Source: Desulfatitalea sp. BRH_c12 (GTDB lineage: Bacteria > Desulfobacterota > Desulfobacteria > Desulfobacterales > Desulfosarcinaceae). From it: a DNA stretch of 64,000 bases. Of this stretch, positions 1-64,000 are shown in pieces. The DNA is taken from NCBI GenBank assembly GCA_000961655.1, contig LADR01000012.1, forward strand, positions 62,001 to 126,000. The letters run 5' to 3'. The position numbers and the translations under genes were made by a program. The notes beneath the pieces are model-generated. The model ran no database searches and was not told where the DNA came from. It saw only the letters and a program-made list of their open reading frames with translations. Each line of letters opens with the position of its first letter. Within the stretch, counting starts at the first letter, position 1.

Positions 1-780
1 GCTGACCTTCGTCAGGTGCGTGAAGCCGTATCGCAAGGCGCTTTTGCCGAGATCGAGGCGGCCGTCAAGCGTCTGCAGACGATCATCCAACGCAGCCGCT
101 ACTGCCATTATCCGGTTGTCGCGGCCCCCTTCGGCCTGGCCTTGGGTGGCGGTGCGGAAGTTTGCCTGGGTGCCGACCGTATCGTCGCCCATGCCGAATT
201 GTATATGGGACTCGTCGAAATCGGCGTTGGTTTGCTGCCCGGCGGCACGGGTTGTTCCGCGTTGTGGCGCAAAGTTATGGAGAATATTCCCGAGTCGGCG
301 GGCGAAGTGGAATTGGGTAAATTCTTTATCCCGGTGTTCCAGGCTATCGGCATGGCCCAGGTGTCCACCTCTGCAGCCGAAGCCCGTTCCAGGGGCTTTC
401 TGGGGCCGAATGACCGCATCGTCTTCAATCGCGATCATTTGATCGGCGAAGCCAAAAAAGAGGTTCTGCGCATGGCCGACGACGGCTACACCCCGCCGGT
501 TAAAAAACCTATCCGGGTGTTCGGCGAAGCTGCCTGGGGCATGGTCAATGCGGAACTGCTCAATATGCAGGCGGCCGGTTTTGTCAGTGAATACGACTCT
601 TATCTGGCCGGCCGGGTTGCCTACGTCATCGCCGGGGGTGAGGCGCGCACCGGCAGTTATGTGAGCGAAGATGGCCTGCTGGCTCTGGAACGCGCCACTT
701 TCGTGGATCTGCTGCGCCAGGAAAAGACCATTGCCCGGATCGACCACATGCTCAAGACCGGAAAGCCGCTGCGTAACTAA
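1..780 (+). CDS. FadN-type 3-hydroxyacyl-CoA dehydrogenase/enoyl-CoA hydratase, C-terminal part
   Basis: The reading frame is open from the first base, so this is the 3' part of a gene that begins outside the window. The visible ~260 residues carry a crotonase segment with the glycine-rich oxyanion-hole region (ALGGGAEVCLGADR, then GLVEIGVGLLPGGTG). In FadN-type proteins the hydratase domain follows an N-terminal NAD-binding dehydrogenase domain, and such proteins are about 790 residues long. The thiolase gene follows after a 53-base gap with its own GGAGG site, which is the usual fadN-fadA arrangement for beta-oxidation (or its reversal) in the cytoplasm. A stand-alone hydratase cannot be excluded, because the N-terminal half is not visible. 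Confidence 0.85.
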   Translation, partial: ADLRQVREAVSQGAFAEIEAAVKRLQTIIQRSRYCHYPVVAAPFGLALGGGAEVCLGADRIVAHAELYMGLVEIGVGLLPGGTGCSALWRKVMENIPESAGEVELGKFFIPVFQAIGMAQVSTSAAEARSRGFLGPNDRIVFNRDHLIGEAKKEVLRMADDGYTPPVKKPIRVFGEAAWGMVNAELLNMQAAGFVSEYDSYLAGRVAYVIAGGEARTGSYVSEDGLLALERATFVDLLRQEKTIARIDHMLKTGKPLRN

Positions 781-833
781 GGACGTATTGAAGCACCAAC
801 ACGCCAATAATCAACATATCCTGGAGGGATACC

Positions 834-2018
834 ATGAAAGACGCTTATATTGTCAGTGCCGTCCGTACCCCCGGCTGCAAACGGGCCAAGGGTGCGCTAA
901 AAGATACTTTGCCCCTGGATCTGATCTCGTTTATTCTGAAATCATCCGTTGCGAAAGTGCCCCAACTCGATCCGAACGATATCGACGATGTTATGGTCGG
1001 CTGCGCATTCCCCGAAGCGGAGCAAGGTCTCAATATCGGTCGCAATGCTTCTAAAATCGCCGGTTTCCCCGACAAGGTGTCGGGTGCCACGGTGAACCGC
1101 TTCTGCGCCTCGGGCCTGGAAGCCATCGCCGACGCCGCCATGCGCATCATGTGCGGTTGGTCGGAGGTGACCATCGGTGCCGGTGTCGAGTCCATGACCT
1201 ACGTGCCCATGGGCGGTAACCTGCCGCGGCCGTATCCGGATGCCGAAAAGAAAGAGATCGATCTGTTCATGTCCATGGGCACCACCGCGGAAAACGTGGC
1301 CAAGCGCTACAATATCTCCCGCCAACAGCAGGATGAATTTGCCTACAATTCTCAGATGAAGGCCGTCAACGCTCAGAAAAATGGGCTGTTCGCAGAGATC
1401 GTGCCGACACCGGCCGCCAAGTACGTGACCCAGGCCGATGGCACCGTCAAACGCGAAACGTTCCTTCAGAGCTTCGACGACGGCGTCCGTGAGGAAACCA
1501 CCTTAGAGGGTTTGGGCAAATTGCGTCCGGCCTTCTCCCTGACCGGCTCCGTCACCGCCGGCAACTCTTCTCAGACGACCGATGGCGCGGCCGCCACTGT
1601 GTTGATGAGCGGCGATAAAGTCAAAGCGCTGGGCATCAAGCCGTTGGCCAAACTCAAATTGTACACCACCATCGGCTGCCGTTCCGACGAAATGGGTGTG
1701 GGCCCGCGTTACGCCATCCCCAAACTGCTCCAACTGGCCGGTTTGACCGTCGATGATATCGGGGTGTGGGAGATCAACGAAGCGTTTGCTTCGCAGGCGC
1801 TCTACTGCATCCGCGAACTGGGCCTCGAAAAATACATGGACCGCATCAACATCAACGGCGGTGCGATCGCCCTGGGTCACCCCCTGGGATGTACCGGCGC
1901 CAAGTTGGCGGCCACGCTGGTCACGAACATGCGCGCGCGCGGTGCCAAGTACGGCGTTGAGAGCATGTGTATCGGCGGCGGCATGGGCGCGGCAGCTCTG
2001 TTCGAGTTGTGTGACTGA
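834..2018 (+). CDS. Acetyl-CoA acetyltransferase / 3-ketoacyl-CoA thiolase
   Basis: Thiolase of 394 residues, the normal length for the family. It catalyses thiolytic cleavage of 3-ketoacyl-CoA, or condensation of two acetyl-CoA. The nucleophilic cysteine is Cys91 in VNRFCASGLEAI. The catalytic His/Asn region NEAFA, the GGAIALGHPLGCTGA signature and the C-terminal CIGGGMGAA with the second active-site cysteine are all intact. The ATG start is set by a GGAGG site about 8 bases upstream. It is co-oriented with the upstream hydratase/dehydrogenase and is followed by a hairpin terminator, so it probably ends a fatty-acid degradation operon. The sequence does not decide between short-chain (AtoB) and broad-chain (FadA) specificity. 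Confidence 0.93.
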   Translation: MKDAYIVSAVRTPGCKRAKGALKDTLPLDLISFILKSSVAKVPQLDPNDIDDVMVGCAFPEAEQGLNIGRNASKIAGFPDKVSGATVNRFCASGLEAIADAAMRIMCGWSEVTIGAGVESMTYVPMGGNLPRPYPDAEKKEIDLFMSMGTTAENVAKRYNISRQQQDEFAYNSQMKAVNAQKNGLFAEIVPTPAAKYVTQADGTVKRETFLQSFDDGVREETTLEGLGKLRPAFSLTGSVTAGNSSQTTDGAAATVLMSGDKVKALGIKPLAKLKLYTTIGCRSDEMGVGPRYAIPKLLQLAGLTVDDIGVWEINEAFASQALYCIRELGLEKYMDRININGGAIALGHPLGCTGAKLAATLVTNMRARGAKYGVESMCIGGGMGAAALFELCD

Positions 2019-2078
2019 TCCGACTGTCCCATAAAAGTTGTTGTCGACACCGGCACGTTCGGTGAAAAGAAATCGTCG

Positions 2079-2108
2079 AAAGCCGCCGCAAGGCGGCTTT
2101 TGATGTTT
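2079..2108 (+). terminator. Rho-independent terminator after thiolase
   Basis: A perfect 9-bp stem (AAAGCCGCC / GGCGGCTTT) closes a GCAA tetraloop and is followed by a T-rich stretch. It lies about 60 bases after the thiolase stop and ends the fad operon. Confidence 0.7.
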
Positions 2109-2207
2109 TGGTGGCATGACGTGATCAAGGCTTGCGCAATGGGGCCATTAGCGCGTAAGGTTGTTCATAATCCGAAGTTTCTTACCCCGTACGCTGCAGG
2201 AGACGTA

Positions 2208-2612
2208 ATGGCCGGCCGTATAGTATTGCTGATTGGGGTGGCGCTTGCGTTGGTCGCCTGTGCAACGTTACAAAAGAACAGTCGCATCTCCGAATTTGAC
2301 GATGTTATTTTAGCTTACCGGCGGGCTCTTTTGGACGCAGACTACACTGCCGTGCGGCATTTTCTCGATCCTGGCGTATCCAAAGCATCGGACACCCCCG
2401 TCAACAAGCTGGTCAAGGTGGTTGAATTCAATCCTACGAATGTCGATGTGGCTGAAGATGCCACTAAGATCGAACAGGACATCTGTCTGCAATACTATCT
2501 GCTCAACGTTCCTCGTGTGAAAACCCTTCAGTATCGTCAGGTCTGGCATTACAACGCGGAGCACCGCTTGTGGCTGCTGCAAACGCCCCTGCCAAATTTC
2601 GATCAGCAATAG
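2208..2612 (+). CDS. Small predicted lipoprotein
   Basis: Protein of 134 residues. The ATG chosen here follows AGGAGACGTA. An upstream start at 2100 in the same frame would bury the signal peptide. The N-terminus is a short basic stretch, a hydrophobic core and a lipobox ending LVAC, so the mature protein should be lipidated at that Cys and anchored to a membrane. The remainder (residues ~25-134) is mostly alpha/beta and resembles SnoaL/NTF2-like 'one residue per hairpin' folds only loosely; I do not recognise a family. The gene stands alone after the fad terminator and before a repeat-rich gap. Confidence 0.6.
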   Translation: MAGRIVLLIGVALALVACATLQKNSRISEFDDVILAYRRALLDADYTAVRHFLDPGVSKASDTPVNKLVKVVEFNPTNVDVAEDATKIEQDICLQYYLLNVPRVKTLQYRQVWHYNAEHRLWLLQTPLPNFDQQ

Positions 2613-2623
2613 AGCTCATCGCT

Positions 2624-2761
2624 GTAGGGGCCGGCGGTCGCCCGGTGCGGGTGCAGAACCAACACCCCAGCAGTTCATTGGTGCGGACAGACAAGGGGCA
2701 CGCCCAGTTGTGCCAGCACCCTGATCCTTGCGCCGTGTGGGCGACCGCCGGTCGCTCCTAC
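2624..2761. repeat. REPIN-like inverted REP pair (copy 1)
   Basis: The left unit (2624-2643, a shortened GTAGGGG...CGGTCGCCC hairpin) and the inverted right unit (2739-2761, GGGCGACC-GCC-GGTCGCTCC) flank about 95 bp. That internal sequence recurs at 21382-21476 in the same orientation and at 23112-23208 in the opposite orientation. The GTAG foot before a short-loop palindrome is the hallmark of REP elements mobilised by RAYT transposases. Confidence 0.8.
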
Positions 2762-2814
2762 AGGAGAGTCCCCTGCGATATCACGCAGTCCCGATGGGCG
2801 CGTAGTTACGGGTG

Positions 2815-2932
2815 GTACGGTACCAAGATAAACCGGCGTAACGTTCAAGGATCGCGGTTACCGGGAAAATGGCGCCGATGGGTAAGCGGCCATGGCGATG
2901 ATCATCGTTGTAGGGGCGACCGGCGGTCGCCC
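2815..2932. repeat. Single REP unit with conserved leader
   Basis: A complete REP hairpin (GTAG foot, GGGCGACC stem, GGC loop) lies at 2910-2932. It is preceded by about 95 bp (from GGTACCAAGATAAACC) that recurs at 21281-21358 in front of another REP unit, so the mobile or duplicated unit is larger than the hairpin itself. No gene lies between 2613 and 2971. Confidence 0.65.
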
Positions 2933-2971
2933 AAGCGGTGCACGTTTTAAGGTATCAGAGGCAGGACGCGC

Positions 2972-3577
2972 CTATCCCAATGCATTCACCTGCAGAAACA
3001 TCCAATGGTCGGGAAAATCGAGTTGGGCCAGGTGTTCAGCGGATAATCGCACGTCATTGTAAATGGCTTCCGATGGGCCGCAGCACCCTGCCGCCACATC
3101 GAATTGCCGGAGGTGTTTTTCGAGATCCTTTCCTTTGATCCAGACACCTCTGTGCAGCAAGTGGGGCCCTAATTCGCGCGCCACCAGGTTGAACAATTTC
3201 AGCGTGACGGTTGCTTTTTGGTGGGTCGCCAAAGCGACTGGCGTGTCTTGATGGGAAATATCTTTTCGCAAAGGCGCAAAAAACCCGCCCTTGCGCAGGG
3301 TGGCACCGGCCAGGCCCGGCATGGCGGCTGACAGTGCAATCACATCGTTCGCCTTGATCATCACCTGGTCGATGCGATCCACGGCCCGTCCATTGAGGAA
3401 GATCGTTTGAATGCGCTGGTCGACATAATTGCCGTCAATGGCCAGATGATCACATAGCAGGGACTGCAGCGAAATGCCCGTTGCGGTCTCGATGCCCACT
3501 CCGGCCCCGAACAGAATTGCAAAGCTGTCGACGGCCGACTGCGGCAATCGCATAAAAAGCGTGTTGGATGGGTTCAT
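2972..3577 (-). CDS. AOR-associated hypothetical protein
   Basis: Protein of 201 residues, transcribed 57 bases downstream of the aldehyde:ferredoxin oxidoreductase gene on the same strand, so probably in one operon. I do not recognise a named family. Residues ~55-100 (FLNGRAVDRIDQ...ANDVIALSAA) look like a beta-grasp 'NGR.v....L..gDvv.l' pattern such as is seen in MoaD/ThiS-like proteins. However, the chain continues another ~100 residues, with an LRKGG sequence internally and not at the C-terminus, so it is not a classical sulfur carrier. Later cysteines (AAGCCGP) could bind metal. No strong Shine-Dalgarno sequence precedes the ATG; an internal ATG nine codons later is an alternative start. 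Confidence 0.6.
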   Translation of the reverse strand: MNPSNTLFMRLPQSAVDSFAILFGAGVGIETATGISLQSLLCDHLAIDGNYVDQRIQTIFLNGRAVDRIDQVMIKANDVIALSAAMPGLAGATLRKGGFFAPLRKDISHQDTPVALATHQKATVTLKLFNLVARELGPHLLHRGVWIKGKDLEKHLRQFDVAAGCCGPSEAIYNDVRLSAEHLAQLDFPDHWMFLQVNALG

Positions 3578-3634
3578 ACGTCACGAAAGAGGGGCGCTGA
3601 CTGGCAGCGCCCCTCATGGTTGGTGGCTCCGGGG

Positions 3635-5377
3635 TTAGAAATTGAAAACCTGATCCAGTTCTTCGTCGCTGACGTTGAAGGTGATCTTGTGCGGTGACAG
3701 CGGCTCATTTTTGAAGTAGTCGGGCAGGCGGTCATGGGCCGCGGTCAGGCCGGCCGCTTTGTTGAAATTCCGTTCATGAATGAGAATCGACTTGCCCAGA
3801 TTGGTAACATCATCGGCTGTCATGCTCAGGCCCGTAAAGCCATTGATCAGGTCGATCAGCGACTGAAAAGTATCCGGCTGATCCAAAATGGCAAAGGCGA
3901 TGAACAGGCACATGCCCGTCGCATCGATGGCCGTGGTAGCGATCTGCAGGTTGCGCGACAGTTCGACCTGGCCTTGCGGTTTGAGGGGATCGACGGTGCC
4001 ACCTACGGAAAGCAAGTTGGCGGTTACGGCATAGCCGGCGGTGTGGTCCGCGCCCATCGTGGTAGTAGCATAGGTGACACCCATGCCCTGAACGGCTCTT
4101 GGATCGTAGGCCGGCATTGACTGGCCCTTGACGACCGGAATGCGTTCGACACCGAATACCCGGCCGGTCACGGCTGCGCCGCTGCCCAGGATGCGTCCCA
4201 GAGGTGTGCCTTGGCCGACCTCTTTAACCAGGCGGATGGCCGCTTCGGCATCTCCGAACTTTGCCAGACCCGCATCCATGGCCACGGCGATGGTGGCGCC
4301 CATCTCGATGGTATCCACCCCAAAATCGTCGTCCATGCGGTCGATCAGCGCAATCGCGTCCAGATCGTCGATGCCGCAGTTGCCGCCATGGGCCCAGACG
4401 GTTTCATATTCCGGCTGCTTGGTCACGAAGCGCCCGTTTTTATCGAAAAAAGTACCCGAACAGCGGATCACGCACCCCCTGTGGCAACCGTGGGTCGCCG
4501 AACCTTCGCCGCCGCGGGTGTTCTCCAACTCAGCCTGTGCCTCCCCGCTGATTTTGGATGCGCCCTCGAATTGCCCTTGCTTGAAGTTGAAGGTGGGGTA
4601 ACCGCCGGCCTCGTTGACGACGTTGGTCAGAACGTTGGTGCCATAAGCCGGAAGGCCTTGTCCGGTGACCGGATGTTTGCGCAGGCCGGCCACGAAAGCT
4701 TTGTTGGCCTCCTTGAACGCATCCGGGTTTTTGGGCTGGCGCATCGCTGTGCCCGTGTCGTCAAGCACGATGACCTTGACCCCTTTGGCGCCCATCACCG
4801 CGCCCACACCGCCACGGCCGGCATGACGGGTCGGGCGCAGTTCCATATCCGTAAACGCTATGGAGGCAGCACCCAACTTCATCTCGCCAGCCTGTCCGAT
4901 GGAGATGCAGGCGATCTTGTCGCCATACTGCGTCTTCATCTTTTCGACTAGATCGTAATTGCCGTGCATCTTCAATTCATTGGCCGGGCTGATCGAAACA
5001 TCATCTTTCGTGATCACCACCTTGTACAAGGTGTCGTCCTTGGGCTTGCCTTCAAGAACGATGGCCGCATAGCCCAAGCGGGCCAGCACCTGGGACGGTT
5101 GCCCGCCGGAATTGGCTTCCTTGATACCGCCGGTCAACGGGCTCTTGCACCCGACCGAGATTCTGCCCGACATGGCAGCCGCCGATCCGCTCAGCAATCC
5201 CGGTGCGATAACCAGTTTGTTCTCAGCGCTGAGCGCATGGCAAGTGGGGGGGACCTCCTTGGCCACAATGGTGGATGTCATGGCGCGACCGCCTAACCCC
5301 TTGTACTCTCCCAACGATACGGTATTGATTTCCGGACCATTGGCACCGCTCATATTGATACGTAGAATTTTATCCAT
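3635..5377 (-). CDS. Aldehyde:ferredoxin oxidoreductase (AOR family, tungsten/molybdopterin)
   Basis: Protein of 580 residues, slightly shorter than the typical ~600. It oxidises aldehydes to acids (or runs in reverse) with ferredoxin, using a bis-pterin W/Mo cofactor and one [4Fe-4S] cluster in the cytoplasm. The N-terminal AOR_N domain (~1-205) contains SGRISVGCKSPLTGG and the RHAGRGGVGAVMG cofactor loop. The cluster ligands are Cys298, Cys302 and Cys306 (C-x3-C-x3-C), with the distal Cys490 in DATGMC, which matches the family's DxxGLC motif. A GGGAGG site precedes the ATG by 8 bases. The partner gene downstream and the two moeA genes later in the window fit a W/Mo-dependent metabolism. The substrate cannot be read from sequence. 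Confidence 0.92.
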   Translation of the reverse strand: MDKILRINMSGANGPEINTVSLGEYKGLGGRAMTSTIVAKEVPPTCHALSAENKLVIAPGLLSGSAAAMSGRISVGCKSPLTGGIKEANSGGQPSQVLARLGYAAIVLEGKPKDDTLYKVVITKDDVSISPANELKMHGNYDLVEKMKTQYGDKIACISIGQAGEMKLGAASIAFTDMELRPTRHAGRGGVGAVMGAKGVKVIVLDDTGTAMRQPKNPDAFKEANKAFVAGLRKHPVTGQGLPAYGTNVLTNVVNEAGGYPTFNFKQGQFEGASKISGEAQAELENTRGGEGSATHGCHRGCVIRCSGTFFDKNGRFVTKQPEYETVWAHGGNCGIDDLDAIALIDRMDDDFGVDTIEMGATIAVAMDAGLAKFGDAEAAIRLVKEVGQGTPLGRILGSGAAVTGRVFGVERIPVVKGQSMPAYDPRAVQGMGVTYATTTMGADHTAGYAVTANLLSVGGTVDPLKPQGQVELSRNLQIATTAIDATGMCLFIAFAILDQPDTFQSLIDLINGFTGLSMTADDVTNLGKSILIHERNFNKAAGLTAAHDRLPDYFKNEPLSPHKITFNVSDEELDQVFNF

Positions 5378-5872
5378 GCCATTGCCTCCCTATTTTAAGT
5401 TGATACGGCCTTACCGGCCACAGTCGGACGTTGATTTGAATGCGTGGGCCCATCTGAACGTGAGCTCTGAATTGTAAAATCGCGGAGCAGGATGGGGTAG
5501 GTATATAGATTGTGTGATCCGGTGTGGCGCCTGATTTGCATAAACTCTACAACCGATTCATCGTAGGTTTCATATTAAAGCCAGACAAGCTCCATATCTA
5601 TAGTACGTATGAGTAATTCCCGGTCTTGTCAAGGATTTCCAGGGACAACAGCAAGGTAGATGCCCCACCCGGCACGGGGCCTGTTTTATCCGGAAACCGC
5701 GGCCCCGACCTGACGGCGTAATCGCACAATGATCAACGCCTGCAAAAGGAACGAGGGGGAGGGTGTGGTGCTGCAAAAAAAATCGATCCGGGCTGCTTAC
5801 GTGGCAACCCGAATCGATGACTTGTCTGAGGCACTACAGGTTGAACGAATTCAAAATAGAAAAGACAGACCG
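5378..5872. other. Intergenic region between AOR and serC
   Basis: About 495 bp without a supportable gene. It holds the serC terminator at its right end and presumably the AOR promoter at its left. Short open frames here have no ribosome site and no protein-like composition. Confidence 0.5.
5774..5818 (-). terminator. Rho-independent terminator of serC
   Basis: Read on the minus strand: a ~15-bp, slightly imperfect stem (ATCGATTCGGGTTGC / GCAGCCCGGATCGAT) with a 7-base loop, followed by an uninterrupted run of eight T. It lies 55 bases after the serC stop codon. Confidence 0.9.
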
Positions 5873-6961
5873 CTACGCATTGTTGCGTTCGAACGTCTTC
5901 ATGAACGCGACCAGGGCTGCGACCGCTTCCAGGGAGGTGGCATTATAGATGGAAGCCCGGCAACCGCCGACCGAACGGTGGCCCTTGAGCCCGCCCATGT
6001 CGTTGCTGGCGGCTTCGGCGACAAATTTTTTCTCCAGGTCTTCACTGGGCAGACGGAAAGTGACGTTCATGCGTGAACGGCTGTCGACATCGGCCGTACC
6101 ATTGTAGAACGTGCTGCTATCAAGCAACCCGTAGATCAAATCTGCTTTTTGCTGATTGATCTGCGCCATTTTGTCGAGGCCGCCAACGGTCTCTTCAAGC
6201 CACTTGAGCACCAGTTGGGCCGTGTAAATGGAGAAGCACGGCGGGGTATTGAACATAGAGTTTTTTTCCGTGTGGGTCGTGTACCGCAACATGGTCGGCA
6301 GCGTGTCGGGAACCATCTTGAGCAAGTCGTCGCGTATGATCACCATGCAGACACCGGCCGGTCCCATATTCTTCTGGGCGCCGGCATAGATCAGGCCAAA
6401 ACGGCTGGCGTCGAATGGGCGCGAAAAAATATCGGAAGACATATCGGCGATCAGGGGGACATTGCCGGTATCGGGGAATTGGGCCCATTGGGTCCCCTTG
6501 ATGGTATTGTTGGACGTGATGTGAACGTAGGTCGCCTCGGCGGTGTAGTTGATGTTCTTGGGAATGTAAGCAAAATTACGATCCTCGGAAGAGGCCACGA
6601 CCGTGATTTTCTTACCGAGTATCTTGGCTTCCTTGATCGCTTTGGTCGACCAGGTGCCGGTATTGACATAATCCGCCGTGCGGCCCTCGGCCAGGAAATT
6701 CATCGGGATCATGGCGAACTGCATGCTCGCGCCGCCCTGCAGGAAAAGAACACTGTAGCGATCGTCAAGTTTGAACAAACGTTTGGTGCGCGCCACTGCC
6801 TCGTTGATGACCTCATCGAACCACTTGGAACGATGGCTGATTTCGGTGATAGACATACCAGAGCCCTTGAAATCCAGAAACTCTTTCTGAATCTCTTCCA
6901 GTACGCTCAGGGGTAGGGCCGCCGGGCCGGCATTAAAGTTGTAAATGCGTTTCGGGCTCAT
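5873..6961 (-). CDS. serC: Phosphoserine aminotransferase
   Basis: Protein of 362 residues, the normal length for SerC. It converts 3-phosphohydroxypyruvate and glutamate to phosphoserine in serine synthesis, and also acts in PLP synthesis in some bacteria. The N-terminal NFNAGPAALP, the QGGASMQF phosphate-binding loop and the PLP lysine Lys197 in AGAQKNMGPAG match the family, as does the SMFNTPPCFSIY region. The start used here follows GGAGGAAG; an ATG eight codons upstream in the same frame lacks a ribosome site. The gene is flanked by a clear promoter (7048-7076) and a strong terminator, so it is monocistronic. Confidence 0.96.
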   Translation of the reverse strand: MSPKRIYNFNAGPAALPLSVLEEIQKEFLDFKGSGMSITEISHRSKWFDEVINEAVARTKRLFKLDDRYSVLFLQGGASMQFAMIPMNFLAEGRTADYVNTGTWSTKAIKEAKILGKKITVVASSEDRNFAYIPKNINYTAEATYVHITSNNTIKGTQWAQFPDTGNVPLIADMSSDIFSRPFDASRFGLIYAGAQKNMGPAGVCMVIIRDDLLKMVPDTLPTMLRYTTHTEKNSMFNTPPCFSIYTAQLVLKWLEETVGGLDKMAQINQQKADLIYGLLDSSTFYNGTADVDSRSRMNVTFRLPSEDLEKKFVAEAASNDMGGLKGHRSVGGCRASIYNATSLEAVAALVAFMKTFERNNA

Positions 6962-7047
6962 CTGTCTTCCTCCATTTTTCTGCATGAATTATAGGCTGCC
7001 AAAGAACTTTGTCAGCACCACGGATCGCGGTAAAAACAAAAGTGTTT

Positions 7048-7076
7048 TTTATCGTAAAATATCGGTAGCAAGTCAA
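7048..7076 (-). promoter_or_regulatory. Predicted sigma70 promoter of serC
   Basis: On the minus strand, TTGACT and GATAAA are separated by exactly 17 bases, about 90 bases upstream of the serC start. It is divergent from the hisD promoter, with about 75 bp between the two -35 boxes. Confidence 0.6.
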
Positions 7077-7150
7077 TCCAAATCTTTTCCGTTGGCCGGT
7101 TTGGCCTGTTGGAAGGGGTTGGTATCCCTTAACAAGGCAGCGTTTCCTCC

Positions 7151-7179
7151 TTGACAGCCTTTCACGAATCCCCCATATT
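7151..7179 (+). promoter_or_regulatory. Predicted sigma70 promoter of hisD
   Basis: A perfect TTGACA is followed after 17 bases by CATATT, 68 bases before the hisD start codon. Confidence 0.6.
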
Positions 7180-7246
7180 CCCAGCCCTGCAAGGCACTAT
7201 GGGAATACCTGCCGATGGACCGCATCCAAGATGAAAGGGACACTGA

Positions 7247-8548
7247 ATGAAGATTTTGCAATATCCTTCGGAAGCTGCCGCCAAGCAGCTTGACCGGATT
7301 GTTAATAGGGGGTTGGCGTATGGACGCAAGGAGCTTTCCGCTGTCCAGCGCATATTGGATGACGTCCGCAAGAAAGGGGATCCGGCGCTGATCGATTACA
7401 CCCGCCGTTTCGATGCCCCCCATCTGGATATTGCGGATATCGAAGTCTCGGATTCCGAAATGAAGGCCGCCGAAAAGAAAGTGGATCGCAATTTTAAGCG
7501 GGCGCTCGAGCGGGCAGCCCGTCAAATCGCAGCGTTCCACGAAAAACAGATGCCTCGCTCCTGGATGGACACACAGCGCCCCGGAACTTTTCTGGGGCAG
7601 ATGGTCCATCCGGTCGATGCCGCCGGCGTGTACGTGCCCGGTGCTACCGGTGGTGCGACACCCTTGGTGTCATCGGTGCTGATGGGGGCCATTCCCGCCA
7701 AGATTGCAGGTGTCTCCCAGGTGGTCATGACCACGCCGCCGACCCCCGACGGCAGTATCAGTCCGTACCTGCTGGTGGCTGCCCGCAAGGCAGGTGTGAA
7801 CCGTGTATTCAAGGCCGGCAGCGCCTGGGCCATTGCCGCCCTGGCCTTCGGAACAGCCACCATTCCCAAAGTGGATGTCATTGTCGGACCCGGTAATATT
7901 TATGTGACCTTGGCCAAAAAACTCGTAGCCGGCATGGTCCAGATCGATATGATCGCCGGACCCAGCGAAATTCTGGTGGTGGCCGACGGCCGGGCCAATC
8001 CTGAGTTTGTCGCCGCCGATATGCTGGGGCAGGCTGAGCATGATCCCAGGGCATCCGCCATTCTGATCACGGACGATCGGCCGCTGGCCGAAGCCGTGAA
8101 CGCCGCGTTGGCGCGGCAGGTCGCCACATTGCCGCGCCGCGATATTGCCGAACAATCCCTGAAAGCGTTCGGAGCGTTGCTGGTTGTGCCCGATCTGGAT
8201 ACGGCCATCGAACTGGCCAACCGCATAGCGCCTGAACATTTCGAATTACAGGTCCGGGACCCATTTGCCTACATAGGCCGTATTCGCCACGCGGGCGCGC
8301 TCTTTCTCGGAGATTACACCCCCGAAGCGGTCGGCGATTACGTGGCCGGGCCCAATCATGTCCTGCCCACCGCCGGAACAGCCCGCTTCTCCTCCGCGCT
8401 CTCGGTGAACCACTTTCTCAAAACCACCAGCATCATCCATTACACCGACGAGGCGTTCCGGAAAGAGGCTGAAGACGTGATGTGCCTTGCGCGCGTGGAG
8501 GGCTTGGAAGCCCATGCCCGTACGATCGATGTTCGTAAGAAACTTTAA
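7247..8548 (+). CDS. hisD: Histidinol dehydrogenase
   Basis: Protein of 433 residues, typical for HisD. It performs the last two steps of histidine biosynthesis, a four-electron NAD-dependent oxidation of L-histidinol to L-histidine using Zn2+. The signatures present are VDMIAGPSEILVVAD, the metal-binding DMLGQAEHDPRAS (Gln/His), GPNHVLPT and GTARFSSALSVNHF. An AAAGGGA site precedes the ATG. It is not part of a his operon here: it has its own promoter and is followed by about 450 bp without genes. HisD-like paralogues with other alcohol substrates exist, but the intact motifs and full length favour the biosynthetic enzyme. Confidence 0.95.
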   Translation: MKILQYPSEAAAKQLDRIVNRGLAYGRKELSAVQRILDDVRKKGDPALIDYTRRFDAPHLDIADIEVSDSEMKAAEKKVDRNFKRALERAARQIAAFHEKQMPRSWMDTQRPGTFLGQMVHPVDAAGVYVPGATGGATPLVSSVLMGAIPAKIAGVSQVVMTTPPTPDGSISPYLLVAARKAGVNRVFKAGSAWAIAALAFGTATIPKVDVIVGPGNIYVTLAKKLVAGMVQIDMIAGPSEILVVADGRANPEFVAADMLGQAEHDPRASAILITDDRPLAEAVNAALARQVATLPRRDIAEQSLKAFGALLVVPDLDTAIELANRIAPEHFELQVRDPFAYIGRIRHAGALFLGDYTPEAVGDYVAGPNHVLPTAGTARFSSALSVNHFLKTTSIIHYTDEAFRKEAEDVMCLARVEGLEAHARTIDVRKKL

Positions 8549-9002
8549 GGACTTCGGGATGGCACATTGTGAAGTGAGCCGGGCGTGTGGTGCCAGACCA
8601 CCCGGCTTACCTCTTCAGGACCAAACCCGAAAGTGGCGTTTTTAATTTAAGCCACTTAAAAATCGCTCCGAAAGGGTGAACCGGTCAATGACGTGGACCT
8701 TAGCCCGGTGCACCGCGACGAACCCATCGCGCATGTCTGACGAACCCCTTTTTTAGCGATATTCGGTCTTTACACTTTACACCGAACCCCTTACACTTAC
8801 GTTTTTGCTATTGCTTGCCTGCACCGGTTTTACGCGATCCTGCCCTGTAATGCACAGCTGCTTCCCCGCTCAATCACCGGCGAGCAAAAAACCATACCAT
8901 CAGATCGATTTGATTCCGCCCCATGATCAGGCGGTAAATGATGGTTGAAAAATATTACATTTGGCTGTTCAGCGAACGCTCGGGCAGGCAAGAGGAAGCA
9001 TC
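8549..9002. other. Intergenic region with degenerate hairpin repeat
   Basis: About 450 bp without a supportable gene. At 8574-8610 it holds an inverted repeat (GTGAGCCGGGCGTGTGGT ... ACCACCCGGCTTAC) that is a degenerate relative of the 28-bp termini of the element at 16092-16270. It could also act as a weak hisD terminator, but it lacks a T-run. Confidence 0.5.
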
Positions 9003-10025
9003 ATGACCGACACTACAGGGAAAGAGTCTGGTACCATATTGGTCGTGGACGATGAAGAATCGATTCGCACCATGCTCAGACTCGGGATTAAATTGTCCGG
9101 CTTTCAATGTTTTGTGGCTGACGGCCCCATATCGGCATTGCAGACGCTGGATCAAAACGATGTGGACGTGGTGGTCGCCGATATCAAAATGCCTGATATG
9201 AGCGGCATTGAACTGGCGCGCATCATAAAATCCCGTTACGAGGCCGATGTCATCATCATGACCGGCTATGTGGATGATTTCAACTATGAGGATATCGTCC
9301 AGCAGGGTGCCAGCGATTTCATCCAGAAGCCAGTACGCATCGCGGAATTTATCGCGCGTCTCAAGCGGGTCTTATCCGAAAGAGCTTCCAAGACGGCGCG
9401 GCTCAAAGCCTTGTCGGATCTGAAGTTGAATCTGGATAAACTGCAACGCGCCATGGAGGGCATCGTGCATGCCATGTCAGTGGCTGTCGAAATGCGCGAC
9501 CCTTATACGGCCGGGCATCAGCAGCGCGTAGCCCACCTGACCGCCATGGTGGCGCGTGAAATGGGGCTCAGCGAGGACGATATTTTCGGGCTGCGCATGG
9601 CCAGCGAAATCCACGATTTGGGAAAGATCACCGTCCCGGCCGGAATTCTGGCCAAGCCCGGGCGTTTATCCGAGCTTGAATATGAACTCATCAAGAGCCA
9701 TGTCCGGTCCGGTTACGACATTTTGAAACAGATCGAGTTTCCCTGGCCTTTGGCCGAAATCATCTTGCAGCACCATGAACGGATGGACGGCAGCGGCTAC
9801 CCCCAGGGACTCAAGGGTTCTGAAATATTGCTGCAGGCGCGCATTCTCTCGGTCGCCGATGTTTTCGAGACCATCGCTTCTCATCGCCCTTATCGGCCAT
9901 CGCTGGGCTTGCAGCGCGCTATCGACGAACTGACCGACAACAAAGGCATTCTATTCGACGAAGATGTCGTGGCGGTGTTTCTGCGGCTGGTCGAGGAGAA
10001 GCGGTTTCCCGAGTTTGATAATTGA
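9003..10025 (+). CDS. Response regulator with HD-GYP phosphodiesterase output
   Basis: Protein of 340 residues. The receiver domain (~10-125) has the acidic pair Asp16/Asp17, phosphoacceptor Asp60 (VVVADIKMPDMSG) and a Lys in IQKPV. After a short coiled linker, the HD-GYP domain (~155-335) has the metal HD of EIHDLGKI, the HHERMDGSGYP motif and a following SVADVFETI. The expected role is phosphorylation-controlled hydrolysis of cyclic di-GMP in the cytoplasm. The ATG used here follows GAGGAAG; an upstream in-frame TTG at 8961 is less likely. No sensor kinase is adjacent. The next gene on the same strand is a nucleotide-cyclase-like protein, which suggests a small second-messenger cluster. Confidence 0.92.
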   Translation: MTDTTGKESGTILVVDDEESIRTMLRLGIKLSGFQCFVADGPISALQTLDQNDVDVVVADIKMPDMSGIELARIIKSRYEADVIIMTGYVDDFNYEDIVQQGASDFIQKPVRIAEFIARLKRVLSERASKTARLKALSDLKLNLDKLQRAMEGIVHAMSVAVEMRDPYTAGHQQRVAHLTAMVAREMGLSEDDIFGLRMASEIHDLGKITVPAGILAKPGRLSELEYELIKSHVRSGYDILKQIEFPWPLAEIILQHHERMDGSGYPQGLKGSEILLQARILSVADVFETIASHRPYRPSLGLQRAIDELTDNKGILFDEDVVAVFLRLVEEKRFPEFDN

Positions 10026-10368
10026 TGGGCCAATTGCCTTAACGCTTACCCGCAAATCCCCCCCTTCTTTTATTGTTTTTTGGTGATCCAGTTCGCTCCC
10101 AGTGACAGTTGGACGAAGTGTATTCGGCATGGGCACGGAGGAGGTGATCCGGGTGGCGCGGACCACCCACCCGGATCACCGGGGCATCCGTATCTCACTT
10201 GGCCGAAGTGGATAACCAGATATTTGTTTTTCCCGCGAATTACCCTGATGCCCCTCATGCAATCACCTCAAAGGCACGATATAGACTTTTGAGGGGTAGC
10301 GTGCTATTTTGTTGCCACTCTTCCGCAGCGGACCGTTAACCTGTAATGGCAAGGATTGTATTGCATTC
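10026..10368. repeat. Intergenic repeats: 14-bp hairpin and 30-bp box
   Basis: About 340 bp with no gene. A perfect 14-bp inverted repeat with a 10-base loop lies at 10143-10180 (GGTGATCCGGGTGG arm), related in sequence to the 16092-16270 element. A 30-base box at 10193-10222 recurs with one mismatch at 17379-17408. Confidence 0.7.
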
Positions 10369-12687
10369 ATGTTGAATTTTTTTTCAAAAGAGATCAATCT
10401 GCCGCCACTCAGATCTTTTTGCCTGAAAAACTATCTCATCAATTTTTCCCTGGAACGGTTGCGGCCGGGAGTCGACAATATCCGGCACGATGTGCTGATC
10501 AGCCCAATTTTTGTAAATGCCAATCGCAAGATCGTGATCCAGTTGGTGACGCGCCATGCCGGCCTTGAAAAAAGGGGGCCAAACACCGGCAATGGGAATT
10601 GGATCAAGGAAGTCGACAGTTACAAGCAACTCTATGCCGAGGTCATGCGCGACGCGCTCAACAAGGCCAAAGGGCATCGCGAGCACCAGATAGAATGTCT
10701 GGCACAAACCAGCATGGTTAAAATGCTGCTCAAAGAGATTCAGTCGCAATACGACCTGCTCGTTGGCCGTTTGAAAAAAACGGTCCGCTCATCGGACCTG
10801 TCGGCCCATAACGACTGGACCGAAGCTCCCAAACTCAAAGATAAACTGCAGATTCTGATGCAGGACCGGGAAACGATCCTGCAGCGGGTCGGCCAGGAAA
10901 TCTGCGGATTCTGGGCCGATGTGGAACGCAAGGAAATTCGGGTCATGCGCGAAGCGATCTTCGGTAACCGCTCTTCTTTTTACGAAGATGTGATCGATAC
11001 CGCCATGCTGCATGTGCAAAACACCGATAACGAACTTTTTACCTTGAGCCAGTATGACCTCTCCCTGGGGCGGCGGATCGAAGATGGCGATAAATATGAA
11101 AATCTTCTTTTCCTCATCCGGAATCTGATCAATGTGATCGAACTTAAAGATTCCGGCGTGCAGGGCATGTCGGTCGAGCAGCGTTTGAATGCGCCGTCAC
11201 ACCCGGAAGAAGTTCCTGAAAACGCCCAAAAAGCGCACGTGCAAAAAATAGATGGGTACCTGCGCTATCTTGGCAATATGGACGTGCTCTTCAATTGGCG
11301 CAAAACCAAGGCCGATCTTCAGGCACTGAAAAAGCAGTGTGGCGATCCTCATAAAATCGAACAACTCTGCCGGGACCTCAAGAATCAGAAGACCGTGTTG
11401 CACTTTTTTTACAAAAGATTCCGCGAAAAAAAAGTCCTCGACCGTATTGCCGCTTCCTACGAGATGCAACCGGAGTATTTGCAGTATTGCCCGCCACTGG
11501 TACCTCAGCAGATCATCCAATATCTCGTGTTGCCCAAGGCACGCCGCGTGACCAAAAACAGGCTCAAGCGGCTTTCAATCATGTACGGTCGATCTTTTTC
11601 ATTGGCGCCCTTGAACAAAAAAATCAAGGCCATGGAACAGATGACGGCCAGTCGGCGCAAAGACCACCTGGTCCGTTTCATGAACGCTTTCGCACGCTAT
11701 CACAGAGATTTGAGCAATCGTGCAATCATCGAAGAGGCCATGGACCGTGTCCATATCGCCACCGAAGAAAAAGTGATCACGTTGTCGCGCGAAAACAATA
11801 CACTCTACGAATTCTTGCTGCCCCATGAGCAGGCCGCATCCAAGGCGCCCATCATCAATCATGTGATCATCAAAGCCGATGTGCGCGGCTCAACCGATAT
11901 CACGTACAGCATGAACAAACGCGGATTGAACCCGGCATCTTACTTCAGTCTCAATTTTTTCGACCCGATTTCCGAGATTCTTTCCGAGTATGATGCCGGC
12001 AAGGTTTTCATTGAAGGCGATGCCATCATCTTGTCTATTTTCGAAAGAGAAAATACGCCCAGTGATTGGTATGGCGTCGCGCGTGCGTGCGGTATCGCCA
12101 TCAACATGCTGATTATCATTCAACGCTATAATGAAAAAAGCAGAAGAAATTTGCTGCCCATTCTGGAGTTGGGCATCGGCATCGGTTTTCTGGATAAATC
12201 GCCCACGTTCCTTTTCGACGGCAACAATCGCATCATGATCTCGCCGGCCATCAACCTGGCCGACCGCCTCTCCAGTTGTTCCAAAATAGGGCGACGATTG
12301 TTCGCCGGCAAAAAAGGCCCGTTTCGGTTGTACGTGTTCCAGACCCGTTCGGAAGAGGAAATGGCGGCTACCAAGGACGACCTGTATATGCGATTCAATG
12401 TCAATGGCATCGAACTCAATGCAGCCGGTTTTGAAAAATTGTCCAAGGAGATCGATCTCAGAGTGCTGAGTTCCGACTTCAAGGATATCCACGACCGCAA
12501 GTGTACCCTTTACGGTGGCAAATTTCCTACCAAAAGGGGCCGTTACCAGCGCCTGATCATCCGTGAATCTCAGATTCCCGTCGTCGATCCTGAAAACTTG
12601 AAGATCCTGCGCGTCTCTTCCCGCAAATATTATGAGGTCTGCACCAATCCCAAGCTGTACAAGTGGGCGCGCGAAAAACAGGAATAG
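10369..12687 (+). CDS. Large protein with C-terminal class III nucleotidyl cyclase-like domain
   Basis: Protein of 772 residues from the chosen ATG; an upstream in-frame TTG at 10309 would add 20. Residues 1 to ~480 match no family I recognise and are rich in charged helical segments. Residues ~500-690 look like a divergent class III cyclase homology domain: IIKADVRGSTD (first metal Asp), FIEGDAIILSIF (second metal Asp), LELGIGIGFL, then SPAINLADRLSS, where the Asn and Arg of the N-x-A-x-R transition-state motif are kept. The key metal and transition-state residues appear intact, so cyclase activity is plausible, but the nucleotide specificity is not readable. It has no transmembrane segment or signal peptide. 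The 3' end nearly meets the convergent acyl-CoA synthetase gene. Confidence 0.7.
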   Translation: MLNFFSKEINLPPLRSFCLKNYLINFSLERLRPGVDNIRHDVLISPIFVNANRKIVIQLVTRHAGLEKRGPNTGNGNWIKEVDSYKQLYAEVMRDALNKAKGHREHQIECLAQTSMVKMLLKEIQSQYDLLVGRLKKTVRSSDLSAHNDWTEAPKLKDKLQILMQDRETILQRVGQEICGFWADVERKEIRVMREAIFGNRSSFYEDVIDTAMLHVQNTDNELFTLSQYDLSLGRRIEDGDKYENLLFLIRNLINVIELKDSGVQGMSVEQRLNAPSHPEEVPENAQKAHVQKIDGYLRYLGNMDVLFNWRKTKADLQALKKQCGDPHKIEQLCRDLKNQKTVLHFFYKRFREKKVLDRIAASYEMQPEYLQYCPPLVPQQIIQYLVLPKARRVTKNRLKRLSIMYGRSFSLAPLNKKIKAMEQMTASRRKDHLVRFMNAFARYHRDLSNRAIIEEAMDRVHIATEEKVITLSRENNTLYEFLLPHEQAASKAPIINHVIIKADVRGSTDITYSMNKRGLNPASYFSLNFFDPISEILSEYDAGKVFIEGDAIILSIFERENTPSDWYGVARACGIAINMLIIIQRYNEKSRRNLLPILELGIGIGFLDKSPTFLFDGNNRIMISPAINLADRLSSCSKIGRRLFAGKKGPFRLYVFQTRSEEEMAATKDDLYMRFNVNGIELNAAGFEKLSKEIDLRVLSSDFKDIHDRKCTLYGGKFPTKRGRYQRLIIRESQIPVVDPENLKILRVSSRKYYEVCTNPKLYKWAREKQE

Positions 12688-12688
12688 A

Positions 12689-15388
12689 TCAGCCTCTCAC
12701 ATCGTTTAGTGACGCCGTCATATCGGACAAATTCATGCGCAGTTCGTATTCTCCGTTAGCGCGGCTCATTTTGAAGCCAAGTTTGCGGCCCAGGGCGAGC
12801 ATTTGCGTGTTTTCGGACATGACGGCGCCCCATATGTGATGCACCCCCTGTATTCTGGCAATCTGCAGGCAGATGCGCAGCAGGGCCGCTCCGATTCCCC
12901 GACCATGCCAACGATCGCCTACCAGAATAGCGAACTCCGCCTGGGTAGGATCGATGCCGCTGATAATACGCCCGACTCCCAGCATCTCATCGTCACCAGT
13001 CTGATTTTCCTGTATGGCCACCATAGCAATCTCGCGGTCGTAGTCGATTTGCGTGAAACGGGCCAGCATTTCTCGCGGCAATTCCTTCAGCGGGGAGAAA
13101 AACCGAAAGTAAATGCTCTTGCTGGACAGCGACGCGAAAAAAGCTTTCAGCAACGGGGCGTCTTCCGGCCGGATCGGTCGGATCTGGATGGGACCTTCCT
13201 CGTGCAGATCCAAAACCGTCTCATACTGGTTGGGGTAGGGCGCGATGACCAGGTGCAGCGGGGCGCGCACGCTCGCGGGGTACACGCGCACGCGTGCGCT
13301 GACCGCAAAGAAATTTTGATCCACAACCAGCAATGGATTGATGGCGATTTCCGCGATCTGCGCAAAGTCGGTGGCCAATTGGGCCAGCCGTATCAGGATT
13401 TCCTCCAGAAGGGCGATATTGGCCGGGGCATGATCGCGATACCCTTTGAGCAGACGATAGACTTGGGCGCCTTCGATCATTCTGCGGGCCAGCAAGCGGT
13501 TGAGCGGCGGCAGTGTATACGCGCGATCGTGCGAAATATCCCTGGCGATGCCGCCCCAGCCGAAAGAGAGCACGGAGCCGAAATGGTCGTCCGTATGAAT
13601 GCCCAGAGCCAACTCCGCGCTGGGGGAACCGAACATTTTTTGAACTGTAATCCCTCGAATCCGGCTCCGTTCCGAAGACGAGCGGGTCGCGTTCATCAAG
13701 TCCGTGTAGGCCCGGCGAACCTGATCTGGGTCGGATAGATTCAACCGTACGCCGCCCCAGTGGGAAATGTGGGCCTGGCCGGGCGAATCGATTTTAAGCA
13801 CCACCGGGTATCCTGCACGACCGGCCAACGCAACCGCCTGCGACAAGTTCGCCGCCAAATAGGTGGGATTGGTGGGTAAACCATAGGCGGCCAGCAGCTG
13901 TTTGGCATGCACTTCACTCATCCAGGGTTCGCCGCCGGATAGTTGCTTTTGGATCAGCACTTCGGCTGTGTGCCTGTCGAATTTCAGGCGATGCGGCAGT
14001 TTGGCAGGGATTTGCCGGTGCATCTCCAGATTGCGGGCGTAATGGTACAGATCCATGAAAGCCCTTACGGCCCGTTCAGGACTGTCGAAGGTGGGAATGC
14101 CGGCTTGGTTGAACAGATTGCGGCCGGCTTCAATGCTGCCGCCGCCCAGCCATGCGGTGATGACTGGGATCTGACTGGCCTGCAATCGTGGAATCAAGAT
14201 ACGGGCGGTTTCGGTCGGGTCGTTGAGGGCATTTGGAGAAAATATGATAAGCAGCCCGTCGACTTCCGGGGCTTTGAGGATAATGTCCACCACGGCCAGA
14301 TAGCGTTCGGGCGTAGCATTGCCACGGATATCCACTGGGTTGGCGCGGCTCCAGAGGGGCGCCAGGAGCTTTTCGAGCAGAGCCATGGTGTCGGGCGCAA
14401 GCGGTGCAGGTTCGACGCCGTGATCGGACAACGCATCCGCGGCCATGACCGCCGGCCCGCCGGCATTGCTGACGATCACCAGTCCGGCGCGCCGGGGGTG
14501 GGGCTGTTTGGCCACCAGTTCCGCACAATCAAAAAGCTCCTCGAATGTTTTTACCCGCAAAATGCCGGCGCGTCGAAAAGCGCTGTCATAGATGTCGTCC
14601 TCGCCCGCAGCGGCACCGGTATGCCGCATGGCGGCCAATGCACCCGGGCGGGTGCGGCCTGCTTTCAGGGCGATGATCGGCTTTATGTTGGAGACCGCCC
14701 GCGCGGCGCTCATGAAACGTCGCGGATCGCGAAGCTGTTCCATGTACAGAACGATGCTGCTGACGCGCCCATCATTGCCCAGGTAGTCGATGGCATCCCC
14801 AAAATGGACATCCATCATGGCGCCTAAACTGACAAAGTAGCTAAAACCGATGCCTTCTTTTTCGGCAGAATCGAAAATGGCCATTGCCAGCGCGCCGCTT
14901 TGAGAAATGAAGGCCAGTCGTCCGCCTGGCGGCATTTTGTGACCGATACTTGCATTGAGCTTGCAGCGGCTGCAAATCAATCCCATGCTGCCTGGACCGA
15001 TAATGCGCAACGGTGTGCCGGCAGCCGCGGCGTTGATCTGCTGTTCCATCTCCGCACCCTGGGGGCCGGTTTCCTTGCTCCCAGGGGTGATAATCAATAC
15101 GCCGCCAGCCGCCACCTGTACGCATTGTTGCACAATGCCCGGCACCGAGGCGATCGGGGTGACGATGACGACAAGATCTACCGGTGCGCCAATCCCGGCG
15201 ACCGATCGGTGGCAGGGATAGCCCATCAGGGAGCGGTAACGCGTATTCACGGGGTAGATAGTGCCTGCATAGCCGGCGTCGATCAGGTTGCGCATGAGCG
15301 CCGCGCCGGCCGAATCAGGCCGCTCGCTGGCCCCAACCACCGCCACCGACTGGGGATGAAAAAGACGATCGAGATGGTGAATGCTCAT
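12689..15388 (-). CDS. NDP-forming acyl-CoA synthetase / GNAT acetyltransferase fusion (Pat-like)
   Basis: Protein of 899 residues, similar in length to Pat/PatZ (~886). In order: a CoA-binding Rossmann domain (~8-130, SVAVVGASERPDSAGAA); a succinyl-CoA-ligase-like domain with His256 in MRHTGAAAGEDD, the usual phosphohistidine position; an ATP-grasp region (~490-700, AKQLLAAYGLPTNP, PVVLKIDSPGQAHIS); and a C-terminal GNAT domain (~720-890) with the GRGIGAALL acetyl-CoA loop. Relatives acetylate lysines of metabolic enzymes such as acetyl-CoA synthetase. Because the His is kept, ADP-forming acyl-CoA synthetase activity is also possible. The universal stress protein gene lies 82 bases upstream on the same strand, so the two may be co-transcribed. 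Confidence 0.88.
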   Translation of the reverse strand: MSIHHLDRLFHPQSVAVVGASERPDSAGAALMRNLIDAGYAGTIYPVNTRYRSLMGYPCHRSVAGIGAPVDLVVIVTPIASVPGIVQQCVQVAAGGVLIITPGSKETGPQGAEMEQQINAAAAGTPLRIIGPGSMGLICSRCKLNASIGHKMPPGGRLAFISQSGALAMAIFDSAEKEGIGFSYFVSLGAMMDVHFGDAIDYLGNDGRVSSIVLYMEQLRDPRRFMSAARAVSNIKPIIALKAGRTRPGALAAMRHTGAAAGEDDIYDSAFRRAGILRVKTFEELFDCAELVAKQPHPRRAGLVIVSNAGGPAVMAADALSDHGVEPAPLAPDTMALLEKLLAPLWSRANPVDIRGNATPERYLAVVDIILKAPEVDGLLIIFSPNALNDPTETARILIPRLQASQIPVITAWLGGGSIEAGRNLFNQAGIPTFDSPERAVRAFMDLYHYARNLEMHRQIPAKLPHRLKFDRHTAEVLIQKQLSGGEPWMSEVHAKQLLAAYGLPTNPTYLAANLSQAVALAGRAGYPVVLKIDSPGQAHISHWGGVRLNLSDPDQVRRAYTDLMNATRSSSERSRIRGITVQKMFGSPSAELALGIHTDDHFGSVLSFGWGGIARDISHDRAYTLPPLNRLLARRMIEGAQVYRLLKGYRDHAPANIALLEEILIRLAQLATDFAQIAEIAINPLLVVDQNFFAVSARVRVYPASVRAPLHLVIAPYPNQYETVLDLHEEGPIQIRPIRPEDAPLLKAFFASLSSKSIYFRFFSPLKELPREMLARFTQIDYDREIAMVAIQENQTGDDEMLGVGRIISGIDPTQAEFAILVGDRWHGRGIGAALLRICLQIARIQGVHHIWGAVMSENTQMLALGRKLGFKMSRANGEYELRMNLSDMTASLNDVRG

Positions 15389-15470
15389 CGGGCGCCCTTT
15401 GCCGGCCTCGCCGGTGCGTCAGGGGGTGAAGGACAGTCGCCGAGGTATAAACCCGAATGGTGACTAAAAG

Positions 15471-15926
15471 CTATTCATCGACTTTATAGGGATTCACGAC
15501 CAATACCGGCACGTGCGAGGTTTTGATCACCCGTTCGGCCACCGAGCCGAACAGCACGCGATCCAGGCCCTTGCGGCCGTGCGTGCCCATCACCACCACA
15601 TCCATGTGCTGCTCGTCGATATACGTGAGAATGACGTCGGAAGGATCGCCCAGCACGACCGCGCTTTGGGTTTCGGGCATGTGGCTGAAATGGGCTCTCG
15701 TAAACTCGTCCATTTTTCGGCGCGCTCCTTCCACCAGTTCATGTTCGAAAACCGAAATAGAGGGCGGGGCCACATAGATGTCGGTGAAATACTGGAAAAT
15801 CCTTACCACGAACAGAATGTGGACCGACGCCTCGAATTTTTGGGCCATGCTGATCACATAAGGGACAAGCTTTTCGGAGTTTTCTGTCAGGTCCACCGGG
15901 AAAAGAATGCGTTTGAAGTCTTTCAT
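15471..15926 (-). CDS. Universal stress protein (UspA family)
   Basis: Protein of 151 residues, a single USP domain. The N-terminal KRILFPVDLTENS and the C-terminal ATP-binding motif G-x2-G-x9-G-S (GTHGRKGLDRVLFGSVAE) are intact, which places it with the ATP-binding UspFG/MJ0577-type proteins. A GGAAAAAGAAG purine stretch precedes the ATG. It is immediately upstream of, and co-oriented with, the Pat-like fusion; USPs are known acetylation targets of Pat-type enzymes in mycobacteria, so a functional link is plausible but only inferred. Confidence 0.92.
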   Translation of the reverse strand: MKDFKRILFPVDLTENSEKLVPYVISMAQKFEASVHILFVVRIFQYFTDIYVAPPSISVFEHELVEGARRKMDEFTRAHFSHMPETQSAVVLGDPSDVILTYIDEQHMDVVVMGTHGRKGLDRVLFGSVAERVIKTSHVPVLVVNPYKVDE

Positions 15927-16091
15927 CTTCTTTTTCCTTATTTGAGGGTTTAAGGCCGTTCGTCAGATGCGGGTAAGCCCCGATCATTGCATGAGCGACC
16001 GACCATTCGCACTTGTTGATGGCAATGATTATGCCAAAGATAAGTACTTTTATTTTTATATCTTCAACTTTCGGGATTGGCACGTGGTGAG

Positions 16092-16270
16092 GTAAGCCGG
16101 GCGGGTGGTCCGCGCCACAGTCAGCCATGAGATTTAGTGAGGCTTAAGGTGTGCGTCGGGTGTTTGGGCCGCACTGTTTGAGCCCCAGCGAGTTTGCGGC
16201 CGACCCTACGCACACCTTTAGCCTCACTTGAGCGATATGGCGTGTGGCGCGGACCACCCGCCCGGCTTAC
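16092..16270. repeat. 179-bp element with perfect 28-bp terminal inverted repeats
   Basis: The outer arms 16092-16119 and 16243-16270 are exact reverse complements over 28 bases (beginning GTAAGCCGGGCGGG). Nested inside is a second inverted pair of 26 bases with two mismatches (16136-16161 and 16203-16228), and inside that a short GGCCGCA/TGCGGCC pair. The whole element can fold into one long hairpin or cruciform. It has no coding capacity. Degenerate single relatives lie at 8574-8610 and 10143-10180. The surrounding gap 15927-16496 holds no gene. Confidence 0.85.
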
Positions 16271-16496
16271 CGGCGTTTGGAACCCGAAATTGAATTATAT
16301 CCCTATGGCGTGATAATGAAAGCGAAAAACTTACGACAGCGGATGGTGGACCGGGTCTCCCGCACCCTGATTCGTCAAAGCCTTTTACACGCTGTAAAAT
16401 CAGTGGACGCGACTGACGGCACATCGATAGCCCTTTTCATACCTCCCAGAGTAGGTTACATTCTTTCGAAATTATAGAATGTTGGAGGCATTTTCA

Positions 16497-17366
16497 ATGC
16501 ACTACGAAGGCAATATCATCCGGCCGCCCAGCGAGGCCAACTCTATTTTGCTCCAGGTGACTGTGGGCTGCTCGCACAATAAATGCACGTTCTGCGGGAC
16601 ATATCGCGGGGAGCGTTTCAAGATCAAAAGCGACACGATCATCATGCAGGATATCGCCTTTGCCGCGCAACACTGCAAACGTCAGCGGCGCGTGTTTCTG
16701 TGCGACGGCGATGCACTCATCATCCCGCAAAAACGCCTGTTGGCGATATTGCGGGCCATCCGCGAACAACTGCCTTGGGTCACGCGGGTAGGGTCCTACG
16801 CCAACGCCAAGAGCCTCAACATGAAAAGCCCGGAGGAACTCAAAGAGTTGCACGCGAACGGATTGGGCATTCTTTACATGGGTTTGGAAAGCGGTGACGA
16901 AGAGACACTCAAGGCGATCAACAAAGGCGCCACCGCCGAACAGATGATTGCGCGCGGCCGCAAAGCCAAAGACGCCGGATTTAAACTGTCGGTGACCGTG
17001 ATCCTCGGCATTGCCGGCCGACAGCGCTCGCGAATACATGCCGTGGCCACCGGACAGGTCCTCTCGGCCATAAACCCTGACTACGTCGGCGCTTTGAGCT
17101 TGATGTTCGTGCCCAACACCCCTTTGTATGCCGACTATTGCGCCGATCGTTTTCCGTTGCTCGAGCCCGCGGAGATGTTGCGCGAATTGCGCAGCCTGTT
17201 TGCGCACACCCACCTGACCCAGGGGATGTTTCACGCCAATCACGCTTCCAACTACCTGCCCATCCGGGCCCGGCTGCCCAAAGACCGCGAGGCGGTTCTG
17301 GATTTGATCGACAAAGCTTTGGCCGGGCAGGTGGCGCTTAAGCCCGAATGGATGCGAGGACTTTGA
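16497..17366 (+). CDS. Radical SAM protein of unknown substrate
   Basis: Protein of 289 residues. The cluster cysteines are Cys25, Cys30 and Cys33 (CSHNKCTFC), a C-x4-C-x2-C spacing and not the canonical C-x3-C-x2-C; such spacing is known in Elp3/HemN-related radical SAM groups. Further radical SAM features are the glycine-rich GSYAN region, the GLGILYMGLESGDEETL strand and a VTVILGIAG strand. The ATG used here is 8 bases after a GGAGG; another ATG six codons upstream overlaps that site and is unlikely. It stands alone between repeat-rich gaps, so context gives no substrate. Confidence 0.85.
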   Translation: MHYEGNIIRPPSEANSILLQVTVGCSHNKCTFCGTYRGERFKIKSDTIIMQDIAFAAQHCKRQRRVFLCDGDALIIPQKRLLAILRAIREQLPWVTRVGSYANAKSLNMKSPEELKELHANGLGILYMGLESGDEETLKAINKGATAEQMIARGRKAKDAGFKLSVTVILGIAGRQRSRIHAVATGQVLSAINPDYVGALSLMFVPNTPLYADYCADRFPLLEPAEMLRELRSLFAHTHLTQGMFHANHASNYLPIRARLPKDREAVLDLIDKALAGQVALKPEWMRGL

Positions 17367-17378
17367 GTTGGGGTTGGG

Positions 17379-17408
17379 TCTCACTTGACCGAAGTGGATA
17401 ACCAGATA
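17379..17408 (+). repeat. 30-bp repeated box (second copy)
   Basis: TCTCACTTGACCGAAGTGG followed by ATAACCAGATA, identical but for one base to 10193-10222. It lies about 190 bases upstream of transketolase; the first copy lies about 150 bases upstream of the cyclase-like gene, in the same orientation relative to the downstream gene. Confidence 0.6.
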
Positions 17409-17599
17409 GTAGATTTGTTGGTGGTTTGATCGCTGTATACGAACAGGCGAATAGATGAAGGGACGAATAGAAGAATAGGCGAATCGACGAATTAACGAAT
17501 CCTTGCTTCTCGTGTCGATCCATTGTAACAAGCCTGCCATTTGTCGAATTGAATCGGCGGTCCCAGAGGACCGCAACGACCCCAAAGGAGATATGAAAG

Positions 17600-19615
17600 A
17601 TGGAAGCCCGGACTGCTGAAGACACCCTGCTCGATCAATGTTGCGTCAATGCCATTCGGACGTTGTCCATGGACGCCATTCAGAAAGCCAATTCCGGCCA
17701 TCCGGGAGCCCCCATGGGGCTGGCCGCCGCTGGTTATGTGCTCTGGACGCGTATCATGAACCACAACCCGCGCAATCCCGACTGGCCCAATCGCGATCGT
17801 TTCGTGCTTTCCGGCGGTCATGCCTCCATGCTGCTGTACAGCCTGTTGTACCTGACCGGCTACGACCTGTCGCTCGAGGATATCAAGAATTTCCGCCAGT
17901 GGGGCAGCAAGACGCCGGGCCACCCTGAATTCAGCCACACACCGGGGGTGGAAACCACCACAGGCCCGTTAGGCCAGGGCGTGGCCAATGCGGTGGGCAT
18001 GGCCATGGCCGAGCGCCACTTGGCGGCCCGTTTCAATCAGAGCGGCCAGGAGATTGTCGACCATTACACCTATGTCATATGCGGCGATGGCGACTTGATG
18101 GAAGGGGTCTGTGCCGAAGCCGCCTCGCTGGCCGGACACCTGGGCCTGGGCCGTTTGATCTGTATTTACGACGATAACGACATTTCCATCGAAGGCCCGA
18201 CCGACATCACGTTCACGGAAAATGTCGCCCAGCGTTTCGCGGCCTACAATTGGCATGTGCAAACCGTGGAAGACGGCAACGATCTGGCCGCCATCGAAAC
18301 GGCCCTGCGCGCGTCCAAGGCCGAAAGCGACCGCCCGTCGCTGATCGTGCTGCGCACCCACATCGCCTATGGCAGCCCCAACAAGCAGGATACCTGCGGC
18401 GCTCACGGCGCCCCTCTGGGCGAGTCCGAAGTGTGTCTGACCAAAGGATTTCTGGGGTGCGACAAGGACCTGCTGTTCTGTGTGCCGGAAAATGCGCTTG
18501 AGCATTGCCGCCGCACGGTTGCGCGCGGCCAGGCGGCTGAAGCGCAATGGCAGACGCTTTACACCGCCTACAGCAAAGCGAATCCCGAACTGGCCGATCA
18601 ATGGGTCAACGCGATCAGTGGCTTTTTGCCGCGCGACTGGGACAAAGACCTGGTGACCTTCAAACCCGAAGATGGCGCAGTGGCCACCCGTTCCGCCTCG
18701 GGCAAGGCGCTCAACGCCCTGGCCGAACGCGTTCCCACCTTGATGGGCGGATCTGCGGATCTGGCGCCGTCCAACAACACCTTTCTCAAGGGGCTGCCTG
18801 AATTCCAAAAAGGCCACTACGACGGGCGCAACATCCGTTTCGGCGTGCGTGAGCATGCCATGGGCGCCATCATGTCCGGGCTTTTTCTGCATGGCGGCAT
18901 TCGGCCCTTTGGCGGTACTTTTCTGGTTTTTGCCGACTATGTGCGGCCGGCCATCCGGGTTGCGGCCCTGATGAAACTGCCTTTGATCTATGTGTTCACC
19001 CACGATTCGATTGCGGTCGGCGAAGACGGCCCCACACACCAGCCGGTCGAGCACCTGGCCGCCCTGCGCACCATTCCCAACCTGCTGGTATTGCGGCCCT
19101 GCGATGCCAACGAAACGGTCGATGCCTGGACTCAGGCCATGCGCAGCAACAACAACCCCGTGGTCCTGGCGCTGAGTCGTCAGAACCTGCCCGTGCTCGA
19201 TCCCAAACAGACCAACGGTCAATTGGCCCAAGGCGGGTATGTGTTATCGGATTGCAAAGGCACACCCGACATCCTGCTTCTCGGCAGCGGCGCCGAAGTG
19301 CATCTGGCACTGAAAGCCCAGAAACTGCTCGGAGCCCAAAATGTTGCCGCGCGGGTCATCAATATGCCTAGTTGGGAGCTGTTCGAGAGAAATACCGAGG
19401 ACTACAAAAAGAGCGTGTTGCCCCCCGGAGTCACCGCGCGTTTGGCCGTCGAAGCGGGCATTCCCATGGGATGGGAGCGCTACGTGGGTACCGACGGCAA
19501 GGTGATCGGTATGCAAGGGTTTGGCGCTTCGGCCCCAGGTAATATCGTTTTGGAAAAATTCGGCTTTACAGCGGACAACGTGGTTGCGCAGGCGTTGGCC
19601 CTGCTCGCGAAATAA
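17600..19615 (+). CDS. tkt: Transketolase
   Basis: Protein of 671 residues, normal for bacterial transketolase. It transfers two-carbon ketol units between sugar phosphates in the non-oxidative pentose phosphate pathway. The N-terminal [12 protein letters not shown], the thiamine-diphosphate motif GDGDLMEG...DDNDISIEG, the central [10 protein letters not shown], the pyrimidine domain [19 protein letters not shown] and the C-terminal [10 protein letters not shown] are all present. An AAGGAG site lies 9 bases before the ATG. It is convergent with the beta-helix gene, with a single base between their stop codons. Confidence 0.97.
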
Positions 19616-19616
19616 C

Positions 19617-20954
19617 TCAGCTGCGCAGGCGCTCCTGCATGTTCGCGCGCAGTTTCATGAAGTGTTTTTTCAACATCGCAATTCGGTGTGGATTGTTTTT
19701 TTCGAAGTCCCGGGTCCGGACGAGAGGCGCAATCTCGTCCGGCCAATGACCGGGCATGACGAACTGGCGGTCATTGAAAACGGTTTTCAGCAGTTTCAAC
19801 GCTTTGGTCTTTTTGATCAGAAAATAGAAACTGCGATGGGGGGGAAAGGGCGGGCCGCCATCAGCAATATGATCGAGCGGCGTGTCGATCTCCTCGAAAG
19901 TGTTTTTGCTGCGGATCACCCCTTCGGGACGGCCTAAAATTCGAATGCCGATTGTTGGAACCTTCTGCTTGGAGGGGCGCGCATCCACAATTCGATTGTT
20001 TTCAATCACCAGAAAAGCCCCATCGAAATTGGTAATCAGGCCCACCGGGTGGGGCATCTGCTGATCGACCACAATTTGATTGGATACCACTTTGGCAAAC
20101 GCCCCGGTGTTGTTGTCCACAAACGCACCCGTATGCCACGCGAAAGGGTTGATAACCAGGTTGTCCCGCACCAGGGAGGCTCGCATGACCTCCGAATCGC
20201 CATACTGCTCGTTGCGCAGGACGCCGCCGCACTGGTACGCCATCGGATGGTCGATGATGTTATTCTCCAGAGTCACGGAACTGTTGCCGAGCACCGATAC
20301 CACCCCGCCGTCATTGAAGGCGTAACGGGTATAATACCCATCTTTGCGGCGGAATTTTTCATCGCCGATGCGATAGGAAAAATCAGGGTAGTAGGTGCCT
20401 CCCAGCCCCGCCATCTGTCCTATCATGTAAAAGCCCGCTACTGTGGTCGCCAGATGCGCATCCGCGGCGACACCGTCGAGTACCAGGAAGCTGGTGACGC
20501 CATTGCCGTCGATAATCGGAAGCTGTGGCGCGAGCTGGTTGATTTGCTTACGGTATCGATCCACTGAAATTGTCTGCCGTGTCAAAGGTCGGACCCTGTG
20601 CGGGGCGCCGATCAACGCGATACCTGCATGGACTTCCTTGAAGATGAGCGGCCGGCTGAAAACATAGTGTCCGGTTTCGATCTTCAGTGTTTTAGGGACC
20701 CCCACCGCCGCGGCGTTGGCCAGCATATCCAGCGCGCGGGCAAACGGCTCTTGCGCGTTGTAAATTTTTCGGACCCCTCTGGGCATGCTCAGGGTGACCA
20801 TCCATGTTTTGCTGATAGTGTCATAAAACGGCGCGCTCAAGCGCGCCTGGCCGGCAGCGCGGTGATGCTGGTGGCGGAGGGCACCGGTCAGAGCGATGAC
20901 TCCCAAAAGGCCGATTAGGCTTATGAGGATGTACAACGAAGTGGATTTTCCCAT
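19617..20954 (-). CDS. Membrane-anchored or secreted right-handed beta-helix protein
   Basis: Protein of 445 residues from the ATG that follows AAGGAGCCCC; an in-frame ATG 18 codons upstream has no such site. The N-terminus (residues ~5-27, SLYILISLIGLLGVIALTG) is a signal anchor or uncleaved signal peptide. The body carries pectate-lyase-like parallel beta-helix repeats with regularly spaced Asn and short strands (SSVTLENNIIDHP, SLVRDNLVINPF, AFLVIENNRIVDA). No catalytic signature of a polysaccharide lyase is evident, so it could be a structural or carbohydrate-binding envelope protein. Confidence 0.65.
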   Translation of the reverse strand: MGKSTSLYILISLIGLLGVIALTGALRHQHHRAAGQARLSAPFYDTISKTWMVTLSMPRGVRKIYNAQEPFARALDMLANAAAVGVPKTLKIETGHYVFSRPLIFKEVHAGIALIGAPHRVRPLTRQTISVDRYRKQINQLAPQLPIIDGNGVTSFLVLDGVAADAHLATTVAGFYMIGQMAGLGGTYYPDFSYRIGDEKFRRKDGYYTRYAFNDGGVVSVLGNSSVTLENNIIDHPMAYQCGGVLRNEQYGDSEVMRASLVRDNLVINPFAWHTGAFVDNNTGAFAKVVSNQIVVDQQMPHPVGLITNFDGAFLVIENNRIVDARPSKQKVPTIGIRILGRPEGVIRSKNTFEEIDTPLDHIADGGPPFPPHRSFYFLIKKTKALKLLKTVFNDRQFVMPGHWPDEIAPLVRTRDFEKNNPHRIAMLKKHFMKLRANMQERLRS

Positions 20955-21358
20955 GGGGCTCCTTCTATACGGCACAGCACTTGTGCAGAGGCCCCACCGA
21001 GCGATCACGCTCGAAAATAGACCCGCCCATCGTGCAGGCGTGTGTGGCTGAGGACTTGTAAGATCAAGGCGTCAAAGGCGTCTTTCGCTGTGGCTCGGAC
21101 ATGCATGCATTTCACGATTTCGCGCTTTTACCGGGACGTTCTACATAGGCCGCTATAAACAATACCCTAATATCTTGCCCATGGGTGTCAAGCCACGAAG
21201 AGCGTTGTGCAGGTTAAATATTGTGTTTATTCAGAAGCATATACTTAGTCACCGAACGCTTCCCCGTTTCTGCAGGGGTGGTACCGAGATAAACCGGTGT
21301 ACCGTTGAAGGATAGCAGTGGCGCCGAGGGTAAGCGGGGTTGGGTGATGCGCATCGGT
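20955..21358. other. Intergenic region left of REPIN copy 2
   Basis: About 400 bp without a gene. From 21281 it holds the leader sequence shared with 2815-2909, running directly into the REP unit at 21359. Confidence 0.5.
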
Positions 21359-21499
21359 GTAGGGGCGACCGGCGGTCGCCCGGTGCGGGTGAAAAATGAC
21401 ACCCCAGGCAATTATCGGTGCGGAAAAAACAAGGGGCGCGCCCCGTGTGCCAGCCTCCCCGATCCTTGCGCCGCGCGGGCGACCGCCGGTCGCCCCTAC
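21359..21499. repeat. REPIN-like inverted REP pair (copy 2)
   Basis: The left unit 21359-21381 (GTAG foot plus complete GGGCGACC-GGC-GGTCGCCC hairpin) and the inverted right unit 21477-21499 flank about 95 bp closely related to copy 1. Confidence 0.85.
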
Positions 21500-21587
21500 A
21501 GGAGCGCCCCCTGTGTTAAACGCCGTCAAAAATGGGGGCGCGCAGGTACGAATGATGACGATACCGGAACGTCCGGCACTATGCCCA

Positions 21588-22193
21588 TCAACAATTCAAC
21601 AAACCAACGAGTGTTTTGGAGGTATATTCTCCCACGTCAGCCAGTGCATCGGTGGGCAGGAATCGATGGGCATTGTTTGAGTACAGGCAGGTCACCGCGG
21701 CCGGGAAATCCTCGTCGGCAAGATAGCAGACATAACACAGGGCGATTTTAGGCAGCGGCCGGACGGTGAACGATAAATCCCCGTTGACCGTTTTGGGTGC
21801 CTCGGTCACTCCCAGTCGATGGCTCCAGGCGGTGCGTGTTTTCTGAAGCAGGTGCACTGCCGGCACCAGGGCCTGTTCGGTGCGGTTCGTAAAAGCGGCC
21901 GCGTAAGGCGCGCTGTCTGGCATCTCTTTAAAGGATTTGAACGGCTCCAGGCACAAGGCCTCCGGAGTGGCGTGCAGGCCATACAGCGAAATGATGATAC
22001 CGCGAGGCCCTTCTTCCGCCTGATCGTCCAACGTGATACCGTCGGGGCTGACGCGGCACAGCGCCCCAAATGCATCGAAGACGAGCGTGTGGTTTTCTCG
22101 CTGGGCTGCGAGGGCAGCCGCGCGCTCGTTTACATCGCGGGCGAAAAGCGCGCGCAGATTATCCTGGATGATGACGGCATAATTATTGGCCAT
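21588..22193 (-). CDS. DUF3786-family protein
   Basis: Protein of 201 residues. The layout fits DUF3786: an N-terminal FDAFGALCRVSPDGITLDD, a central LHATPEALCLEPFKSFKEMPDS and a C-terminal FTVRPLPKIALCYVCYLADEDFP...CLYSNNAHRFLPTDALADV. The family is common in anaerobes of the Desulfobacterota and Firmicutes, and its function is unknown. The ATG chosen here follows AAGGAACG; an in-frame ATG seven codons upstream is less likely. No predicted membrane segments. Confidence 0.75.
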   Translation of the reverse strand: MANNYAVIIQDNLRALFARDVNERAAALAAQRENHTLVFDAFGALCRVSPDGITLDDQAEEGPRGIIISLYGLHATPEALCLEPFKSFKEMPDSAPYAAAFTNRTEQALVPAVHLLQKTRTAWSHRLGVTEAPKTVNGDLSFTVRPLPKIALCYVCYLADEDFPAAVTCLYSNNAHRFLPTDALADVGEYTSKTLVGLLNC

Positions 22194-22349
22194 GAGCGTT
22201 CCTTTTGGAGGCAAATCTGTTTGTGCGGTTCGCTTAAGTGATTTTGGCGAAGTGTTGATTCGCTATCACTTCATGGTGCAAGCCTTTGATATAACTGCCT
22301 TCGGGTGATCAAACCCTTACACCTCTTCTGTGCAATCTCGAAAGTTGAC

Positions 22350-22889
22350 TTAACCTAACAGGCGTTCGATGCGCGCGGCCCCGCGCGGGTCCCCCGCTTT
22401 TGCAAGAAGTGTGATCAGCGCCTGCAACAGGGCCTTGATCACGGCTGTTTTGGGGCGCGGCGACAATAGATGCACTTCGATGGTCTTAATGTCCATGATC
22501 ATCTCTTCAAGTCGGCCGTATTCCGTGGTCAGCTTGGCGACATCTGCCTTGAGCCCTTCCAGTAATTTCGCAAGCGTCTTGCGATCCGAATCATCGATCA
22601 TAGGCCCAGCGCCCAGACGGTCACCATCCCCAATCGGTCCGGCCCCTGCCTGTTGCGCCATATCGATTCCCTCGGCCGTAATGCCGATGCCGCCGGACAA
22701 GGTCTTGATCTCCACCCAGCCTTTACCGATGAGCGTTTCGGCCGTTTTCTGGGCCTCCTGTTTCTCCTGTCCGAGCGCGGCGCCCACTTCGTACATCGAC
22801 TTCGTGACACTCGGGTTTCCGGCGGTACTCTGGTACAATGCCAGCAGATAGGCCTTTTCCTGGTTATCTTCAATCATGATGCCATCCAT
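22350..22889 (-). CDS. Hypothetical protein with N-terminal winged-helix-like region
   Basis: Protein of 179 residues of no family I recognise. Residues ~8-80 (KAYLLALYQSTAGNPSV...VGAALGQEKQEAQKTAETLIGKGWVEIKTLSGGIGITAEG) read like a winged-helix domain, with a recognition helix followed by a beta-wing. A glycine-rich linker follows, then an amphipathic helical C-terminus that may oligomerise. The start is uncertain: ATG codons at 22889 and 22877 both lack a good ribosome site. It is co-oriented with the DUF3786 gene 156 bases downstream. Confidence 0.6.
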   Translation of the reverse strand: MDGIMIEDNQEKAYLLALYQSTAGNPSVTKSMYEVGAALGQEKQEAQKTAETLIGKGWVEIKTLSGGIGITAEGIDMAQQAGAGPIGDGDRLGAGPMIDDSDRKTLAKLLEGLKADVAKLTTEYGRLEEMIMDIKTIEVHLLSPRPKTAVIKALLQALITLLAKAGDPRGAARIERLLG

Positions 22890-23088
22890 CCATGAGGGTT
22901 CGGTGCTGCGGGTATTATAGAAGCATCATACCACAAGGCAATTGGCAAGAAAACCGGGGAGCCGTTTGCCCGCGTTTTCCCGTTTGTGGGTGCCGGGCAG
23001 GGTCGTACCTTACACCATCCAGGGCACGGGTCTATTTCATCGTAACTGCGGTCTCCCTGCGACAGCGTTTATCGCAGGGGACTCTCCT

Positions 23089-23233
23089 GTAGGGGCGACC
23101 GGCGGTCGCCCACGTGGCGCAAGGATCAGGGGTGTCGGGCACACTGGACACGCCCCTTATTCTACCGCACCAATGATTGCTTGGGATGTTGTTTTTTCTC
23201 CCCGCACCGGGCGAACACAAGGTTCGCCCCTAC
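23089..23233. repeat. REPIN-like inverted REP pair (copy 3, opposite orientation)
   Basis: The left unit 23089-23111 is a complete GTAG REP. The right unit 23209-23233 is a variant (GGGCGAACACAAGGTTCGCCC). The ~97-bp interior is the reverse complement of the interior of copies 1 and 2. It sits in the 22890-23415 gap, which has no gene. Confidence 0.8.
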
Positions 23234-23264
23234 ACGCGTTGACCGGGACGTAGAGCCTGAATGT

Positions 23265-23296
23265 CATGCCCGCGCTGCGAGATTTATAAGGGCATG
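23265..23296. promoter_or_regulatory. Inverted repeat in the moeA leader
   Basis: CATGCCC and GGGCATG, 18 bases apart, about 120 bases upstream of moeA. It could be an operator or a leader hairpin. I do not recognise a Moco riboswitch. Confidence 0.25.
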
Positions 23297-23415
23297 GGCG
23301 GGTTGCCGTGCAGGGGCCTGCGGGTTACTTTTGCATTGAAGCCTGTGAGTAATTCAACTACATAGACTATTTCGCCAATGATGAAATGACTGAAATCGAT
23401 AAGTGAGTATTTGTC

Positions 23416-24642
23416 ATGAAAGAGTTCTTTAATGTCGCGGATATCGCCACGGTGCTCGGCATGGCCGTTGACTTCCCAACGGTTGCAACCGAGAAGATCG
23501 CGTTGGACGAGGCGCTCGGACGGGTGCTGGTCGTGGATTTTCAAGCAGAAGACGACCTTCCCGGATTCGATCGGTCCACCATGGACGGCTACGCCGTATG
23601 TGCCACTTCAACCTACGGAGCTGGCGAAAGCAATCCGGCTTACCTGACGGTGACGGGGACGATCGGCATGGGCCAGACGCCTGCCATGACGGTTTCAGCA
23701 GGTCAGGCCGCGCGTATTTCCACGGGCGGTATGCTTCCGCCGGGCGCCGATAGCGTCGTTATGATCGAACATACCGCACCGATTGACGAGCAGACCATTG
23801 AAGTCTACCGCAGCGTGGCTCCGGGGCAGAACGTGGTCGCCAAAGATGAGGACGCGGCCAAAGGTGAAATTTTGCTGCGTGCCGGCACCCGGTTGCGTGC
23901 GCAGGAGATCGGCCTGCTGGCGGCTTGCGGTGTCGCGACAGTCGCCGTATTCATGCCGCCCGCGGTCGGCATTATCTCTTCCGGCGATGAGGTGGTGCCG
24001 ATAGATGCCGTTCCTCGAAGCGGCCAGGTGCGCGACGTCAACTCCTACACATTGGCGGCCCAGGTGCGCCGCTGCGGCGCGCGCGTGCGAACTTACGGGA
24101 TTGTCGGGGACCGCTTCGACGATTTGCTGGCGACCAGCCAGCGCGCTCTGGCCGAAAACGACATGGTGCTGGTCTCCGGCGGTAGTTCGGTCGGCACCCG
24201 TGATTTGACCGTGGAAGTGCTGGCGGCCTTGCCGCAAAGCCGCATCCTGGTGCACGGGGTCTCGATCAGCCCGGGCAAACCGACCATCCTGGCGCAATGC
24301 GCAGGCAAGGCCTTCTGGGGGTTGCCCGGACACGTGACGTCGGCCATGGTGGTGTTTATGGTCCTGGTGCGGCCCTTTATCAGCCATGTGGGCGGCTGCA
24401 CCAGCGATGTGCCGGTGTGCGTGCCCGCCCGCCTGACCCGCAACGTGGCCTCGGCACAGGGCCGGGTGGACTATGTGCGTGTGCGCCTGGTCGTCAAGGA
24501 CGGCCAACCCTGGGCCGAGCCGATCATGGGTGCCTCGGGCCTGATTCGTACCATGGTGGCGGCCGATGGCTTAGTGGCCATCCACATGAACAGCGAAGGC
24601 GTGGAGCAGGGCGATAGCGTGGATGTGATGTTGTTCGCCTGA
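23416..24642 (+). CDS. moeA: Molybdopterin molybdenumtransferase
   Basis: Protein of 408 residues, a full MoeA. It inserts molybdate (or tungstate) into adenylated molybdopterin. The signatures are DDLPGFDRSTMDGYAV, the STGGMLPPGADSVVMIEH segment, the MoCF-binding SSGDEVVP and VSGGSSVGTRDL, and the C-terminal beta-barrel with VPARLTRNVASAQGRVDYVRV. The ribosome site is weak (GTGAG). The second moeA starts 58 bases downstream on the same strand, so the two form an operon; duplicated moeA genes are typical where both Mo and W enzymes are made, and AOR lies 18 kb to the left. Confidence 0.94.
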   Translation: MKEFFNVADIATVLGMAVDFPTVATEKIALDEALGRVLVVDFQAEDDLPGFDRSTMDGYAVCATSTYGAGESNPAYLTVTGTIGMGQTPAMTVSAGQAARISTGGMLPPGADSVVMIEHTAPIDEQTIEVYRSVAPGQNVVAKDEDAAKGEILLRAGTRLRAQEIGLLAACGVATVAVFMPPAVGIISSGDEVVPIDAVPRSGQVRDVNSYTLAAQVRRCGARVRTYGIVGDRFDDLLATSQRALAENDMVLVSGGSSVGTRDLTVEVLAALPQSRILVHGVSISPGKPTILAQCAGKAFWGLPGHVTSAMVVFMVLVRPFISHVGGCTSDVPVCVPARLTRNVASAQGRVDYVRVRLVVKDGQPWAEPIMGASGLIRTMVAADGLVAIHMNSEGVEQGDSVDVMLFA

Positions 24643-24700
24643 TTGAAGCAGTTTTACACTCAAAACGCCGGAGTACCCGGCCAATGTCAGGAAGTGACCC

Positions 24701-26626
24701 GTGTCTCACAAGCGCAACGTGTATCTGCAGATGAAATCATTGGACGAGGCCCGGCGCATCGTTCTGGATACTTTTGGCGGCCGGCCGCTGGATACTGAAG
24801 TGGTGTCCACGCCCGATGCCGTGGGCCGTATTCTGGCTGAACCGGTGGCCGCGCGTCTTTCGTCACCCCATTTTCATGCTGCTGCCATGGACGGCATCGC
24901 CGTCAGCGCCCAAACCACTTTCGGCGCGCATCCGTCCCGGCCGCGCCAGTTGCTAATCGGCCGCGACGCTTTTTATGTCAACACCGGCCGCGTGCTGCCG
25001 CCCGACACTGACGCCGTGATCATGATCGAACATCTCCAGGTGCGCGACGACCAACATGTCCAGATCGAAGCACCAGCCTTTCCCTGGCAGCATGTGCGCA
25101 AAATGGGCGAGGATATCGTGGCCACCGAAATGCTTTTTGCACGCCAGCATCAGGTCACTCCGTATTGCGTGGGCGCCTTGTTGGCGGCGGGGCTGTTTGA
25201 GGTAAAAGTCCTTAAAAAACCGTGTGCGATCATTATCCCAACCGGCTCGGAGCTGATCGACTGGCAGAAACAGCCTGCCCTGGAGCTGGCGCCCGGACGG
25301 ATGATCGAATCCAACGCCTTTGTGCTGGGCAAGTTGACCGAAGATGCAGGCGGCTGCTTCGCACGGCGCGACTTGCTGGTCGACAATATTGACACCATTG
25401 CCGAGGCTGTGCAGGCCGCCGTGGATTCAGGCGCGCAGATGGTGATGATCGTGGGCGGGTCATCGGCCGGCTCCGAGGATTTTGCGCGCGCCGTCATTGC
25501 CCGGATCGGCGAGGTCCTGGTGCATGGCGTCACCATCATGCCCGGCAAGCCGACTTTGGTCGGCCGCGTGGACGGCACGCCGGTGTTCGGAATGCCCGGC
25601 TATCCGGTGTCGACCATTATCGCCTTCGAACAGCTGGTGCGGCCCTTGATCGCCCATCTGCTGGGTCAACCATTGCCGCGGCGGCCGGTGGCCGATGTCC
25701 AGCCTACCCGCAAGATCGCCTCCAAGCTGGGCTTGGAAGAGTTCGTGCGCGTTAAAATCGGCCAGGTGGGTGATCGCCTCGTGGCCACGGCATTGCCTCG
25801 CGGCGCCGGACAGATCACCAGTATCACCGAAGCCGACGGCATAATCCGCATTCCGTCGCACCTGGAAGGCATCCCCGAAGGCGAAGCGGTCCGGGCCGAA
25901 TTGCTGCGGCCCATGCATGCCATCGGCAACACCCTGGTGGTGGTCGGCAGTCACGACAACACCCTCGATATCCTGGGCGACGAACTGCGCGCCCAGAGCG
26001 CCCATCTGACCCTTTCTTCCAGTCATGTAGGCAGCATGGGCGGATTGATGGCCGTCAAACGCGGTGCATGTCACCTGGCGGGGACCCACCTGCTTGACGA
26101 GGAGAGCGGAACCTACAACATCAGCTATATCCGCAAACTGTTACCGGGCATGGCCGTCAAGCTGGTGCACCTGGCAATGCGCGACCAAGGCTTGATCGTA
26201 CCGGCCGGCAACCCCAAAGGGATCCGCGGTATCGAAGATCTGGAACGCGCGGACGTGCGCATGATCAACCGCCAAGGCGGGTCCGGCACACGCATCCTGC
26301 TCGATTACCGGTTGCGCCAATTGGGCATTACGCCCGACCGCATCGTTGGCTACACGCATGAAGAGTTCACCCACATGTCGGTGGCCGCGGCGGTGCTCAG
26401 CGGCGCCGCGGACGTGGGACTCGGCATTTCCGCCGCGGCCAGGGCCCTGCGTCTCGATTTCGTCCCGGTGGTCACCGAACAATATGATCTGCTGATTCCA
26501 CAGGTTTTCTTCGAAACAGCCGCTGTCCAGGAGCTTTTGCGCGTGATCGGCTCGGACGCGTTCAAGCAGCGCGTGCGCGGCCTGGGCGGATACCACACCG
26601 AACGAACCGGCGAGGTTCTTTTATAA
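24701..26626 (+). CDS. moeA: MoeA fused to a periplasmic-binding-protein-like domain
   Basis: Protein of 641 residues beginning with GTG after an AGGAAGTGA site. Residues ~10-405 form a MoeA unit (HFHAAAMDGIAVSA, RVLPPDTDAVIMIEH, PTGSELIDW, VGGSSAGSEDF). Residues ~410-635 form a type 2 periplasmic-binding-protein fold (LVVVGSHDNTLDIL, SSHVGSMGGLMAVKRG, INRQGGSGTRILLDY, AVLSGAADVGLGI) like that of ModA/LysR sensor domains. No signal peptide is present, so it acts in the cytoplasm, probably as an oxyanion- or cofactor-sensing insertase. Such fusions are common in archaea and anaerobic bacteria. It is co-transcribed with the shorter moeA. Confidence 0.92.
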   Translation: MSHKRNVYLQMKSLDEARRIVLDTFGGRPLDTEVVSTPDAVGRILAEPVAARLSSPHFHAAAMDGIAVSAQTTFGAHPSRPRQLLIGRDAFYVNTGRVLPPDTDAVIMIEHLQVRDDQHVQIEAPAFPWQHVRKMGEDIVATEMLFARQHQVTPYCVGALLAAGLFEVKVLKKPCAIIIPTGSELIDWQKQPALELAPGRMIESNAFVLGKLTEDAGGCFARRDLLVDNIDTIAEAVQAAVDSGAQMVMIVGGSSAGSEDFARAVIARIGEVLVHGVTIMPGKPTLVGRVDGTPVFGMPGYPVSTIIAFEQLVRPLIAHLLGQPLPRRPVADVQPTRKIASKLGLEEFVRVKIGQVGDRLVATALPRGAGQITSITEADGIIRIPSHLEGIPEGEAVRAELLRPMHAIGNTLVVVGSHDNTLDILGDELRAQSAHLTLSSSHVGSMGGLMAVKRGACHLAGTHLLDEESGTYNISYIRKLLPGMAVKLVHLAMRDQGLIVPAGNPKGIRGIEDLERADVRMINRQGGSGTRILLDYRLRQLGITPDRIVGYTHEEFTHMSVAAAVLSGAADVGLGISAAARALRLDFVPVVTEQYDLLIPQVFFETAAVQELLRVIGSDAFKQRVRGLGGYHTERTGEVLL

Positions 26627-26812
26627 CCTTCCGTAACGTTGACGACCCCTTCTATATGCGCACTTTACACTTTACCGGTTCGATGGACCGATATCAGCGC
26701 TATCTCTGCCCCGCGCCTTGGCGGTACTATGATCGTCAGCAGATGTCGTACGGAGTATAGGCGATGAGCGAAACACCGTACCCGCATCACGCAACTTAGC
26801 GGATGGGCCTTT

Positions 26813-27250
26813 ATGAGCGAGACATCCCAAAGGTATTTTCGCGTGTTCGAACATACCGCCGATTTGGGCCTGGAAATCTTCGGTGCCGATCCGCAAGCCT
26901 TGTTCGTCAATGCCGGCCGCGCGCTCTATGAAGTGCTCGTGCCCTTGGAGGGTCAACCCCCGGAAAACCGACGTCGGCAGCGCATCGAAGCGCAGGGAGA
27001 AGACTGGGCCGATCTGATGGTCAACTGGCTGCGCGAACTGCTCTACCTGTTCAACGGCGATCAGCAGGTGGTGATCGCTATTGATCTGGAGTCTCTTGCG
27101 GAAAATGCCCTGCAGGCCACCGTCACCACCACCGATTTCGACCCCGATCAGTACCGGGTAGAATTTGAGATCAAGGCGGTGACGTACCACCAGGTGATCG
27201 TCGCTCCCTATGAGGACGGCTGGCGGGCACGGGTCATTTTTGACGTTTAG
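26813..27250 (+). CDS. Archease
   Basis: Protein of 145 residues. The N-terminal FEHTADLGLEIFG with the metal-binding Asp, the central WADLMVNWLRELLYLF and the C-terminal AVTYHQVIV...GWRARVIFDV are characteristic. Archease activates the RNA ligase RtcB for multiple turnovers and broadens its nucleotide use. rtcB follows 200 bases downstream on the same strand, with a REP pair between them, which supports the assignment. The frame opens with an ATG seven codons before the conserved part. Confidence 0.93.
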   Translation: MSETSQRYFRVFEHTADLGLEIFGADPQALFVNAGRALYEVLVPLEGQPPENRRRQRIEAQGEDWADLMVNWLRELLYLFNGDQQVVIAIDLESLAENALQATVTTTDFDPDQYRVEFEIKAVTYHQVIVAPYEDGWRARVIFDV

Positions 27251-27303
27251 GTCCAGTCGGCCGTTGGCCCGTTGCGCGGTCGGACCGTACATCGGTTTAT
27301 CCT

Positions 27304-27398
27304 GGAGGGGCGAACCTTGGATTCGCCCGAATGTCGGTTGGATCCTTTCGCATGCGATGCCTGCGGCGAGCGCGGGCGAACACAAGCTTCGCCCCTAC
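27304..27398. repeat. REPIN-like pair (copy 4) between archease and rtcB
   Basis: The left unit 27304-27328 has a GGAG foot and a GGGGCGAACC/GGATTCGCCC stem; the right unit 27374-27398 is the inverse with a CTAC foot. Only ~45 bp lie between them, shorter than in the other copies. GGAG is the alternative REP foot to GTAG. Confidence 0.7.
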
Positions 27399-27450
27399 AC
27401 AAGAAACTGCGACCGCGCAGGCAAACGGGTAAACGACCCAAGGAGGAATC

Positions 27451-28884
27451 ATGCAGATCAAACGCATCGATGATTATCGCTGGCAGCTGGAAGCCTCCGG
27501 GCCGATGAGGGTGCCGGGGCTGATCTATACGAGTGCGGCGATGCTCGATCAGCTCAAGGCCGAGGAAGCGCTCAACCAAGTGGCCAACGTGGCCACCTTG
27601 CCCGGTATCGTCAAGGCCTCTATGGCCATGCCCGATATCCATTGGGGGTATGGCTTTCCCATCGGCGGCGTGGCAGCCTTCGACTGGCAGACCGGCGTGG
27701 TGTCGCCTGGCGGCGTGGGATACGATATAAACTGCGGCGTGCGCCTGGCCACCACCGATCTGCAGCACGAAGATATTCGCGACCGGATGAAGGATCTGGT
27801 CGATGCCCTCTATCACCATGTACCATCCGGGGTCGGCGCCACCGGATCGGTGAAGCTGACCGCCAAGGAGGGCAAAAAAGTTCTCGTCCAAGGCAGCCGT
27901 TGGGCGGTTAACCAGGGCTTCGGCACCGACGAAGATATCGAACATACCGAAGATGGCGGGTGCCTGAGCCATGCCGACCCGGACCTGATCAGCGAACGCG
28001 CGCAGGAGCGCGGCAGCAAACAGTTGGGCACTCTTGGCTCCGGCAATCATTTTTTGGAAGTGGGTGTGGTCGAGGAGATCTTCGAACCGGACACAGCCGA
28101 TGTTTTCGGCTTGCGTCTGGGGCAGGTGACCGTGCTGGTGCACAGCGGCTCGCGGGGTTTCGGCTACCAGGTGTGCGATGATTTTCTGGCCATCATGAGC
28201 AAGCATGTCCGTACGCTGGGCATCGCGCTGCCCGACCGGCAACTGGCCTGCGCCTACATCCAATCCGAAGTAGGCCAGCGCTACCTCAAAGCCATGGCGT
28301 GCGCAGCCAATTACGCCTGGGCCAACCGTCAGATCCTGCTGCATCGCAGCCGTGAAGTGTTCGAGCAGGCCCTGCACATCAGCCCACGCGCGCTGAACAT
28401 GCGCTTAGTCTATGATGTATGCCACAACATCGCCAAAAAGGAAGAGCATGACATCGACGGCCGTAAGCAATGGGTTTGTGTGCACCGCAAAGGCGCCACG
28501 CGGTCTTTCGGACCGGGGCACCCGGCCGTGAACCCGGTCTACCGCGCTGTCGGCCAACCCATCCTGATCCCTGGCGACATGGGCCGGGCCTCCTATGTGC
28601 TGGTCGGCACAGAGCGGGCCATGCAGGAGACCTTCGGATCGACCTGCCACGGCGCCGGCCGCCTGCTGAGCCGAAAAGCCGCCAAGCGCCAGGCAAAAGG
28701 ACGGTCAATCAGCCGCGAACTGGCGGACCAGGGCGTTCTGGTGCGCTGGACCGGCCGGGGCACTTTGTCTGAAGAGATGCCGGAAGCCTACAAGGATGTT
28801 TCGCAGGTTGTGGGGGTGGTGCACGGCGCCGGGATATCGCGGAAAGTGGCGCGGTTGCGGCCGATTGGCGTGGTCAAAGGCTAA
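27451..28884 (+). CDS. rtcB: RNA-splicing ligase RtcB
   Basis: Protein of 477 residues. It joins 2',3'-cyclic phosphate (or 3'-phosphate) and 5'-OH RNA ends using GTP and Mn2+, and serves RNA repair in bacteria. The motifs are PDIHWGYGFPIGGV, the Mn ligands Asp92 and Cys95 in GGVGYDINCGVRL, GSGNHFLEVG, HSGSRGFG, and the guanylylated His around residue 400 in TCHGAGRLLSR. An AAGGAGG site lies directly before the ATG. It is paired with archease; no rtcA or rtcR neighbour is seen. Confidence 0.96.
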   Translation: MQIKRIDDYRWQLEASGPMRVPGLIYTSAAMLDQLKAEEALNQVANVATLPGIVKASMAMPDIHWGYGFPIGGVAAFDWQTGVVSPGGVGYDINCGVRLATTDLQHEDIRDRMKDLVDALYHHVPSGVGATGSVKLTAKEGKKVLVQGSRWAVNQGFGTDEDIEHTEDGGCLSHADPDLISERAQERGSKQLGTLGSGNHFLEVGVVEEIFEPDTADVFGLRLGQVTVLVHSGSRGFGYQVCDDFLAIMSKHVRTLGIALPDRQLACAYIQSEVGQRYLKAMACAANYAWANRQILLHRSREVFEQALHISPRALNMRLVYDVCHNIAKKEEHDIDGRKQWVCVHRKGATRSFGPGHPAVNPVYRAVGQPILIPGDMGRASYVLVGTERAMQETFGSTCHGAGRLLSRKAAKRQAKGRSISRELADQGVLVRWTGRGTLSEEMPEAYKDVSQVVGVVHGAGISRKVARLRPIGVVKG

Positions 28885-29063
28885 GCGTCGCTGTGTCTTA
28901 CTGGCGTGAACTACCTAACCATAGTTTAATTGGCTGATGCATTGCATCGATGGGCTGTCAGGTGGTATACGGGCCAAAGAGCATGCGGACTGCGGGCCTG
29001 CCGGCTCACGGACCAAACGGGCCCCAGGGCGAACGGGGCCAACGGACAAAAGAGGAGTTTGGA

Positions 29064-30419
29064 ATGTTAAATCCGGAGATCTTCCGTCAGTATGATATTC
29101 GCGGCATTGCCGGCAAAGATTTGACCGATGAGGATGTGGTTCTCATGGGTAAAGGCATCGCCACTTACTTGCTGCAGCAGGGCAACCGGCGTATTGCCGT
29201 GGGCCGGGATTGCCGCTTGACCTCCGATGTTTACACCGAACGGCTCACCGAGGGGATGACCGCCGCGGGCTGCGATGTGGTGGACATCGGGGTTTGTCCC
29301 ACGCCGGTGGCCTATTTTGCTATTCGCCACCTGGAGACTGAAGGCTGCGTCATGGTGACGGCCAGCCACAACCCGCCCGAGTACAACGGGTTTAAAATCT
29401 GCAGCGGTACCGATTCGGTGTTTGGCCAGCAGATCCAGCAAATCCGCCAGATCATAGCTGACCAGGCGTTCGCGCAAGGTCGCGGCACGGTCGACAGCTA
29501 TGAAATATTGCCGGCCTACATCGATTACCTCCTCGAAAATATCGAATTGAAAGCGCCCTTGCGGGTAGGCATCGATGCCGGCAACGGCACGGGGGGCATC
29601 ACAGCCGTTCCGATCATCGACAACCTGGGCTGCGAAGTGTATGAACTTTACACCGAGATGGACGGCACGTTTCCCAATCATGAGGCCGATCCGACCGTGC
29701 CCGCCAACATGACCGATCTGGTCGCCCTGGTTAAAAAGAATCATTTGGATGTAGGGATAGGCTTAGACGGGGATGCCGACCGGCTCGGCGTTGTGGATGC
29801 CGACGGCAGCCTGATTTACGGAGATCAGTTAATGATTCTCTTCAGCCGCGAAATTCTCTCGCGCAAGCCCGGCGCCACCTTCGTGTCGGAAGTCAAATGC
29901 TCCCAAACCATGTATGACGACATTGAAAAGAACGGCGGAAAGGCGATCATGTGGAAGACCGGTCATTCCGAGATCAAAAAGAAGATAAAAGAGGTCAACG
30001 CCGAAATGGCCGGCGAAATGAGCGGGCATCTTTTTTTCGCTGACCGCTATTACGGATACGATGACGCAGTCTATGCCGCCTGCCGCTTGCTGGAGATTCT
30101 GGCCGATCGCAAACAAACCATCGGTCAATTGCTGGCCGATGTGCCCCGAACCCACAATACCCCCGAAATACGGGTGGATTGTTCCGACCGAATTAAGTTC
30201 GACGTGGTCGCGCGTGTCACCGACTACTTTCGGCAACGCGAAAAAGTGATCGATATCGACGGCGTGCGCGTGCTTTTCGAGGGCGGATGGGGCCTGGTGC
30301 GGGCCTCCAATACCCAGCCGGCCCTGGTGCTGCGCTTCGAAGCCTTATCAGAAGAGCGCCTCGCTCAAATCCGGGGCGAAGTGGAAACGGTCCTGGAGAC
30401 AATCAAAAAAGAATTTTAA
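29064..30419 (+). CDS. Phosphomannomutase/phosphoglucomutase (AlgC/ManB type)
   Basis: Protein of 451 residues from the ATG after AGAGGAG; the longer in-frame start at 28950 adds an unlikely Pro/Gly-rich tail. This is an alpha-D-phosphohexomutase that interconverts hexose 1- and 6-phosphates for polysaccharide precursors. The phosphoserine is Ser101 in TASHNPPEYNGFK, the Mg loop is DGDADR (~236-241), the sugar loop is GEMSGH, and the C-terminal phosphate-binding loop is GWGLVRASNTQPALVLRFE. The dual-specificity type is suggested by the GEMSGH loop. No envelope gene cluster adjoins it. Confidence 0.93.
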   Translation: MLNPEIFRQYDIRGIAGKDLTDEDVVLMGKGIATYLLQQGNRRIAVGRDCRLTSDVYTERLTEGMTAAGCDVVDIGVCPTPVAYFAIRHLETEGCVMVTASHNPPEYNGFKICSGTDSVFGQQIQQIRQIIADQAFAQGRGTVDSYEILPAYIDYLLENIELKAPLRVGIDAGNGTGGITAVPIIDNLGCEVYELYTEMDGTFPNHEADPTVPANMTDLVALVKKNHLDVGIGLDGDADRLGVVDADGSLIYGDQLMILFSREILSRKPGATFVSEVKCSQTMYDDIEKNGGKAIMWKTGHSEIKKKIKEVNAEMAGEMSGHLFFADRYYGYDDAVYAACRLLEILADRKQTIGQLLADVPRTHNTPEIRVDCSDRIKFDVVARVTDYFRQREKVIDIDGVRVLFEGGWGLVRASNTQPALVLRFEALSEERLAQIRGEVETVLETIKKEF

Positions 30420-30499
30420 AAAAAAGTAGAAAGATAAAATCTATCCTGGAGATTGCACATGCCTGTAGTTCCTTTCCCCTGCTCCTGTAGCCTGCACAT

Positions 30500-31672
30500 A
30501 TGAATAAAAGAGTCTTTGGGATTCTCTTTTTCGCCCTGTTCTCAACGATCACCGGGGTGGGCATCGTTGTGCCGCTGTTGCCGGTTTACGCCCATGGCAT
30601 GGGCGCAGCCGGCATCTATATCGGCCTTATCTTCGGGGCCTTTTCCATCTCGCGCACCTTCTTTTTGCCCTACTTCGGAAGACTTTCCGATCGAAAAGGC
30701 CGCAAGCCCTTCATTATCACCGGATTGCTCGCCTATACGATCGTATCGGTGGCTTTCATCTTTTCCACAAGCGTAACGCAGCTGATCGTCATCCGCTCCC
30801 TGCAGGGCATCGCTTCGGCCATGATTATGCCGGTAGTACAGGCGTATGTCGGAGACATCACGCCGCCCGGCCGCGAAGGGTTCACGATGGGCCTGTTCAA
30901 CATGTCGCATTTTCTGGGCCTGAGCCTGGGGCCGGTGGCCGGCGGCCTGATCAACGATTACCTGAGCATGGAAACCACCTTCGCTTGCATGGGGGTGCTC
31001 TCCTTTGTCGGTTTCGTGCTGTGCGCCTGCTGGCTGCCGCCCACACGTGAAGAAGCGGCAGTGCAGCGCCAGCGTCCGCCCCTGCGCTGGGGGTTGATCC
31101 TGGGTGACAGGCTGATTTCCGGTCTTTTCCTGTTTCGACTGGCCTACACGACCGGCATCGGCGTTATCTGGGGGTTTTTGCCCGTGATGGCTGCCGCCGA
31201 ACTTCACCTCAGCAGTGCCCGGATCGGCGTACTGGTCATGTTGGGGGTGTTGGTGTCGGGCATCGTGCAACTGCCCATGGGTAAACTGGCCGATAGTTTC
31301 AACCGTAAAATCATGGTGGCGTTCGGCGGCGTGTTGGCCGGCATCGCTCTGCTCGCTTATCAATACGTGCACAGCTTCGAGTACCTCTTCGCGATCAGCG
31401 TTCTTTTCGGCCTCGGCGGCGGGACGGCCATGCCGGCCCTGATGGCCATAGCCGTGATCAAAGGCCAGCGCACCGAATCGATGGGGTCGGTCATCTCGCT
31501 GATGACCATGGCGCATAGCATGGGCATGTTCGTGGGATCCATCGGCGCCGGTTTGATGATGGACTGGTTCGACTTGCGCTTCGCATTTGTCGCGAGCGGC
31601 TTGCTGATGTTCGGCGGAATTGCCGTTTTTCTGCTTTGCGCGGTCGGACAAAAAACCGAAGGGCGCTGCTGA
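30500..31672 (+). CDS. MFS transporter
   Basis: Protein of 390 residues with about 12 hydrophobic segments, an inner-membrane drug/metabolite antiporter-like carrier. The MFS motif A between helices 2 and 3 is clear (GRLSDRKGRKP), and a second-half copy is recognisable (GKLADSFNRK). The motif C-like stretch GPVAGGLINDYL in helix 5 suggests a proton antiporter of the DHA1 group. The ribosome site before the ATG is weak. No regulator adjoins it, so the substrate is unknown. Confidence 0.88.
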   Translation: MNKRVFGILFFALFSTITGVGIVVPLLPVYAHGMGAAGIYIGLIFGAFSISRTFFLPYFGRLSDRKGRKPFIITGLLAYTIVSVAFIFSTSVTQLIVIRSLQGIASAMIMPVVQAYVGDITPPGREGFTMGLFNMSHFLGLSLGPVAGGLINDYLSMETTFACMGVLSFVGFVLCACWLPPTREEAAVQRQRPPLRWGLILGDRLISGLFLFRLAYTTGIGVIWGFLPVMAAAELHLSSARIGVLVMLGVLVSGIVQLPMGKLADSFNRKIMVAFGGVLAGIALLAYQYVHSFEYLFAISVLFGLGGGTAMPALMAIAVIKGQRTESMGSVISLMTMAHSMGMFVGSIGAGLMMDWFDLRFAFVASGLLMFGGIAVFLLCAVGQKTEGRC

Positions 31673-31737
31673 ACGACGCGCGTTCGGGTGCCTGCTTCCC
31701 GATGAAGCGTCCCATTCAACCTGTGAAAGGATCGTTT

Positions 31738-32241
31738 ATGAGCGGCATCACCTTGACCCCTATCGGCCTGATCCGCACCCCGTATCAAAAAACAGAAGGC
31801 ATGCCGATCCAACCGGCCGGCGCAGCGCAAACGCCCGGTCAGGTGATCGTGGATGCCGCTTTCGAGGAGGGATTGGACGATCTGGATGGTTTTTCCCACA
31901 TCATTTTGCTCTACCAGTTTCACCACGCCAACGGGTACGATTTGAAAGTCACCCCTTTTCTGGATACTCAGCGGCGCGGCCTGTTCGCCACGCGCGCGCC
32001 GCGCCGGCCCAATCCTATCGGGCTTTCCGTGGTGGCGCTGACACGGCGCGAAGGCAACGTGCTGCACGTGGCCGGCATCGATGTGCTCGACGGTACGCCC
32101 CTGCTCGACATCAAACCGTTTGTGCCGGCCTTTGACGCGCCGGCGGTGACCGCCGTCGGCTGGATGGCGGGGCAGTTGGACCGCACCGCCAGCACGCGTG
32201 CCGACACGCGGTTTCAACAACCGTCCGGACACAAAGATTAA
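31738..32241 (+). CDS. trmO: tRNA (N6-threonylcarbamoyladenosine(37)-N6)-methyltransferase
   Basis: Protein of 167 residues of the TsaA/YaeB/TrmO family, which methylates N6 of t6A37 in some tRNAs using SAM. The N-terminal PIGLIRTPY, the GLDDLDGFSHIILLYQFH strand-helix, the RRGLFATRAPRRPNPIGLS SAM-binding segment and GIDVLDGTPLLDIKPFVP are all present. The ATG follows AAAGGATCG; the longer frame open from 31636 overlaps the transporter gene and is not likely used. The protein corresponds to the catalytic half; the long C-terminal extension of E. coli TrmO is absent. Confidence 0.92.
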   Translation: MSGITLTPIGLIRTPYQKTEGMPIQPAGAAQTPGQVIVDAAFEEGLDDLDGFSHIILLYQFHHANGYDLKVTPFLDTQRRGLFATRAPRRPNPIGLSVVALTRREGNVLHVAGIDVLDGTPLLDIKPFVPAFDAPAVTAVGWMAGQLDRTASTRADTRFQQPSGHKD

Positions 32242-32280
32242 GCCTCTGTCTGAGATCGAACGTGAAAACCGCAGCGGGCT

Positions 32281-33213
32281 TTAGAGCGCTTCCGGCGTGA
32301 ACGCCACCACTTGATCGATGCTGTCCGAATCGGTCAGCAGCATCACCAGGCGGTCGATGCCCAGCGCGTTGCCGGCGGCATCCGGCATGTGCGCCAATGC
32401 CGCCAAAAAGGGTTCGGGCACGGGATAGGAGGATTTGCCGGCCTCTCGGCGACGGCGGGTCTCTTCCGCGAAACGCTGTCGTTGCTCATGGGGATCGGTC
32501 AGTTCACTGAATGCGTTGCACAGCTCCAGTCCGCCTATATAAAGCTCGAAGCGTTCGGCCGTGTCCGTCTGGCCCGGTTTCAGGCGCGCCAGTGCCCCGC
32601 ATTCCGCCGGGTAGTCATACAGGATGACCGGTTGATCCCATCCCAGTCGGGGCTCGATCTGCAGCCCCATGATGTCATCGAAACGGTCCTGGTCCAAGGC
32701 TTCGGTCATTGCACAGTCCCCGAAACGCCGAAATGCGTCTTCCACACGCAGACGCGTCCACGGCGGCGTAAGGTCGATCGTACGCTGCTGGTAGGCTATG
32801 ACCGGGGCCATGCCAAGCTCGGCCGCGACAAACCCCACCAATGACTCGCATTGTGCCATCATGTGGCGGTAATCCACACCGGCCGTGTACCATTCCAGCA
32901 TGGTCAATTCAGGCAGGTGGCGCCGGCCGCGCTCGCCTTGTCGAAAGCATTTGCAGATCTGGAATATCTGGGGATATCCGGCCGCCAGCAGGCGTTTCAT
33001 GCCCAGTTCGGGCGAGGTGTGCAGGTACCAGTCACCGGCCGGCTGGGCATCGATGTGGGTTTCAGGGGCCGGGGCAGGGATGCGTATGGGGGTTTCCACC
33101 TCCAGATAGGCCTGCGCGACAAAAAACCGGCGCACCGCATCCAGCACCCGGGCGCGTACGTGCAGCTTGTCTTTTTTTAAGGAGAGCCGGGTCACAGGCG
33201 GTTTAAGGTCCAA
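32281..33213 (-). CDS. epmA: EF-P lysyltransferase (EpmA/GenX/PoxA)
   Basis: Protein of 310 residues resembling the catalytic core of class II LysRS without an anticodon domain, as in EpmA. It attaches (R)-beta-lysine to elongation factor P. The motif 2 region (FQICKCFRQGERGRRHLPELTMLEWY) and motif 3 (ALGIDRLVMLL) are present, as is the substrate segment IGGLELCNAFSEL. The frame begins with TTG; a GTG six codons later is another candidate and neither has a strong ribosome site. It is the third gene of a minus-strand series after the hydantoinase and HDAC-like genes, separated from the latter by 18 bases. No efp or epmB is in the window. Confidence 0.88.
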   Translation of the reverse strand: MDLKPPVTRLSLKKDKLHVRARVLDAVRRFFVAQAYLEVETPIRIPAPAPETHIDAQPAGDWYLHTSPELGMKRLLAAGYPQIFQICKCFRQGERGRRHLPELTMLEWYTAGVDYRHMMAQCESLVGFVAAELGMAPVIAYQQRTIDLTPPWTRLRVEDAFRRFGDCAMTEALDQDRFDDIMGLQIEPRLGWDQPVILYDYPAECGALARLKPGQTDTAERFELYIGGLELCNAFSELTDPHEQRQRFAEETRRRREAGKSSYPVPEPFLAALAHMPDAAGNALGIDRLVMLLTDSDSIDQVVAFTPEAL

Positions 33214-33231
33214 TTCCGATTCAGCGCGTTA

Positions 33232-34557
33232 TCAGGCCGAATTCCTCTGACGAACGAGATATTTGTCTTCGGGTCGATCCTGAAGATGGATTCTTTCGAA
33301 CAGGTCCAGCTTGGCCGATTCATACCATTGATAGCCCTGCTCTTTGCACGTATGACATGCCTTGCGGGGAATGTGCACGGCCAGGGCGTTGCCTCTTTTA
33401 TCGGATGAGGTCTCGATGCGCAAGGCGCCGGCGCACTCTTCGCAAACCCGAATGGTTTCAGACTGCACCTCGTAAATGTTGTCGGTGTCGTAGAATATAC
33501 GCCGTGAACGGTGACTGCACTGTGGCTGGACGCGCATCTCTTCGGCCAGCCTGCGGCGCTGCTGCCAGTTTTTAAGCACCCGCACCCCGGTCTGTTCGAT
33601 ATAGCGGGTCGTTTCCGATGTCTGACGGTAGCGCTCTTCGTCGTAGTCCGGTTCCACCAAGTGGTTGTAATCCAGACCCGCCATGGCCAGGATGATGCCC
33701 GTATTGACATAGGGCAGGGCGCCTTCGATGGAATAGCCCCCCTCCAGGACGGCGATGTCGGCCTGCAGCAGGTCAGTCAGTTGGGCGTAGCCGCGCGCCG
33801 AAAAATTCATGTTGGTGATCGGATCGGAGTAGTGGTTGTCCTGGCCGGCTGAATTGATGATCAGTTGGGGCTTGAAATCCTGCAGGATGGGCAGCACCAT
33901 CTCCTTGATAGTGTACAGAAAGCCTTCATCCGACGTATGCGGGGGCAGGGGAATGTTTATCGTGCTGCCGACCGCGTTGGGACCCCCGTTTTCGTTGAGG
34001 AACCCCGATCCGGGATAAAGGGTGCGGCCGTCCTGGTGGATGGAGATGAACAGGGTGTCCGGATCGTGCCAGTAGATGTCCTGGGTGCCGTCGCCGTGAT
34101 GACAATCCGTGTCCACGATGGCCACGCGATCGACGCCATACGCCCGGCGCAGGTATTCGATCATGATGGCTTCGATGTTGACGTTGCAGAAACCGCGCGC
34201 GCCGTGCACCACCCGGTTGGCATGATGCCCGGGTGGCCGTACCAGGGCGAAGCCGCGGTCCACCTTGCCGTCCATGACCGCCATACCGATCGTCTTGGCT
34301 CCGCCTGCGCTGATGAAATGGGACTCGGTCATCACCGCCCAGGGATCCGGAATGCAAAAGTGCACCCGCTGCACATCCTTGACCGTGACCAGGTCCGGCT
34401 TGTATTCGAAAATGCCTTCGATATCCAGCAACCCCTCTTCGAACACTTGGTCCTGCGTATACAACAGGCGCTCTTCACGTTCAGGGTGGGTTGGGCTGAT
34501 GGCCCAATCAAAGGCCGGGAAAAAGACAAGACCGGTTTTGTTTTTGGCGCGTAGCAT
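33232..34557 (-). CDS. Histone-deacetylase-family amidohydrolase with C-terminal zinc-ribbon-like region
   Basis: Protein of 441 residues. The arginase/deacetylase-fold domain (~8-320) has RPPGHHANR, the catalytic HHGDGTQD with the DTDCHH metal site, the second metal Asp in SAGQDNHYSDP, and EGGYSIEGALPYVN. Bacterial relatives deacetylate acetylpolyamines, acetoin-pathway proteins or unknown amides with Zn2+. A C-terminal extension (~380-425) has two paired-cysteine sequences, CEECAG and CHTCKEQ, which look like a zinc ribbon and are not part of the standard enzyme. It starts 6 bases after the upstream hydantoinase stop, so the two are co-translated. Confidence 0.9.
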   Translation of the reverse strand: MLRAKNKTGLVFFPAFDWAISPTHPEREERLLYTQDQVFEEGLLDIEGIFEYKPDLVTVKDVQRVHFCIPDPWAVMTESHFISAGGAKTIGMAVMDGKVDRGFALVRPPGHHANRVVHGARGFCNVNIEAIMIEYLRRAYGVDRVAIVDTDCHHGDGTQDIYWHDPDTLFISIHQDGRTLYPGSGFLNENGGPNAVGSTINIPLPPHTSDEGFLYTIKEMVLPILQDFKPQLIINSAGQDNHYSDPITNMNFSARGYAQLTDLLQADIAVLEGGYSIEGALPYVNTGIILAMAGLDYNHLVEPDYDEERYRQTSETTRYIEQTGVRVLKNWQQRRRLAEEMRVQPQCSHRSRRIFYDTDNIYEVQSETIRVCEECAGALRIETSSDKRGNALAVHIPRKACHTCKEQGYQWYESAKLDLFERIHLQDRPEDKYLVRQRNSA

Positions 34558-34562
34558 ATGAA

Positions 34563-36254
34563 TTACAAATCCTCTCTCTGCAGCTTACCCGAAACCGGGT
34601 CGTAGCCTTGGATGAGCCCGGGTTTAACCTGGGCGCGGATGCGGATGTTTTTGCCGATCGTGTGAAAGCCGCGGATCATGTTGAACTGGTAAGCTTCGAT
34701 CACCTCCAGGTCCAGGTAGTCCGGGTTGGCGCCGCGTCGCACGGCTTTTTCGCGCAGCAGCTGCAAGGCCAGTTCGCGTGCATCGTCGAGCGTGAAGCGG
34801 TTGGATATTTCACGGGTCAAATGTTCGCCGGAAGCCACGGCAACTTGCTGGGCCGTGTCGGCGAACAGGGTCACTTCACTGGTGGTGCGGGCCAAGGCGC
34901 AGCCCAGGGCATTGGCGACCTGCCAGTGAGGCACGACCGACACGCTGCCGTCAAAATGGGTCGCGAGCCTTTCGGCAAACTGGGGCGCCGGACCGCCCAG
35001 AACCATGATATGGCGCGGTTTGATCGCGCTGCCCTCCCACAGCTCGTGAACCGTGTACACCGGTTTGCTGTTGATGCGATCGATCATTTCGCGCGCACCC
35101 GCCATGATCTGCGCGCAAGCCTGGTCGAAAATGGCCAGGGCGGCCTTTTCCAGGGAAAGATTCAAGGCCTCGGCAATGGGTGTCAGGCCTTCGACGGCGC
35201 GGTTACGGTCGCCGCCGGCCATCAGGCCCAGGACGCAAAAGGCATCCGTAGGCGTGACCACGGGGCCACCGAAGGCCAGGGCGCGCCCCTGGCGCTCTGG
35301 ACCGACCGTCAGGCCACCGTCGACCAATCGCACCACGCTGTCGCCGCCCACGCCCATGGATTGGGTCCGCAAGGCCCGGATCAATGTCTTGTAAGGCCCG
35401 ATTTCAATGCCCTGGGGTGCCAGCAGAGGCACCCCATCAATGAGGATAGCCATGTCGGTTGTGGTGCCGCCGATATCGAGGACCAGGGTGACGCCGCTTT
35501 TCGGCGCATAGGCCAGTGCGCCCATGACGCTGGCTGAAGGCCCTGATAGAATGGTCATGGCCGGATGGTCGACGGATGAATCGAAGCTCATGTTGCCGCC
35601 GTCCGGTTTAAGGATACGGATCGGCACGTCCAAACCCTTTTGGAGCAGGGATTGCTTGACCGCCTCAAAAAACTCTTTGTGGACGGGATACACGGCCGCA
35701 TTCAGATAGGTGGTGGTGATGCGGCGCGGAAAATTCAGGTTGCCGGAGAGCTGGTGCCCGATGAAAACCCGCTCGAAATAGGGCGCCAGAATGTCCGCAA
35801 TCTGATTCTCGTGCTCGGGGTTGTGCACGGAAAACTTGGTGGCGACGCCCGCATAGCGGACGCCGGATTTTTGCAGTTCTTCGGCAATTTGGCGGATCTG
35901 ATCTTCGTCGATGGCCGCGAGTTCGCGGCCGCGATGATCCATGGCGCCTTTCACCGCATAGTAACAATCGTTGATACAGAACAGTTCCGGGTCGATGCCC
36001 GGCCCGCCGGCCACGATCATCCCGACCGGCGGCAGTTTACGTTGCACGATCAGGTTGGCCGCCAGCGTTGTGCTCAGCACCACCCGACGGATCATTTTCG
36101 GATCCACGCCGGCCGTGACCTCCTCAAGGCCGGCCGTTACCGTTTGGAACAGTTGGGTTTCATCTGTAGGCACCTTAACTTCTTTTTCGATGCCCTCATG
36201 CCCGATAAGAACCGCATCGGTATGCGTCCCACCAACATCGAGTCCGATGATCAT
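34563..36254 (-). CDS. Hydantoinase/oxoprolinase A-type ATPase protein
   Basis: Protein of 563 residues from the ATG after AAGGACAAGTCA. It is the HyuA type: an N-terminal Hydant_A_N domain opening with the actin-fold phosphate loop IGLDVGGTHTDAVLIG, then Hydantoinase_A with the second phosphate loop LVLDIGGTTTDMAILIDG. Family members hydrolyse cyclic amides with ATP, or carboxylate ketones when joined by B and C subunits. No hyuB gene is adjacent, which is unusual and suggests a stand-alone activity linked to the HDAC-like amidohydrolase encoded immediately downstream. Confidence 0.9.
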   Translation of the reverse strand: MIIGLDVGGTHTDAVLIGHEGIEKEVKVPTDETQLFQTVTAGLEEVTAGVDPKMIRRVVLSTTLAANLIVQRKLPPVGMIVAGGPGIDPELFCINDCYYAVKGAMDHRGRELAAIDEDQIRQIAEELQKSGVRYAGVATKFSVHNPEHENQIADILAPYFERVFIGHQLSGNLNFPRRITTTYLNAAVYPVHKEFFEAVKQSLLQKGLDVPIRILKPDGGNMSFDSSVDHPAMTILSGPSASVMGALAYAPKSGVTLVLDIGGTTTDMAILIDGVPLLAPQGIEIGPYKTLIRALRTQSMGVGGDSVVRLVDGGLTVGPERQGRALAFGGPVVTPTDAFCVLGLMAGGDRNRAVEGLTPIAEALNLSLEKAALAIFDQACAQIMAGAREMIDRINSKPVYTVHELWEGSAIKPRHIMVLGGPAPQFAERLATHFDGSVSVVPHWQVANALGCALARTTSEVTLFADTAQQVAVASGEHLTREISNRFTLDDARELALQLLREKAVRRGANPDYLDLEVIEAYQFNMIRGFHTIGKNIRIRAQVKPGLIQGYDPVSGKLQREDL

Positions 36255-36504
36255 TGACTTGTCCTTGCGGTCCTGCAACTTTGCACATCCGGCTTAAACG
36301 CCATGTGCCGCACTGGTATGCAAAGAATGTCGGAGTGCCGCCTTTTAGGGGTCCGTATTTCGGTCGATGGCCCAGCCCAGCCTATCGGTTAAGTGTTAGC
36401 TAAAGTAGTCAAAAACCTTTGATAAGTCAACATATGAGCTCATATTGCTGAACGAAATTCATTTAACGACCCCATTCCCCGCTCCGTTTTCGGTGTCACT
36501 CAAA

Positions 36505-36697
36505 GGGGCAATCTTGGTTCGCCCGGCGCGTCATGTTGGTTAATCCAGGGCGAATGAACATCTTGAGGGTTACGATGCCCGCGCAACCACTGAATTTGGG
36601 GCATCGCCTAAAATGGCGCGGCCTTAATCTCCCGCACCCATGATTGCCTGAGGTGGAGGCTTTGCACCCGCACCGGGCGACCGCCGGTCGCCCCTAC
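36505..36697. repeat. Degenerate REPIN block with one complete REP end
   Basis: It starts at a decayed REP-like unit (36505-36524) and ends at a perfect inverted REP (36675-36697). It is homologous along its length to 36795-37019, but lacks the internal 26-base REP monomer present there. Confidence 0.75.
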
Positions 36698-36877
36698 AGG
36701 TGGTATCCCTTGCGCTATCAAGGCAACGGGGTTTGCGTAAGAGCCGCAGAAAGATACGGCCTTTTGATTTCCGGCACAGGGCATCGTTTATTCTGGGGGC
36801 GAACCTTGTGCTCGCCCCGTGCGTAAATGTCGGTTAATCCGGGGCGCATGGTCACCTTGATGGTCACGATGCCCGCT

Positions 36878-37019
36878 GTAGGGGCGACCGGCGGTCGTCC
36901 TCGCGAACCACTGAATTTGGGTCATCGCCCAAAATGGCGCGGCCTTAATCTGCCGCACCCATGATTGCCTGGGGTGGAAGCTTTGCACCCGCGCCGGGCG
37001 ACCGCCGGTCGCCCCCTAC
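36878..37019. repeat. REPIN-like inverted REP pair (copy 5)
   Basis: The left unit 36878-36900 (GTAG foot) and the inverted right unit 36996-37019 enclose ~95 bp nearly identical to 36582-36674. An additional GGGGCGAACC-type unit lies just upstream at 36795-36818. Confidence 0.8.
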
Positions 37020-37025
37020 AGCCAG

Positions 37026-37299
37026 GTAGGGTGGGCACCGCCCACCATTTATTTGCAAAAGGTCATCGGTGATCTGTGGTGCGGATGGCTTTGAACGATG
37101 GAAGGCAACGCCCCGCCCAATCCATAAATGTTGATGAAAAATCATGTCGGATTATCACCGCGCCAATACCAAAGGTGCGACTTGCTTTTTTATCGTGCTA
37201 ACTTACCGGCGCCAGAAATTCCTTACCCTGCCGGAAAACCGGCATGCTATGCGCATCCCTTCAATCCAGCGCTATGGTGGTGGGCAATGCCCACCCTGC
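37026..37299. repeat. Second REP family, inverted pair
   Basis: 37026-37046 reads GTAGGGTGGGCACCGCCCACC: a GTAG foot with a 7-bp GGTGGGC/GCCCACC stem and a 3-base loop. The inverse unit lies at 37279-37299 with an AAT loop. The stem differs from the main family, so it is a separate REP class. Confidence 0.65.
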
Positions 37300-37488
37300 A
37301 ACGCATAACAGCACGCTACGTGCCAAGGTTTACATGCGATGGCCCTGCCTTCGCGGGCAGGGTAACCGCATTTGATATTTTTCATTACTGTACTTTTGCA
37401 ATAAGCGTTATTCTGAGCTAAAAAGGCCATATCTTCCTGCGGACCATACGCGGACCCTTTTCACCGTGTTATCGCAGGGGTTCCACCT

Positions 37489-37628
37489 GTAGGGGCGACC
37501 GGCGGTCGCCCGGTGCGGGAGCAAAGCCACCATCCCGGCACTCATGCGTGCGGGAGAATATTTCCGCGCCAGCCTTTGCGATGACCCGAATGCAAAGGTT
37601 CGCGCGGGCGACCGCCGGTCGCCCCTAC
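37489..37628. repeat. REPIN-like inverted REP pair (copy 6)
   Basis: Perfect 23-base REP units at 37489-37511 and, inverted, at 37606-37628, 94 bp apart. The sequence just outside the left unit (ATCGCAGGGG...CCTGTAGGGG) also matches that beside copy 3 and, inverted, beside copy 1. Confidence 0.85.
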
Positions 37629-37923
37629 AGCGCGCATCGTGCCATAAGTCTCGTGACCATCAAGCTGTCCATTCGTCCCTGGTATCAACGGACATCTTAG
37701 CGCACCACGTACACATGGTTCGCCCTGAGGAAGAACGATGTGCCATTTCTGAAATGCGGCCCACACGCAATGCGGTTACCCTGCCTTCGCAGGTCTTTAT
37801 TGTTGACTCGCTCACAAGTGATGCGCTATCAGAAACAGTTTATGTAAATATTTTCGCAAGGCCTGCGGCGTCGCTTCGGCGGTTCGACGTATCGTCTTGA
37901 CATACTTGCTCAGGTGACATGCA

Positions 37924-39180
37924 ATGATTCAACTTATACGCGGATTCAAGGATATTCTGCCCGGCGAAGTGGAGCTGTGGCAGCACATCGAACGAACGGC
38001 CGTGGACCTGTTCACCACCTTCGGCTATGGGGAGATCCGCGTTCCGATCATGGAAAAAACCGAGCTGTTCGCGCGCAGCATCGGCGAGGATACGGACATC
38101 GTCGAAAAAGAGATGTACACCTTCACCGATCGTGGCGGCGACCAGCTTACGCTGCGGCCCGAAGCGACGGCCTCCATCGTGCGCGCTTACATCCAGCATA
38201 AAAAGTACGCCGACGACCCGGTCCATAAACTTTTCACCATCGGCCCCATGTTTCGGCGCGAGCGCCCGCAAAAAGGCCGTTATCGGCAATTCTACCAGCT
38301 CGACGTCGAGGCCTTCGGCATCGCCGCGCCTTACATCGATGCGCAGATGATTCACATGCTGCACCTACTTTTCGAGCGTCTGGGCGTCTCACAAACCGAG
38401 GCGCACATCAACTCGCTCGGGTGCCCGGAGTGCCGTCCGCATTTTCGCGAGGCCCTGCTGCAATTTTTGGCGGGCGTCGAAGGGCGGCTCTGCAGCGACT
38501 GCCTGCGCCGCAAGGACCGCAACCCCCTGCGCGTCCTGGATTGCAAAGTGCCCGACTGCCGTGATGCCGTAGCCGATGCACCCGCGATCATCGATTACCT
38601 GTGCACCGATTGTCAGGATCACTTCAAGACCGTGACTCAGAGCCTGACACGCCTGAAGGTGCCCTTCTTTCTCGACAAACGCCTGGTCCGCGGCCTGGAT
38701 TATTACACGCGCACCACTTTTGAAATTCAGACCACCTTGCTGGGCGCACAGAGCGCCGTGGCCGGCGGCGGCCGCTACGACGGCCTGGTGGAGGCGCTTG
38801 GCGGCCCGCCCACGCCGGCCATCGGGTTTGCGGTGGGATTCGATCGCCTGGTGGAGGTCCTGGCCCAAAGCCTGACGATCACGGCGCCCAGTCCGGTTCT
38901 GTACATTGCCGCCCTGGGCGAAGAAGCCAAAAACGTGGCCTTTGACTGCGCCATCCACTTGGGCCAGGCCGGCTTACGCGTGGAGATGGAATACGGCGAC
39001 AAAAGCCTCAAAGCACAAATGAAACGCGCCAACCGCCTGGGGGCGGCGCATGTCCTGATTCTGGGCGAAAGCGAGCTGGCCACCGGCAATGCCGTGCTGC
39101 GCAATATGGCCACCAAGGCCCAGTCCGATTTCCCCCTCGACGGCCTGGCCAATGCGCTGGAGACGATGTTGCGCGGGTAA
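37924..39180 (+). CDS. hisS: Histidyl-tRNA synthetase
   Basis: Protein of 418 residues, a class II synthetase that charges tRNA-His. Motif 1 (FGYGEIRVPIMEKTELF), motif 2 (FTIGPMFRRERPQKGRYRQFYQLDVE), the histidine-specific LVRGLDYYTRTTFE, AGGGRYDGLVEALGG and motif 3 (PAIGFAVGFDRLVEVL) are all intact, followed by the anticodon-binding domain (~325-418). Cysteines around residues 180-220 (CPECRPH, CSDCLRRKDR, CTDCQDH) form a probable zinc-binding insertion. AGGTGA precedes the ATG by 7 bases. aspS follows on the same strand 108 bases on, the common hisS-aspS order. Confidence 0.96.
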   Translation: MIQLIRGFKDILPGEVELWQHIERTAVDLFTTFGYGEIRVPIMEKTELFARSIGEDTDIVEKEMYTFTDRGGDQLTLRPEATASIVRAYIQHKKYADDPVHKLFTIGPMFRRERPQKGRYRQFYQLDVEAFGIAAPYIDAQMIHMLHLLFERLGVSQTEAHINSLGCPECRPHFREALLQFLAGVEGRLCSDCLRRKDRNPLRVLDCKVPDCRDAVADAPAIIDYLCTDCQDHFKTVTQSLTRLKVPFFLDKRLVRGLDYYTRTTFEIQTTLLGAQSAVAGGGRYDGLVEALGGPPTPAIGFAVGFDRLVEVLAQSLTITAPSPVLYIAALGEEAKNVAFDCAIHLGQAGLRVEMEYGDKSLKAQMKRANRLGAAHVLILGESELATGNAVLRNMATKAQSDFPLDGLANALETMLRG

Positions 39181-39288
39181 AGCTTCGGTGGAAAATCAGC
39201 GCGAAATCAACCGAAAGTTTAAACAGCACCAACCAACCCTATCTTCCGAGGATAAACCCGGGCGAGGGTGTAAAAAAGGAGCAAAGAA

Positions 39289-41079
<1,791 letters not shown>

Positions 41080-41195
41080 ACCGAGATGTGCCGCGCGAGG
41101 TGCGGCCATGCCGAACCTCCCGCGCACACTCCGGTTGCAATACCGATCCTACTGACATGGCATAAACTTCGAAGCAGGTATAGCAGGCGGTCGTC

Positions 41196-44100
41196 TTGGC
41201 CAAACTCACAACCCCCCGGACAGCAGGGACCGTCCCCAGAGAAAGGGTGTTTCGGCTCCTCGACGAAGGCATGCGACGGCCAATTCTTTGGGTGGCGAGT
41301 CCAGCGGGGTCGGGCAAAACCACCCTGGTGGCAAGCTATCTGGCCGCGCGCGAAATCCCCTGCCTCTGGTATACCGTCGACTGCGGCGATGCGGACATCG
41401 CCACCTTCTTTTACTACCTGGGGCTTGCTGCCAAAAAGAATGCTCCGCGCTACCGGACCCCGCTGCCGCTGCTAACGCCCGAATACCTGATGGGTATTCC
41501 GGCCTTTGTGCGGGGCTACTTCGAAGCTTTCTACAAAAGATTCAAACCGCCTTTTGCAATTGTCCTGGACAATTGCCAGGAGATCCCCGTCGATGCGCAG
41601 TTCAACGATGTGATGAACATCGCTCTCGCTCTGCTCCCGGAAGGGATCAACGTGATCATGCTGAGCCGAAGTGCAGCCCCGGACGCATACGCACGGCTGC
41701 TTGCCAACGACAAAATCAGCCGGATCGAATGGGAAGATGTTCGCCTGACCGAAGAAGAATCCCGGCAAATCGTGCACGCGAAAGACGCGCGCGATCTGCC
41801 GGAGGAGATGCATGCGCTTTTTCACAAAAAAACGGAAGGCTGGGTGGCGGGACTCGTACTTCTTCTCGAAGCCGCCAAAGGAAAGTTTCTCGATTATCGG
41901 CAGCTGGAATCATTCACACCAGAGGAAATCTTCGGGTACTTCGCCACGGAAATTTTTCTGAAGACCGATCGGCAGGAGCAGCAATTTTTACTCACGAGCG
42001 CCTTTTTGCCTGCCATGACCGTGCCCATGGCCGAAGCACTGACCGGTATCAAGAGCGCTGGAAAAATATTGCAACGCCTGAACACGCGTAACTTTTTTAC
42101 GGAACGGCACCTGCGGGAGCGGCCCGTCTTCCAATACCACCCGCTCTTTCGGGAATTTCTCATATCCAGGGCACAGGAAACATTCGCCTCTCAAGAAATC
42201 ACGGCCACTCAGTGCAAAGCCGCGGCATTATTGGTCGCGGACGGCCAGGCGGAAAACGCGGCCGCGCTGCTTACGGCAGCGGAAGCATGGGAGCAATTGA
42301 TTGCCCTGATTGTGGAGCAAGCCCCGTTGCTGATCTCCTGCGGCAGGAGCAGGACCATAGAAGAGTGGCTCGCCCGCATCCCTCAGACGCTGTTGGAGAA
42401 CACCGCCTGGCTGCTCTATTGGAAAAGCATTTGCACGATGCCCATGAACCCGGCCGAAAGCCGCACGCTTCTCGAACGGGCCCACCGGATGTTCAGAGAG
42501 CACGCGGATGATGCCGGCGCACTGCTGGCGTGGGTAGGCGCCGTCGATGCCTGCTTTTTCGAATTCGACGACTTCAAACCGCTCGACAGCCTGATCGACT
42601 GGCTCGATAATCGCGTGCGCCATTGCCCGGCATACCCTTCGCCCGAAATCGAAGCCTGTGTGGCCGTCGCTATGTGCAGCGCCTTGCTGTGGCGGCGTCC
42701 CACCCATCCAGATATCGGCAGCTGGATGAGCCGGGCGTCAGCCTTGTCACAAACCAGCGCCAATGTGATGCTGCATGTCAACGCTCCCATCAGCGTCGCC
42801 ACCTATTACAACTGGATCGGCGACATCGAAGAACACCGCATCGTGCTGGATTGGATGAAGAGGATGGCCGCCAGAGCCACGCCACCCCTGATCAAAATCG
42901 CCTCGAAATTCCTGGAAAGCCATTTTTACATGCAACAACCCGGCGAACATGACCTGTCGCTGCGGGCCGCGTCCGACGGGCTTGCAATGGCCGCAGAGAG
43001 CGGTGTTCATCTCCTCGATGCCATGCTGTTCTCCCAGATGGCCTTCAGTGCATTGATCAACGGCGATCGCGGGCTGACCGAAACCTATTTGAAGAAAATG
43101 GAAGCTGTCATGGGGCCCGGTCGGCGCGGCGCCTATGCCATTTACTACACGATCCTCTCCCTGCACCACCTGATCACAGGCAATGTGCCCAGTGCCGCGG
43201 CATATGCACACAAAGCGGTTAGTATCACCGCGGAGAACGGCAAGCCTTTCCCCGAAGCAATGAGCAGAATTCTTGCAGCCCAAACCGATTTCGAAGCCGG
43301 CGATCATCCGGCCGCCGCTCGGCAGCTCTCCCGTGCCGAAGATATTTTCTCCCAGATTGGAAGTAAGTGCTTCGAATACACCTGCCATCTCATCAACGCC
43401 TATTTCTTTATAAGCCACGGCAGAGAAAACGATGCCCGCCAAGCCCTTCGCAAAGGCTTCGCTCTGGCGAAAAAGAAGGGATACACACATGCGCCCTACT
43501 TTTGGCGGCCGGATGCCATGTGCCGGCTCTGCATCGCGGCGCTCACCGCGGACATCGAGGTGGACTATGTTCGAACGATCATTCAGAAACTCAACCTTGT
43601 TCCGGATGTACCGCCCGCAGGCATCGAAAACTGGCCCTGGCCCGTCAAAATTTATGCGCTCGGCCGATTCGAGGTGCACAAGGACGGCCGGCCACTCCAG
43701 TTCCCGGTCAAGGCACCGCGTAAGATTATCACCCTGCTCACATTGCTCATCTCCTGCGGCCTGAACGGCGCCAGCGAGGAGCGTCTGGCGGACCAACTCT
43801 GGCCCGAGGCCGACGGAGATGCCGCCCTGCAGTCCCTGGCCACCAGCATCCACAGGCTGCGCCAACTACTGGGAAACGACAAAGCCATCCAGCGCCGCAA
43901 CGGGCGCCTGTCGCTGGATGCCGGCTACTGCTGGGTCGATGCCCACGCTTTTGAAACGCTTGTTGACCAGGCTGAAAGCAAGCCCCAACCGCAGCAACCG
44001 CCATCCATGGATGCACAGGCGCACTGCATCGAAAAAGCCCTGGTGCTGTACAAAGACGAATTCCTGAATGAATCCGTAGAGATTTGGGCGCTCTCCTACC

Positions 44101-44387
44101 GTGAACGACTGCGCGATAAGTACCTCAAGTCTGTGCGGCGTCTGGGCAGACAATATGAATGCCTGGGCATGTTCGAACCGGCCATCGAATGTTACCAAAA
44201 AGGCCTGGAAGTCGACAACCTGGCTGAAGAATTCTATTACCGGAGCATGCAGTGTTGCCTCGCTCTCGGACGCAAGGCCGAAGCCATTGCCATTTACACC
44301 AAATGCAAACGGATGTTGCAAACAGTCCTGAAAGTCGATCCATCCCCCGCAACCGAGACCCTGTTCACTGGATTAAACAAAGCATGA
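41196..44387 (+). CDS. MalT/SARP-like large transcriptional regulator (P-loop ATPase plus BTAD)
   Basis: Protein of 1063 residues starting with TTG after AGGCGG. The N-terminal STAND-type NTPase (~10-330) has Walker A ASPAGSGKTT (~34-43) and the MalT-like LWYTVDCGDAD and VAGLVLLLEAAKG segments. A long helical TPR-like region follows (~340-800). The C-terminus (~812-1060) is SARP-like: a winged-helix OmpR-type DNA-binding domain (IYALGRFEVHKDGRP, LADQLWPEADGDAA, ATSIHRLRQLLG) and a bacterial transcriptional activator domain. Such proteins are ligand-activated ATP-dependent regulators. It lacks the LuxR-type HTH of MalT. Target and ligand are unknown. Confidence 0.85.
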   Translation: MAKLTTPRTAGTVPRERVFRLLDEGMRRPILWVASPAGSGKTTLVASYLAAREIPCLWYTVDCGDADIATFFYYLGLAAKKNAPRYRTPLPLLTPEYLMGIPAFVRGYFEAFYKRFKPPFAIVLDNCQEIPVDAQFNDVMNIALALLPEGINVIMLSRSAAPDAYARLLANDKISRIEWEDVRLTEEESRQIVHAKDARDLPEEMHALFHKKTEGWVAGLVLLLEAAKGKFLDYRQLESFTPEEIFGYFATEIFLKTDRQEQQFLLTSAFLPAMTVPMAEALTGIKSAGKILQRLNTRNFFTERHLRERPVFQYHPLFREFLISRAQETFASQEITATQCKAAALLVADGQAENAAALLTAAEAWEQLIALIVEQAPLLISCGRSRTIEEWLARIPQTLLENTAWLLYWKSICTMPMNPAESRTLLERAHRMFREHADDAGALLAWVGAVDACFFEFDDFKPLDSLIDWLDNRVRHCPAYPSPEIEACVAVAMCSALLWRRPTHPDIGSWMSRASALSQTSANVMLHVNAPISVATYYNWIGDIEEHRIVLDWMKRMAARATPPLIKIASKFLESHFYMQQPGEHDLSLRAASDGLAMAAESGVHLLDAMLFSQMAFSALINGDRGLTETYLKKMEAVMGPGRRGAYAIYYTILSLHHLITGNVPSAAAYAHKAVSITAENGKPFPEAMSRILAAQTDFEAGDHPAAARQLSRAEDIFSQIGSKCFEYTCHLINAYFFISHGRENDARQALRKGFALAKKKGYTHAPYFWRPDAMCRLCIAALTADIEVDYVRTIIQKLNLVPDVPPAGIENWPWPVKIYALGRFEVHKDGRPLQFPVKAPRKIITLLTLLISCGLNGASEERLADQLWPEADGDAALQSLATSIHRLRQLLGNDKAIQRRNGRLSLDAGYCWVDAHAFETLVDQAESKPQPQQPPSMDAQAHCIEKALVLYKDEFLNESVEIWALSYRERLRDKYLKSVRRLGRQYECLGMFEPAIECYQKGLEVDNLAEEFYYRSMQCCLALGRKAEAIAIYTKCKRMLQTVLKVDPSPATETLFTGLNKA

Positions 44388-44474
44388 CTGATGAAATGAC
44401 CATCCAGCAGCCTGGCAGCGAACGACTGACCTCCAAAATAGCCCCCAACCCGCACAGTACCCCGTCTCACCTGC

Positions 44475-44497
44475 AGGGCGAACCTTGTGTCCGCCCG
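44475..44497. repeat. Single degenerate REP unit
   Basis: GCAGGGCGAACCTTGTGT followed by CCGCC, a decayed copy of the GGCGAACC-type unit seen at 36795 and 27304. It is unpaired. Confidence 0.45.
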
Positions 44498-44640
44498 TAT
44501 TCGACGCACGGTCTTCAGCGAGAAGGGCGATTGTCGTCAAACGGGTGGAACGCCGGATTCGCCCTCCAGTTGCCAGTGGCAACCACAGTTACCTTCAATC
44601 CGTACCCCATCTGTAAACCGCCTTCTGCTTAAATACCGGT

Positions 44641-44871
44641 ATGGACGAAAAACAAAAGGCGCCCGATTCATTCGTGGCCAACTACATTGTGCGCATCTAC
44701 CGCTTTGAAGGGACAAGACAAGGCGGTGTTGTAGGGCTCGTCGAGACGATCGGACGGGAGGTCAAAACAGCGTTTACGACCGTCGATGAGCTTTGGCGCA
44801 TTCTCAAAGCTGAAAACGACAGAAGGGGACCCAACCGAGTTGCGGATCTAACCGATCTTGACATTGACTGA
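44641..44871 (+). CDS. Small hypothetical protein
   Basis: Protein of 76 residues with a protein-like composition: VANYIVRIYRFEGTRQGGVVGLVETI, then TTVDELWRILKAEND. The pattern (two beta-strands with an ETIGREV turn, then a helix) is seen in short conserved proteins of anaerobes of unknown role. No good ribosome site precedes the ATG. It lies between the large regulator and tRNA-Asn on the same strand. Confidence 0.5.
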   Translation: MDEKQKAPDSFVANYIVRIYRFEGTRQGGVVGLVETIGREVKTAFTTVDELWRILKAENDRRGPNRVADLTDLDID

Positions 44872-45030
44872 GAGCAATCCGAGACCAACCACAACCAACT
44901 GGCACTTGGCCCGCGAAGCCCATCGCTCTTTTTACAGGGATTCGCGTGGCGGGCACTTATCCAAACACCGTGTACATACGATGGTGCAAGCCGGCATACG
45001 GGTTTAACCGCTCTCGAATCAATTAAATTC

Positions 45031-45059
45031 TTGACAACGCATCTTGGTTTTATTAAAGA
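45031..45059 (+). promoter_or_regulatory. Predicted promoter of tRNA-Asn
   Basis: A perfect TTGACA, then a 17-base spacer and a weak TAAAGA, 40 bases before the tRNA. The -35 box is convincing, the -10 box less so. Confidence 0.45.
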
Positions 45060-45098
45060 GCGTTGTTTCAACGGGGCACAAATTAAGCCTCGCCACGA

Positions 45099-45174
45099 TC
45101 CCCGATAGCTCAATCGGCAGAGCGGGTGGCTGTTAACCACTAGGCTGTAGGTTCAAGTCCTACTCGGGGAGCCA
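45099..45174 (+). tRNA. tRNA-Asn (anticodon GTT)
   Basis: All four stems fold: acceptor TCCCCGA/TCGGGGA, D-stem GCTC/GAGC, anticodon stem GGTGG/CCACT with loop CTGTTAA, T-stem GTAGG/CCTAC with TTCAAGT. CCA is encoded. It marks the left edge of the defence island. Confidence 0.97.
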
Positions 45175-45184
45175 AAGAATACAA

Positions 45185-45218
45185 GGGCTTAGAGAAAATC
45201 ATCTCTAAGCCCTTTTTT
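45185..45218 (+). terminator. Rho-independent terminator of tRNA-Asn
   Basis: A perfect 11-bp stem GGGCTTAGAGA/TCTCTAAGCCC with a 6-base loop and six T. It is followed at 45220 by a direct repeat TACCCAACAC-TA-TACCCAACAC. Confidence 0.92.
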
Positions 45219-45219
45219 A

Positions 45220-45241
45220 ATACCCAACACTATACCCAACA
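45220..45241. repeat. 10-bp direct repeat at the island's left edge
   Basis: TACCCAACAC occurs twice, separated by TA, directly after the tRNA terminator. It could be arm-type binding sites or a remnant of an attachment region. No integrase gene is present, so this remains a guess. Confidence 0.35.
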
Positions 45242-45381
45242 CGCAAAATAAACTCTATTACGGCTACGATAAGCCAATGCTGAGATGGCCCTGAAACTAA
45301 GCCGTTTTCATTTGAGGTCCTGCATACAATTGGAAACCCCCATTGACCAACTGGAAGGCTTTCGTCCCGGAGGGAACAGGC

Positions 45382-45510
45382 ATGTACCGGCGGGTTTTGG
45401 TCACTGTCAATTCAGGCCAGATGCCCTTTGCAGCGTGGGCCTATGACGGATCACCAATCAAATTGAGATTAAAATCCAGGATCAATAACGGCCTCTGGAA
45501 AGGTATTTAA
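45382..45510 (+). CDS. Small ORF of 42 codons upstream of the BREX operon
   Basis: An ATG sits 8 bases after a good GGAGGG site. The 42-residue product begins MYRRVLVTVNSGQMPFAAWA and ends KLRLKSRINNGLWKGI, basic and protein-like. I do not recognise it. It lies in the otherwise empty stretch between the tRNA terminator and the HTH gene and might be a leader peptide, a small regulator or a remnant of a deleted gene. Confidence 0.4.
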   Translation: MYRRVLVTVNSGQMPFAAWAYDGSPIKLRLKSRINNGLWKGI

Positions 45511-45544
45511 ATAGGGTAAAATCGGTTAAATTGGCAAACTTTAA

Positions 45545-45579
45545 TTGACATATAGTTCCATTCCCAAGTAGTTTCTACT
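45545..45579 (+). promoter_or_regulatory. Candidate BREX operon promoter/operator
   Basis: TTGACA at 45545-45550, with a weak -10-like TAGTTT 18 bases on. An inverted repeat AGTAG-TTT-CTACT (45567-45579) covers the putative -10 region and would be a natural operator for the HTH protein encoded 88 bases downstream. Confidence 0.35.
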
Positions 45580-45666
45580 GTATAACCCTACCTGAATGGC
45601 CGAAAATGGCAGGGGAACCCTCAAACCCACGATCCGTATAAAAGACGGCAAACCTGGAGTTTTCAT

Positions 45667-45864
45667 ATGGAAGACAGATGGCTGTCCGTAGATGAAATTG
45701 GAAACTATCTCGGCGTTAAGAGGGATACGGTTTACAAATGGATCAGCGAAAAAGCCATGCCTGCCCACAAAGACGGTCGTCTTTGGAAGTTCAAAAAGGA
45801 CGAAATTGATAAATGGGTACGCAAAGGCGGAGCATCGGAATCAAAGGGTGACCATGACGGATAA
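45667..45864 (+). CDS. Excisionase/MerR-like helix-turn-helix protein
   Basis: Protein of 65 residues consisting of one HTH_17-type domain: WLSVDEIGNYLGVKRDTVYKW (helix-turn-helix), then ISEKAMPAHKDGRLWKF (wing) and KKDEIDKWV. A GGAG site precedes the ATG. The gene overlaps brxA by 11 bases, so it is translationally coupled to the BREX operon and is the probable transcriptional regulator of the locus, in the position that brxR holds in other type 1 systems. It is unrelated in size and fold to the ~290-residue BrxR (WYL) proteins. A directionality factor left over from an integrative element is the alternative. Confidence 0.8.
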   Translation: MEDRWLSVDEIGNYLGVKRDTVYKWISEKAMPAHKDGRLWKFKKDEIDKWVRKGGASESKGDHDG

Positions 45865-46648
45865 GGATAACAATAAATTGACACGCTTCGGATTTGCATT
45901 TCCCCTCGGTAGCCCCCATGTGTCCCGTACGATGATGCTGACTGAACTGACCCGCCTGATTGATTATATTGGCGACACCAACGCTCCAAAGCAACGATAT
46001 GCCACCGCGATCGTGGAAGAGAACTGTCTCGCCAAGCGCACGGAAAAGAACCGAGCCATTACCAAACGATTTTTGCTTGAGCTCTATACGCTTGACAATA
46101 GTAAAATTCTTTTTCGAGGACTGCTGTTTTTCTGGCAGCGTGACCCCGCCGGGCGTCCCCTGCTTGCGTTGATTTGTGCCTATGCACGGGACACCCTTCT
46201 CAGGACCAGCGCGTCCTATATTCTGCCTTTATCCGAAGGTGCTGCTGTTTCGCGGCGAAGCATGGAGGAATTCCTTGATGGCCAAGACCCCGATCGCTAT
46301 AGCCCAGGAAAGCTTGCCTCCAATGCTAAAAACCTGAACTCCACTTGGACCCAATCCGGCCACCTGTGCGGCCGCTCCAATAAGATTCGAACAAGGATAA
46401 TCCCGAGCCCAGGCAGCGTTTCATATGCACTCCTTTTGGGATACCTAAAAGGCGTTCGGGGTTCGACTTTATTTAACACGGATCTAATGAAACTCCTCGA
46501 CTGTTCATTCGACAAAGCTGTTGAGCTTGCTGAGGAGGCCTCACGAAAAGGATGGATCGTATTCAAACGGGTGGGCGATATCATCGAGGTGCTATTCCCG
46601 AACATGATTAACGAACAAGAAATGGAGTGGCTGCGTGAGCAGAGTTAA
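45854..46648 (+). CDS. brxA: BREX protein BrxA (DUF1819)
   Basis: Protein of 264 residues from an ATG inside the end of the HTH gene; the frame is open further upstream but overlaps that gene's coding region. BrxA is a small, mainly helical DNA-binding protein required for type 1 BREX defence in some systems. Features typical of DUF1819 are the N-terminal GFAFPLGSPHVSRTMMLTEL, the central KRFLLELYTLD and LLALICAYARDTLLRTSA segments, and the C-terminal YALLLGYLKGVRG...LLDCSFDKAVELAEEASRKGWI. The 3' end overlaps brxB by 14 bases. Confidence 0.9.
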   Translation: MTDKDNNKLTRFGFAFPLGSPHVSRTMMLTELTRLIDYIGDTNAPKQRYATAIVEENCLAKRTEKNRAITKRFLLELYTLDNSKILFRGLLFFWQRDPAGRPLLALICAYARDTLLRTSASYILPLSEGAAVSRRSMEEFLDGQDPDRYSPGKLASNAKNLNSTWTQSGHLCGRSNKIRTRIIPSPGSVSYALLLGYLKGVRGSTLFNTDLMKLLDCSFDKAVELAEEASRKGWIVFKRVGDIIEVLFPNMINEQEMEWLREQS

Positions 46649-47186
46649 ACGCCTGTTACAATCCTACAGCAAATACATAGCGGTGCCTTGGCGAGATGAT
46701 GCCGCCGCAGCTCAACGTGTCATCTTTTGCGTTTACGATGAAACCGAAGAACGCTGGCTCCGATCAAAAATCGATGAATTCGATATCGCCACCCGACAAT
46801 CGGGACACGAATGGGCTATCTTTGATTTGACCGACACTTTTGCAGTTTGGTTGACTTCCCAACGATATGCCAAGAGTTATTTCCAAAAGCCGCATTTGCT
46901 ATCTACACTTCTTCCAAAGTACCTTGATTTCATTATTGATGAGTTCTCAGCCTTTCTGCAGAAGAACGAAATCGACGAAAACCACGTGGTGGCGATAAAA
47001 GGCGTGGGTTCACTATTTGGTTTCTTGAAGGTCAAAGAGGTCGTGGAAAAGCTCGCCCCGTTGATTAAGGGCCGGCTTTTGATTTTTTTCCCAGGAAGTT
47101 TCGAGAACAATAATTACAGGTTGCTGGACGGTTATGACGGTTGGAACTACCTCGCCGTGCCCATCACTGCTGACAAGGAATTCTGA
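46635..47186 (+). CDS. brxB: BREX protein BrxB (DUF1788)
   Basis: Protein of 183 residues beginning with GTG inside the end of brxA. The DUF1788 features are RVIFCVYDETEERWLRSKI, a helical middle, VVAIKGVGSLFGFLKVKEVV and the C-terminal GRLLIFFPGSFENNNYRLLDG followed by WNYLAVPI. BrxB is essential for BREX in tested systems and contacts other Brx components; its biochemical role is not established. The length is normal for the family. brxC follows after 26 bases. Confidence 0.92.
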   Translation: MSRVKRLLQSYSKYIAVPWRDDAAAAQRVIFCVYDETEERWLRSKIDEFDIATRQSGHEWAIFDLTDTFAVWLTSQRYAKSYFQKPHLLSTLLPKYLDFIIDEFSAFLQKNEIDENHVVAIKGVGSLFGFLKVKEVVEKLAPLIKGRLLIFFPGSFENNNYRLLDGYDGWNYLAVPITADKEF

Positions 47187-47212
47187 ACGCCAACGCTTAA
47201 GGAATCGAATTG

Positions 47213-50200
47213 ATGATGAAAAACCGTGACATATACCAAAAAGATCCAGCCACCCGCAAACTGGTCAATGAAGGTGTGGCAAACGTTAACGACGAGAGAA
47301 CCAGTCAGGCGCTGGGAGTGCTGCGCTACGAGTTGGAAACCTTCGTCTGTGATGGCCAGTATGAAAAAGGCATGGCCCATATCCTTGAAACCTACCTGAA
47401 GAACATCGACCAGGCCCAACAGCCTGCGGTGTGGGTCAGTGGTTTTTACGGCTCAGGTAAATCTCACCTGGTCAAAATGCTTCGTGCGTTGTGGATAGAT
47501 ACTGTTTTCGAGGATGGCGCAACAGCGCGCGGTATTGCCAATCTTCCCCAAAACATCCGCGATCACCTGAAAGAACTTAACACCCAAGCAAAGCGGCATG
47601 GTGGCCGGCACGCAATCTCCGGCACATTGGGGGCCGGTGCCAGCGGCAGTGTCCGGCTTGCGCTTTTGCGAATCATTTTCAAATCGGCCGGGCACCCCGA
47701 ACAGTATCCCGTCGCCCGCTTTGTTATGTGGCTCAAGCGTGAAGGGATCTATGAACAGGTGCGCAGCCAGGTTGAGCAAAACGGCTTCGACTGGGATGAA
47801 GAGCTGGACAATTTTTATGTGGCCGAGGGGCTCCACCAAGCGCTTGTGCAAGCAAAGCCGAAACTTTTCACGGCCCCTGAATCCTGCGTTGAGACACTTA
47901 ACAACCTCTACCCTTACGTTCAGGACGTTTCCAGTGATGACATGCTCAAAGCCATTCGTCAGGTCCTTACCAAAGACAACAAATTTCCTCTCACCCTGAT
48001 CGTTCTCGATGAGGTGCAGCAGTATATCGGCCAAGACACCCAGCGCTCTATGGACGTACAAGAGGCCGTTGAAGCCTGTTGCAAGAACATCGGCGGGAAA
48101 CTGCTTTTTATCGGCACCGGCCAGACTGCTGTCACCGGCACCAGCAATCTGAAAAAACTCGAAGGTCGTTTCACCATCCGCGTGGAACTTTCGGATGCCG
48201 ATGTGGATGCCGTCATCCGCCAGGTCATATTGGCTAAAAGGCCGGAGGCCAAATCACCCATCGAACAGATGATGCAAACCAATTTAGGGGAAATCTCGCG
48301 GCATCTGGCCGGCACCACCATCGGGCATCGGCAAAACGATATCCCCTTTTTCCCTCAGGATTATCCGATTTTGCCCGTTCGTCGTCGATTCTGGGAAAAT
48401 ACCCTGCGGGTGCTCGACCAGACCGGTACCGACAGCCAGCTACGCAACCAGCTCAGCATGATCCACAAGGTGATTCAGACCAACCTGAACGAGCCGCTGG
48501 GGCATGTGGTCCCGGCCGATTATCTCTATTTCGATTCGGCCGACAAGCTTCTGCAATCCCGCATCCTGCCGCGCAAGGTCCATGAAAAGACCATCAGCTG
48601 GAGCAAGGGCTCGGATGACGAACGGCTCATGGGACGTGCCTGCGGCCTGGTGTTTCTCATCAACAAGCTTGCCGGCAGCAATAATGAAATCGGCATCCGC
48701 GCCACCATCGATACGCTGGGCGATCTTCTGGTCGCGAATCTTTCCCAAGGATCCAGCGCGCTGCGCAGCAAGTTGCCTGGTCTGCTCGATAAATGTGAAC
48801 TGTTGATGAAGGTCGGCGACGAGTACCGTATTCAGACCGAGGAAAGTGCTGCCTGGAGCGATGAGTTTCTGAGCCAGCACTCCGCACTTTCCAATGAAGC
48901 ACACCGGATCGAGGCCGAACGCGACGACCGTATCCGTAAAAAATTTGGCGAAATGGTACGCAAGCTCTCGCTGACCCAGGGCAATTCGAAGGTTACCCGC
49001 GACATCTACCCGGTTTTTGATGCCCAGCTTCCACCAGATGCCGGCCAGCGTATCTGCGTTTGGGTTCGCGACGGGTGGAGCATCGATGAAAACTCGGTGC
49101 GGGCCGATGCCCGTCAGGCTGGCAACCAGTCGCCGACCGTTTTTGTGTTCATCCCCAAGCGCTCGGCCGATGACCTGCGCTATCACCTGATCTATTACAA
49201 GGCCGCCAGCGCCACCCTCGACAAACGCGGCGTTCCCAATACGCCGGAAGGTACCGAAGCCCGCGCGGCCATGGAGACCACCAAACAGACCGCCGAAGGA
49301 AAAATTCGCGAACTGCTCGAAGAAGCCTTCTCCGGAGCCCGCGTATTCCAAGGCGGTGGCAATGAGATTTTTGGCAATAATCTTCAGGAAATGGCACTCG
49401 AAGCAGCAAACAACTCCCTGCAACGGCTCTACCCTCAATTCCACACCGCCGATCATATCGGCTGGGCCAAGGCTTACGAAAAAGCCCAAAAAGGCGCTCC
49501 CGATGCCTTGAAAGCAGTGGGCGACGAAGGTGAGCCTGCCAAGAATCCGGTGTGCAAAGCCATTCTCGGTTTCATTGCTGGGGGTAAAAAAGGCGCGGAC
49601 ATCCGCACGCAATTTGAAGCCACCCCCTATGGGTGGTCCCGTGATGCGGTCGATGGCGGACTGCAAGTCTTGCTGGTGGCTGGGTTAATTCGCGCCCAGG
49701 ACGAGCGTGGACAAATCATGGACCCGAAGGAGCTGGAGCGCAAATCTATCGGCAAGATGATGTTCAAGGTGGAATCCGCCACCGTCACCACCGCGCAACG
49801 CATTCAGGTCCGCAAGCTTCTGCAAAAATATGGCCTGACAGCCAAGCAGGGGGAAGAGCTGACCTATGTTCCCCAGTTCCTGCAAAAGATGATGGCGCTG
49901 GCCGATCAAGCGGGTGGTGAAGCCCCGAAACCGGCGCGGCCCGATACCGTATTTCTGGATGAGATCCGGCTGACAGCAGGCAACGAGCAACTGCTCTCCC
50001 TGTACAACCGGCGCGAGGAACTGGGAAACAGCATCGAAACGTGGTCCGATCTCGCTGAACGCATCACCAAGCGTTGGCCGAACTGGACCGTACTGAAACG
50101 CCTGATGGCGCATGCCGCTGTCATCCAGGACGCCGAGGTGATCCTGGCCCAGGTCAAGACGATCGAGCAGCAGCGTCAGTTGCTCGAAGACCCCGATCTC

Positions 50201-50653
50201 ATCGTGCCGCTGATCGCCAACCTCGCGCAACTGCTGCGGGATGAGCTTAACCGGCTCGACAAGGAATATCAGTTGCGCCATGAAAACGGCATGAAACGTT
50301 TACGAGAAGATTCAAACTGGCAACAGCTTGAGCCGGAGCAGCGAAATCAATTACTTTCAGAGCAAAGATTGACCCTCACCGATCGGCCAACAATCGAGGT
50401 GCAAAACACCAATGAAGTCGTTGCTACCCTTGACAGCTGTACATTGTCGATGTTTGCCGACCGCGTGGCAGCCTTGCCCGCCCGTTTCGACAATGTCGCC
50501 AGTAGCGCCGCCGAACTGTGCGAGCCCGAAATTCAGTTTATTGCGGTACCGCGCCGCACACTGAAATCATTGGATGAAATCGACACCTGGGCGGAAGAGG
50601 TGAAACAGCAGCTTAAGGATGCGCTACAAAACGGTCCGGTTTCGATCCGATGA
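47213..50653 (+). CDS. brxC: BREX P-loop ATPase BrxC
   Basis: Protein of 1146 residues. The start is the ATG 9 bases after AAGGA; the adjacent in-frame TTG and second ATG are near-equivalent. Walker A is GFYGSGKSH (77-85) and Walker B is LIVLDEVQQ (~262-272), followed by a sensor-like GKLLFIGTGQTAVTGT. The rest is helical, with IDENSVRADARQ and coiled-coil-rich segments towards the C-terminus (~960-1050). BrxC is an AAA-type ATPase related to PglY and Orc/Cdc6, required for phage exclusion and for host methylation. It is separated from pglX by an unusual 281-base gap. Confidence 0.95.
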   Translation: MMKNRDIYQKDPATRKLVNEGVANVNDERTSQALGVLRYELETFVCDGQYEKGMAHILETYLKNIDQAQQPAVWVSGFYGSGKSHLVKMLRALWIDTVFEDGATARGIANLPQNIRDHLKELNTQAKRHGGRHAISGTLGAGASGSVRLALLRIIFKSAGHPEQYPVARFVMWLKREGIYEQVRSQVEQNGFDWDEELDNFYVAEGLHQALVQAKPKLFTAPESCVETLNNLYPYVQDVSSDDMLKAIRQVLTKDNKFPLTLIVLDEVQQYIGQDTQRSMDVQEAVEACCKNIGGKLLFIGTGQTAVTGTSNLKKLEGRFTIRVELSDADVDAVIRQVILAKRPEAKSPIEQMMQTNLGEISRHLAGTTIGHRQNDIPFFPQDYPILPVRRRFWENTLRVLDQTGTDSQLRNQLSMIHKVIQTNLNEPLGHVVPADYLYFDSADKLLQSRILPRKVHEKTISWSKGSDDERLMGRACGLVFLINKLAGSNNEIGIRATIDTLGDLLVANLSQGSSALRSKLPGLLDKCELLMKVGDEYRIQTEESAAWSDEFLSQHSALSNEAHRIEAERDDRIRKKFGEMVRKLSLTQGNSKVTRDIYPVFDAQLPPDAGQRICVWVRDGWSIDENSVRADARQAGNQSPTVFVFIPKRSADDLRYHLIYYKAASATLDKRGVPNTPEGTEARAAMETTKQTAEGKIRELLEEAFSGARVFQGGGNEIFGNNLQEMALEAANNSLQRLYPQFHTADHIGWAKAYEKAQKGAPDALKAVGDEGEPAKNPVCKAILGFIAGGKKGADIRTQFEATPYGWSRDAVDGGLQVLLVAGLIRAQDERGQIMDPKELERKSIGKMMFKVESATVTTAQRIQVRKLLQKYGLTAKQGEELTYVPQFLQKMMALADQAGGEAPKPARPDTVFLDEIRLTAGNEQLLSLYNRREELGNSIETWSDLAERITKRWPNWTVLKRLMAHAAVIQDAEVILAQVKTIEQQRQLLEDPDLIVPLIANLAQLLRDELNRLDKEYQLRHENGMKRLREDSNWQQLEPEQRNQLLSEQRLTLTDRPTIEVQNTNEVVATLDSCTLSMFADRVAALPARFDNVASSAAELCEPEIQFIAVPRRTLKSLDEIDTWAEEVKQQLKDALQNGPVSIR

Positions 50654-50934
50654 TTCGCAGAAGCCGGGAATAACGATAAGAACTGCTGCAAATATAGAGG
50701 CGTTATTGCCAGCGCTGAAACACAGGACGGCCATGACCTGGAAGACCAGGAACTCGGCAAAGCCGATGATGGAACATTGCGATAAGGCCAGGTAATGCTG
50801 GTTGGCAAGGGGCCGGACGCAAGAAAAGGTAATGGCTCAACCATTGGTACTTGGGCCAACACCGGGCCAAGAGGGTTTTTATCGGCCCCAAAATGTTGCC
50901 CGCCAAACTATGCCAATGAGGATAGAGCAGGAAT
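50654..50934. other. 281-bp gap between brxC and pglX
   Basis: The reading frame of brxC stays open for 43 more codons after its TGA (protein-like, ...SAETQDGHDLEDQELGKADDG...) and ends at a TAA. No separate start with a ribosome site is seen before the pglX site at ~50926. It could be remnant C-terminal coding sequence or chance. Confidence 0.4.
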
Positions 50935-53900
50935 ATGAAACCACTGGATAAACCAATCAGAAACCGACTCGAACGCACCATCAAGGATGCGCGTGACATC
51001 GCCGAGGGCGCTGCCCGCGCTTCGTTGGAGCAACTCGGTGTTGGCGAAGCCGCCCCGTTCGCGCATTTGAGCAACCAGGAACGGGAGCTACGCCGCAAAC
51101 TGCGCGTACATGGGCGCCAACTCGGGGATTCTCTCAACGGCCGTAAGATCCAGACCATGGACCGTCTAATGGAAGAGGTGGCCTACGAGCATTGGCACCG
51201 GATGCTGTTCGCCCGCTTTTTGGCTGAAAACGACCTGCTCATGTACCCGGACCCGGATGATCCAGTGGCTGTAAGCTTGGAAGAGTGCGAGGACCTGGCT
51301 GCCGATGAGGGGGAAAAAAATGGTTGGGAACTGGCCTCACGTTTCGCCGCCCGCATGTTGCCGGAGATTTTCCGACCGGATTCACCGGTCTTTCAATTAG
51401 CGCTGCCGCCCGAGCATCAGCAGAAACTGGAGCTGTTGCTATCCGAACTTCCCCGCGAAGTGTTCCAGGCCTCCGACGCCCTGGGCTGGGTCTACCAGTT
51501 TTGGCAGGCCAAGAAAAAAGACGAGGTCAATGCCTCCGAGGTGAAGATCGGCGCACGCGAACTCCCCATTGTGACCCAGCTCTTTACCGAGTCTTACATG
51601 GTGGCATTTCTTCTGGATAACTCGCTCGGGGCGTGGTGGGCTGCGCGACGGCTGACGGAAGCCGACCTAAGGAACGCCAAGAACGAAGCGGAACTGCGCA
51701 GGAAGGCATCCCTGCCCGGCATGCCGCTCGATTATCTGCGTTTTGTAAAGCAAGAAAACGGCGCATGGGCGCCTGCCGCAGGTGCCTTCAACGGCTGGCC
51801 TGAAAAGCTGGACGAATTCAAAATGCTTGACCCTTGTTGCGGGTCCGGACACTTCCTGGTGGTCGCCTTTTTGATGCTGGTCGCTATGCGCATGGCGGAT
51901 GAGAGAATGTCGGTCCAGGGGGCGGCCGAAGAGGTGTTGCGTGACAATCTTTACGGCCTGGAGATCGACAGACGCTGCACCGAAATCGCTGCCTTCAACC
52001 TCGCGCTGACGGCCTGGCGGCTTGCGGGCTATCGCCAATTGCCGGCGCCCCATATCGCCTGTACCGGAATTTCCGTTGGCAGCTCGCGCGAGCAATGGAT
52101 GGACATTCTCGCCGGGCAGCCGATCGTCTCCAACTTGCGTTTTTATTTCGGCCAGCTCTACGACCTCTTCAGCAAGGCACCCACCCTGGGCAGCCTGATC
52201 AATCCCCACCGGTTCCTGGGCAGCGGTCTGCTGGACGAGAAGGGCATGGCGAATCTGCATCGCGCCTTGACCGCGGCATTGGCTGGGGAGGCAAAGACGG
52301 TGACAGAGCGCTCCGAAATGGGTGTCACCGCACAGGGTGTGGCAAAGGCTGCGGAACTCCTGACCGGCCGGTTTACACTGGTGGCGACGAATGTGCCCTA
52401 CCTCGGACGAGGCAAGCAGGACGAGGTGCTCAAAGGGCATCTTGAAACTCATTACCCCCTGGGAAAGGCTGACTTGGCGACTGCCTTTGTTTTGCGTTGC
52501 CTGGAGTTTTGCGCCAAGGGTGGGACCACAGTCCTGGTGACCCCACAGAACTGGCTCTTTTTAACCACCTATACCAAGTTACGCCAGATGTTGCTTGAAA
52601 ATCGATCTTGGAATGTGGTGGCGCGATTGGGGCCGGGTGCCTTTGAGACTATCTCCGGCCATGTTGTGAACGTGGCCTTGCCGATGATAACTGCGAATAT
52701 ACCAGATGATGCTCACACCATGGCTGGAATCGATGTATCGGCAACAAAGGAGCCTGAAGAAAAAGCGGCTATGTTGCGAAAGGCGAAATCTGCAGAGATT
52801 GTGCTCGTGTTGCAGGATGAGCAACTTAAGAATCCGGATGCAAGAGTGACGGTTGAGAAAAGGTCAAACCTTCCACTTCTGAGCTCCTTCGCCAAGTGTT
52901 TGGTAGGGATTCAAACGGGAGATGATCCATATTACATCGTAGGTTTTTGGGAGGTTGAATGGGGTGGTTCGAAACTGTGGGAACCGATGCAAGCAACCCC
53001 AGATGAATTTTCTGAATTTGCTGGACAATCGTGGATGATTCGATGGGCATCTGGGAAAGGGGATTTACACCTTGCCAAGGGCGCTAGAATACAGGGCATC
53101 GAAGCTGTTGGGAAAAATGGCGTCGCTATGCATAGAATGGGTCGATTGTTCCCATATTACTATCTGGGGAATTTCTATCATCAGAACGTAGCAGTTATAG
53201 TCCCCCGTGAGTCTATTCACCTTCCTGCAATCTGGTGTTTCTGTTCCTCTCCTGATTATGAAAAAGCGGTTCGAAAGATTGACCAGAAATTGAACGTCAC
53301 CAATGCTACACTGGTTAAAATTCCATTTGACATAGCCAACTGGCAAAAAATCGCTGCTGAGAAGTATCCCAACGGTCTACCTGAACCCGAAAGCGATGAC
53401 CCCACCCAATGGCTTTTTCACGGTCGCCCGGAACATTCTACCGCGCCCCTTCAAGTGGCTGTCGCGCGGCTCCTGGGTTTTCGTTGGCCCGCTGAGTTAG
53501 ATGAGAAAATGCGCCTCAGTCAACGAGCGCGGGAACTGGTCCAGCGTTGTGATGAATTGTTCTCCTTTGCTGACAAGGACGGCATCATATGTATTCCGCC
53601 CGTGCGCGGCGAGGCATCGGCCGCCGACCGCCTGCTTAACATGCTCGTCAAGGCCTACGGCAAAGAGTGGCATACCGATGTTCTTAGCGCCCTTTTGAAA
53701 GATGCCGGCTTTGCCGGCAAGCACTTGGAGACCTGGCTTCGCGAAGGTTTTTTTGCCCAGCACTGCGACCTGTTCCACCAGCGTCCCTTCATCTGGCAAA
53801 TTTGGGACGGCCTGCGTGGTGGTTTTTCCGCCCTTGTGAATTATCACAAGCTCGACCGCAAGAACTTGGAGACCCTGATCTTCACTTATCTGGGCGACTG

Positions 53901-54369
53901 GATCAGCCGGCAGAAGAACGACATCGCCAGCGGAGTCGATGGCGCACAGGAACGCTTGCAAGCCGCCGACGCCCTCAAGAAACGCCTGGAGCTGATCCTC
54001 GAAGGAGAATCACCGTACGATATTTTCGTGCGCTGGAAACCGCTTCGCAAACAGCCCATCGGCTGGGAACCGGACTTGAACGACGGCGTACGGTTGAACA
54101 TCCGACCGTTCTTAAGCGTTCCCGACATAAAGACGAAGGGCGCCGGGGTTCTGCGCGTGACACCCAAAATCAAGTGGACCAAGGACCGGGGCAAGGAGCC
54201 CAAGCGCCCCATCCGTGAGTATCCCTGGTTCTGGGGCTGGGACGGCAAAGTGGACTTCGAGGGCGGCTCGGAATTCACCGGCGAACGATTCAATGACTGC
54301 CACTACACTTTGGATATCAAACGCCGCGCGCGTCAGAGCACGGATGAAACAGAAGGAGTCTTCTCATGA
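50935..54369 (+). CDS. pglX: BREX-1 adenine-specific DNA methyltransferase PglX
   Basis: Protein of 1144 residues. The N-terminal helical part (~1-290) is typical of PglX. The methyltransferase core has the SAM motif LDPCCGSGHFLV (~299-310) and NLYGLEIDRRC, followed by the catalytic motif IV, which here reads ATNVPYLGRG (~483-492) where NPPY is usual. A large target-recognition and C-terminal region follows (~620-1144). In type 1 BREX, PglX methylates the N6 of adenine in an asymmetric ~6-base site on one strand, marking host DNA. An AGCAGGAAT site precedes the ATG. The TGA overlaps the ATG of the AIPR gene by 4 bases (ATGA). Confidence 0.94.
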   Translation: MKPLDKPIRNRLERTIKDARDIAEGAARASLEQLGVGEAAPFAHLSNQERELRRKLRVHGRQLGDSLNGRKIQTMDRLMEEVAYEHWHRMLFARFLAENDLLMYPDPDDPVAVSLEECEDLAADEGEKNGWELASRFAARMLPEIFRPDSPVFQLALPPEHQQKLELLLSELPREVFQASDALGWVYQFWQAKKKDEVNASEVKIGARELPIVTQLFTESYMVAFLLDNSLGAWWAARRLTEADLRNAKNEAELRRKASLPGMPLDYLRFVKQENGAWAPAAGAFNGWPEKLDEFKMLDPCCGSGHFLVVAFLMLVAMRMADERMSVQGAAEEVLRDNLYGLEIDRRCTEIAAFNLALTAWRLAGYRQLPAPHIACTGISVGSSREQWMDILAGQPIVSNLRFYFGQLYDLFSKAPTLGSLINPHRFLGSGLLDEKGMANLHRALTAALAGEAKTVTERSEMGVTAQGVAKAAELLTGRFTLVATNVPYLGRGKQDEVLKGHLETHYPLGKADLATAFVLRCLEFCAKGGTTVLVTPQNWLFLTTYTKLRQMLLENRSWNVVARLGPGAFETISGHVVNVALPMITANIPDDAHTMAGIDVSATKEPEEKAAMLRKAKSAEIVLVLQDEQLKNPDARVTVEKRSNLPLLSSFAKCLVGIQTGDDPYYIVGFWEVEWGGSKLWEPMQATPDEFSEFAGQSWMIRWASGKGDLHLAKGARIQGIEAVGKNGVAMHRMGRLFPYYYLGNFYHQNVAVIVPRESIHLPAIWCFCSSPDYEKAVRKIDQKLNVTNATLVKIPFDIANWQKIAAEKYPNGLPEPESDDPTQWLFHGRPEHSTAPLQVAVARLLGFRWPAELDEKMRLSQRARELVQRCDELFSFADKDGIICIPPVRGEASAADRLLNMLVKAYGKEWHTDVLSALLKDAGFAGKHLETWLREGFFAQHCDLFHQRPFIWQIWDGLRGGFSALVNYHKLDRKNLETLIFTYLGDWISRQKNDIASGVDGAQERLQAADALKKRLELILEGESPYDIFVRWKPLRKQPIGWEPDLNDGVRLNIRPFLSVPDIKTKGAGVLRVTPKIKWTKDRGKEPKRPIREYPWFWGWDGKVDFEGGSEFTGERFNDCHYTLDIKRRARQSTDETEGVFS

Positions 54370-56039
54370 GCATCAACGTCGGCATCATCGATCAACGCGT
54401 GCGACAGCTGGCCGAGGACCTTGCACGAGAGTTTGAAACGCGCCTGAACATCAGGAACGATGAAGATAAACAGCGTTCCACGGCCTTCGTGTTCCTGGCT
54501 GTCAAAACCGTACTCGACCTGCCCGATGAGGAGGCCCTGGATTGTATGACCGAGGGCGGCAACGACTTCGGTGTGGATGCAGTCCATATCGGCGACGTTG
54601 AGGACAGTGAGTTCACCGTGACGTTGTTCCAGGGGAAATACAAAAAGGATCTGGCGGGTAATGCGAACTTTCCGCAGGGCGGCGTGGAAAAAGTTGTTCA
54701 GGCGATAAGATACCTCTTCGACCCGGATGCCGTCGTCACCACGAATAGGCAGCTAACCGCGCGCATCGAGGAGATCCGCTCGCTGGTGCGTGATGGCCAC
54801 ATACCCCGCGTTCGCGTTGTGCTGTGCAACAACGGTCTCAAATGGAAGGATGCGGCGCAACAGATCATTGACGGTGCGGGACTGCCCAGCGACCAGGTCG
54901 GATGGGAGCATGTCAATCATGACGATATCGTCCGCTTGATGCAGGCAACACGGCAGGTGGATGACACCTTGCGCTTAGCAGGCAAGGCCATCGTCGAGGA
55001 CTTGGATTATTGCCGCGTACTTATCGGCAAAATTCCGGTACGAGAGATCGAGGTGCTGTTTAATCGTCATGGTGACCTTCTCTTAGAACGAAACGTCCGC
55101 CGTTTTCTCGGGTTGCAGGGAAACCGGGTGAACCAGGGAATCGATTATACCCTCAGGACCGAAGCCGAACGCGAGAATTTCTATTTCTATAATAACGGCA
55201 TCACGCTGCTTTGCCGGAAATTCACCTATAACGCGCTGCAGGGCGAAAACTTCCAAGTCCGCGTTGAGGGGCTTCAGATCATCAACGGTGGCCAGACCTG
55301 CAAGACGATCCAGGCGACTTTGGCCGCGCTTGCCGGCGCGGATGCAGGCTTGGAGAAGGCGTTTGTTCTCGTCCGTCTCTACCAGTTGCCAAGCGACGCG
55401 GCGGATCTGGTTCGCAGTATCACCTATGCGACCAACAGCCAGAACCCGGTGGACCTGCGTGACCTGCGCTCGAACGATTCAAAGCAAAAAAGTCTGGAAA
55501 CGGCCATCCGGGAACTTGGCTTTACCTACCACCGCCATCGTAGTGAAGCATCACTCAAGACAACCGACATTAGCAGCGCCACCGCAGCGGAGGCGGTGTT
55601 GTCCGCATGGAGAGAACGGCCACATCAGGGAAAATTCTATGGCCGGGAACATTTTGGTAAGCTCTATGATCTTATTTTTAGTGATGACTTGAATGCAACG
55701 CAGGTGGTCATCGCCACCTTGCTGTTCCGATTCGCGGAAAACAAGCGCAGGCGCCCGCCTGCGGGTGCGCCGGATTTCATTGCCTACGCATCTTGCTTTG
55801 CGGCAATGTTAATGGGCCGATACCTTCTAAAAGACCTTGGCATGTCTCTCGCACAATTGGATCATCGCAAATTCGCCGAAGCTAAATCCAAACTTGATCA
55901 GAATGAAGAAGTATATTTTTCACGTGCGGTCACGGACATAGATGCGGCGGTAAAAAGATTATATTGCGACCAAACGCCATCTTTGCAGCGGTTGGCGGCG
56001 ACCTTCCGGCGCGGCGACCTCTTGCAGGAACTATCGTGA
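54366..56039 (+). CDS. AIPR-family protein with PD-(D/E)XK-like N-terminus
   Basis: Protein of 557 residues. The AIPR (abortive infection phage resistance, PF10592-like) domain covers ~230-480: NFYFYNNGITLLCRKF, VEGLQIINGGQTCKTI, SITYATNSQNPVDLRDLRS. The N-terminus (~40-110) shows a nuclease-like pattern GGNDFGVDAVHI...TVTLFQGKYKK, i.e. Asp67/Asp71 and Gln89-x-Lys91, as in Mrr-type PD-(D/E)XK enzymes that use QxK. It starts within the pglX stop (ATGA), giving direct translational coupling to the methyltransferase, and the next gene follows after 13 bases. This is an accessory effector, not a core BREX gene. Confidence 0.85.
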   Translation: MSINVGIIDQRVRQLAEDLAREFETRLNIRNDEDKQRSTAFVFLAVKTVLDLPDEEALDCMTEGGNDFGVDAVHIGDVEDSEFTVTLFQGKYKKDLAGNANFPQGGVEKVVQAIRYLFDPDAVVTTNRQLTARIEEIRSLVRDGHIPRVRVVLCNNGLKWKDAAQQIIDGAGLPSDQVGWEHVNHDDIVRLMQATRQVDDTLRLAGKAIVEDLDYCRVLIGKIPVREIEVLFNRHGDLLLERNVRRFLGLQGNRVNQGIDYTLRTEAERENFYFYNNGITLLCRKFTYNALQGENFQVRVEGLQIINGGQTCKTIQATLAALAGADAGLEKAFVLVRLYQLPSDAADLVRSITYATNSQNPVDLRDLRSNDSKQKSLETAIRELGFTYHRHRSEASLKTTDISSATAAEAVLSAWRERPHQGKFYGREHFGKLYDLIFSDDLNATQVVIATLLFRFAENKRRRPPAGAPDFIAYASCFAAMLMGRYLLKDLGMSLAQLDHRKFAEAKSKLDQNEEVYFSRAVTDIDAAVKRLYCDQTPSLQRLAATFRRGDLLQELS

Positions 56040-56052
56040 GGAGATCAGATAA

Positions 56053-57858
56053 ATGATTAAGTCGGTAAACAATTATCCGATTTCTCAGCTCTTTGATATA
56101 GAGGCAGATGTGGTCTTTGCCATTCCGCGCTATCAAAGAGAATATTCTTGGGGGAAAAACCAGTGGGAGAATCTATTCGACGATGTTGTGGAGAATAATT
56201 TGGGATATTTTCTTGGCTCCATCATCTGTATCAACCAATCGACCGATGCCTTGGCAGTACAAAAACTTGAACTGGTCGATGGCCAGCAGCGCCTGACCAC
56301 GCTATCGCTGCTCTTTGCTGCGGTCTACCGCGCTCTCAAAAGCCATGAGTCCGAACTGGACGATGAACAGCGGGTCGAACTGATCAACTTGAAGCGTAAG
56401 TTGGTCCTGAAAAAAGGTGACGAGCAGATCCGTGTGATTCCGCAAATTCAGAACAACAACCAGAATGATTACCGGGCCATTTTGGCTGAGATAGGCATTA
56501 TCGGCGAGTGTGATGCACCCGCTTATGCCGGGAATCGGAAAATATTTCGAACCTATCGATACTTTCAGGGCCGTATTAATGAGATGATTGACGATCTGGG
56601 GCATCGGATCGGAACCATTATGGAGTTTCTCGACAAGGTAAGCCACGCGTCCCTGGTCAAGATCGAGGTGGCGAGTCATGCCGATGCGTATACCTTGTTT
56701 GAATCGTTAAACAACCGTGGCATGCCGCTCACGGCCATCGATTTAATCAAAAACAAATTGCTGGCACGACTAGAAGCCATTGAACCGGGCAAGGTCGACC
56801 AATACTTTGGCCATTGGAATCGTCTCCTTGGCTATCTGGGAGATGATTACGCCATTCAGGAGCGTTTTTTCCGTCAGTACTACAACGCTTTCAAGGATGA
56901 ATTGAAAGCGGTGCACCAGGTTCCTGTTGCTACCCGCTCGAACCTGATCCAAATCTATGAAAAGTTCATCAACCATGATGCTAAGGATTGCTTGCAGAAA
57001 ATTAGCGCCGCTGGTCGACTGTACTCGCTGATACTCTCGCGCAACCAGGACGATGCCCTAAATGGGATCGAAAAACCACTCAAGGATTTAGAACGAATCC
57101 AAGGAGCGCCATCATACCTACTGTTGCTTTACCTTCTGGTACGTAAGGACGAGTTGCAACTGGATAACGACCATCTCACGGCAATTGTCTCTCTGCTGGT
57201 TTGCTTCTTCGTTCGCCGTAATCTCACAGACACACCGCCTACCCGGGATCTGACCCGGCTGTTCATGACGATCATCGACAAGCTGAATGGCCTGGCCGGC
57301 TCTGCAATCCCACAGACCATCCGAAATCAAATTATAGCAATCTCTGCCTCCGATGATGTGTTCCAGCGCAAGTTGGAAGGGCCAATTTACGAAGAAAACT
57401 CCGGTGTCACACGATTCATTCTGTGCGCCTTGGCTGAACAAGCCATGACCAAGGAGACCAGGCTCGATCTCTGGCGCTTCGAGCACAAACAGTTCGTTTG
57501 GACGATTGAGCACATTTTCCCTCAGGGTGAAAACATTCCTCCGTCCTGGGTTGCCATGGTCGCCACTGGAGACCAGCAAAAAGCCAAGGAAGCTCAGCAG
57601 ACCCATGTCCACAAATTGGGGAATCTGACCATCTCCGGATTCAACAGCGCGTTAGGTAACAAGAGCTTTGTCGAAAAGCGGGACCGAACCGACCGGCAGG
57701 GCCGTGCGGTGGGTTATAAAAACGGCCTTAAGCTCAACGAGGATCTTGCAGCTGTGCAAACTTGGAGCTTAGCCCAAATCGATGCCAGAACCAATAAGCT
57801 AATCGAACAAGTGAAAGTTCTGTTCAAACTCCAGGAGGTATCGCATGAGAGAGCTTGA
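56053..57858 (+). CDS. DUF262-DUF1524 fused type IV restriction enzyme (GmrSD/BrxU-like)
   Basis: Protein of 601 residues; GAGGAG lies 9 bases before the ATG. The N-terminal DUF262 domain has IPRYQREYSW (24-33) and DGQQRLTTL (76-84), the ParB-like NTP-binding/hydrolysis signature. The C-terminal DUF1524 domain has the HNH-type nuclease motif IEHIFPQ (~487-493) and HKLGNLTISGFNSALGNKSF (~519-540). Fused GmrSD enzymes cut DNA with modified (e.g. glucosylated hydroxymethyl) cytosines. BrxU, a fused GmrSD enzyme, sits between pglX and pglZ in the Escherichia fergusonii pEFER BREX locus, the same slot as here, so an analogous role against phages with modified DNA is likely. Confidence 0.88.
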   Translation: MIKSVNNYPISQLFDIEADVVFAIPRYQREYSWGKNQWENLFDDVVENNLGYFLGSIICINQSTDALAVQKLELVDGQQRLTTLSLLFAAVYRALKSHESELDDEQRVELINLKRKLVLKKGDEQIRVIPQIQNNNQNDYRAILAEIGIIGECDAPAYAGNRKIFRTYRYFQGRINEMIDDLGHRIGTIMEFLDKVSHASLVKIEVASHADAYTLFESLNNRGMPLTAIDLIKNKLLARLEAIEPGKVDQYFGHWNRLLGYLGDDYAIQERFFRQYYNAFKDELKAVHQVPVATRSNLIQIYEKFINHDAKDCLQKISAAGRLYSLILSRNQDDALNGIEKPLKDLERIQGAPSYLLLLYLLVRKDELQLDNDHLTAIVSLLVCFFVRRNLTDTPPTRDLTRLFMTIIDKLNGLAGSAIPQTIRNQIIAISASDDVFQRKLEGPIYEENSGVTRFILCALAEQAMTKETRLDLWRFEHKQFVWTIEHIFPQGENIPPSWVAMVATGDQQKAKEAQQTHVHKLGNLTISGFNSALGNKSFVEKRDRTDRQGRAVGYKNGLKLNEDLAAVQTWSLAQIDARTNKLIEQVKVLFKLQEVSHERA

Positions 57859-57876
57859 TCATCTGGAGGCACCACA

Positions 57877-58857
57877 ATGAGCAAGAGGATTCGACGTGTC
57901 GGTTCCATCAAGAGCGAGCTTCTTAAAAAATCGCGGGAGGCGACCCTTGCCGCCGTCCAGATTTTCAACAACCCAAACATTAGCTTTAAGTCGGAATCCT
58001 ATGTGGTTCTAATGATCATCGCCTGGACTTATCTTCTTCATGCATATTTTCGCGATCAAAAAATTGAATATCGCTATTGCCAGCTGAACGGCAAACGGCG
58101 TGAATTCGATAGAACAAAACATGGGGCCTGCAAGTATTGGGAACTCGAGCGTTGCCTTAATGATCCCAAATCCCCAATTGACAAAGATACGGCCAATAAT
58201 CTTCGCTTCCTCATTGGGTTACGTCATGAGATCGAGCATCAAATGACGACTCGGATAGACGATATTCTGAGCGCCCGTTTCCAAGCGTGCTGCCTGAACT
58301 TTAACGCGTACATCAAGAAATTGTTTGGAGTAGGCAAAGGAATTGAAAAGCACCTTTCATTCAGCCTTCAGTTTTCGACAATTTCGACAGAGCAAAAAGA
58401 ACTTCTGGAAGAGCATCGCGATCTTCCAAAGAATATCCAAGGCTATATCAAGGATTTTGACGCTAAATTATCCGACGATGAGTTTTCCCATCCGCATTAT
58501 GCCTACCGGATTCTGTTTGTTGCCAAAACTGCCAACCGAAAAGGGCAGGCGGATCGTGTGATCGAATTTGTAAAGAGCGATTCACCTCTGGCGGAAGCTG
58601 TAAATAGAGAGTACGCCGTAATAAAAGAAACTGAAAAGAAGAAATATTTGCCAATGCAGGTCGTAGATTTGATGAAAGCAGAAGGCTATCCCACCTTTTC
58701 AATCCATAACCATACCCAGCTCTGGCAATCGATGGACGCAAAGAATCCTGTTAATGGTTTCGGTACCATGGTGGCTGGAAAAGTTTGGCATTGGTATGAA
58801 CGATGGATCGATTTGGTGCGAAAGCATTGCCAGGAAAATAAAGAACGATATTCATGA
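57877..58857 (+). CDS. DUF3644-family protein with R-x4-H motif
   Basis: Protein of 326 residues; GGAGG precedes the ATG by 8 bases. It matches DUF3644 in layout: an N-terminal LLKKSREATLAAVQIFNNP, then FKSESYVVLMIIAWTYLLHA, then a helical hairpin with LIGLRHEIEHQM. The RHEIEH stretch is an R-x4-H motif of the kind used by HEPN ribonucleases, and the surrounding helices fit that fold. The C-terminal ~100 residues (YLPMQVVDLMKAEGYPTFSIHNHTQLW) form a separate domain I cannot name. It lies 18 bases after the GmrSD-like gene and 24 bases before pglZ, inside the BREX operon. Confidence 0.75.
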   Translation: MSKRIRRVGSIKSELLKKSREATLAAVQIFNNPNISFKSESYVVLMIIAWTYLLHAYFRDQKIEYRYCQLNGKRREFDRTKHGACKYWELERCLNDPKSPIDKDTANNLRFLIGLRHEIEHQMTTRIDDILSARFQACCLNFNAYIKKLFGVGKGIEKHLSFSLQFSTISTEQKELLEEHRDLPKNIQGYIKDFDAKLSDDEFSHPHYAYRILFVAKTANRKGQADRVIEFVKSDSPLAEAVNREYAVIKETEKKKYLPMQVVDLMKAEGYPTFSIHNHTQLWQSMDAKNPVNGFGTMVAGKVWHWYERWIDLVRKHCQENKERYS

Positions 58858-58881
58858 AAAATCAATAAGAGGATTCGACAT

Positions 58882-61215
58882 ATGAGGGTGATGGAACACC
58901 TCGTTAAGGCCGTTCGCGATGCCGCCGTCTTCAATCCGGAAGTTCAGGTAGCCCCGGCATGCATCCTGTGGCCGGACCGTGACCGTCAATGGGAGGCCGC
59001 CATTCCAGTCCTTCAGGCAGAGTTGCCTGAATTGTTGATACTGGGTAACTATGCTCCCGATAAGCGCACGGGACCAGCTATTTGGCTTCGTTGTGTCATC
59101 GCGGGGGGTGTGCAAGACGTGTCACTGCCGAGAGACCGCACTCCTATATTCTGCTTGCCCGGTGTCAGTCGCCAGGATCTGCGGGCCATCGAAAGCTGTC
59201 CGGACAATCTGAAACCGCTGGCCGAACTGCAGTACCGGGGTGTGATCTGGTCGCAGATCAATGCCAAAGATTGGACCATTCTGGCTTATCTCAAGTCAGA
59301 TCAGGGTGGGCTGGGTTTGGATGTAGCCCAGGATAATGCCGCCAAGAATGCGATGCAGTTGGCACTATACCGATTGCTTGATGAGGAGGTGGCGCTTCTC
59401 AAGGGAAAACGTCTGGACAAAGACTATTTCAACACCCTGCTGACCGGCGGCGACCCCATAAGAGATCTGTTGCAATGGCTCAACCAGGGGGATGCCTTCC
59501 GGGATAGCAGGGGCGAGAATGAATGGAAAGCCTTCGTCGAGGTATGCAAGTCACAACTTGCGTTTAACCCGCAGAAAGAGGGCGTGCTTGCGGGGGCAGC
59601 CAAATTGGCTAACCATGAGGGCCCCTGGCGCGCGGTATGGGAACGCTTTTGCGAGGCACCCAAGCGTTATCCGAATGTCCCTGTCCAAATTCGTAAGTGT
59701 TCGCCGCCTATCGACAATATTCTTTGGCATATGGGTGATGGCCCTTTCGATGGCTGGCCGCAATGGAACGAGGGGCGTGAAAAACAGCTTTGTGCAGACC
59801 TTCAAGGTCTCTCGAATGTCCCCGCCCACGAGGCCAGAAAAAAGCTGTTGGAATTGGAAAAACAGCATGCCCATAGGCGTAAACTGGTTTGGGTTGAGCT
59901 ATGTGAAGCACCTCTGGCGTGCGCATTAGAGCACCTGTCCGTATTGGCTGAAGTCACCCAAACAAATCTCTCCGCAGGCACGTGTGATGATCTTGCCGCC
60001 GGGTATTGCAGTTTTGGATGGAAAGCTGACGATGCCGTTATGAAGGCTTTGGCGTATGTTGAAAGCAATGCTGATTTTGAAGCGATTTCAGCTGCCATAC
60101 GGTCGGTTTATCTGACATGGGCAGAAGAGTCATCGCGTCATCTACAAAAAATTGTCAACGGTGCTTCATACCCAGGAGGGACCAGCTTTTTCGCGAAGAC
60201 GATATCCGTGAGTTCCGGCGAATGCATCTTATTCGTTGATGGTCTTCGATTTGATATGGGTAAACGAACCTCTGAAATGCTGGAGTTCTTAGGGTTAGAT
60301 GTTGTAGAGGAAGCCCTGTGGTGTCCGCTCCCATCCGTGACCGGGACTGGCAAACCTGCCGTGGCGCCCATTGGCGGTTCAAGCCGTATTGCTGAAGAAC
60401 CGCAAGGTTACAATTTTGAACTGTTCAGCGCTTATCAGCTGCATAAAGCTATCGAAGAAAATGGATTCCAAATCCTCGCAAAGCATGAGAACGGCGATCC
60501 ACAGGGTAAGGGGTGGTGTGAGTTTGGCGACATCGATCATGAAGGCCATGATCGGGGCTGGAAACTGGCCAAACAAATTGACCATTTGCTCGCGGAGGTT
60601 CGGGACCGCGTAGCTGCTCTACTCTCTGCCGGCTGGAAATGCGTTTGGGTCGTAACCGATCACGGATGGTTACTGCTTCCCTTAGGGCTTCCGGATATCC
60701 AACTACCCAGTCCCCTTGCCGATACCAAGTGGGGACGCTGTGCTTCTTTGAAGCCTGGTGCTTCAACCGATGAACGTCTATATCCTTGGTTCTGGAATCC
60801 GGACCAGCATTTTGCGCTGGCAGACGGTATAAGCTGCTTTAAAAAGGGCGAAGAATACGCGCATGGCGGCTTAAGCCTGCAGGAATGTCTGACGCTTCAA
60901 TTGAAAGTTTCAAAAAGGACATCTGGAGGCAGCGCTTTACACGTTGAATTCACTGATGTGGTCTGGAAGGGATTACGTTGCACGGTCGCCGTGGATGGCG
61001 AATTCTCGGGTTTAAGACTTGATATTCGCACGCAACCAGGTAATTCTTCGTCGAGTGTGGCTGTTGGTATCAAAGCTTTTAAAGATAATGGAACGGTTTC
61101 AGTTGTAGTCGAGGATGAAGATATGGAGGGGCGAAATGCTACATTGGTTATACTTGACGCCGCCGGCGCATTAATGGCTCAGATTAATACGATCATAGGT
61201 GGGGAAAAACCATGA
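58882..61215 (+). CDS. pglZ: BREX-1 alkaline-phosphatase-like protein PglZ (type B)
   Basis: Protein of 777 residues; AGAGGA precedes the ATG by 8 bases. The N-terminus (VQVAPACILWPDRDRQWEA, LPELLILGNYAPDKRTGPAIWLR) is typical of the B-type PglZ of type 1 BREX. The alkaline-phosphatase-fold core has ILFVDGLRFDMGKR (~449-460), the metal-site Asp region, and VWVVTDHGWLLLP (~585-597). PglZ is required for defence and for methylation; metal-dependent phosphodiesterase activity has been reported for family members. The stop codon overlaps the brxL ATG (ATGA). Confidence 0.94.
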   Translation: MRVMEHLVKAVRDAAVFNPEVQVAPACILWPDRDRQWEAAIPVLQAELPELLILGNYAPDKRTGPAIWLRCVIAGGVQDVSLPRDRTPIFCLPGVSRQDLRAIESCPDNLKPLAELQYRGVIWSQINAKDWTILAYLKSDQGGLGLDVAQDNAAKNAMQLALYRLLDEEVALLKGKRLDKDYFNTLLTGGDPIRDLLQWLNQGDAFRDSRGENEWKAFVEVCKSQLAFNPQKEGVLAGAAKLANHEGPWRAVWERFCEAPKRYPNVPVQIRKCSPPIDNILWHMGDGPFDGWPQWNEGREKQLCADLQGLSNVPAHEARKKLLELEKQHAHRRKLVWVELCEAPLACALEHLSVLAEVTQTNLSAGTCDDLAAGYCSFGWKADDAVMKALAYVESNADFEAISAAIRSVYLTWAEESSRHLQKIVNGASYPGGTSFFAKTISVSSGECILFVDGLRFDMGKRTSEMLEFLGLDVVEEALWCPLPSVTGTGKPAVAPIGGSSRIAEEPQGYNFELFSAYQLHKAIEENGFQILAKHENGDPQGKGWCEFGDIDHEGHDRGWKLAKQIDHLLAEVRDRVAALLSAGWKCVWVVTDHGWLLLPLGLPDIQLPSPLADTKWGRCASLKPGASTDERLYPWFWNPDQHFALADGISCFKKGEEYAHGGLSLQECLTLQLKVSKRTSGGSALHVEFTDVVWKGLRCTVAVDGEFSGLRLDIRTQPGNSSSSVAVGIKAFKDNGTVSVVVEDEDMEGRNATLVILDAAGALMAQINTIIGGEKP

Positions 61216-63257
61216 TTGACTTGGATCATATTGATGTGCAAGCAGCCGCTTCGCTTGATGGGTTTCTGGTCCGCAAGGATCTGGTCCGGACGTTCAGCCG
61301 CCAATTCCCGGTGCCAACCTACGTTGTTGAGTTTTTACTCGGCCGTTATTGCGCCAGCATCGACCAGGAGGAGATCGAAGAAGGACTGGAGATCGTTCAG
61401 CGCCAACTCAAATCGAAAACGGTCAAAGCAGGTGAGGAGGAGTTGTTTAAGGCAAGGGCCAGGGAGAATGGTGAAGTTAAAATCATTGACCTGATTACCG
61501 CCCGGCTGGATGCCAAAACGGATTCTTATGTGGCAACCCTGCCCAGCTTGCGCCTGAACGATGTCCGCATCAGTCCGGAACTGGTCAATAGCAATGAGCG
61601 GATGCTGACAGGCGGATTTTACGCTGAGATCAGTCTCGGTTACGATGCCGCCATTGCCCAAGAAAGCAAAGGACGCCCCTTTGGCGTTGATTCACTCCGG
61701 GGAATCCAGCTTTCCAAGCGCGATGTGTTGGATACGATGGCTGAAGCCCGCAAGCAGTTCTCGACCGATGAGTGGAAAGACCTCCTTTTTCGTTCCATTG
61801 GCATTGAACCCAGTGGCTTATCTCCGCGGCAAAAGAGTGCCTTCATGCTGCGTATGGTTCCATTTGTCGAACGCAATTATAACCTTGTGGAACTTGGTCC
61901 ACGCGGAACCGGCAAAAGTCATCTTTTCCAGCAGGTGTCGCCCTACGCGCATTTAATTTCTGGTGGAAAGGCAACGGTCGCCCGCATGTTCGTTAACAAC
62001 GCAAACGGGCAACGCGGTTTAGTTTGTCAATATGATGTGGTCTGTTTTGATGAAGTATCTGGCATATCCTTCGATCAAAAAGACGGCGTGAACATCATGA
62101 AGGGCTACATGGAATCCGGCGAGTTCAGCCGAGGGAAAGAAAGCATTCGTGCAGACGGGAGCATTGTGCTGGTGGGCAACTTTGAGGTCGATGTTGAACA
62201 TCAGCAGAGGATCGGCCACCTGTTCGGTCCCATGCCACCGGAAATGAAAGACGATACGGCCTTCATGGATCGCATCCATGGTTTTTTGCCCGGATGGGAT
62301 GTGCCAAAGATCAGCAAGGAATTTCTGACCAACCATTTTGGCCTGGTTAGCGATTTCCTATCCGAATGCTGGAGCCAACTCCGAAATCAGAGTCGAATAA
62401 GCGTATTGCAAAATCGGGTCTTTTTTGGCGGAGCATTATCTGGGCGCGATACAAATGCGGTCAACAAAACCGTCAGCGGACTTCTCAAACTACTTTATCC
62501 TGGCAATGGTGAGGTGCCAGACGAAGATCTGGAATGGGCCGTTAGAATCGCCATGGAATCAAGACGGCGGGTAAAAGAACAGCAGAAGCGGATCGGGGCC
62601 GCTGAATTCCGCAATACGCATTTCAGCTACGTCATGGGCGCCGATGGGGTCGAAAAATTTGTCTCCACGCCTGAAATGCGAAGCGAGAACAGTATCGGTG
62701 GGGATCCCTTGGAGCCAGGACAAGTTTGGAGTATTAGTCCGGGGGGTGCTGAAGATCACCCAGGGCTTTATCGCATTGAAATCAATGAAGGGCCGGGATC
62801 AGGTGTCAAGATTCTCAATAAACCCGTACCCCCGGCCTTTAAAGAAAGCATGGCATATGCAGAACAAAATTTGTATTCCCGGTCAATGCAGTTAGTAGGC
62901 GATAAAGATCCTCGCCATCATGAATTTACGGCTCAGCTCCGTGCCTTTGATGCCTCAAAAGCGGGTGCCAAACTAGGTGTGGCTGTTTTAATTGCCCTTT
63001 GCACAGCGCTTTTGAAAAAAAGCGTGCGCGGAGGTCTCATCATTGTTGGCGAAATCAATCTTGGTGGCTCTATAGAACCTATTCACAATCCTGTAGTTCT
63101 CGCAGAGATAGCTGTAGAAAAAGGTGCCTCGGCGCTGCTTATGCCTGTTGCCTGCAGGCGCCAGCTGTTTGACCTTTCAGATGATATGGCAACAAAAATC
63201 GATATACAATTTTATTCTGACGCCAGGGATGCATTGTTAAAGGCGATTGTGGATTAG
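61212..63257 (+). CDS. brxL: BREX Lon-like/MCM-like AAA+ protein BrxL
   Basis: Protein of 681 residues, last gene of the operon. A helical N-terminal domain is followed by an AAA+ core with Walker A LGPRGTGKSHLFQ (~228-240), Walker B VVCFDEVSGISF and a sensor-like SIVLVGNFEVDV. The C-terminal ~110 residues resemble the Lon protease domain (KLGVAVLIALCTALLKKS, GLIIVGEINLGGSIEPIHNP), but the catalytic Ser and Lys positions do not hold Ser and Lys. BrxL forms MCM-like rings on DNA and is required for phage exclusion but not for host methylation in tested type 1 systems. Confidence 0.94.
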   Translation: MIDLDHIDVQAAASLDGFLVRKDLVRTFSRQFPVPTYVVEFLLGRYCASIDQEEIEEGLEIVQRQLKSKTVKAGEEELFKARARENGEVKIIDLITARLDAKTDSYVATLPSLRLNDVRISPELVNSNERMLTGGFYAEISLGYDAAIAQESKGRPFGVDSLRGIQLSKRDVLDTMAEARKQFSTDEWKDLLFRSIGIEPSGLSPRQKSAFMLRMVPFVERNYNLVELGPRGTGKSHLFQQVSPYAHLISGGKATVARMFVNNANGQRGLVCQYDVVCFDEVSGISFDQKDGVNIMKGYMESGEFSRGKESIRADGSIVLVGNFEVDVEHQQRIGHLFGPMPPEMKDDTAFMDRIHGFLPGWDVPKISKEFLTNHFGLVSDFLSECWSQLRNQSRISVLQNRVFFGGALSGRDTNAVNKTVSGLLKLLYPGNGEVPDEDLEWAVRIAMESRRRVKEQQKRIGAAEFRNTHFSYVMGADGVEKFVSTPEMRSENSIGGDPLEPGQVWSISPGGAEDHPGLYRIEINEGPGSGVKILNKPVPPAFKESMAYAEQNLYSRSMQLVGDKDPRHHEFTAQLRAFDASKAGAKLGVAVLIALCTALLKKSVRGGLIIVGEINLGGSIEPIHNPVVLAEIAVEKGASALLMPVACRRQLFDLSDDMATKIDIQFYSDARDALLKAIVD

Positions 63258-63312
63258 CAATACAAGTGCGCGTTACTTTTTCCCTGGATGTCGTTTCACA
63301 AAGAACAATCAT
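63258..63312 (-). pseudogene. Start fragment of a truncated minus-strand gene
   Basis: On the minus strand an ATG (63312) lies a few bases after TAAGGAGAC, i.e. a good ribosome site overlapping the upstream gene's stop. The product begins MIVLCETTSREKV and then runs into sequence antisense to brxL, so only the first ~15 codons look native. It appears cut off by the right edge of the BREX island. Confidence 0.35.
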
Positions 63313-63323
63313 GGCAGGTCTCC

Positions 63324-63449
63324 TTAGCTCAAGGTTGCGCCCAGCGAGTGGATGCGGGGATAGATTAAGGGCGTCCCGGTCCTCACGGCCTTGTAACGCA
63401 CCTTGTTGTCGGCGGGGTCGGCAAAGGCGGAGATATGATCGAAAGTTGT
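63324..63449 (-). pseudogene. C-terminal fragment of an interrupted minus-strand gene
   Basis: 41 codons plus a stop read as a protein C-terminus (FDHISAFADPADNKVRYK, then TGTPLIYPRIHSLGATLS). The upstream part is replaced by the left end of the IS256-family element at about 63450. I do not recognise the family. The TAA overlaps the ribosome site of the next fragment, so the two belonged to one operon. Confidence 0.4.
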
Positions 63450-63535
63450 GTTTAAGGAGATAGGTGGTGTATCCACCGGTTGATTGTTTCCGAGGCAATT
63501 AACCGGCCCACCGAAATGGAAAGGATACACACACC

Positions 63536-64000
63536 ATGAGCAAAGATAACGTAATCGCGATTAAAAAACCAGACACCTTTGTTGACGACCCCATTTCTGA
63601 GATTTTGCGCCAAGGAGCCAGAAGCTTGATATCGCAGGCCCTGGAAATCGAATTAGAACTTTATATCAATCAATACAAAGACCTGCGGGATCAGATGGGT
63701 CTTCAAAGGATCGTTCGCAATGGGTATTTACCCGAACGTCAAATTCAAACTGGCATTGGGCCAGTTTCCGTTAAAGCGCCGCGAATAAGAGATCGACATC
63801 AGAACGCATCAAAGAAAATACATTTTAGTTCTGCCATCTTGCCGCCGTACCTGCGTAAAACCCGGAGCATGGAACAGTTGCTGCCTTGGCTGTATCTGAA
63901 AGGCGTTTCAACCGGTGATTTTAGTGATGCCTTGGCAGCACTGGTCGGCAAAGATGCACCGGGATTGTCCGCGCCAACGATCGGCAGACTCAAGACCGTT
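63536..64000 (+). mobile_element. IS256-family transposase, N-terminal part (cut by window end)
   Basis: 155 codons without a stop up to the window edge. The IS256/Mutator transposase signature region is clear: DPISEILRQGARSLISQALEIE, NGYLPERQIQTGIGPVSVKAPR, then SSAILPPYLRKTRSMEQLLPWLYLKGVSTGDF. An AAAGGA site lies 10 bases upstream of the ATG. The left end of the element should lie around 63450-63475, where GGTGGTGTATCC (63466-63477) pairs imperfectly with GGATACACACACC just before the gene. The DDE residues lie outside the window. Confidence 0.88.

Follow-up and report, generated by a model that had tools for sequence, protein, structure and literature searches.

DUF3644 was named as a new HEPN family by Anantharaman et al. 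2013 (PMC3710099), and the sections of that work cited here also report the EC042_2821 family, which overlaps DUF3644, from restriction–modification operons, give pEK499_p136 and RloC as the HEPN families of Pgl operons, with DUF3644 not among them, and propose an analogy to PrrC for restriction-linked HEPN proteins generally. In the excerpts used here, PrrC itself is encoded in the order hsdM–hsdS–prrC–hsdR, stays latent with EcoprrI and is freed by Stp (PMC3014915), carries an ABC-ATPase at its N-terminus and is described as always accompanying type Ic systems (PMC2610378). Rakesh & Krishnan 2026, in the available part of their text (PMC12839542), described standalone HEPN proteins inside or beside the BREX core, which they proposed to be suicidal backup effectors, and listed GmrSD as an auxiliary BREX enzyme; DUF3644 is not named in the main text in that part, and the supplementary tables may list it. 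Given these two works, as far as the cited sections go, the idea of a HEPN protein in BREX has already been published in general form.

The window considered here is a stretch of 64,000 nucleotides of Desulfatitalea sp. BRH_c12, in which a DUF3644 gene lies within a type I BREX operon. Like the proposed backup effectors of PMC12839542, so far as that text describes them, its product would be a standalone HEPN protein encoded among the BREX core genes, and GmrSD/BrxU and PARIS are likewise described there as accessory defence genes of BREX operons, with different effectors. The protein has its Pfam family and the R–x4–H motif in common with EC042_2821; however, the fusions given for that family, in the sections cited, are to wHTH, REase and zinc-ribbon domains, whereas the window protein consists only of the predicted HEPN domain and a C-terminal winged-helix-like part. 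As with PrrC and EcoprrI, a HEPN RNase gene (predicted in the case of DUF3644) is found between hsdS and hsdR, but unlike PrrC, DUF3644 lacks an ATPase, sometimes stands without such a partner and also occurs in BREX; the ABC-ATPase plus HEPN architecture of PrrC and RloC is not seen, DUF3644 being the sole Pfam match at E ≤ 0.01. The family is thus a known one and the window gene a sound but largely ordinary case of it. What is added here comprises the BREX location of DUF3644, counts for the hsdS–hsdR slot, the coupling to an upstream gene denoted c6 and the weak agreement of evolutionary distances, none of which was found in the literature searched, which for PMC12839542 was the main text. 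The reading that we favour, at a probability of roughly 0.55, is that of a conditional HEPN endoribonuclease with its own sensor, i.e. a portable second-line effector docked in a BREX slot.

The BREX operon and its DUF3644 gene

The initial annotation had described the ORF at 57877–58857 as a DUF3644 protein inside BREX, and both points hold: the coordinates, + strand, length of 326 aa and Pfam match all agree, while BrxA, BrxB, BrxC, PglX, PglZ and BrxL were recognised by PADLOC and the PglZ was assigned to type 1-B by NCBIfam. The Pfam match to DUF3644 (PF12358) covers residues 14–197 (E=2e-58, 197.5 bits versus a gathering threshold of 27.6, profile positions 1–182 of 183), and the PADLOC candidate-defence family PDC-S19, a term not found in the literature searched, matched residues 1–324 with E=1.5e-169. 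The complete gene order is brxA, brxB, brxC, pglX, AIPR/AbiU-like, GmrSD, DUF3644, pglZ, brxL, in which the co-directional run pglX–AIPR–GmrSD–DUF3644–pglZ–brxL puts DUF3644 in the accessory position of a type I BREX operon, with gaps of 18 nt from GmrSD to DUF3644 and 24 nt from DUF3644 to pglZ. The features are as follows:

45692..46648, +, brxA (PADLOC, 2.3e-104)
46635..47186, +, brxB (PADLOC, 3.8e-82)
47210..50653, +, brxC (PADLOC, E=0)
50935..54369, +, pglX, adenine methyltransferase (PADLOC, E=0)
54366..56039, +, AIPR / AbiU-like accessory gene (Pfam AIPR, 1.6e-50)
56053..57858, +, GmrSD-type (BrxU-like) restriction enzyme gene (Pfam GmrSD_N, 6.9e-39; GmrSD_C, 1.1e-17)
57865..57869, +, GGAGG, ribosome-binding-like motif (read from the sequence)
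57877..58857, +, DUF3644 / PDC-S19 protein (326 aa, ATG start)
58882..61215, +, pglZ, type 1-B (NCBIfam NF033450, 6e-275)
61212..63257, +, brxL (PADLOC, 1e-301)

GmrSD/BrxU and PARIS are known to occupy the slot between pglX and pglZ. A promoter consensus scan returned no site between GmrSD and DUF3644, and three sites overall versus a mean of 4.6 in shuffled sequence. The window gene is the only DUF3644 match in its genome, and it appears to be under purifying selection, with pN of 0.05–0.11 versus pS of 0.67–0.85 in eight comparisons, most of them saturated; dN/dS could be computed in two of the eight, giving 0.04 and, near saturation, 0.01. As a separate observation, the N-terminal part of the AIPR protein (54366–56039) carries a GVDA...FQGKY pattern that by eye resembles a PD-(D/E)XK nuclease site.

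The predicted HEPN centre and the C-terminal domain

Within the DUF3644 protein the following features can be distinguished:

57898..58335, +, predicted HEPN-fold domain, residues 8–153 (AlphaFold2 model; VIA-align matches to HEPN structures)
57916..57930, +, E14-x3-K18, resembling the Ex3[KR] element of HEPN families (E and K each 77/77)
58222..58239, +, R116-H-E-I-E-H121, predicted catalytic R–x4–H (conserved across the aligned rows)
58489..58635, +, conserved middle region (YR..F..K..N..GQAD..IEF), residues 205–253 (low-confidence hairpin and helix)
58636..58839, +, C-terminal winged-helix-like domain, residues 254–321 (AlphaFold2 model of this part alone, pLDDT 90–97)

Conservation was followed in the best 80 of 192 relatives on genome contigs, which are 58–90% identical to the window protein; counts over 81 rows refer to the window plus L001–L080, leaving aside L081, which is the window's own genome, and the alignments of 77 rows leave aside L032, L040, L054 and L076. 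RHEIEH, residues 116–121, is the sole R–x4–H of the protein, and R116, E118, E120 and H121 are each present in 81/81 rows, while residue 117, the polar position after the arginine, is H in 79/81 and otherwise D or N, in agreement with the HEPN description in the cited sections of PMC3710099. R116 and H121 are likewise kept in 77/77 rows of the reduced alignment and, together with E120, in all 16 rows of a set that reaches distant relatives, viz. the window, five loci, seven plasmid relatives (four of them at 23–27% identity) and three relatives on viral contigs. The protein also contains two R–x6–H matches without conservation as a pair, R75/H82 (41 and 23 of 77) and R110/H117 (46 and 75 of 77). 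The E14-x3-K18 element is not conserved in the most distant plasmid relatives, L092–L094; Ex3[KR] is described, in the part of PMC3710099 used here, as a second HEPN element of many but not all families. Agreement with the window residue is lowest over residues 254–326 (0.55) versus 0.79 over residues 11–60.

An AlphaFold2 model of the whole chain, built from the 77 rows, has a mean pLDDT of 74 with values below 50 at residues 161–179 and 210–253, and contains helices at 11–31, 38–60, 103–119 and 127–150 and a small hairpin at 68–77, with the R–x4–H motif where the third helix ends. When residues 8–153 were compared with known structures by VIA-align, the first 13 rows scored Z 7.3–9.6, a span whose upper part falls within the Z 8–10 that the tool flags for caution with helical bundles. 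The best match was 2hsb (Z 9.6, 119 residues aligned, 2.5 Å), followed among others by MntA-HepT (8.7), the HEPN toxin 8yuf (8.3), Csm6 (8.1) and the sacsin HEPN domain (7.5); HEPN, HepT or Csm6 is named in the titles of eight of the 13, and the other five we take to be of HEPN type. Helical bundles unrelated to HEPN appear from Z 6.0 downward. With Foldseek alone, neither the whole-chain nor the C-terminal model had a match at E ≤ 0.001, so the fold claim stands on the consistency of the VIA-align rows together with the motif; searched by sequence, the PDB held no relative of the protein or of the 77-row profile, the latter returning only chance-level rows. Membership of the HEPN superfamily is supported for the window protein by predicted fold and R–x4–H, and the HEPN ribonuclease centre that the initial annotation had read from RHEIEH stands as a prediction in which the invariant residues, the model and the cited sections of PMC3710099 concur. 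Of the two outcomes that the annotation had named as refuting it, a fold unlike HEPN and a poorly conserved Arg and His, neither was observed.

The second, C-terminal domain that had been proposed for the last ~100 residues is also borne out, as a helix–helix–hairpin–helix unit at residues ~254–321 appears in both AlphaFold2 models. Its best structural matches are to DNA-binding domains, viz. those of RacA (Z 7.1), CarH (5.9) and the partition protein 3ez9 (5.9), all weak, and calmodulin-like chains come next at Z 5.4; with scores this low and those chains so close behind, a winged helix is the probable assignment of the modelled domain. Run against 395 genomes of the phylum, a profile of the C-terminal part matched three proteins, the window's included, and all three were full-length DUF3644 proteins, so independent use of the domain was not seen within this sample.

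Type I restriction, BREX and loci with neither

For the best 80 of 192 relatives, the genes within 9 kb, taken from a greedy ORF call, were classed with profile searches of our own, and the loci fall into type I restriction (46/80), BREX (10/80) and neither (24/80), i.e. a defence context of one or the other kind in 56/80. Among the 46 type I loci, the next gene upstream encodes HsdS in 30 and the next one downstream HsdR in 22, and HsdS or HsdM upstream combined with HsdR downstream, all on the same strand, is found in 33; the exact order hsdS–DUF3644–hsdR occurs in 17/80 loci. As a crude control, DUF3644 stands directly after HsdS in 30/80 loci versus 15/1045 other genes there, and this placement right behind hsdS suggests more than cassette shuffling. 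The 24 loci with neither system are an upper bound, since L042, L044, L069 and L073 are flagged for lying close to the end of a contig, as some others also do, and restriction-like neighbours occur in L075 (an HSDR_N protein) and in L065 (DNA methylase and helicase genes on the opposite strand); at least five of the 24 (L025, L031, L041, L051 and L055) adjoin metabolic or housekeeping genes. L005 was scored as neither, though an HsdS ends ~8 kb and a c6 gene ~6.7 kb upstream; that c6, at 2052–3347, comes after HsdS and before a SIR2-like protein. In the BREX class, L008 was placed on short PglX-like and PglZ-like ORFs, and L004 probably represents one genome with L106.

In a tree of the 81 rows built by a quick method, the BREX label changes three times versus a mean of 10.4 after shuffling, with none of 500 shuffles as low. 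Ten of the 11 BREX-linked rows, including the window, fall together in a single set of 12 (support 95), of which the other two members are L006 (type I) and the unassigned L005; L011 and L015, both type I, join this set at support 85. L035, with a pglZ confirmed by Pfam, represents a separate BREX association. We infer from this unrooted tree that the BREX copies of DUF3644 derive from type I copies. This PglZ is present in only 3/40 relatives searched, counting the window's genome, so the BREX operon is itself patchy; in G425, which shares its family with the window's genome, the BREX locus is laid out as in L004.

Copies outside these loci include three intact DUF3644 genes at 53–55% identity on viral contigs from IMG/VR (L085 8001, L086 8001 and L087 7048), around which single-sequence queries detected no restriction or BREX genes in 10–16 kb; queries of this kind, used for the viral and plasmid loci, missed the annotated methylase of L094. 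Plasmid copies were matched in 27 records, and among the seven examined, five adjoin no restriction gene listed in the PLSDB gene tables, which are incomplete. A type ISP restriction gene lies ~5.4 kb from DUF3644 in L089, and a DNA methyltransferase gene adjoins DUF3644 in L092 and is one gene off in L094 (2/7 plasmids).

The type I gene order recalls that of prr described above, and the strongest rival to our reading takes DUF3644 to be a PrrC-like guard, which would be bound and silenced by HsdMS or PglX and freed when an Ocr-like anti-restriction protein of a phage attacks the complex. It is in keeping with this that HsdS or HsdM and HsdR flank the gene so often, that the methyltransferase genes of L092 and L094 lie close to it, and that in BREX it sits between pglX and pglZ, BrxX/PglX being bound by Ocr according to the cited part of PMC7261183. 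However, the DUF3644 protein is without a PrrC-type ABC-ATPase domain in Pfam, and neighbourless copies were not accounted for by a type I partner in trans. That candidate was rejected after a search for 19 of the 24 loci with neither system (omitting L005, L042, L044, L046 and L065), which covered 18 genomes, that of L073 excepted: HsdS was present in 12/18, similar to 9/14 control genomes, for which as for the 18 completeness is not given, HSDR_N was present in 12/18, and neither was found in 5/18. Distances between DUF3644 proteins also agree weakly with those of the Hsd partners (r 0.29 for HsdM in 34/46 loci, 0.22 for HsdR in 36/46 and 0.33 for HsdS in 40/46, versus 0.97 between HsdM and HsdR in 31 loci); these values exceed permutation (p 0.0005–0.003), are lowered by the narrower range that comes from picking the 80 rows as nearest to the window, and a contact made through a conserved surface would hardly show in them. 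We regard the guard as possible and rank it second, well ahead of the alternatives below. Slightly less credence still goes to its extended form, in which DUF3644 would be an ATPase-free counterpart of PrrC that watches type I complexes and PglX, with a phage DNA mimic triggering the RNase and the winged-helix tail docking or sensing.

The accessory slot and control of the putative ribonuclease

In nine of the ten BREX loci other than the window, the gene directly upstream of DUF3644 is c6, encoding 428–432 residues, with a junction that is a 4-nt overlap in 7/9 and measures 1 or 8 nt in the remaining pair of loci; it is found in L001 (8709–10004), L003, L004, L007–L010 and L012, and in L002 inside a longer ORF, within 7198–8727. 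No match to c6 was returned by Pfam or PADLOC, and the PDB gave only chance-level rows; by eye, it contains a GVD...QYK pattern resembling PD-(D/E)XK nucleases. This close coupling speaks for a two-gene module, in which the RNase would be partnered or controlled by c6, with AIPR or GmrSD taking that role in the window. Yet the window slot holds AIPR, GmrSD and DUF3644 without c6, and c6 is absent from the window's genome by a search that does find it in G425 as a positive control, which led us to reject it as an obligatory partner here. AIPR was rejected as a dedicated partner in turn, since in L107 an AIPR 81% identical to that of the window stands directly before pglZ with neither DUF3644 nor c6. 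GmrSD coexists with c6 in L010, where a GmrSD-like gene (a match of 23% identity) accompanies c6 and DUF3644, and most type I loci have no c6, AIPR or GmrSD, all of which makes such a module improbable. Least probable is a catalytically silent HEPN protein that regulates BREX by binding RNA or protein, given that R–x4–H and its neighbouring acidic residues are invariant.

The sets of genes in L107, L010, L035, where YhcG precedes DUF3644, and the window differ, which indicates that accessory genes combine variably. Elsewhere, the upstream gene that overlaps DUF3644 encodes an Mrr-type nuclease in L013 (9024–9995), a protein clustering with it in L014 (9033–9995), Abi_C in L015 (9199–10014) and a marginal Abi_C in L011 (9306–10004), so that DUF3644 is often the second gene of a pair whose first gene is variable. 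In L063, DUF6602 proteins are encoded on both sides of DUF3644 (9165–9920 and 11135–12472), making DUF6602 a possible further type of partner. Two copies of approximately the first 66 codons of pglZ lie among the accessory genes of L009 (6147–6656 and 8203–8712), ahead of the intact pglZ, as though its start were duplicated when cassettes insert. L107 has a second PglX-like ORF of 633 aa (10000–11901) right after one of 1117 aa and before AIPR, apparently a split or duplicated methyltransferase.

We return to the preferred reading, that of a portable RNase that brings its own sensor to an exchangeable BREX slot. Its basis is computational: fold prediction, conservation of the active-site residues, domain layout, operon position and family distribution. 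The window protein would be a HEPN endoribonuclease of conditional activity, with a winged-helix-like sensor domain at its C-terminus, kept silent in the healthy cell through self-inhibition by its own C-terminal half. On infection, a cue sensed there, or else the state of the host's DNA-modification machinery, would switch it on, and it would then cut RNA, most likely tRNA or another RNA of translation, and so halt phage growth. In this organism it is docked in the pglX–pglZ accessory slot of a type I BREX operon, alongside the AIPR and GmrSD modules. The initial annotation had suggested an RNA-targeting abortive module kept in check by BREX components, of which the first part is plausible by analogy and the restraint by BREX is possible. 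Partnerless copies, the 5/18 genomes without HsdS or HSDR_N and the weak distance agreement weigh against a dedicated restraint, and on the strength of these we put self-contained control ahead of control by BREX and favour the portable RNase as the more probable of the two.

Provided that the RNase activity is real, such BREX operons have an RNA-acting second line of defence for when DNA-based exclusion fails, and one small effector serves type I restriction and BREX alike. Comparison of the arrangements hsdS–X–hsdR and pglX–X–pglZ yields a testable idea, viz. that an effector encoded between modification and restriction genes may monitor the modification enzyme.
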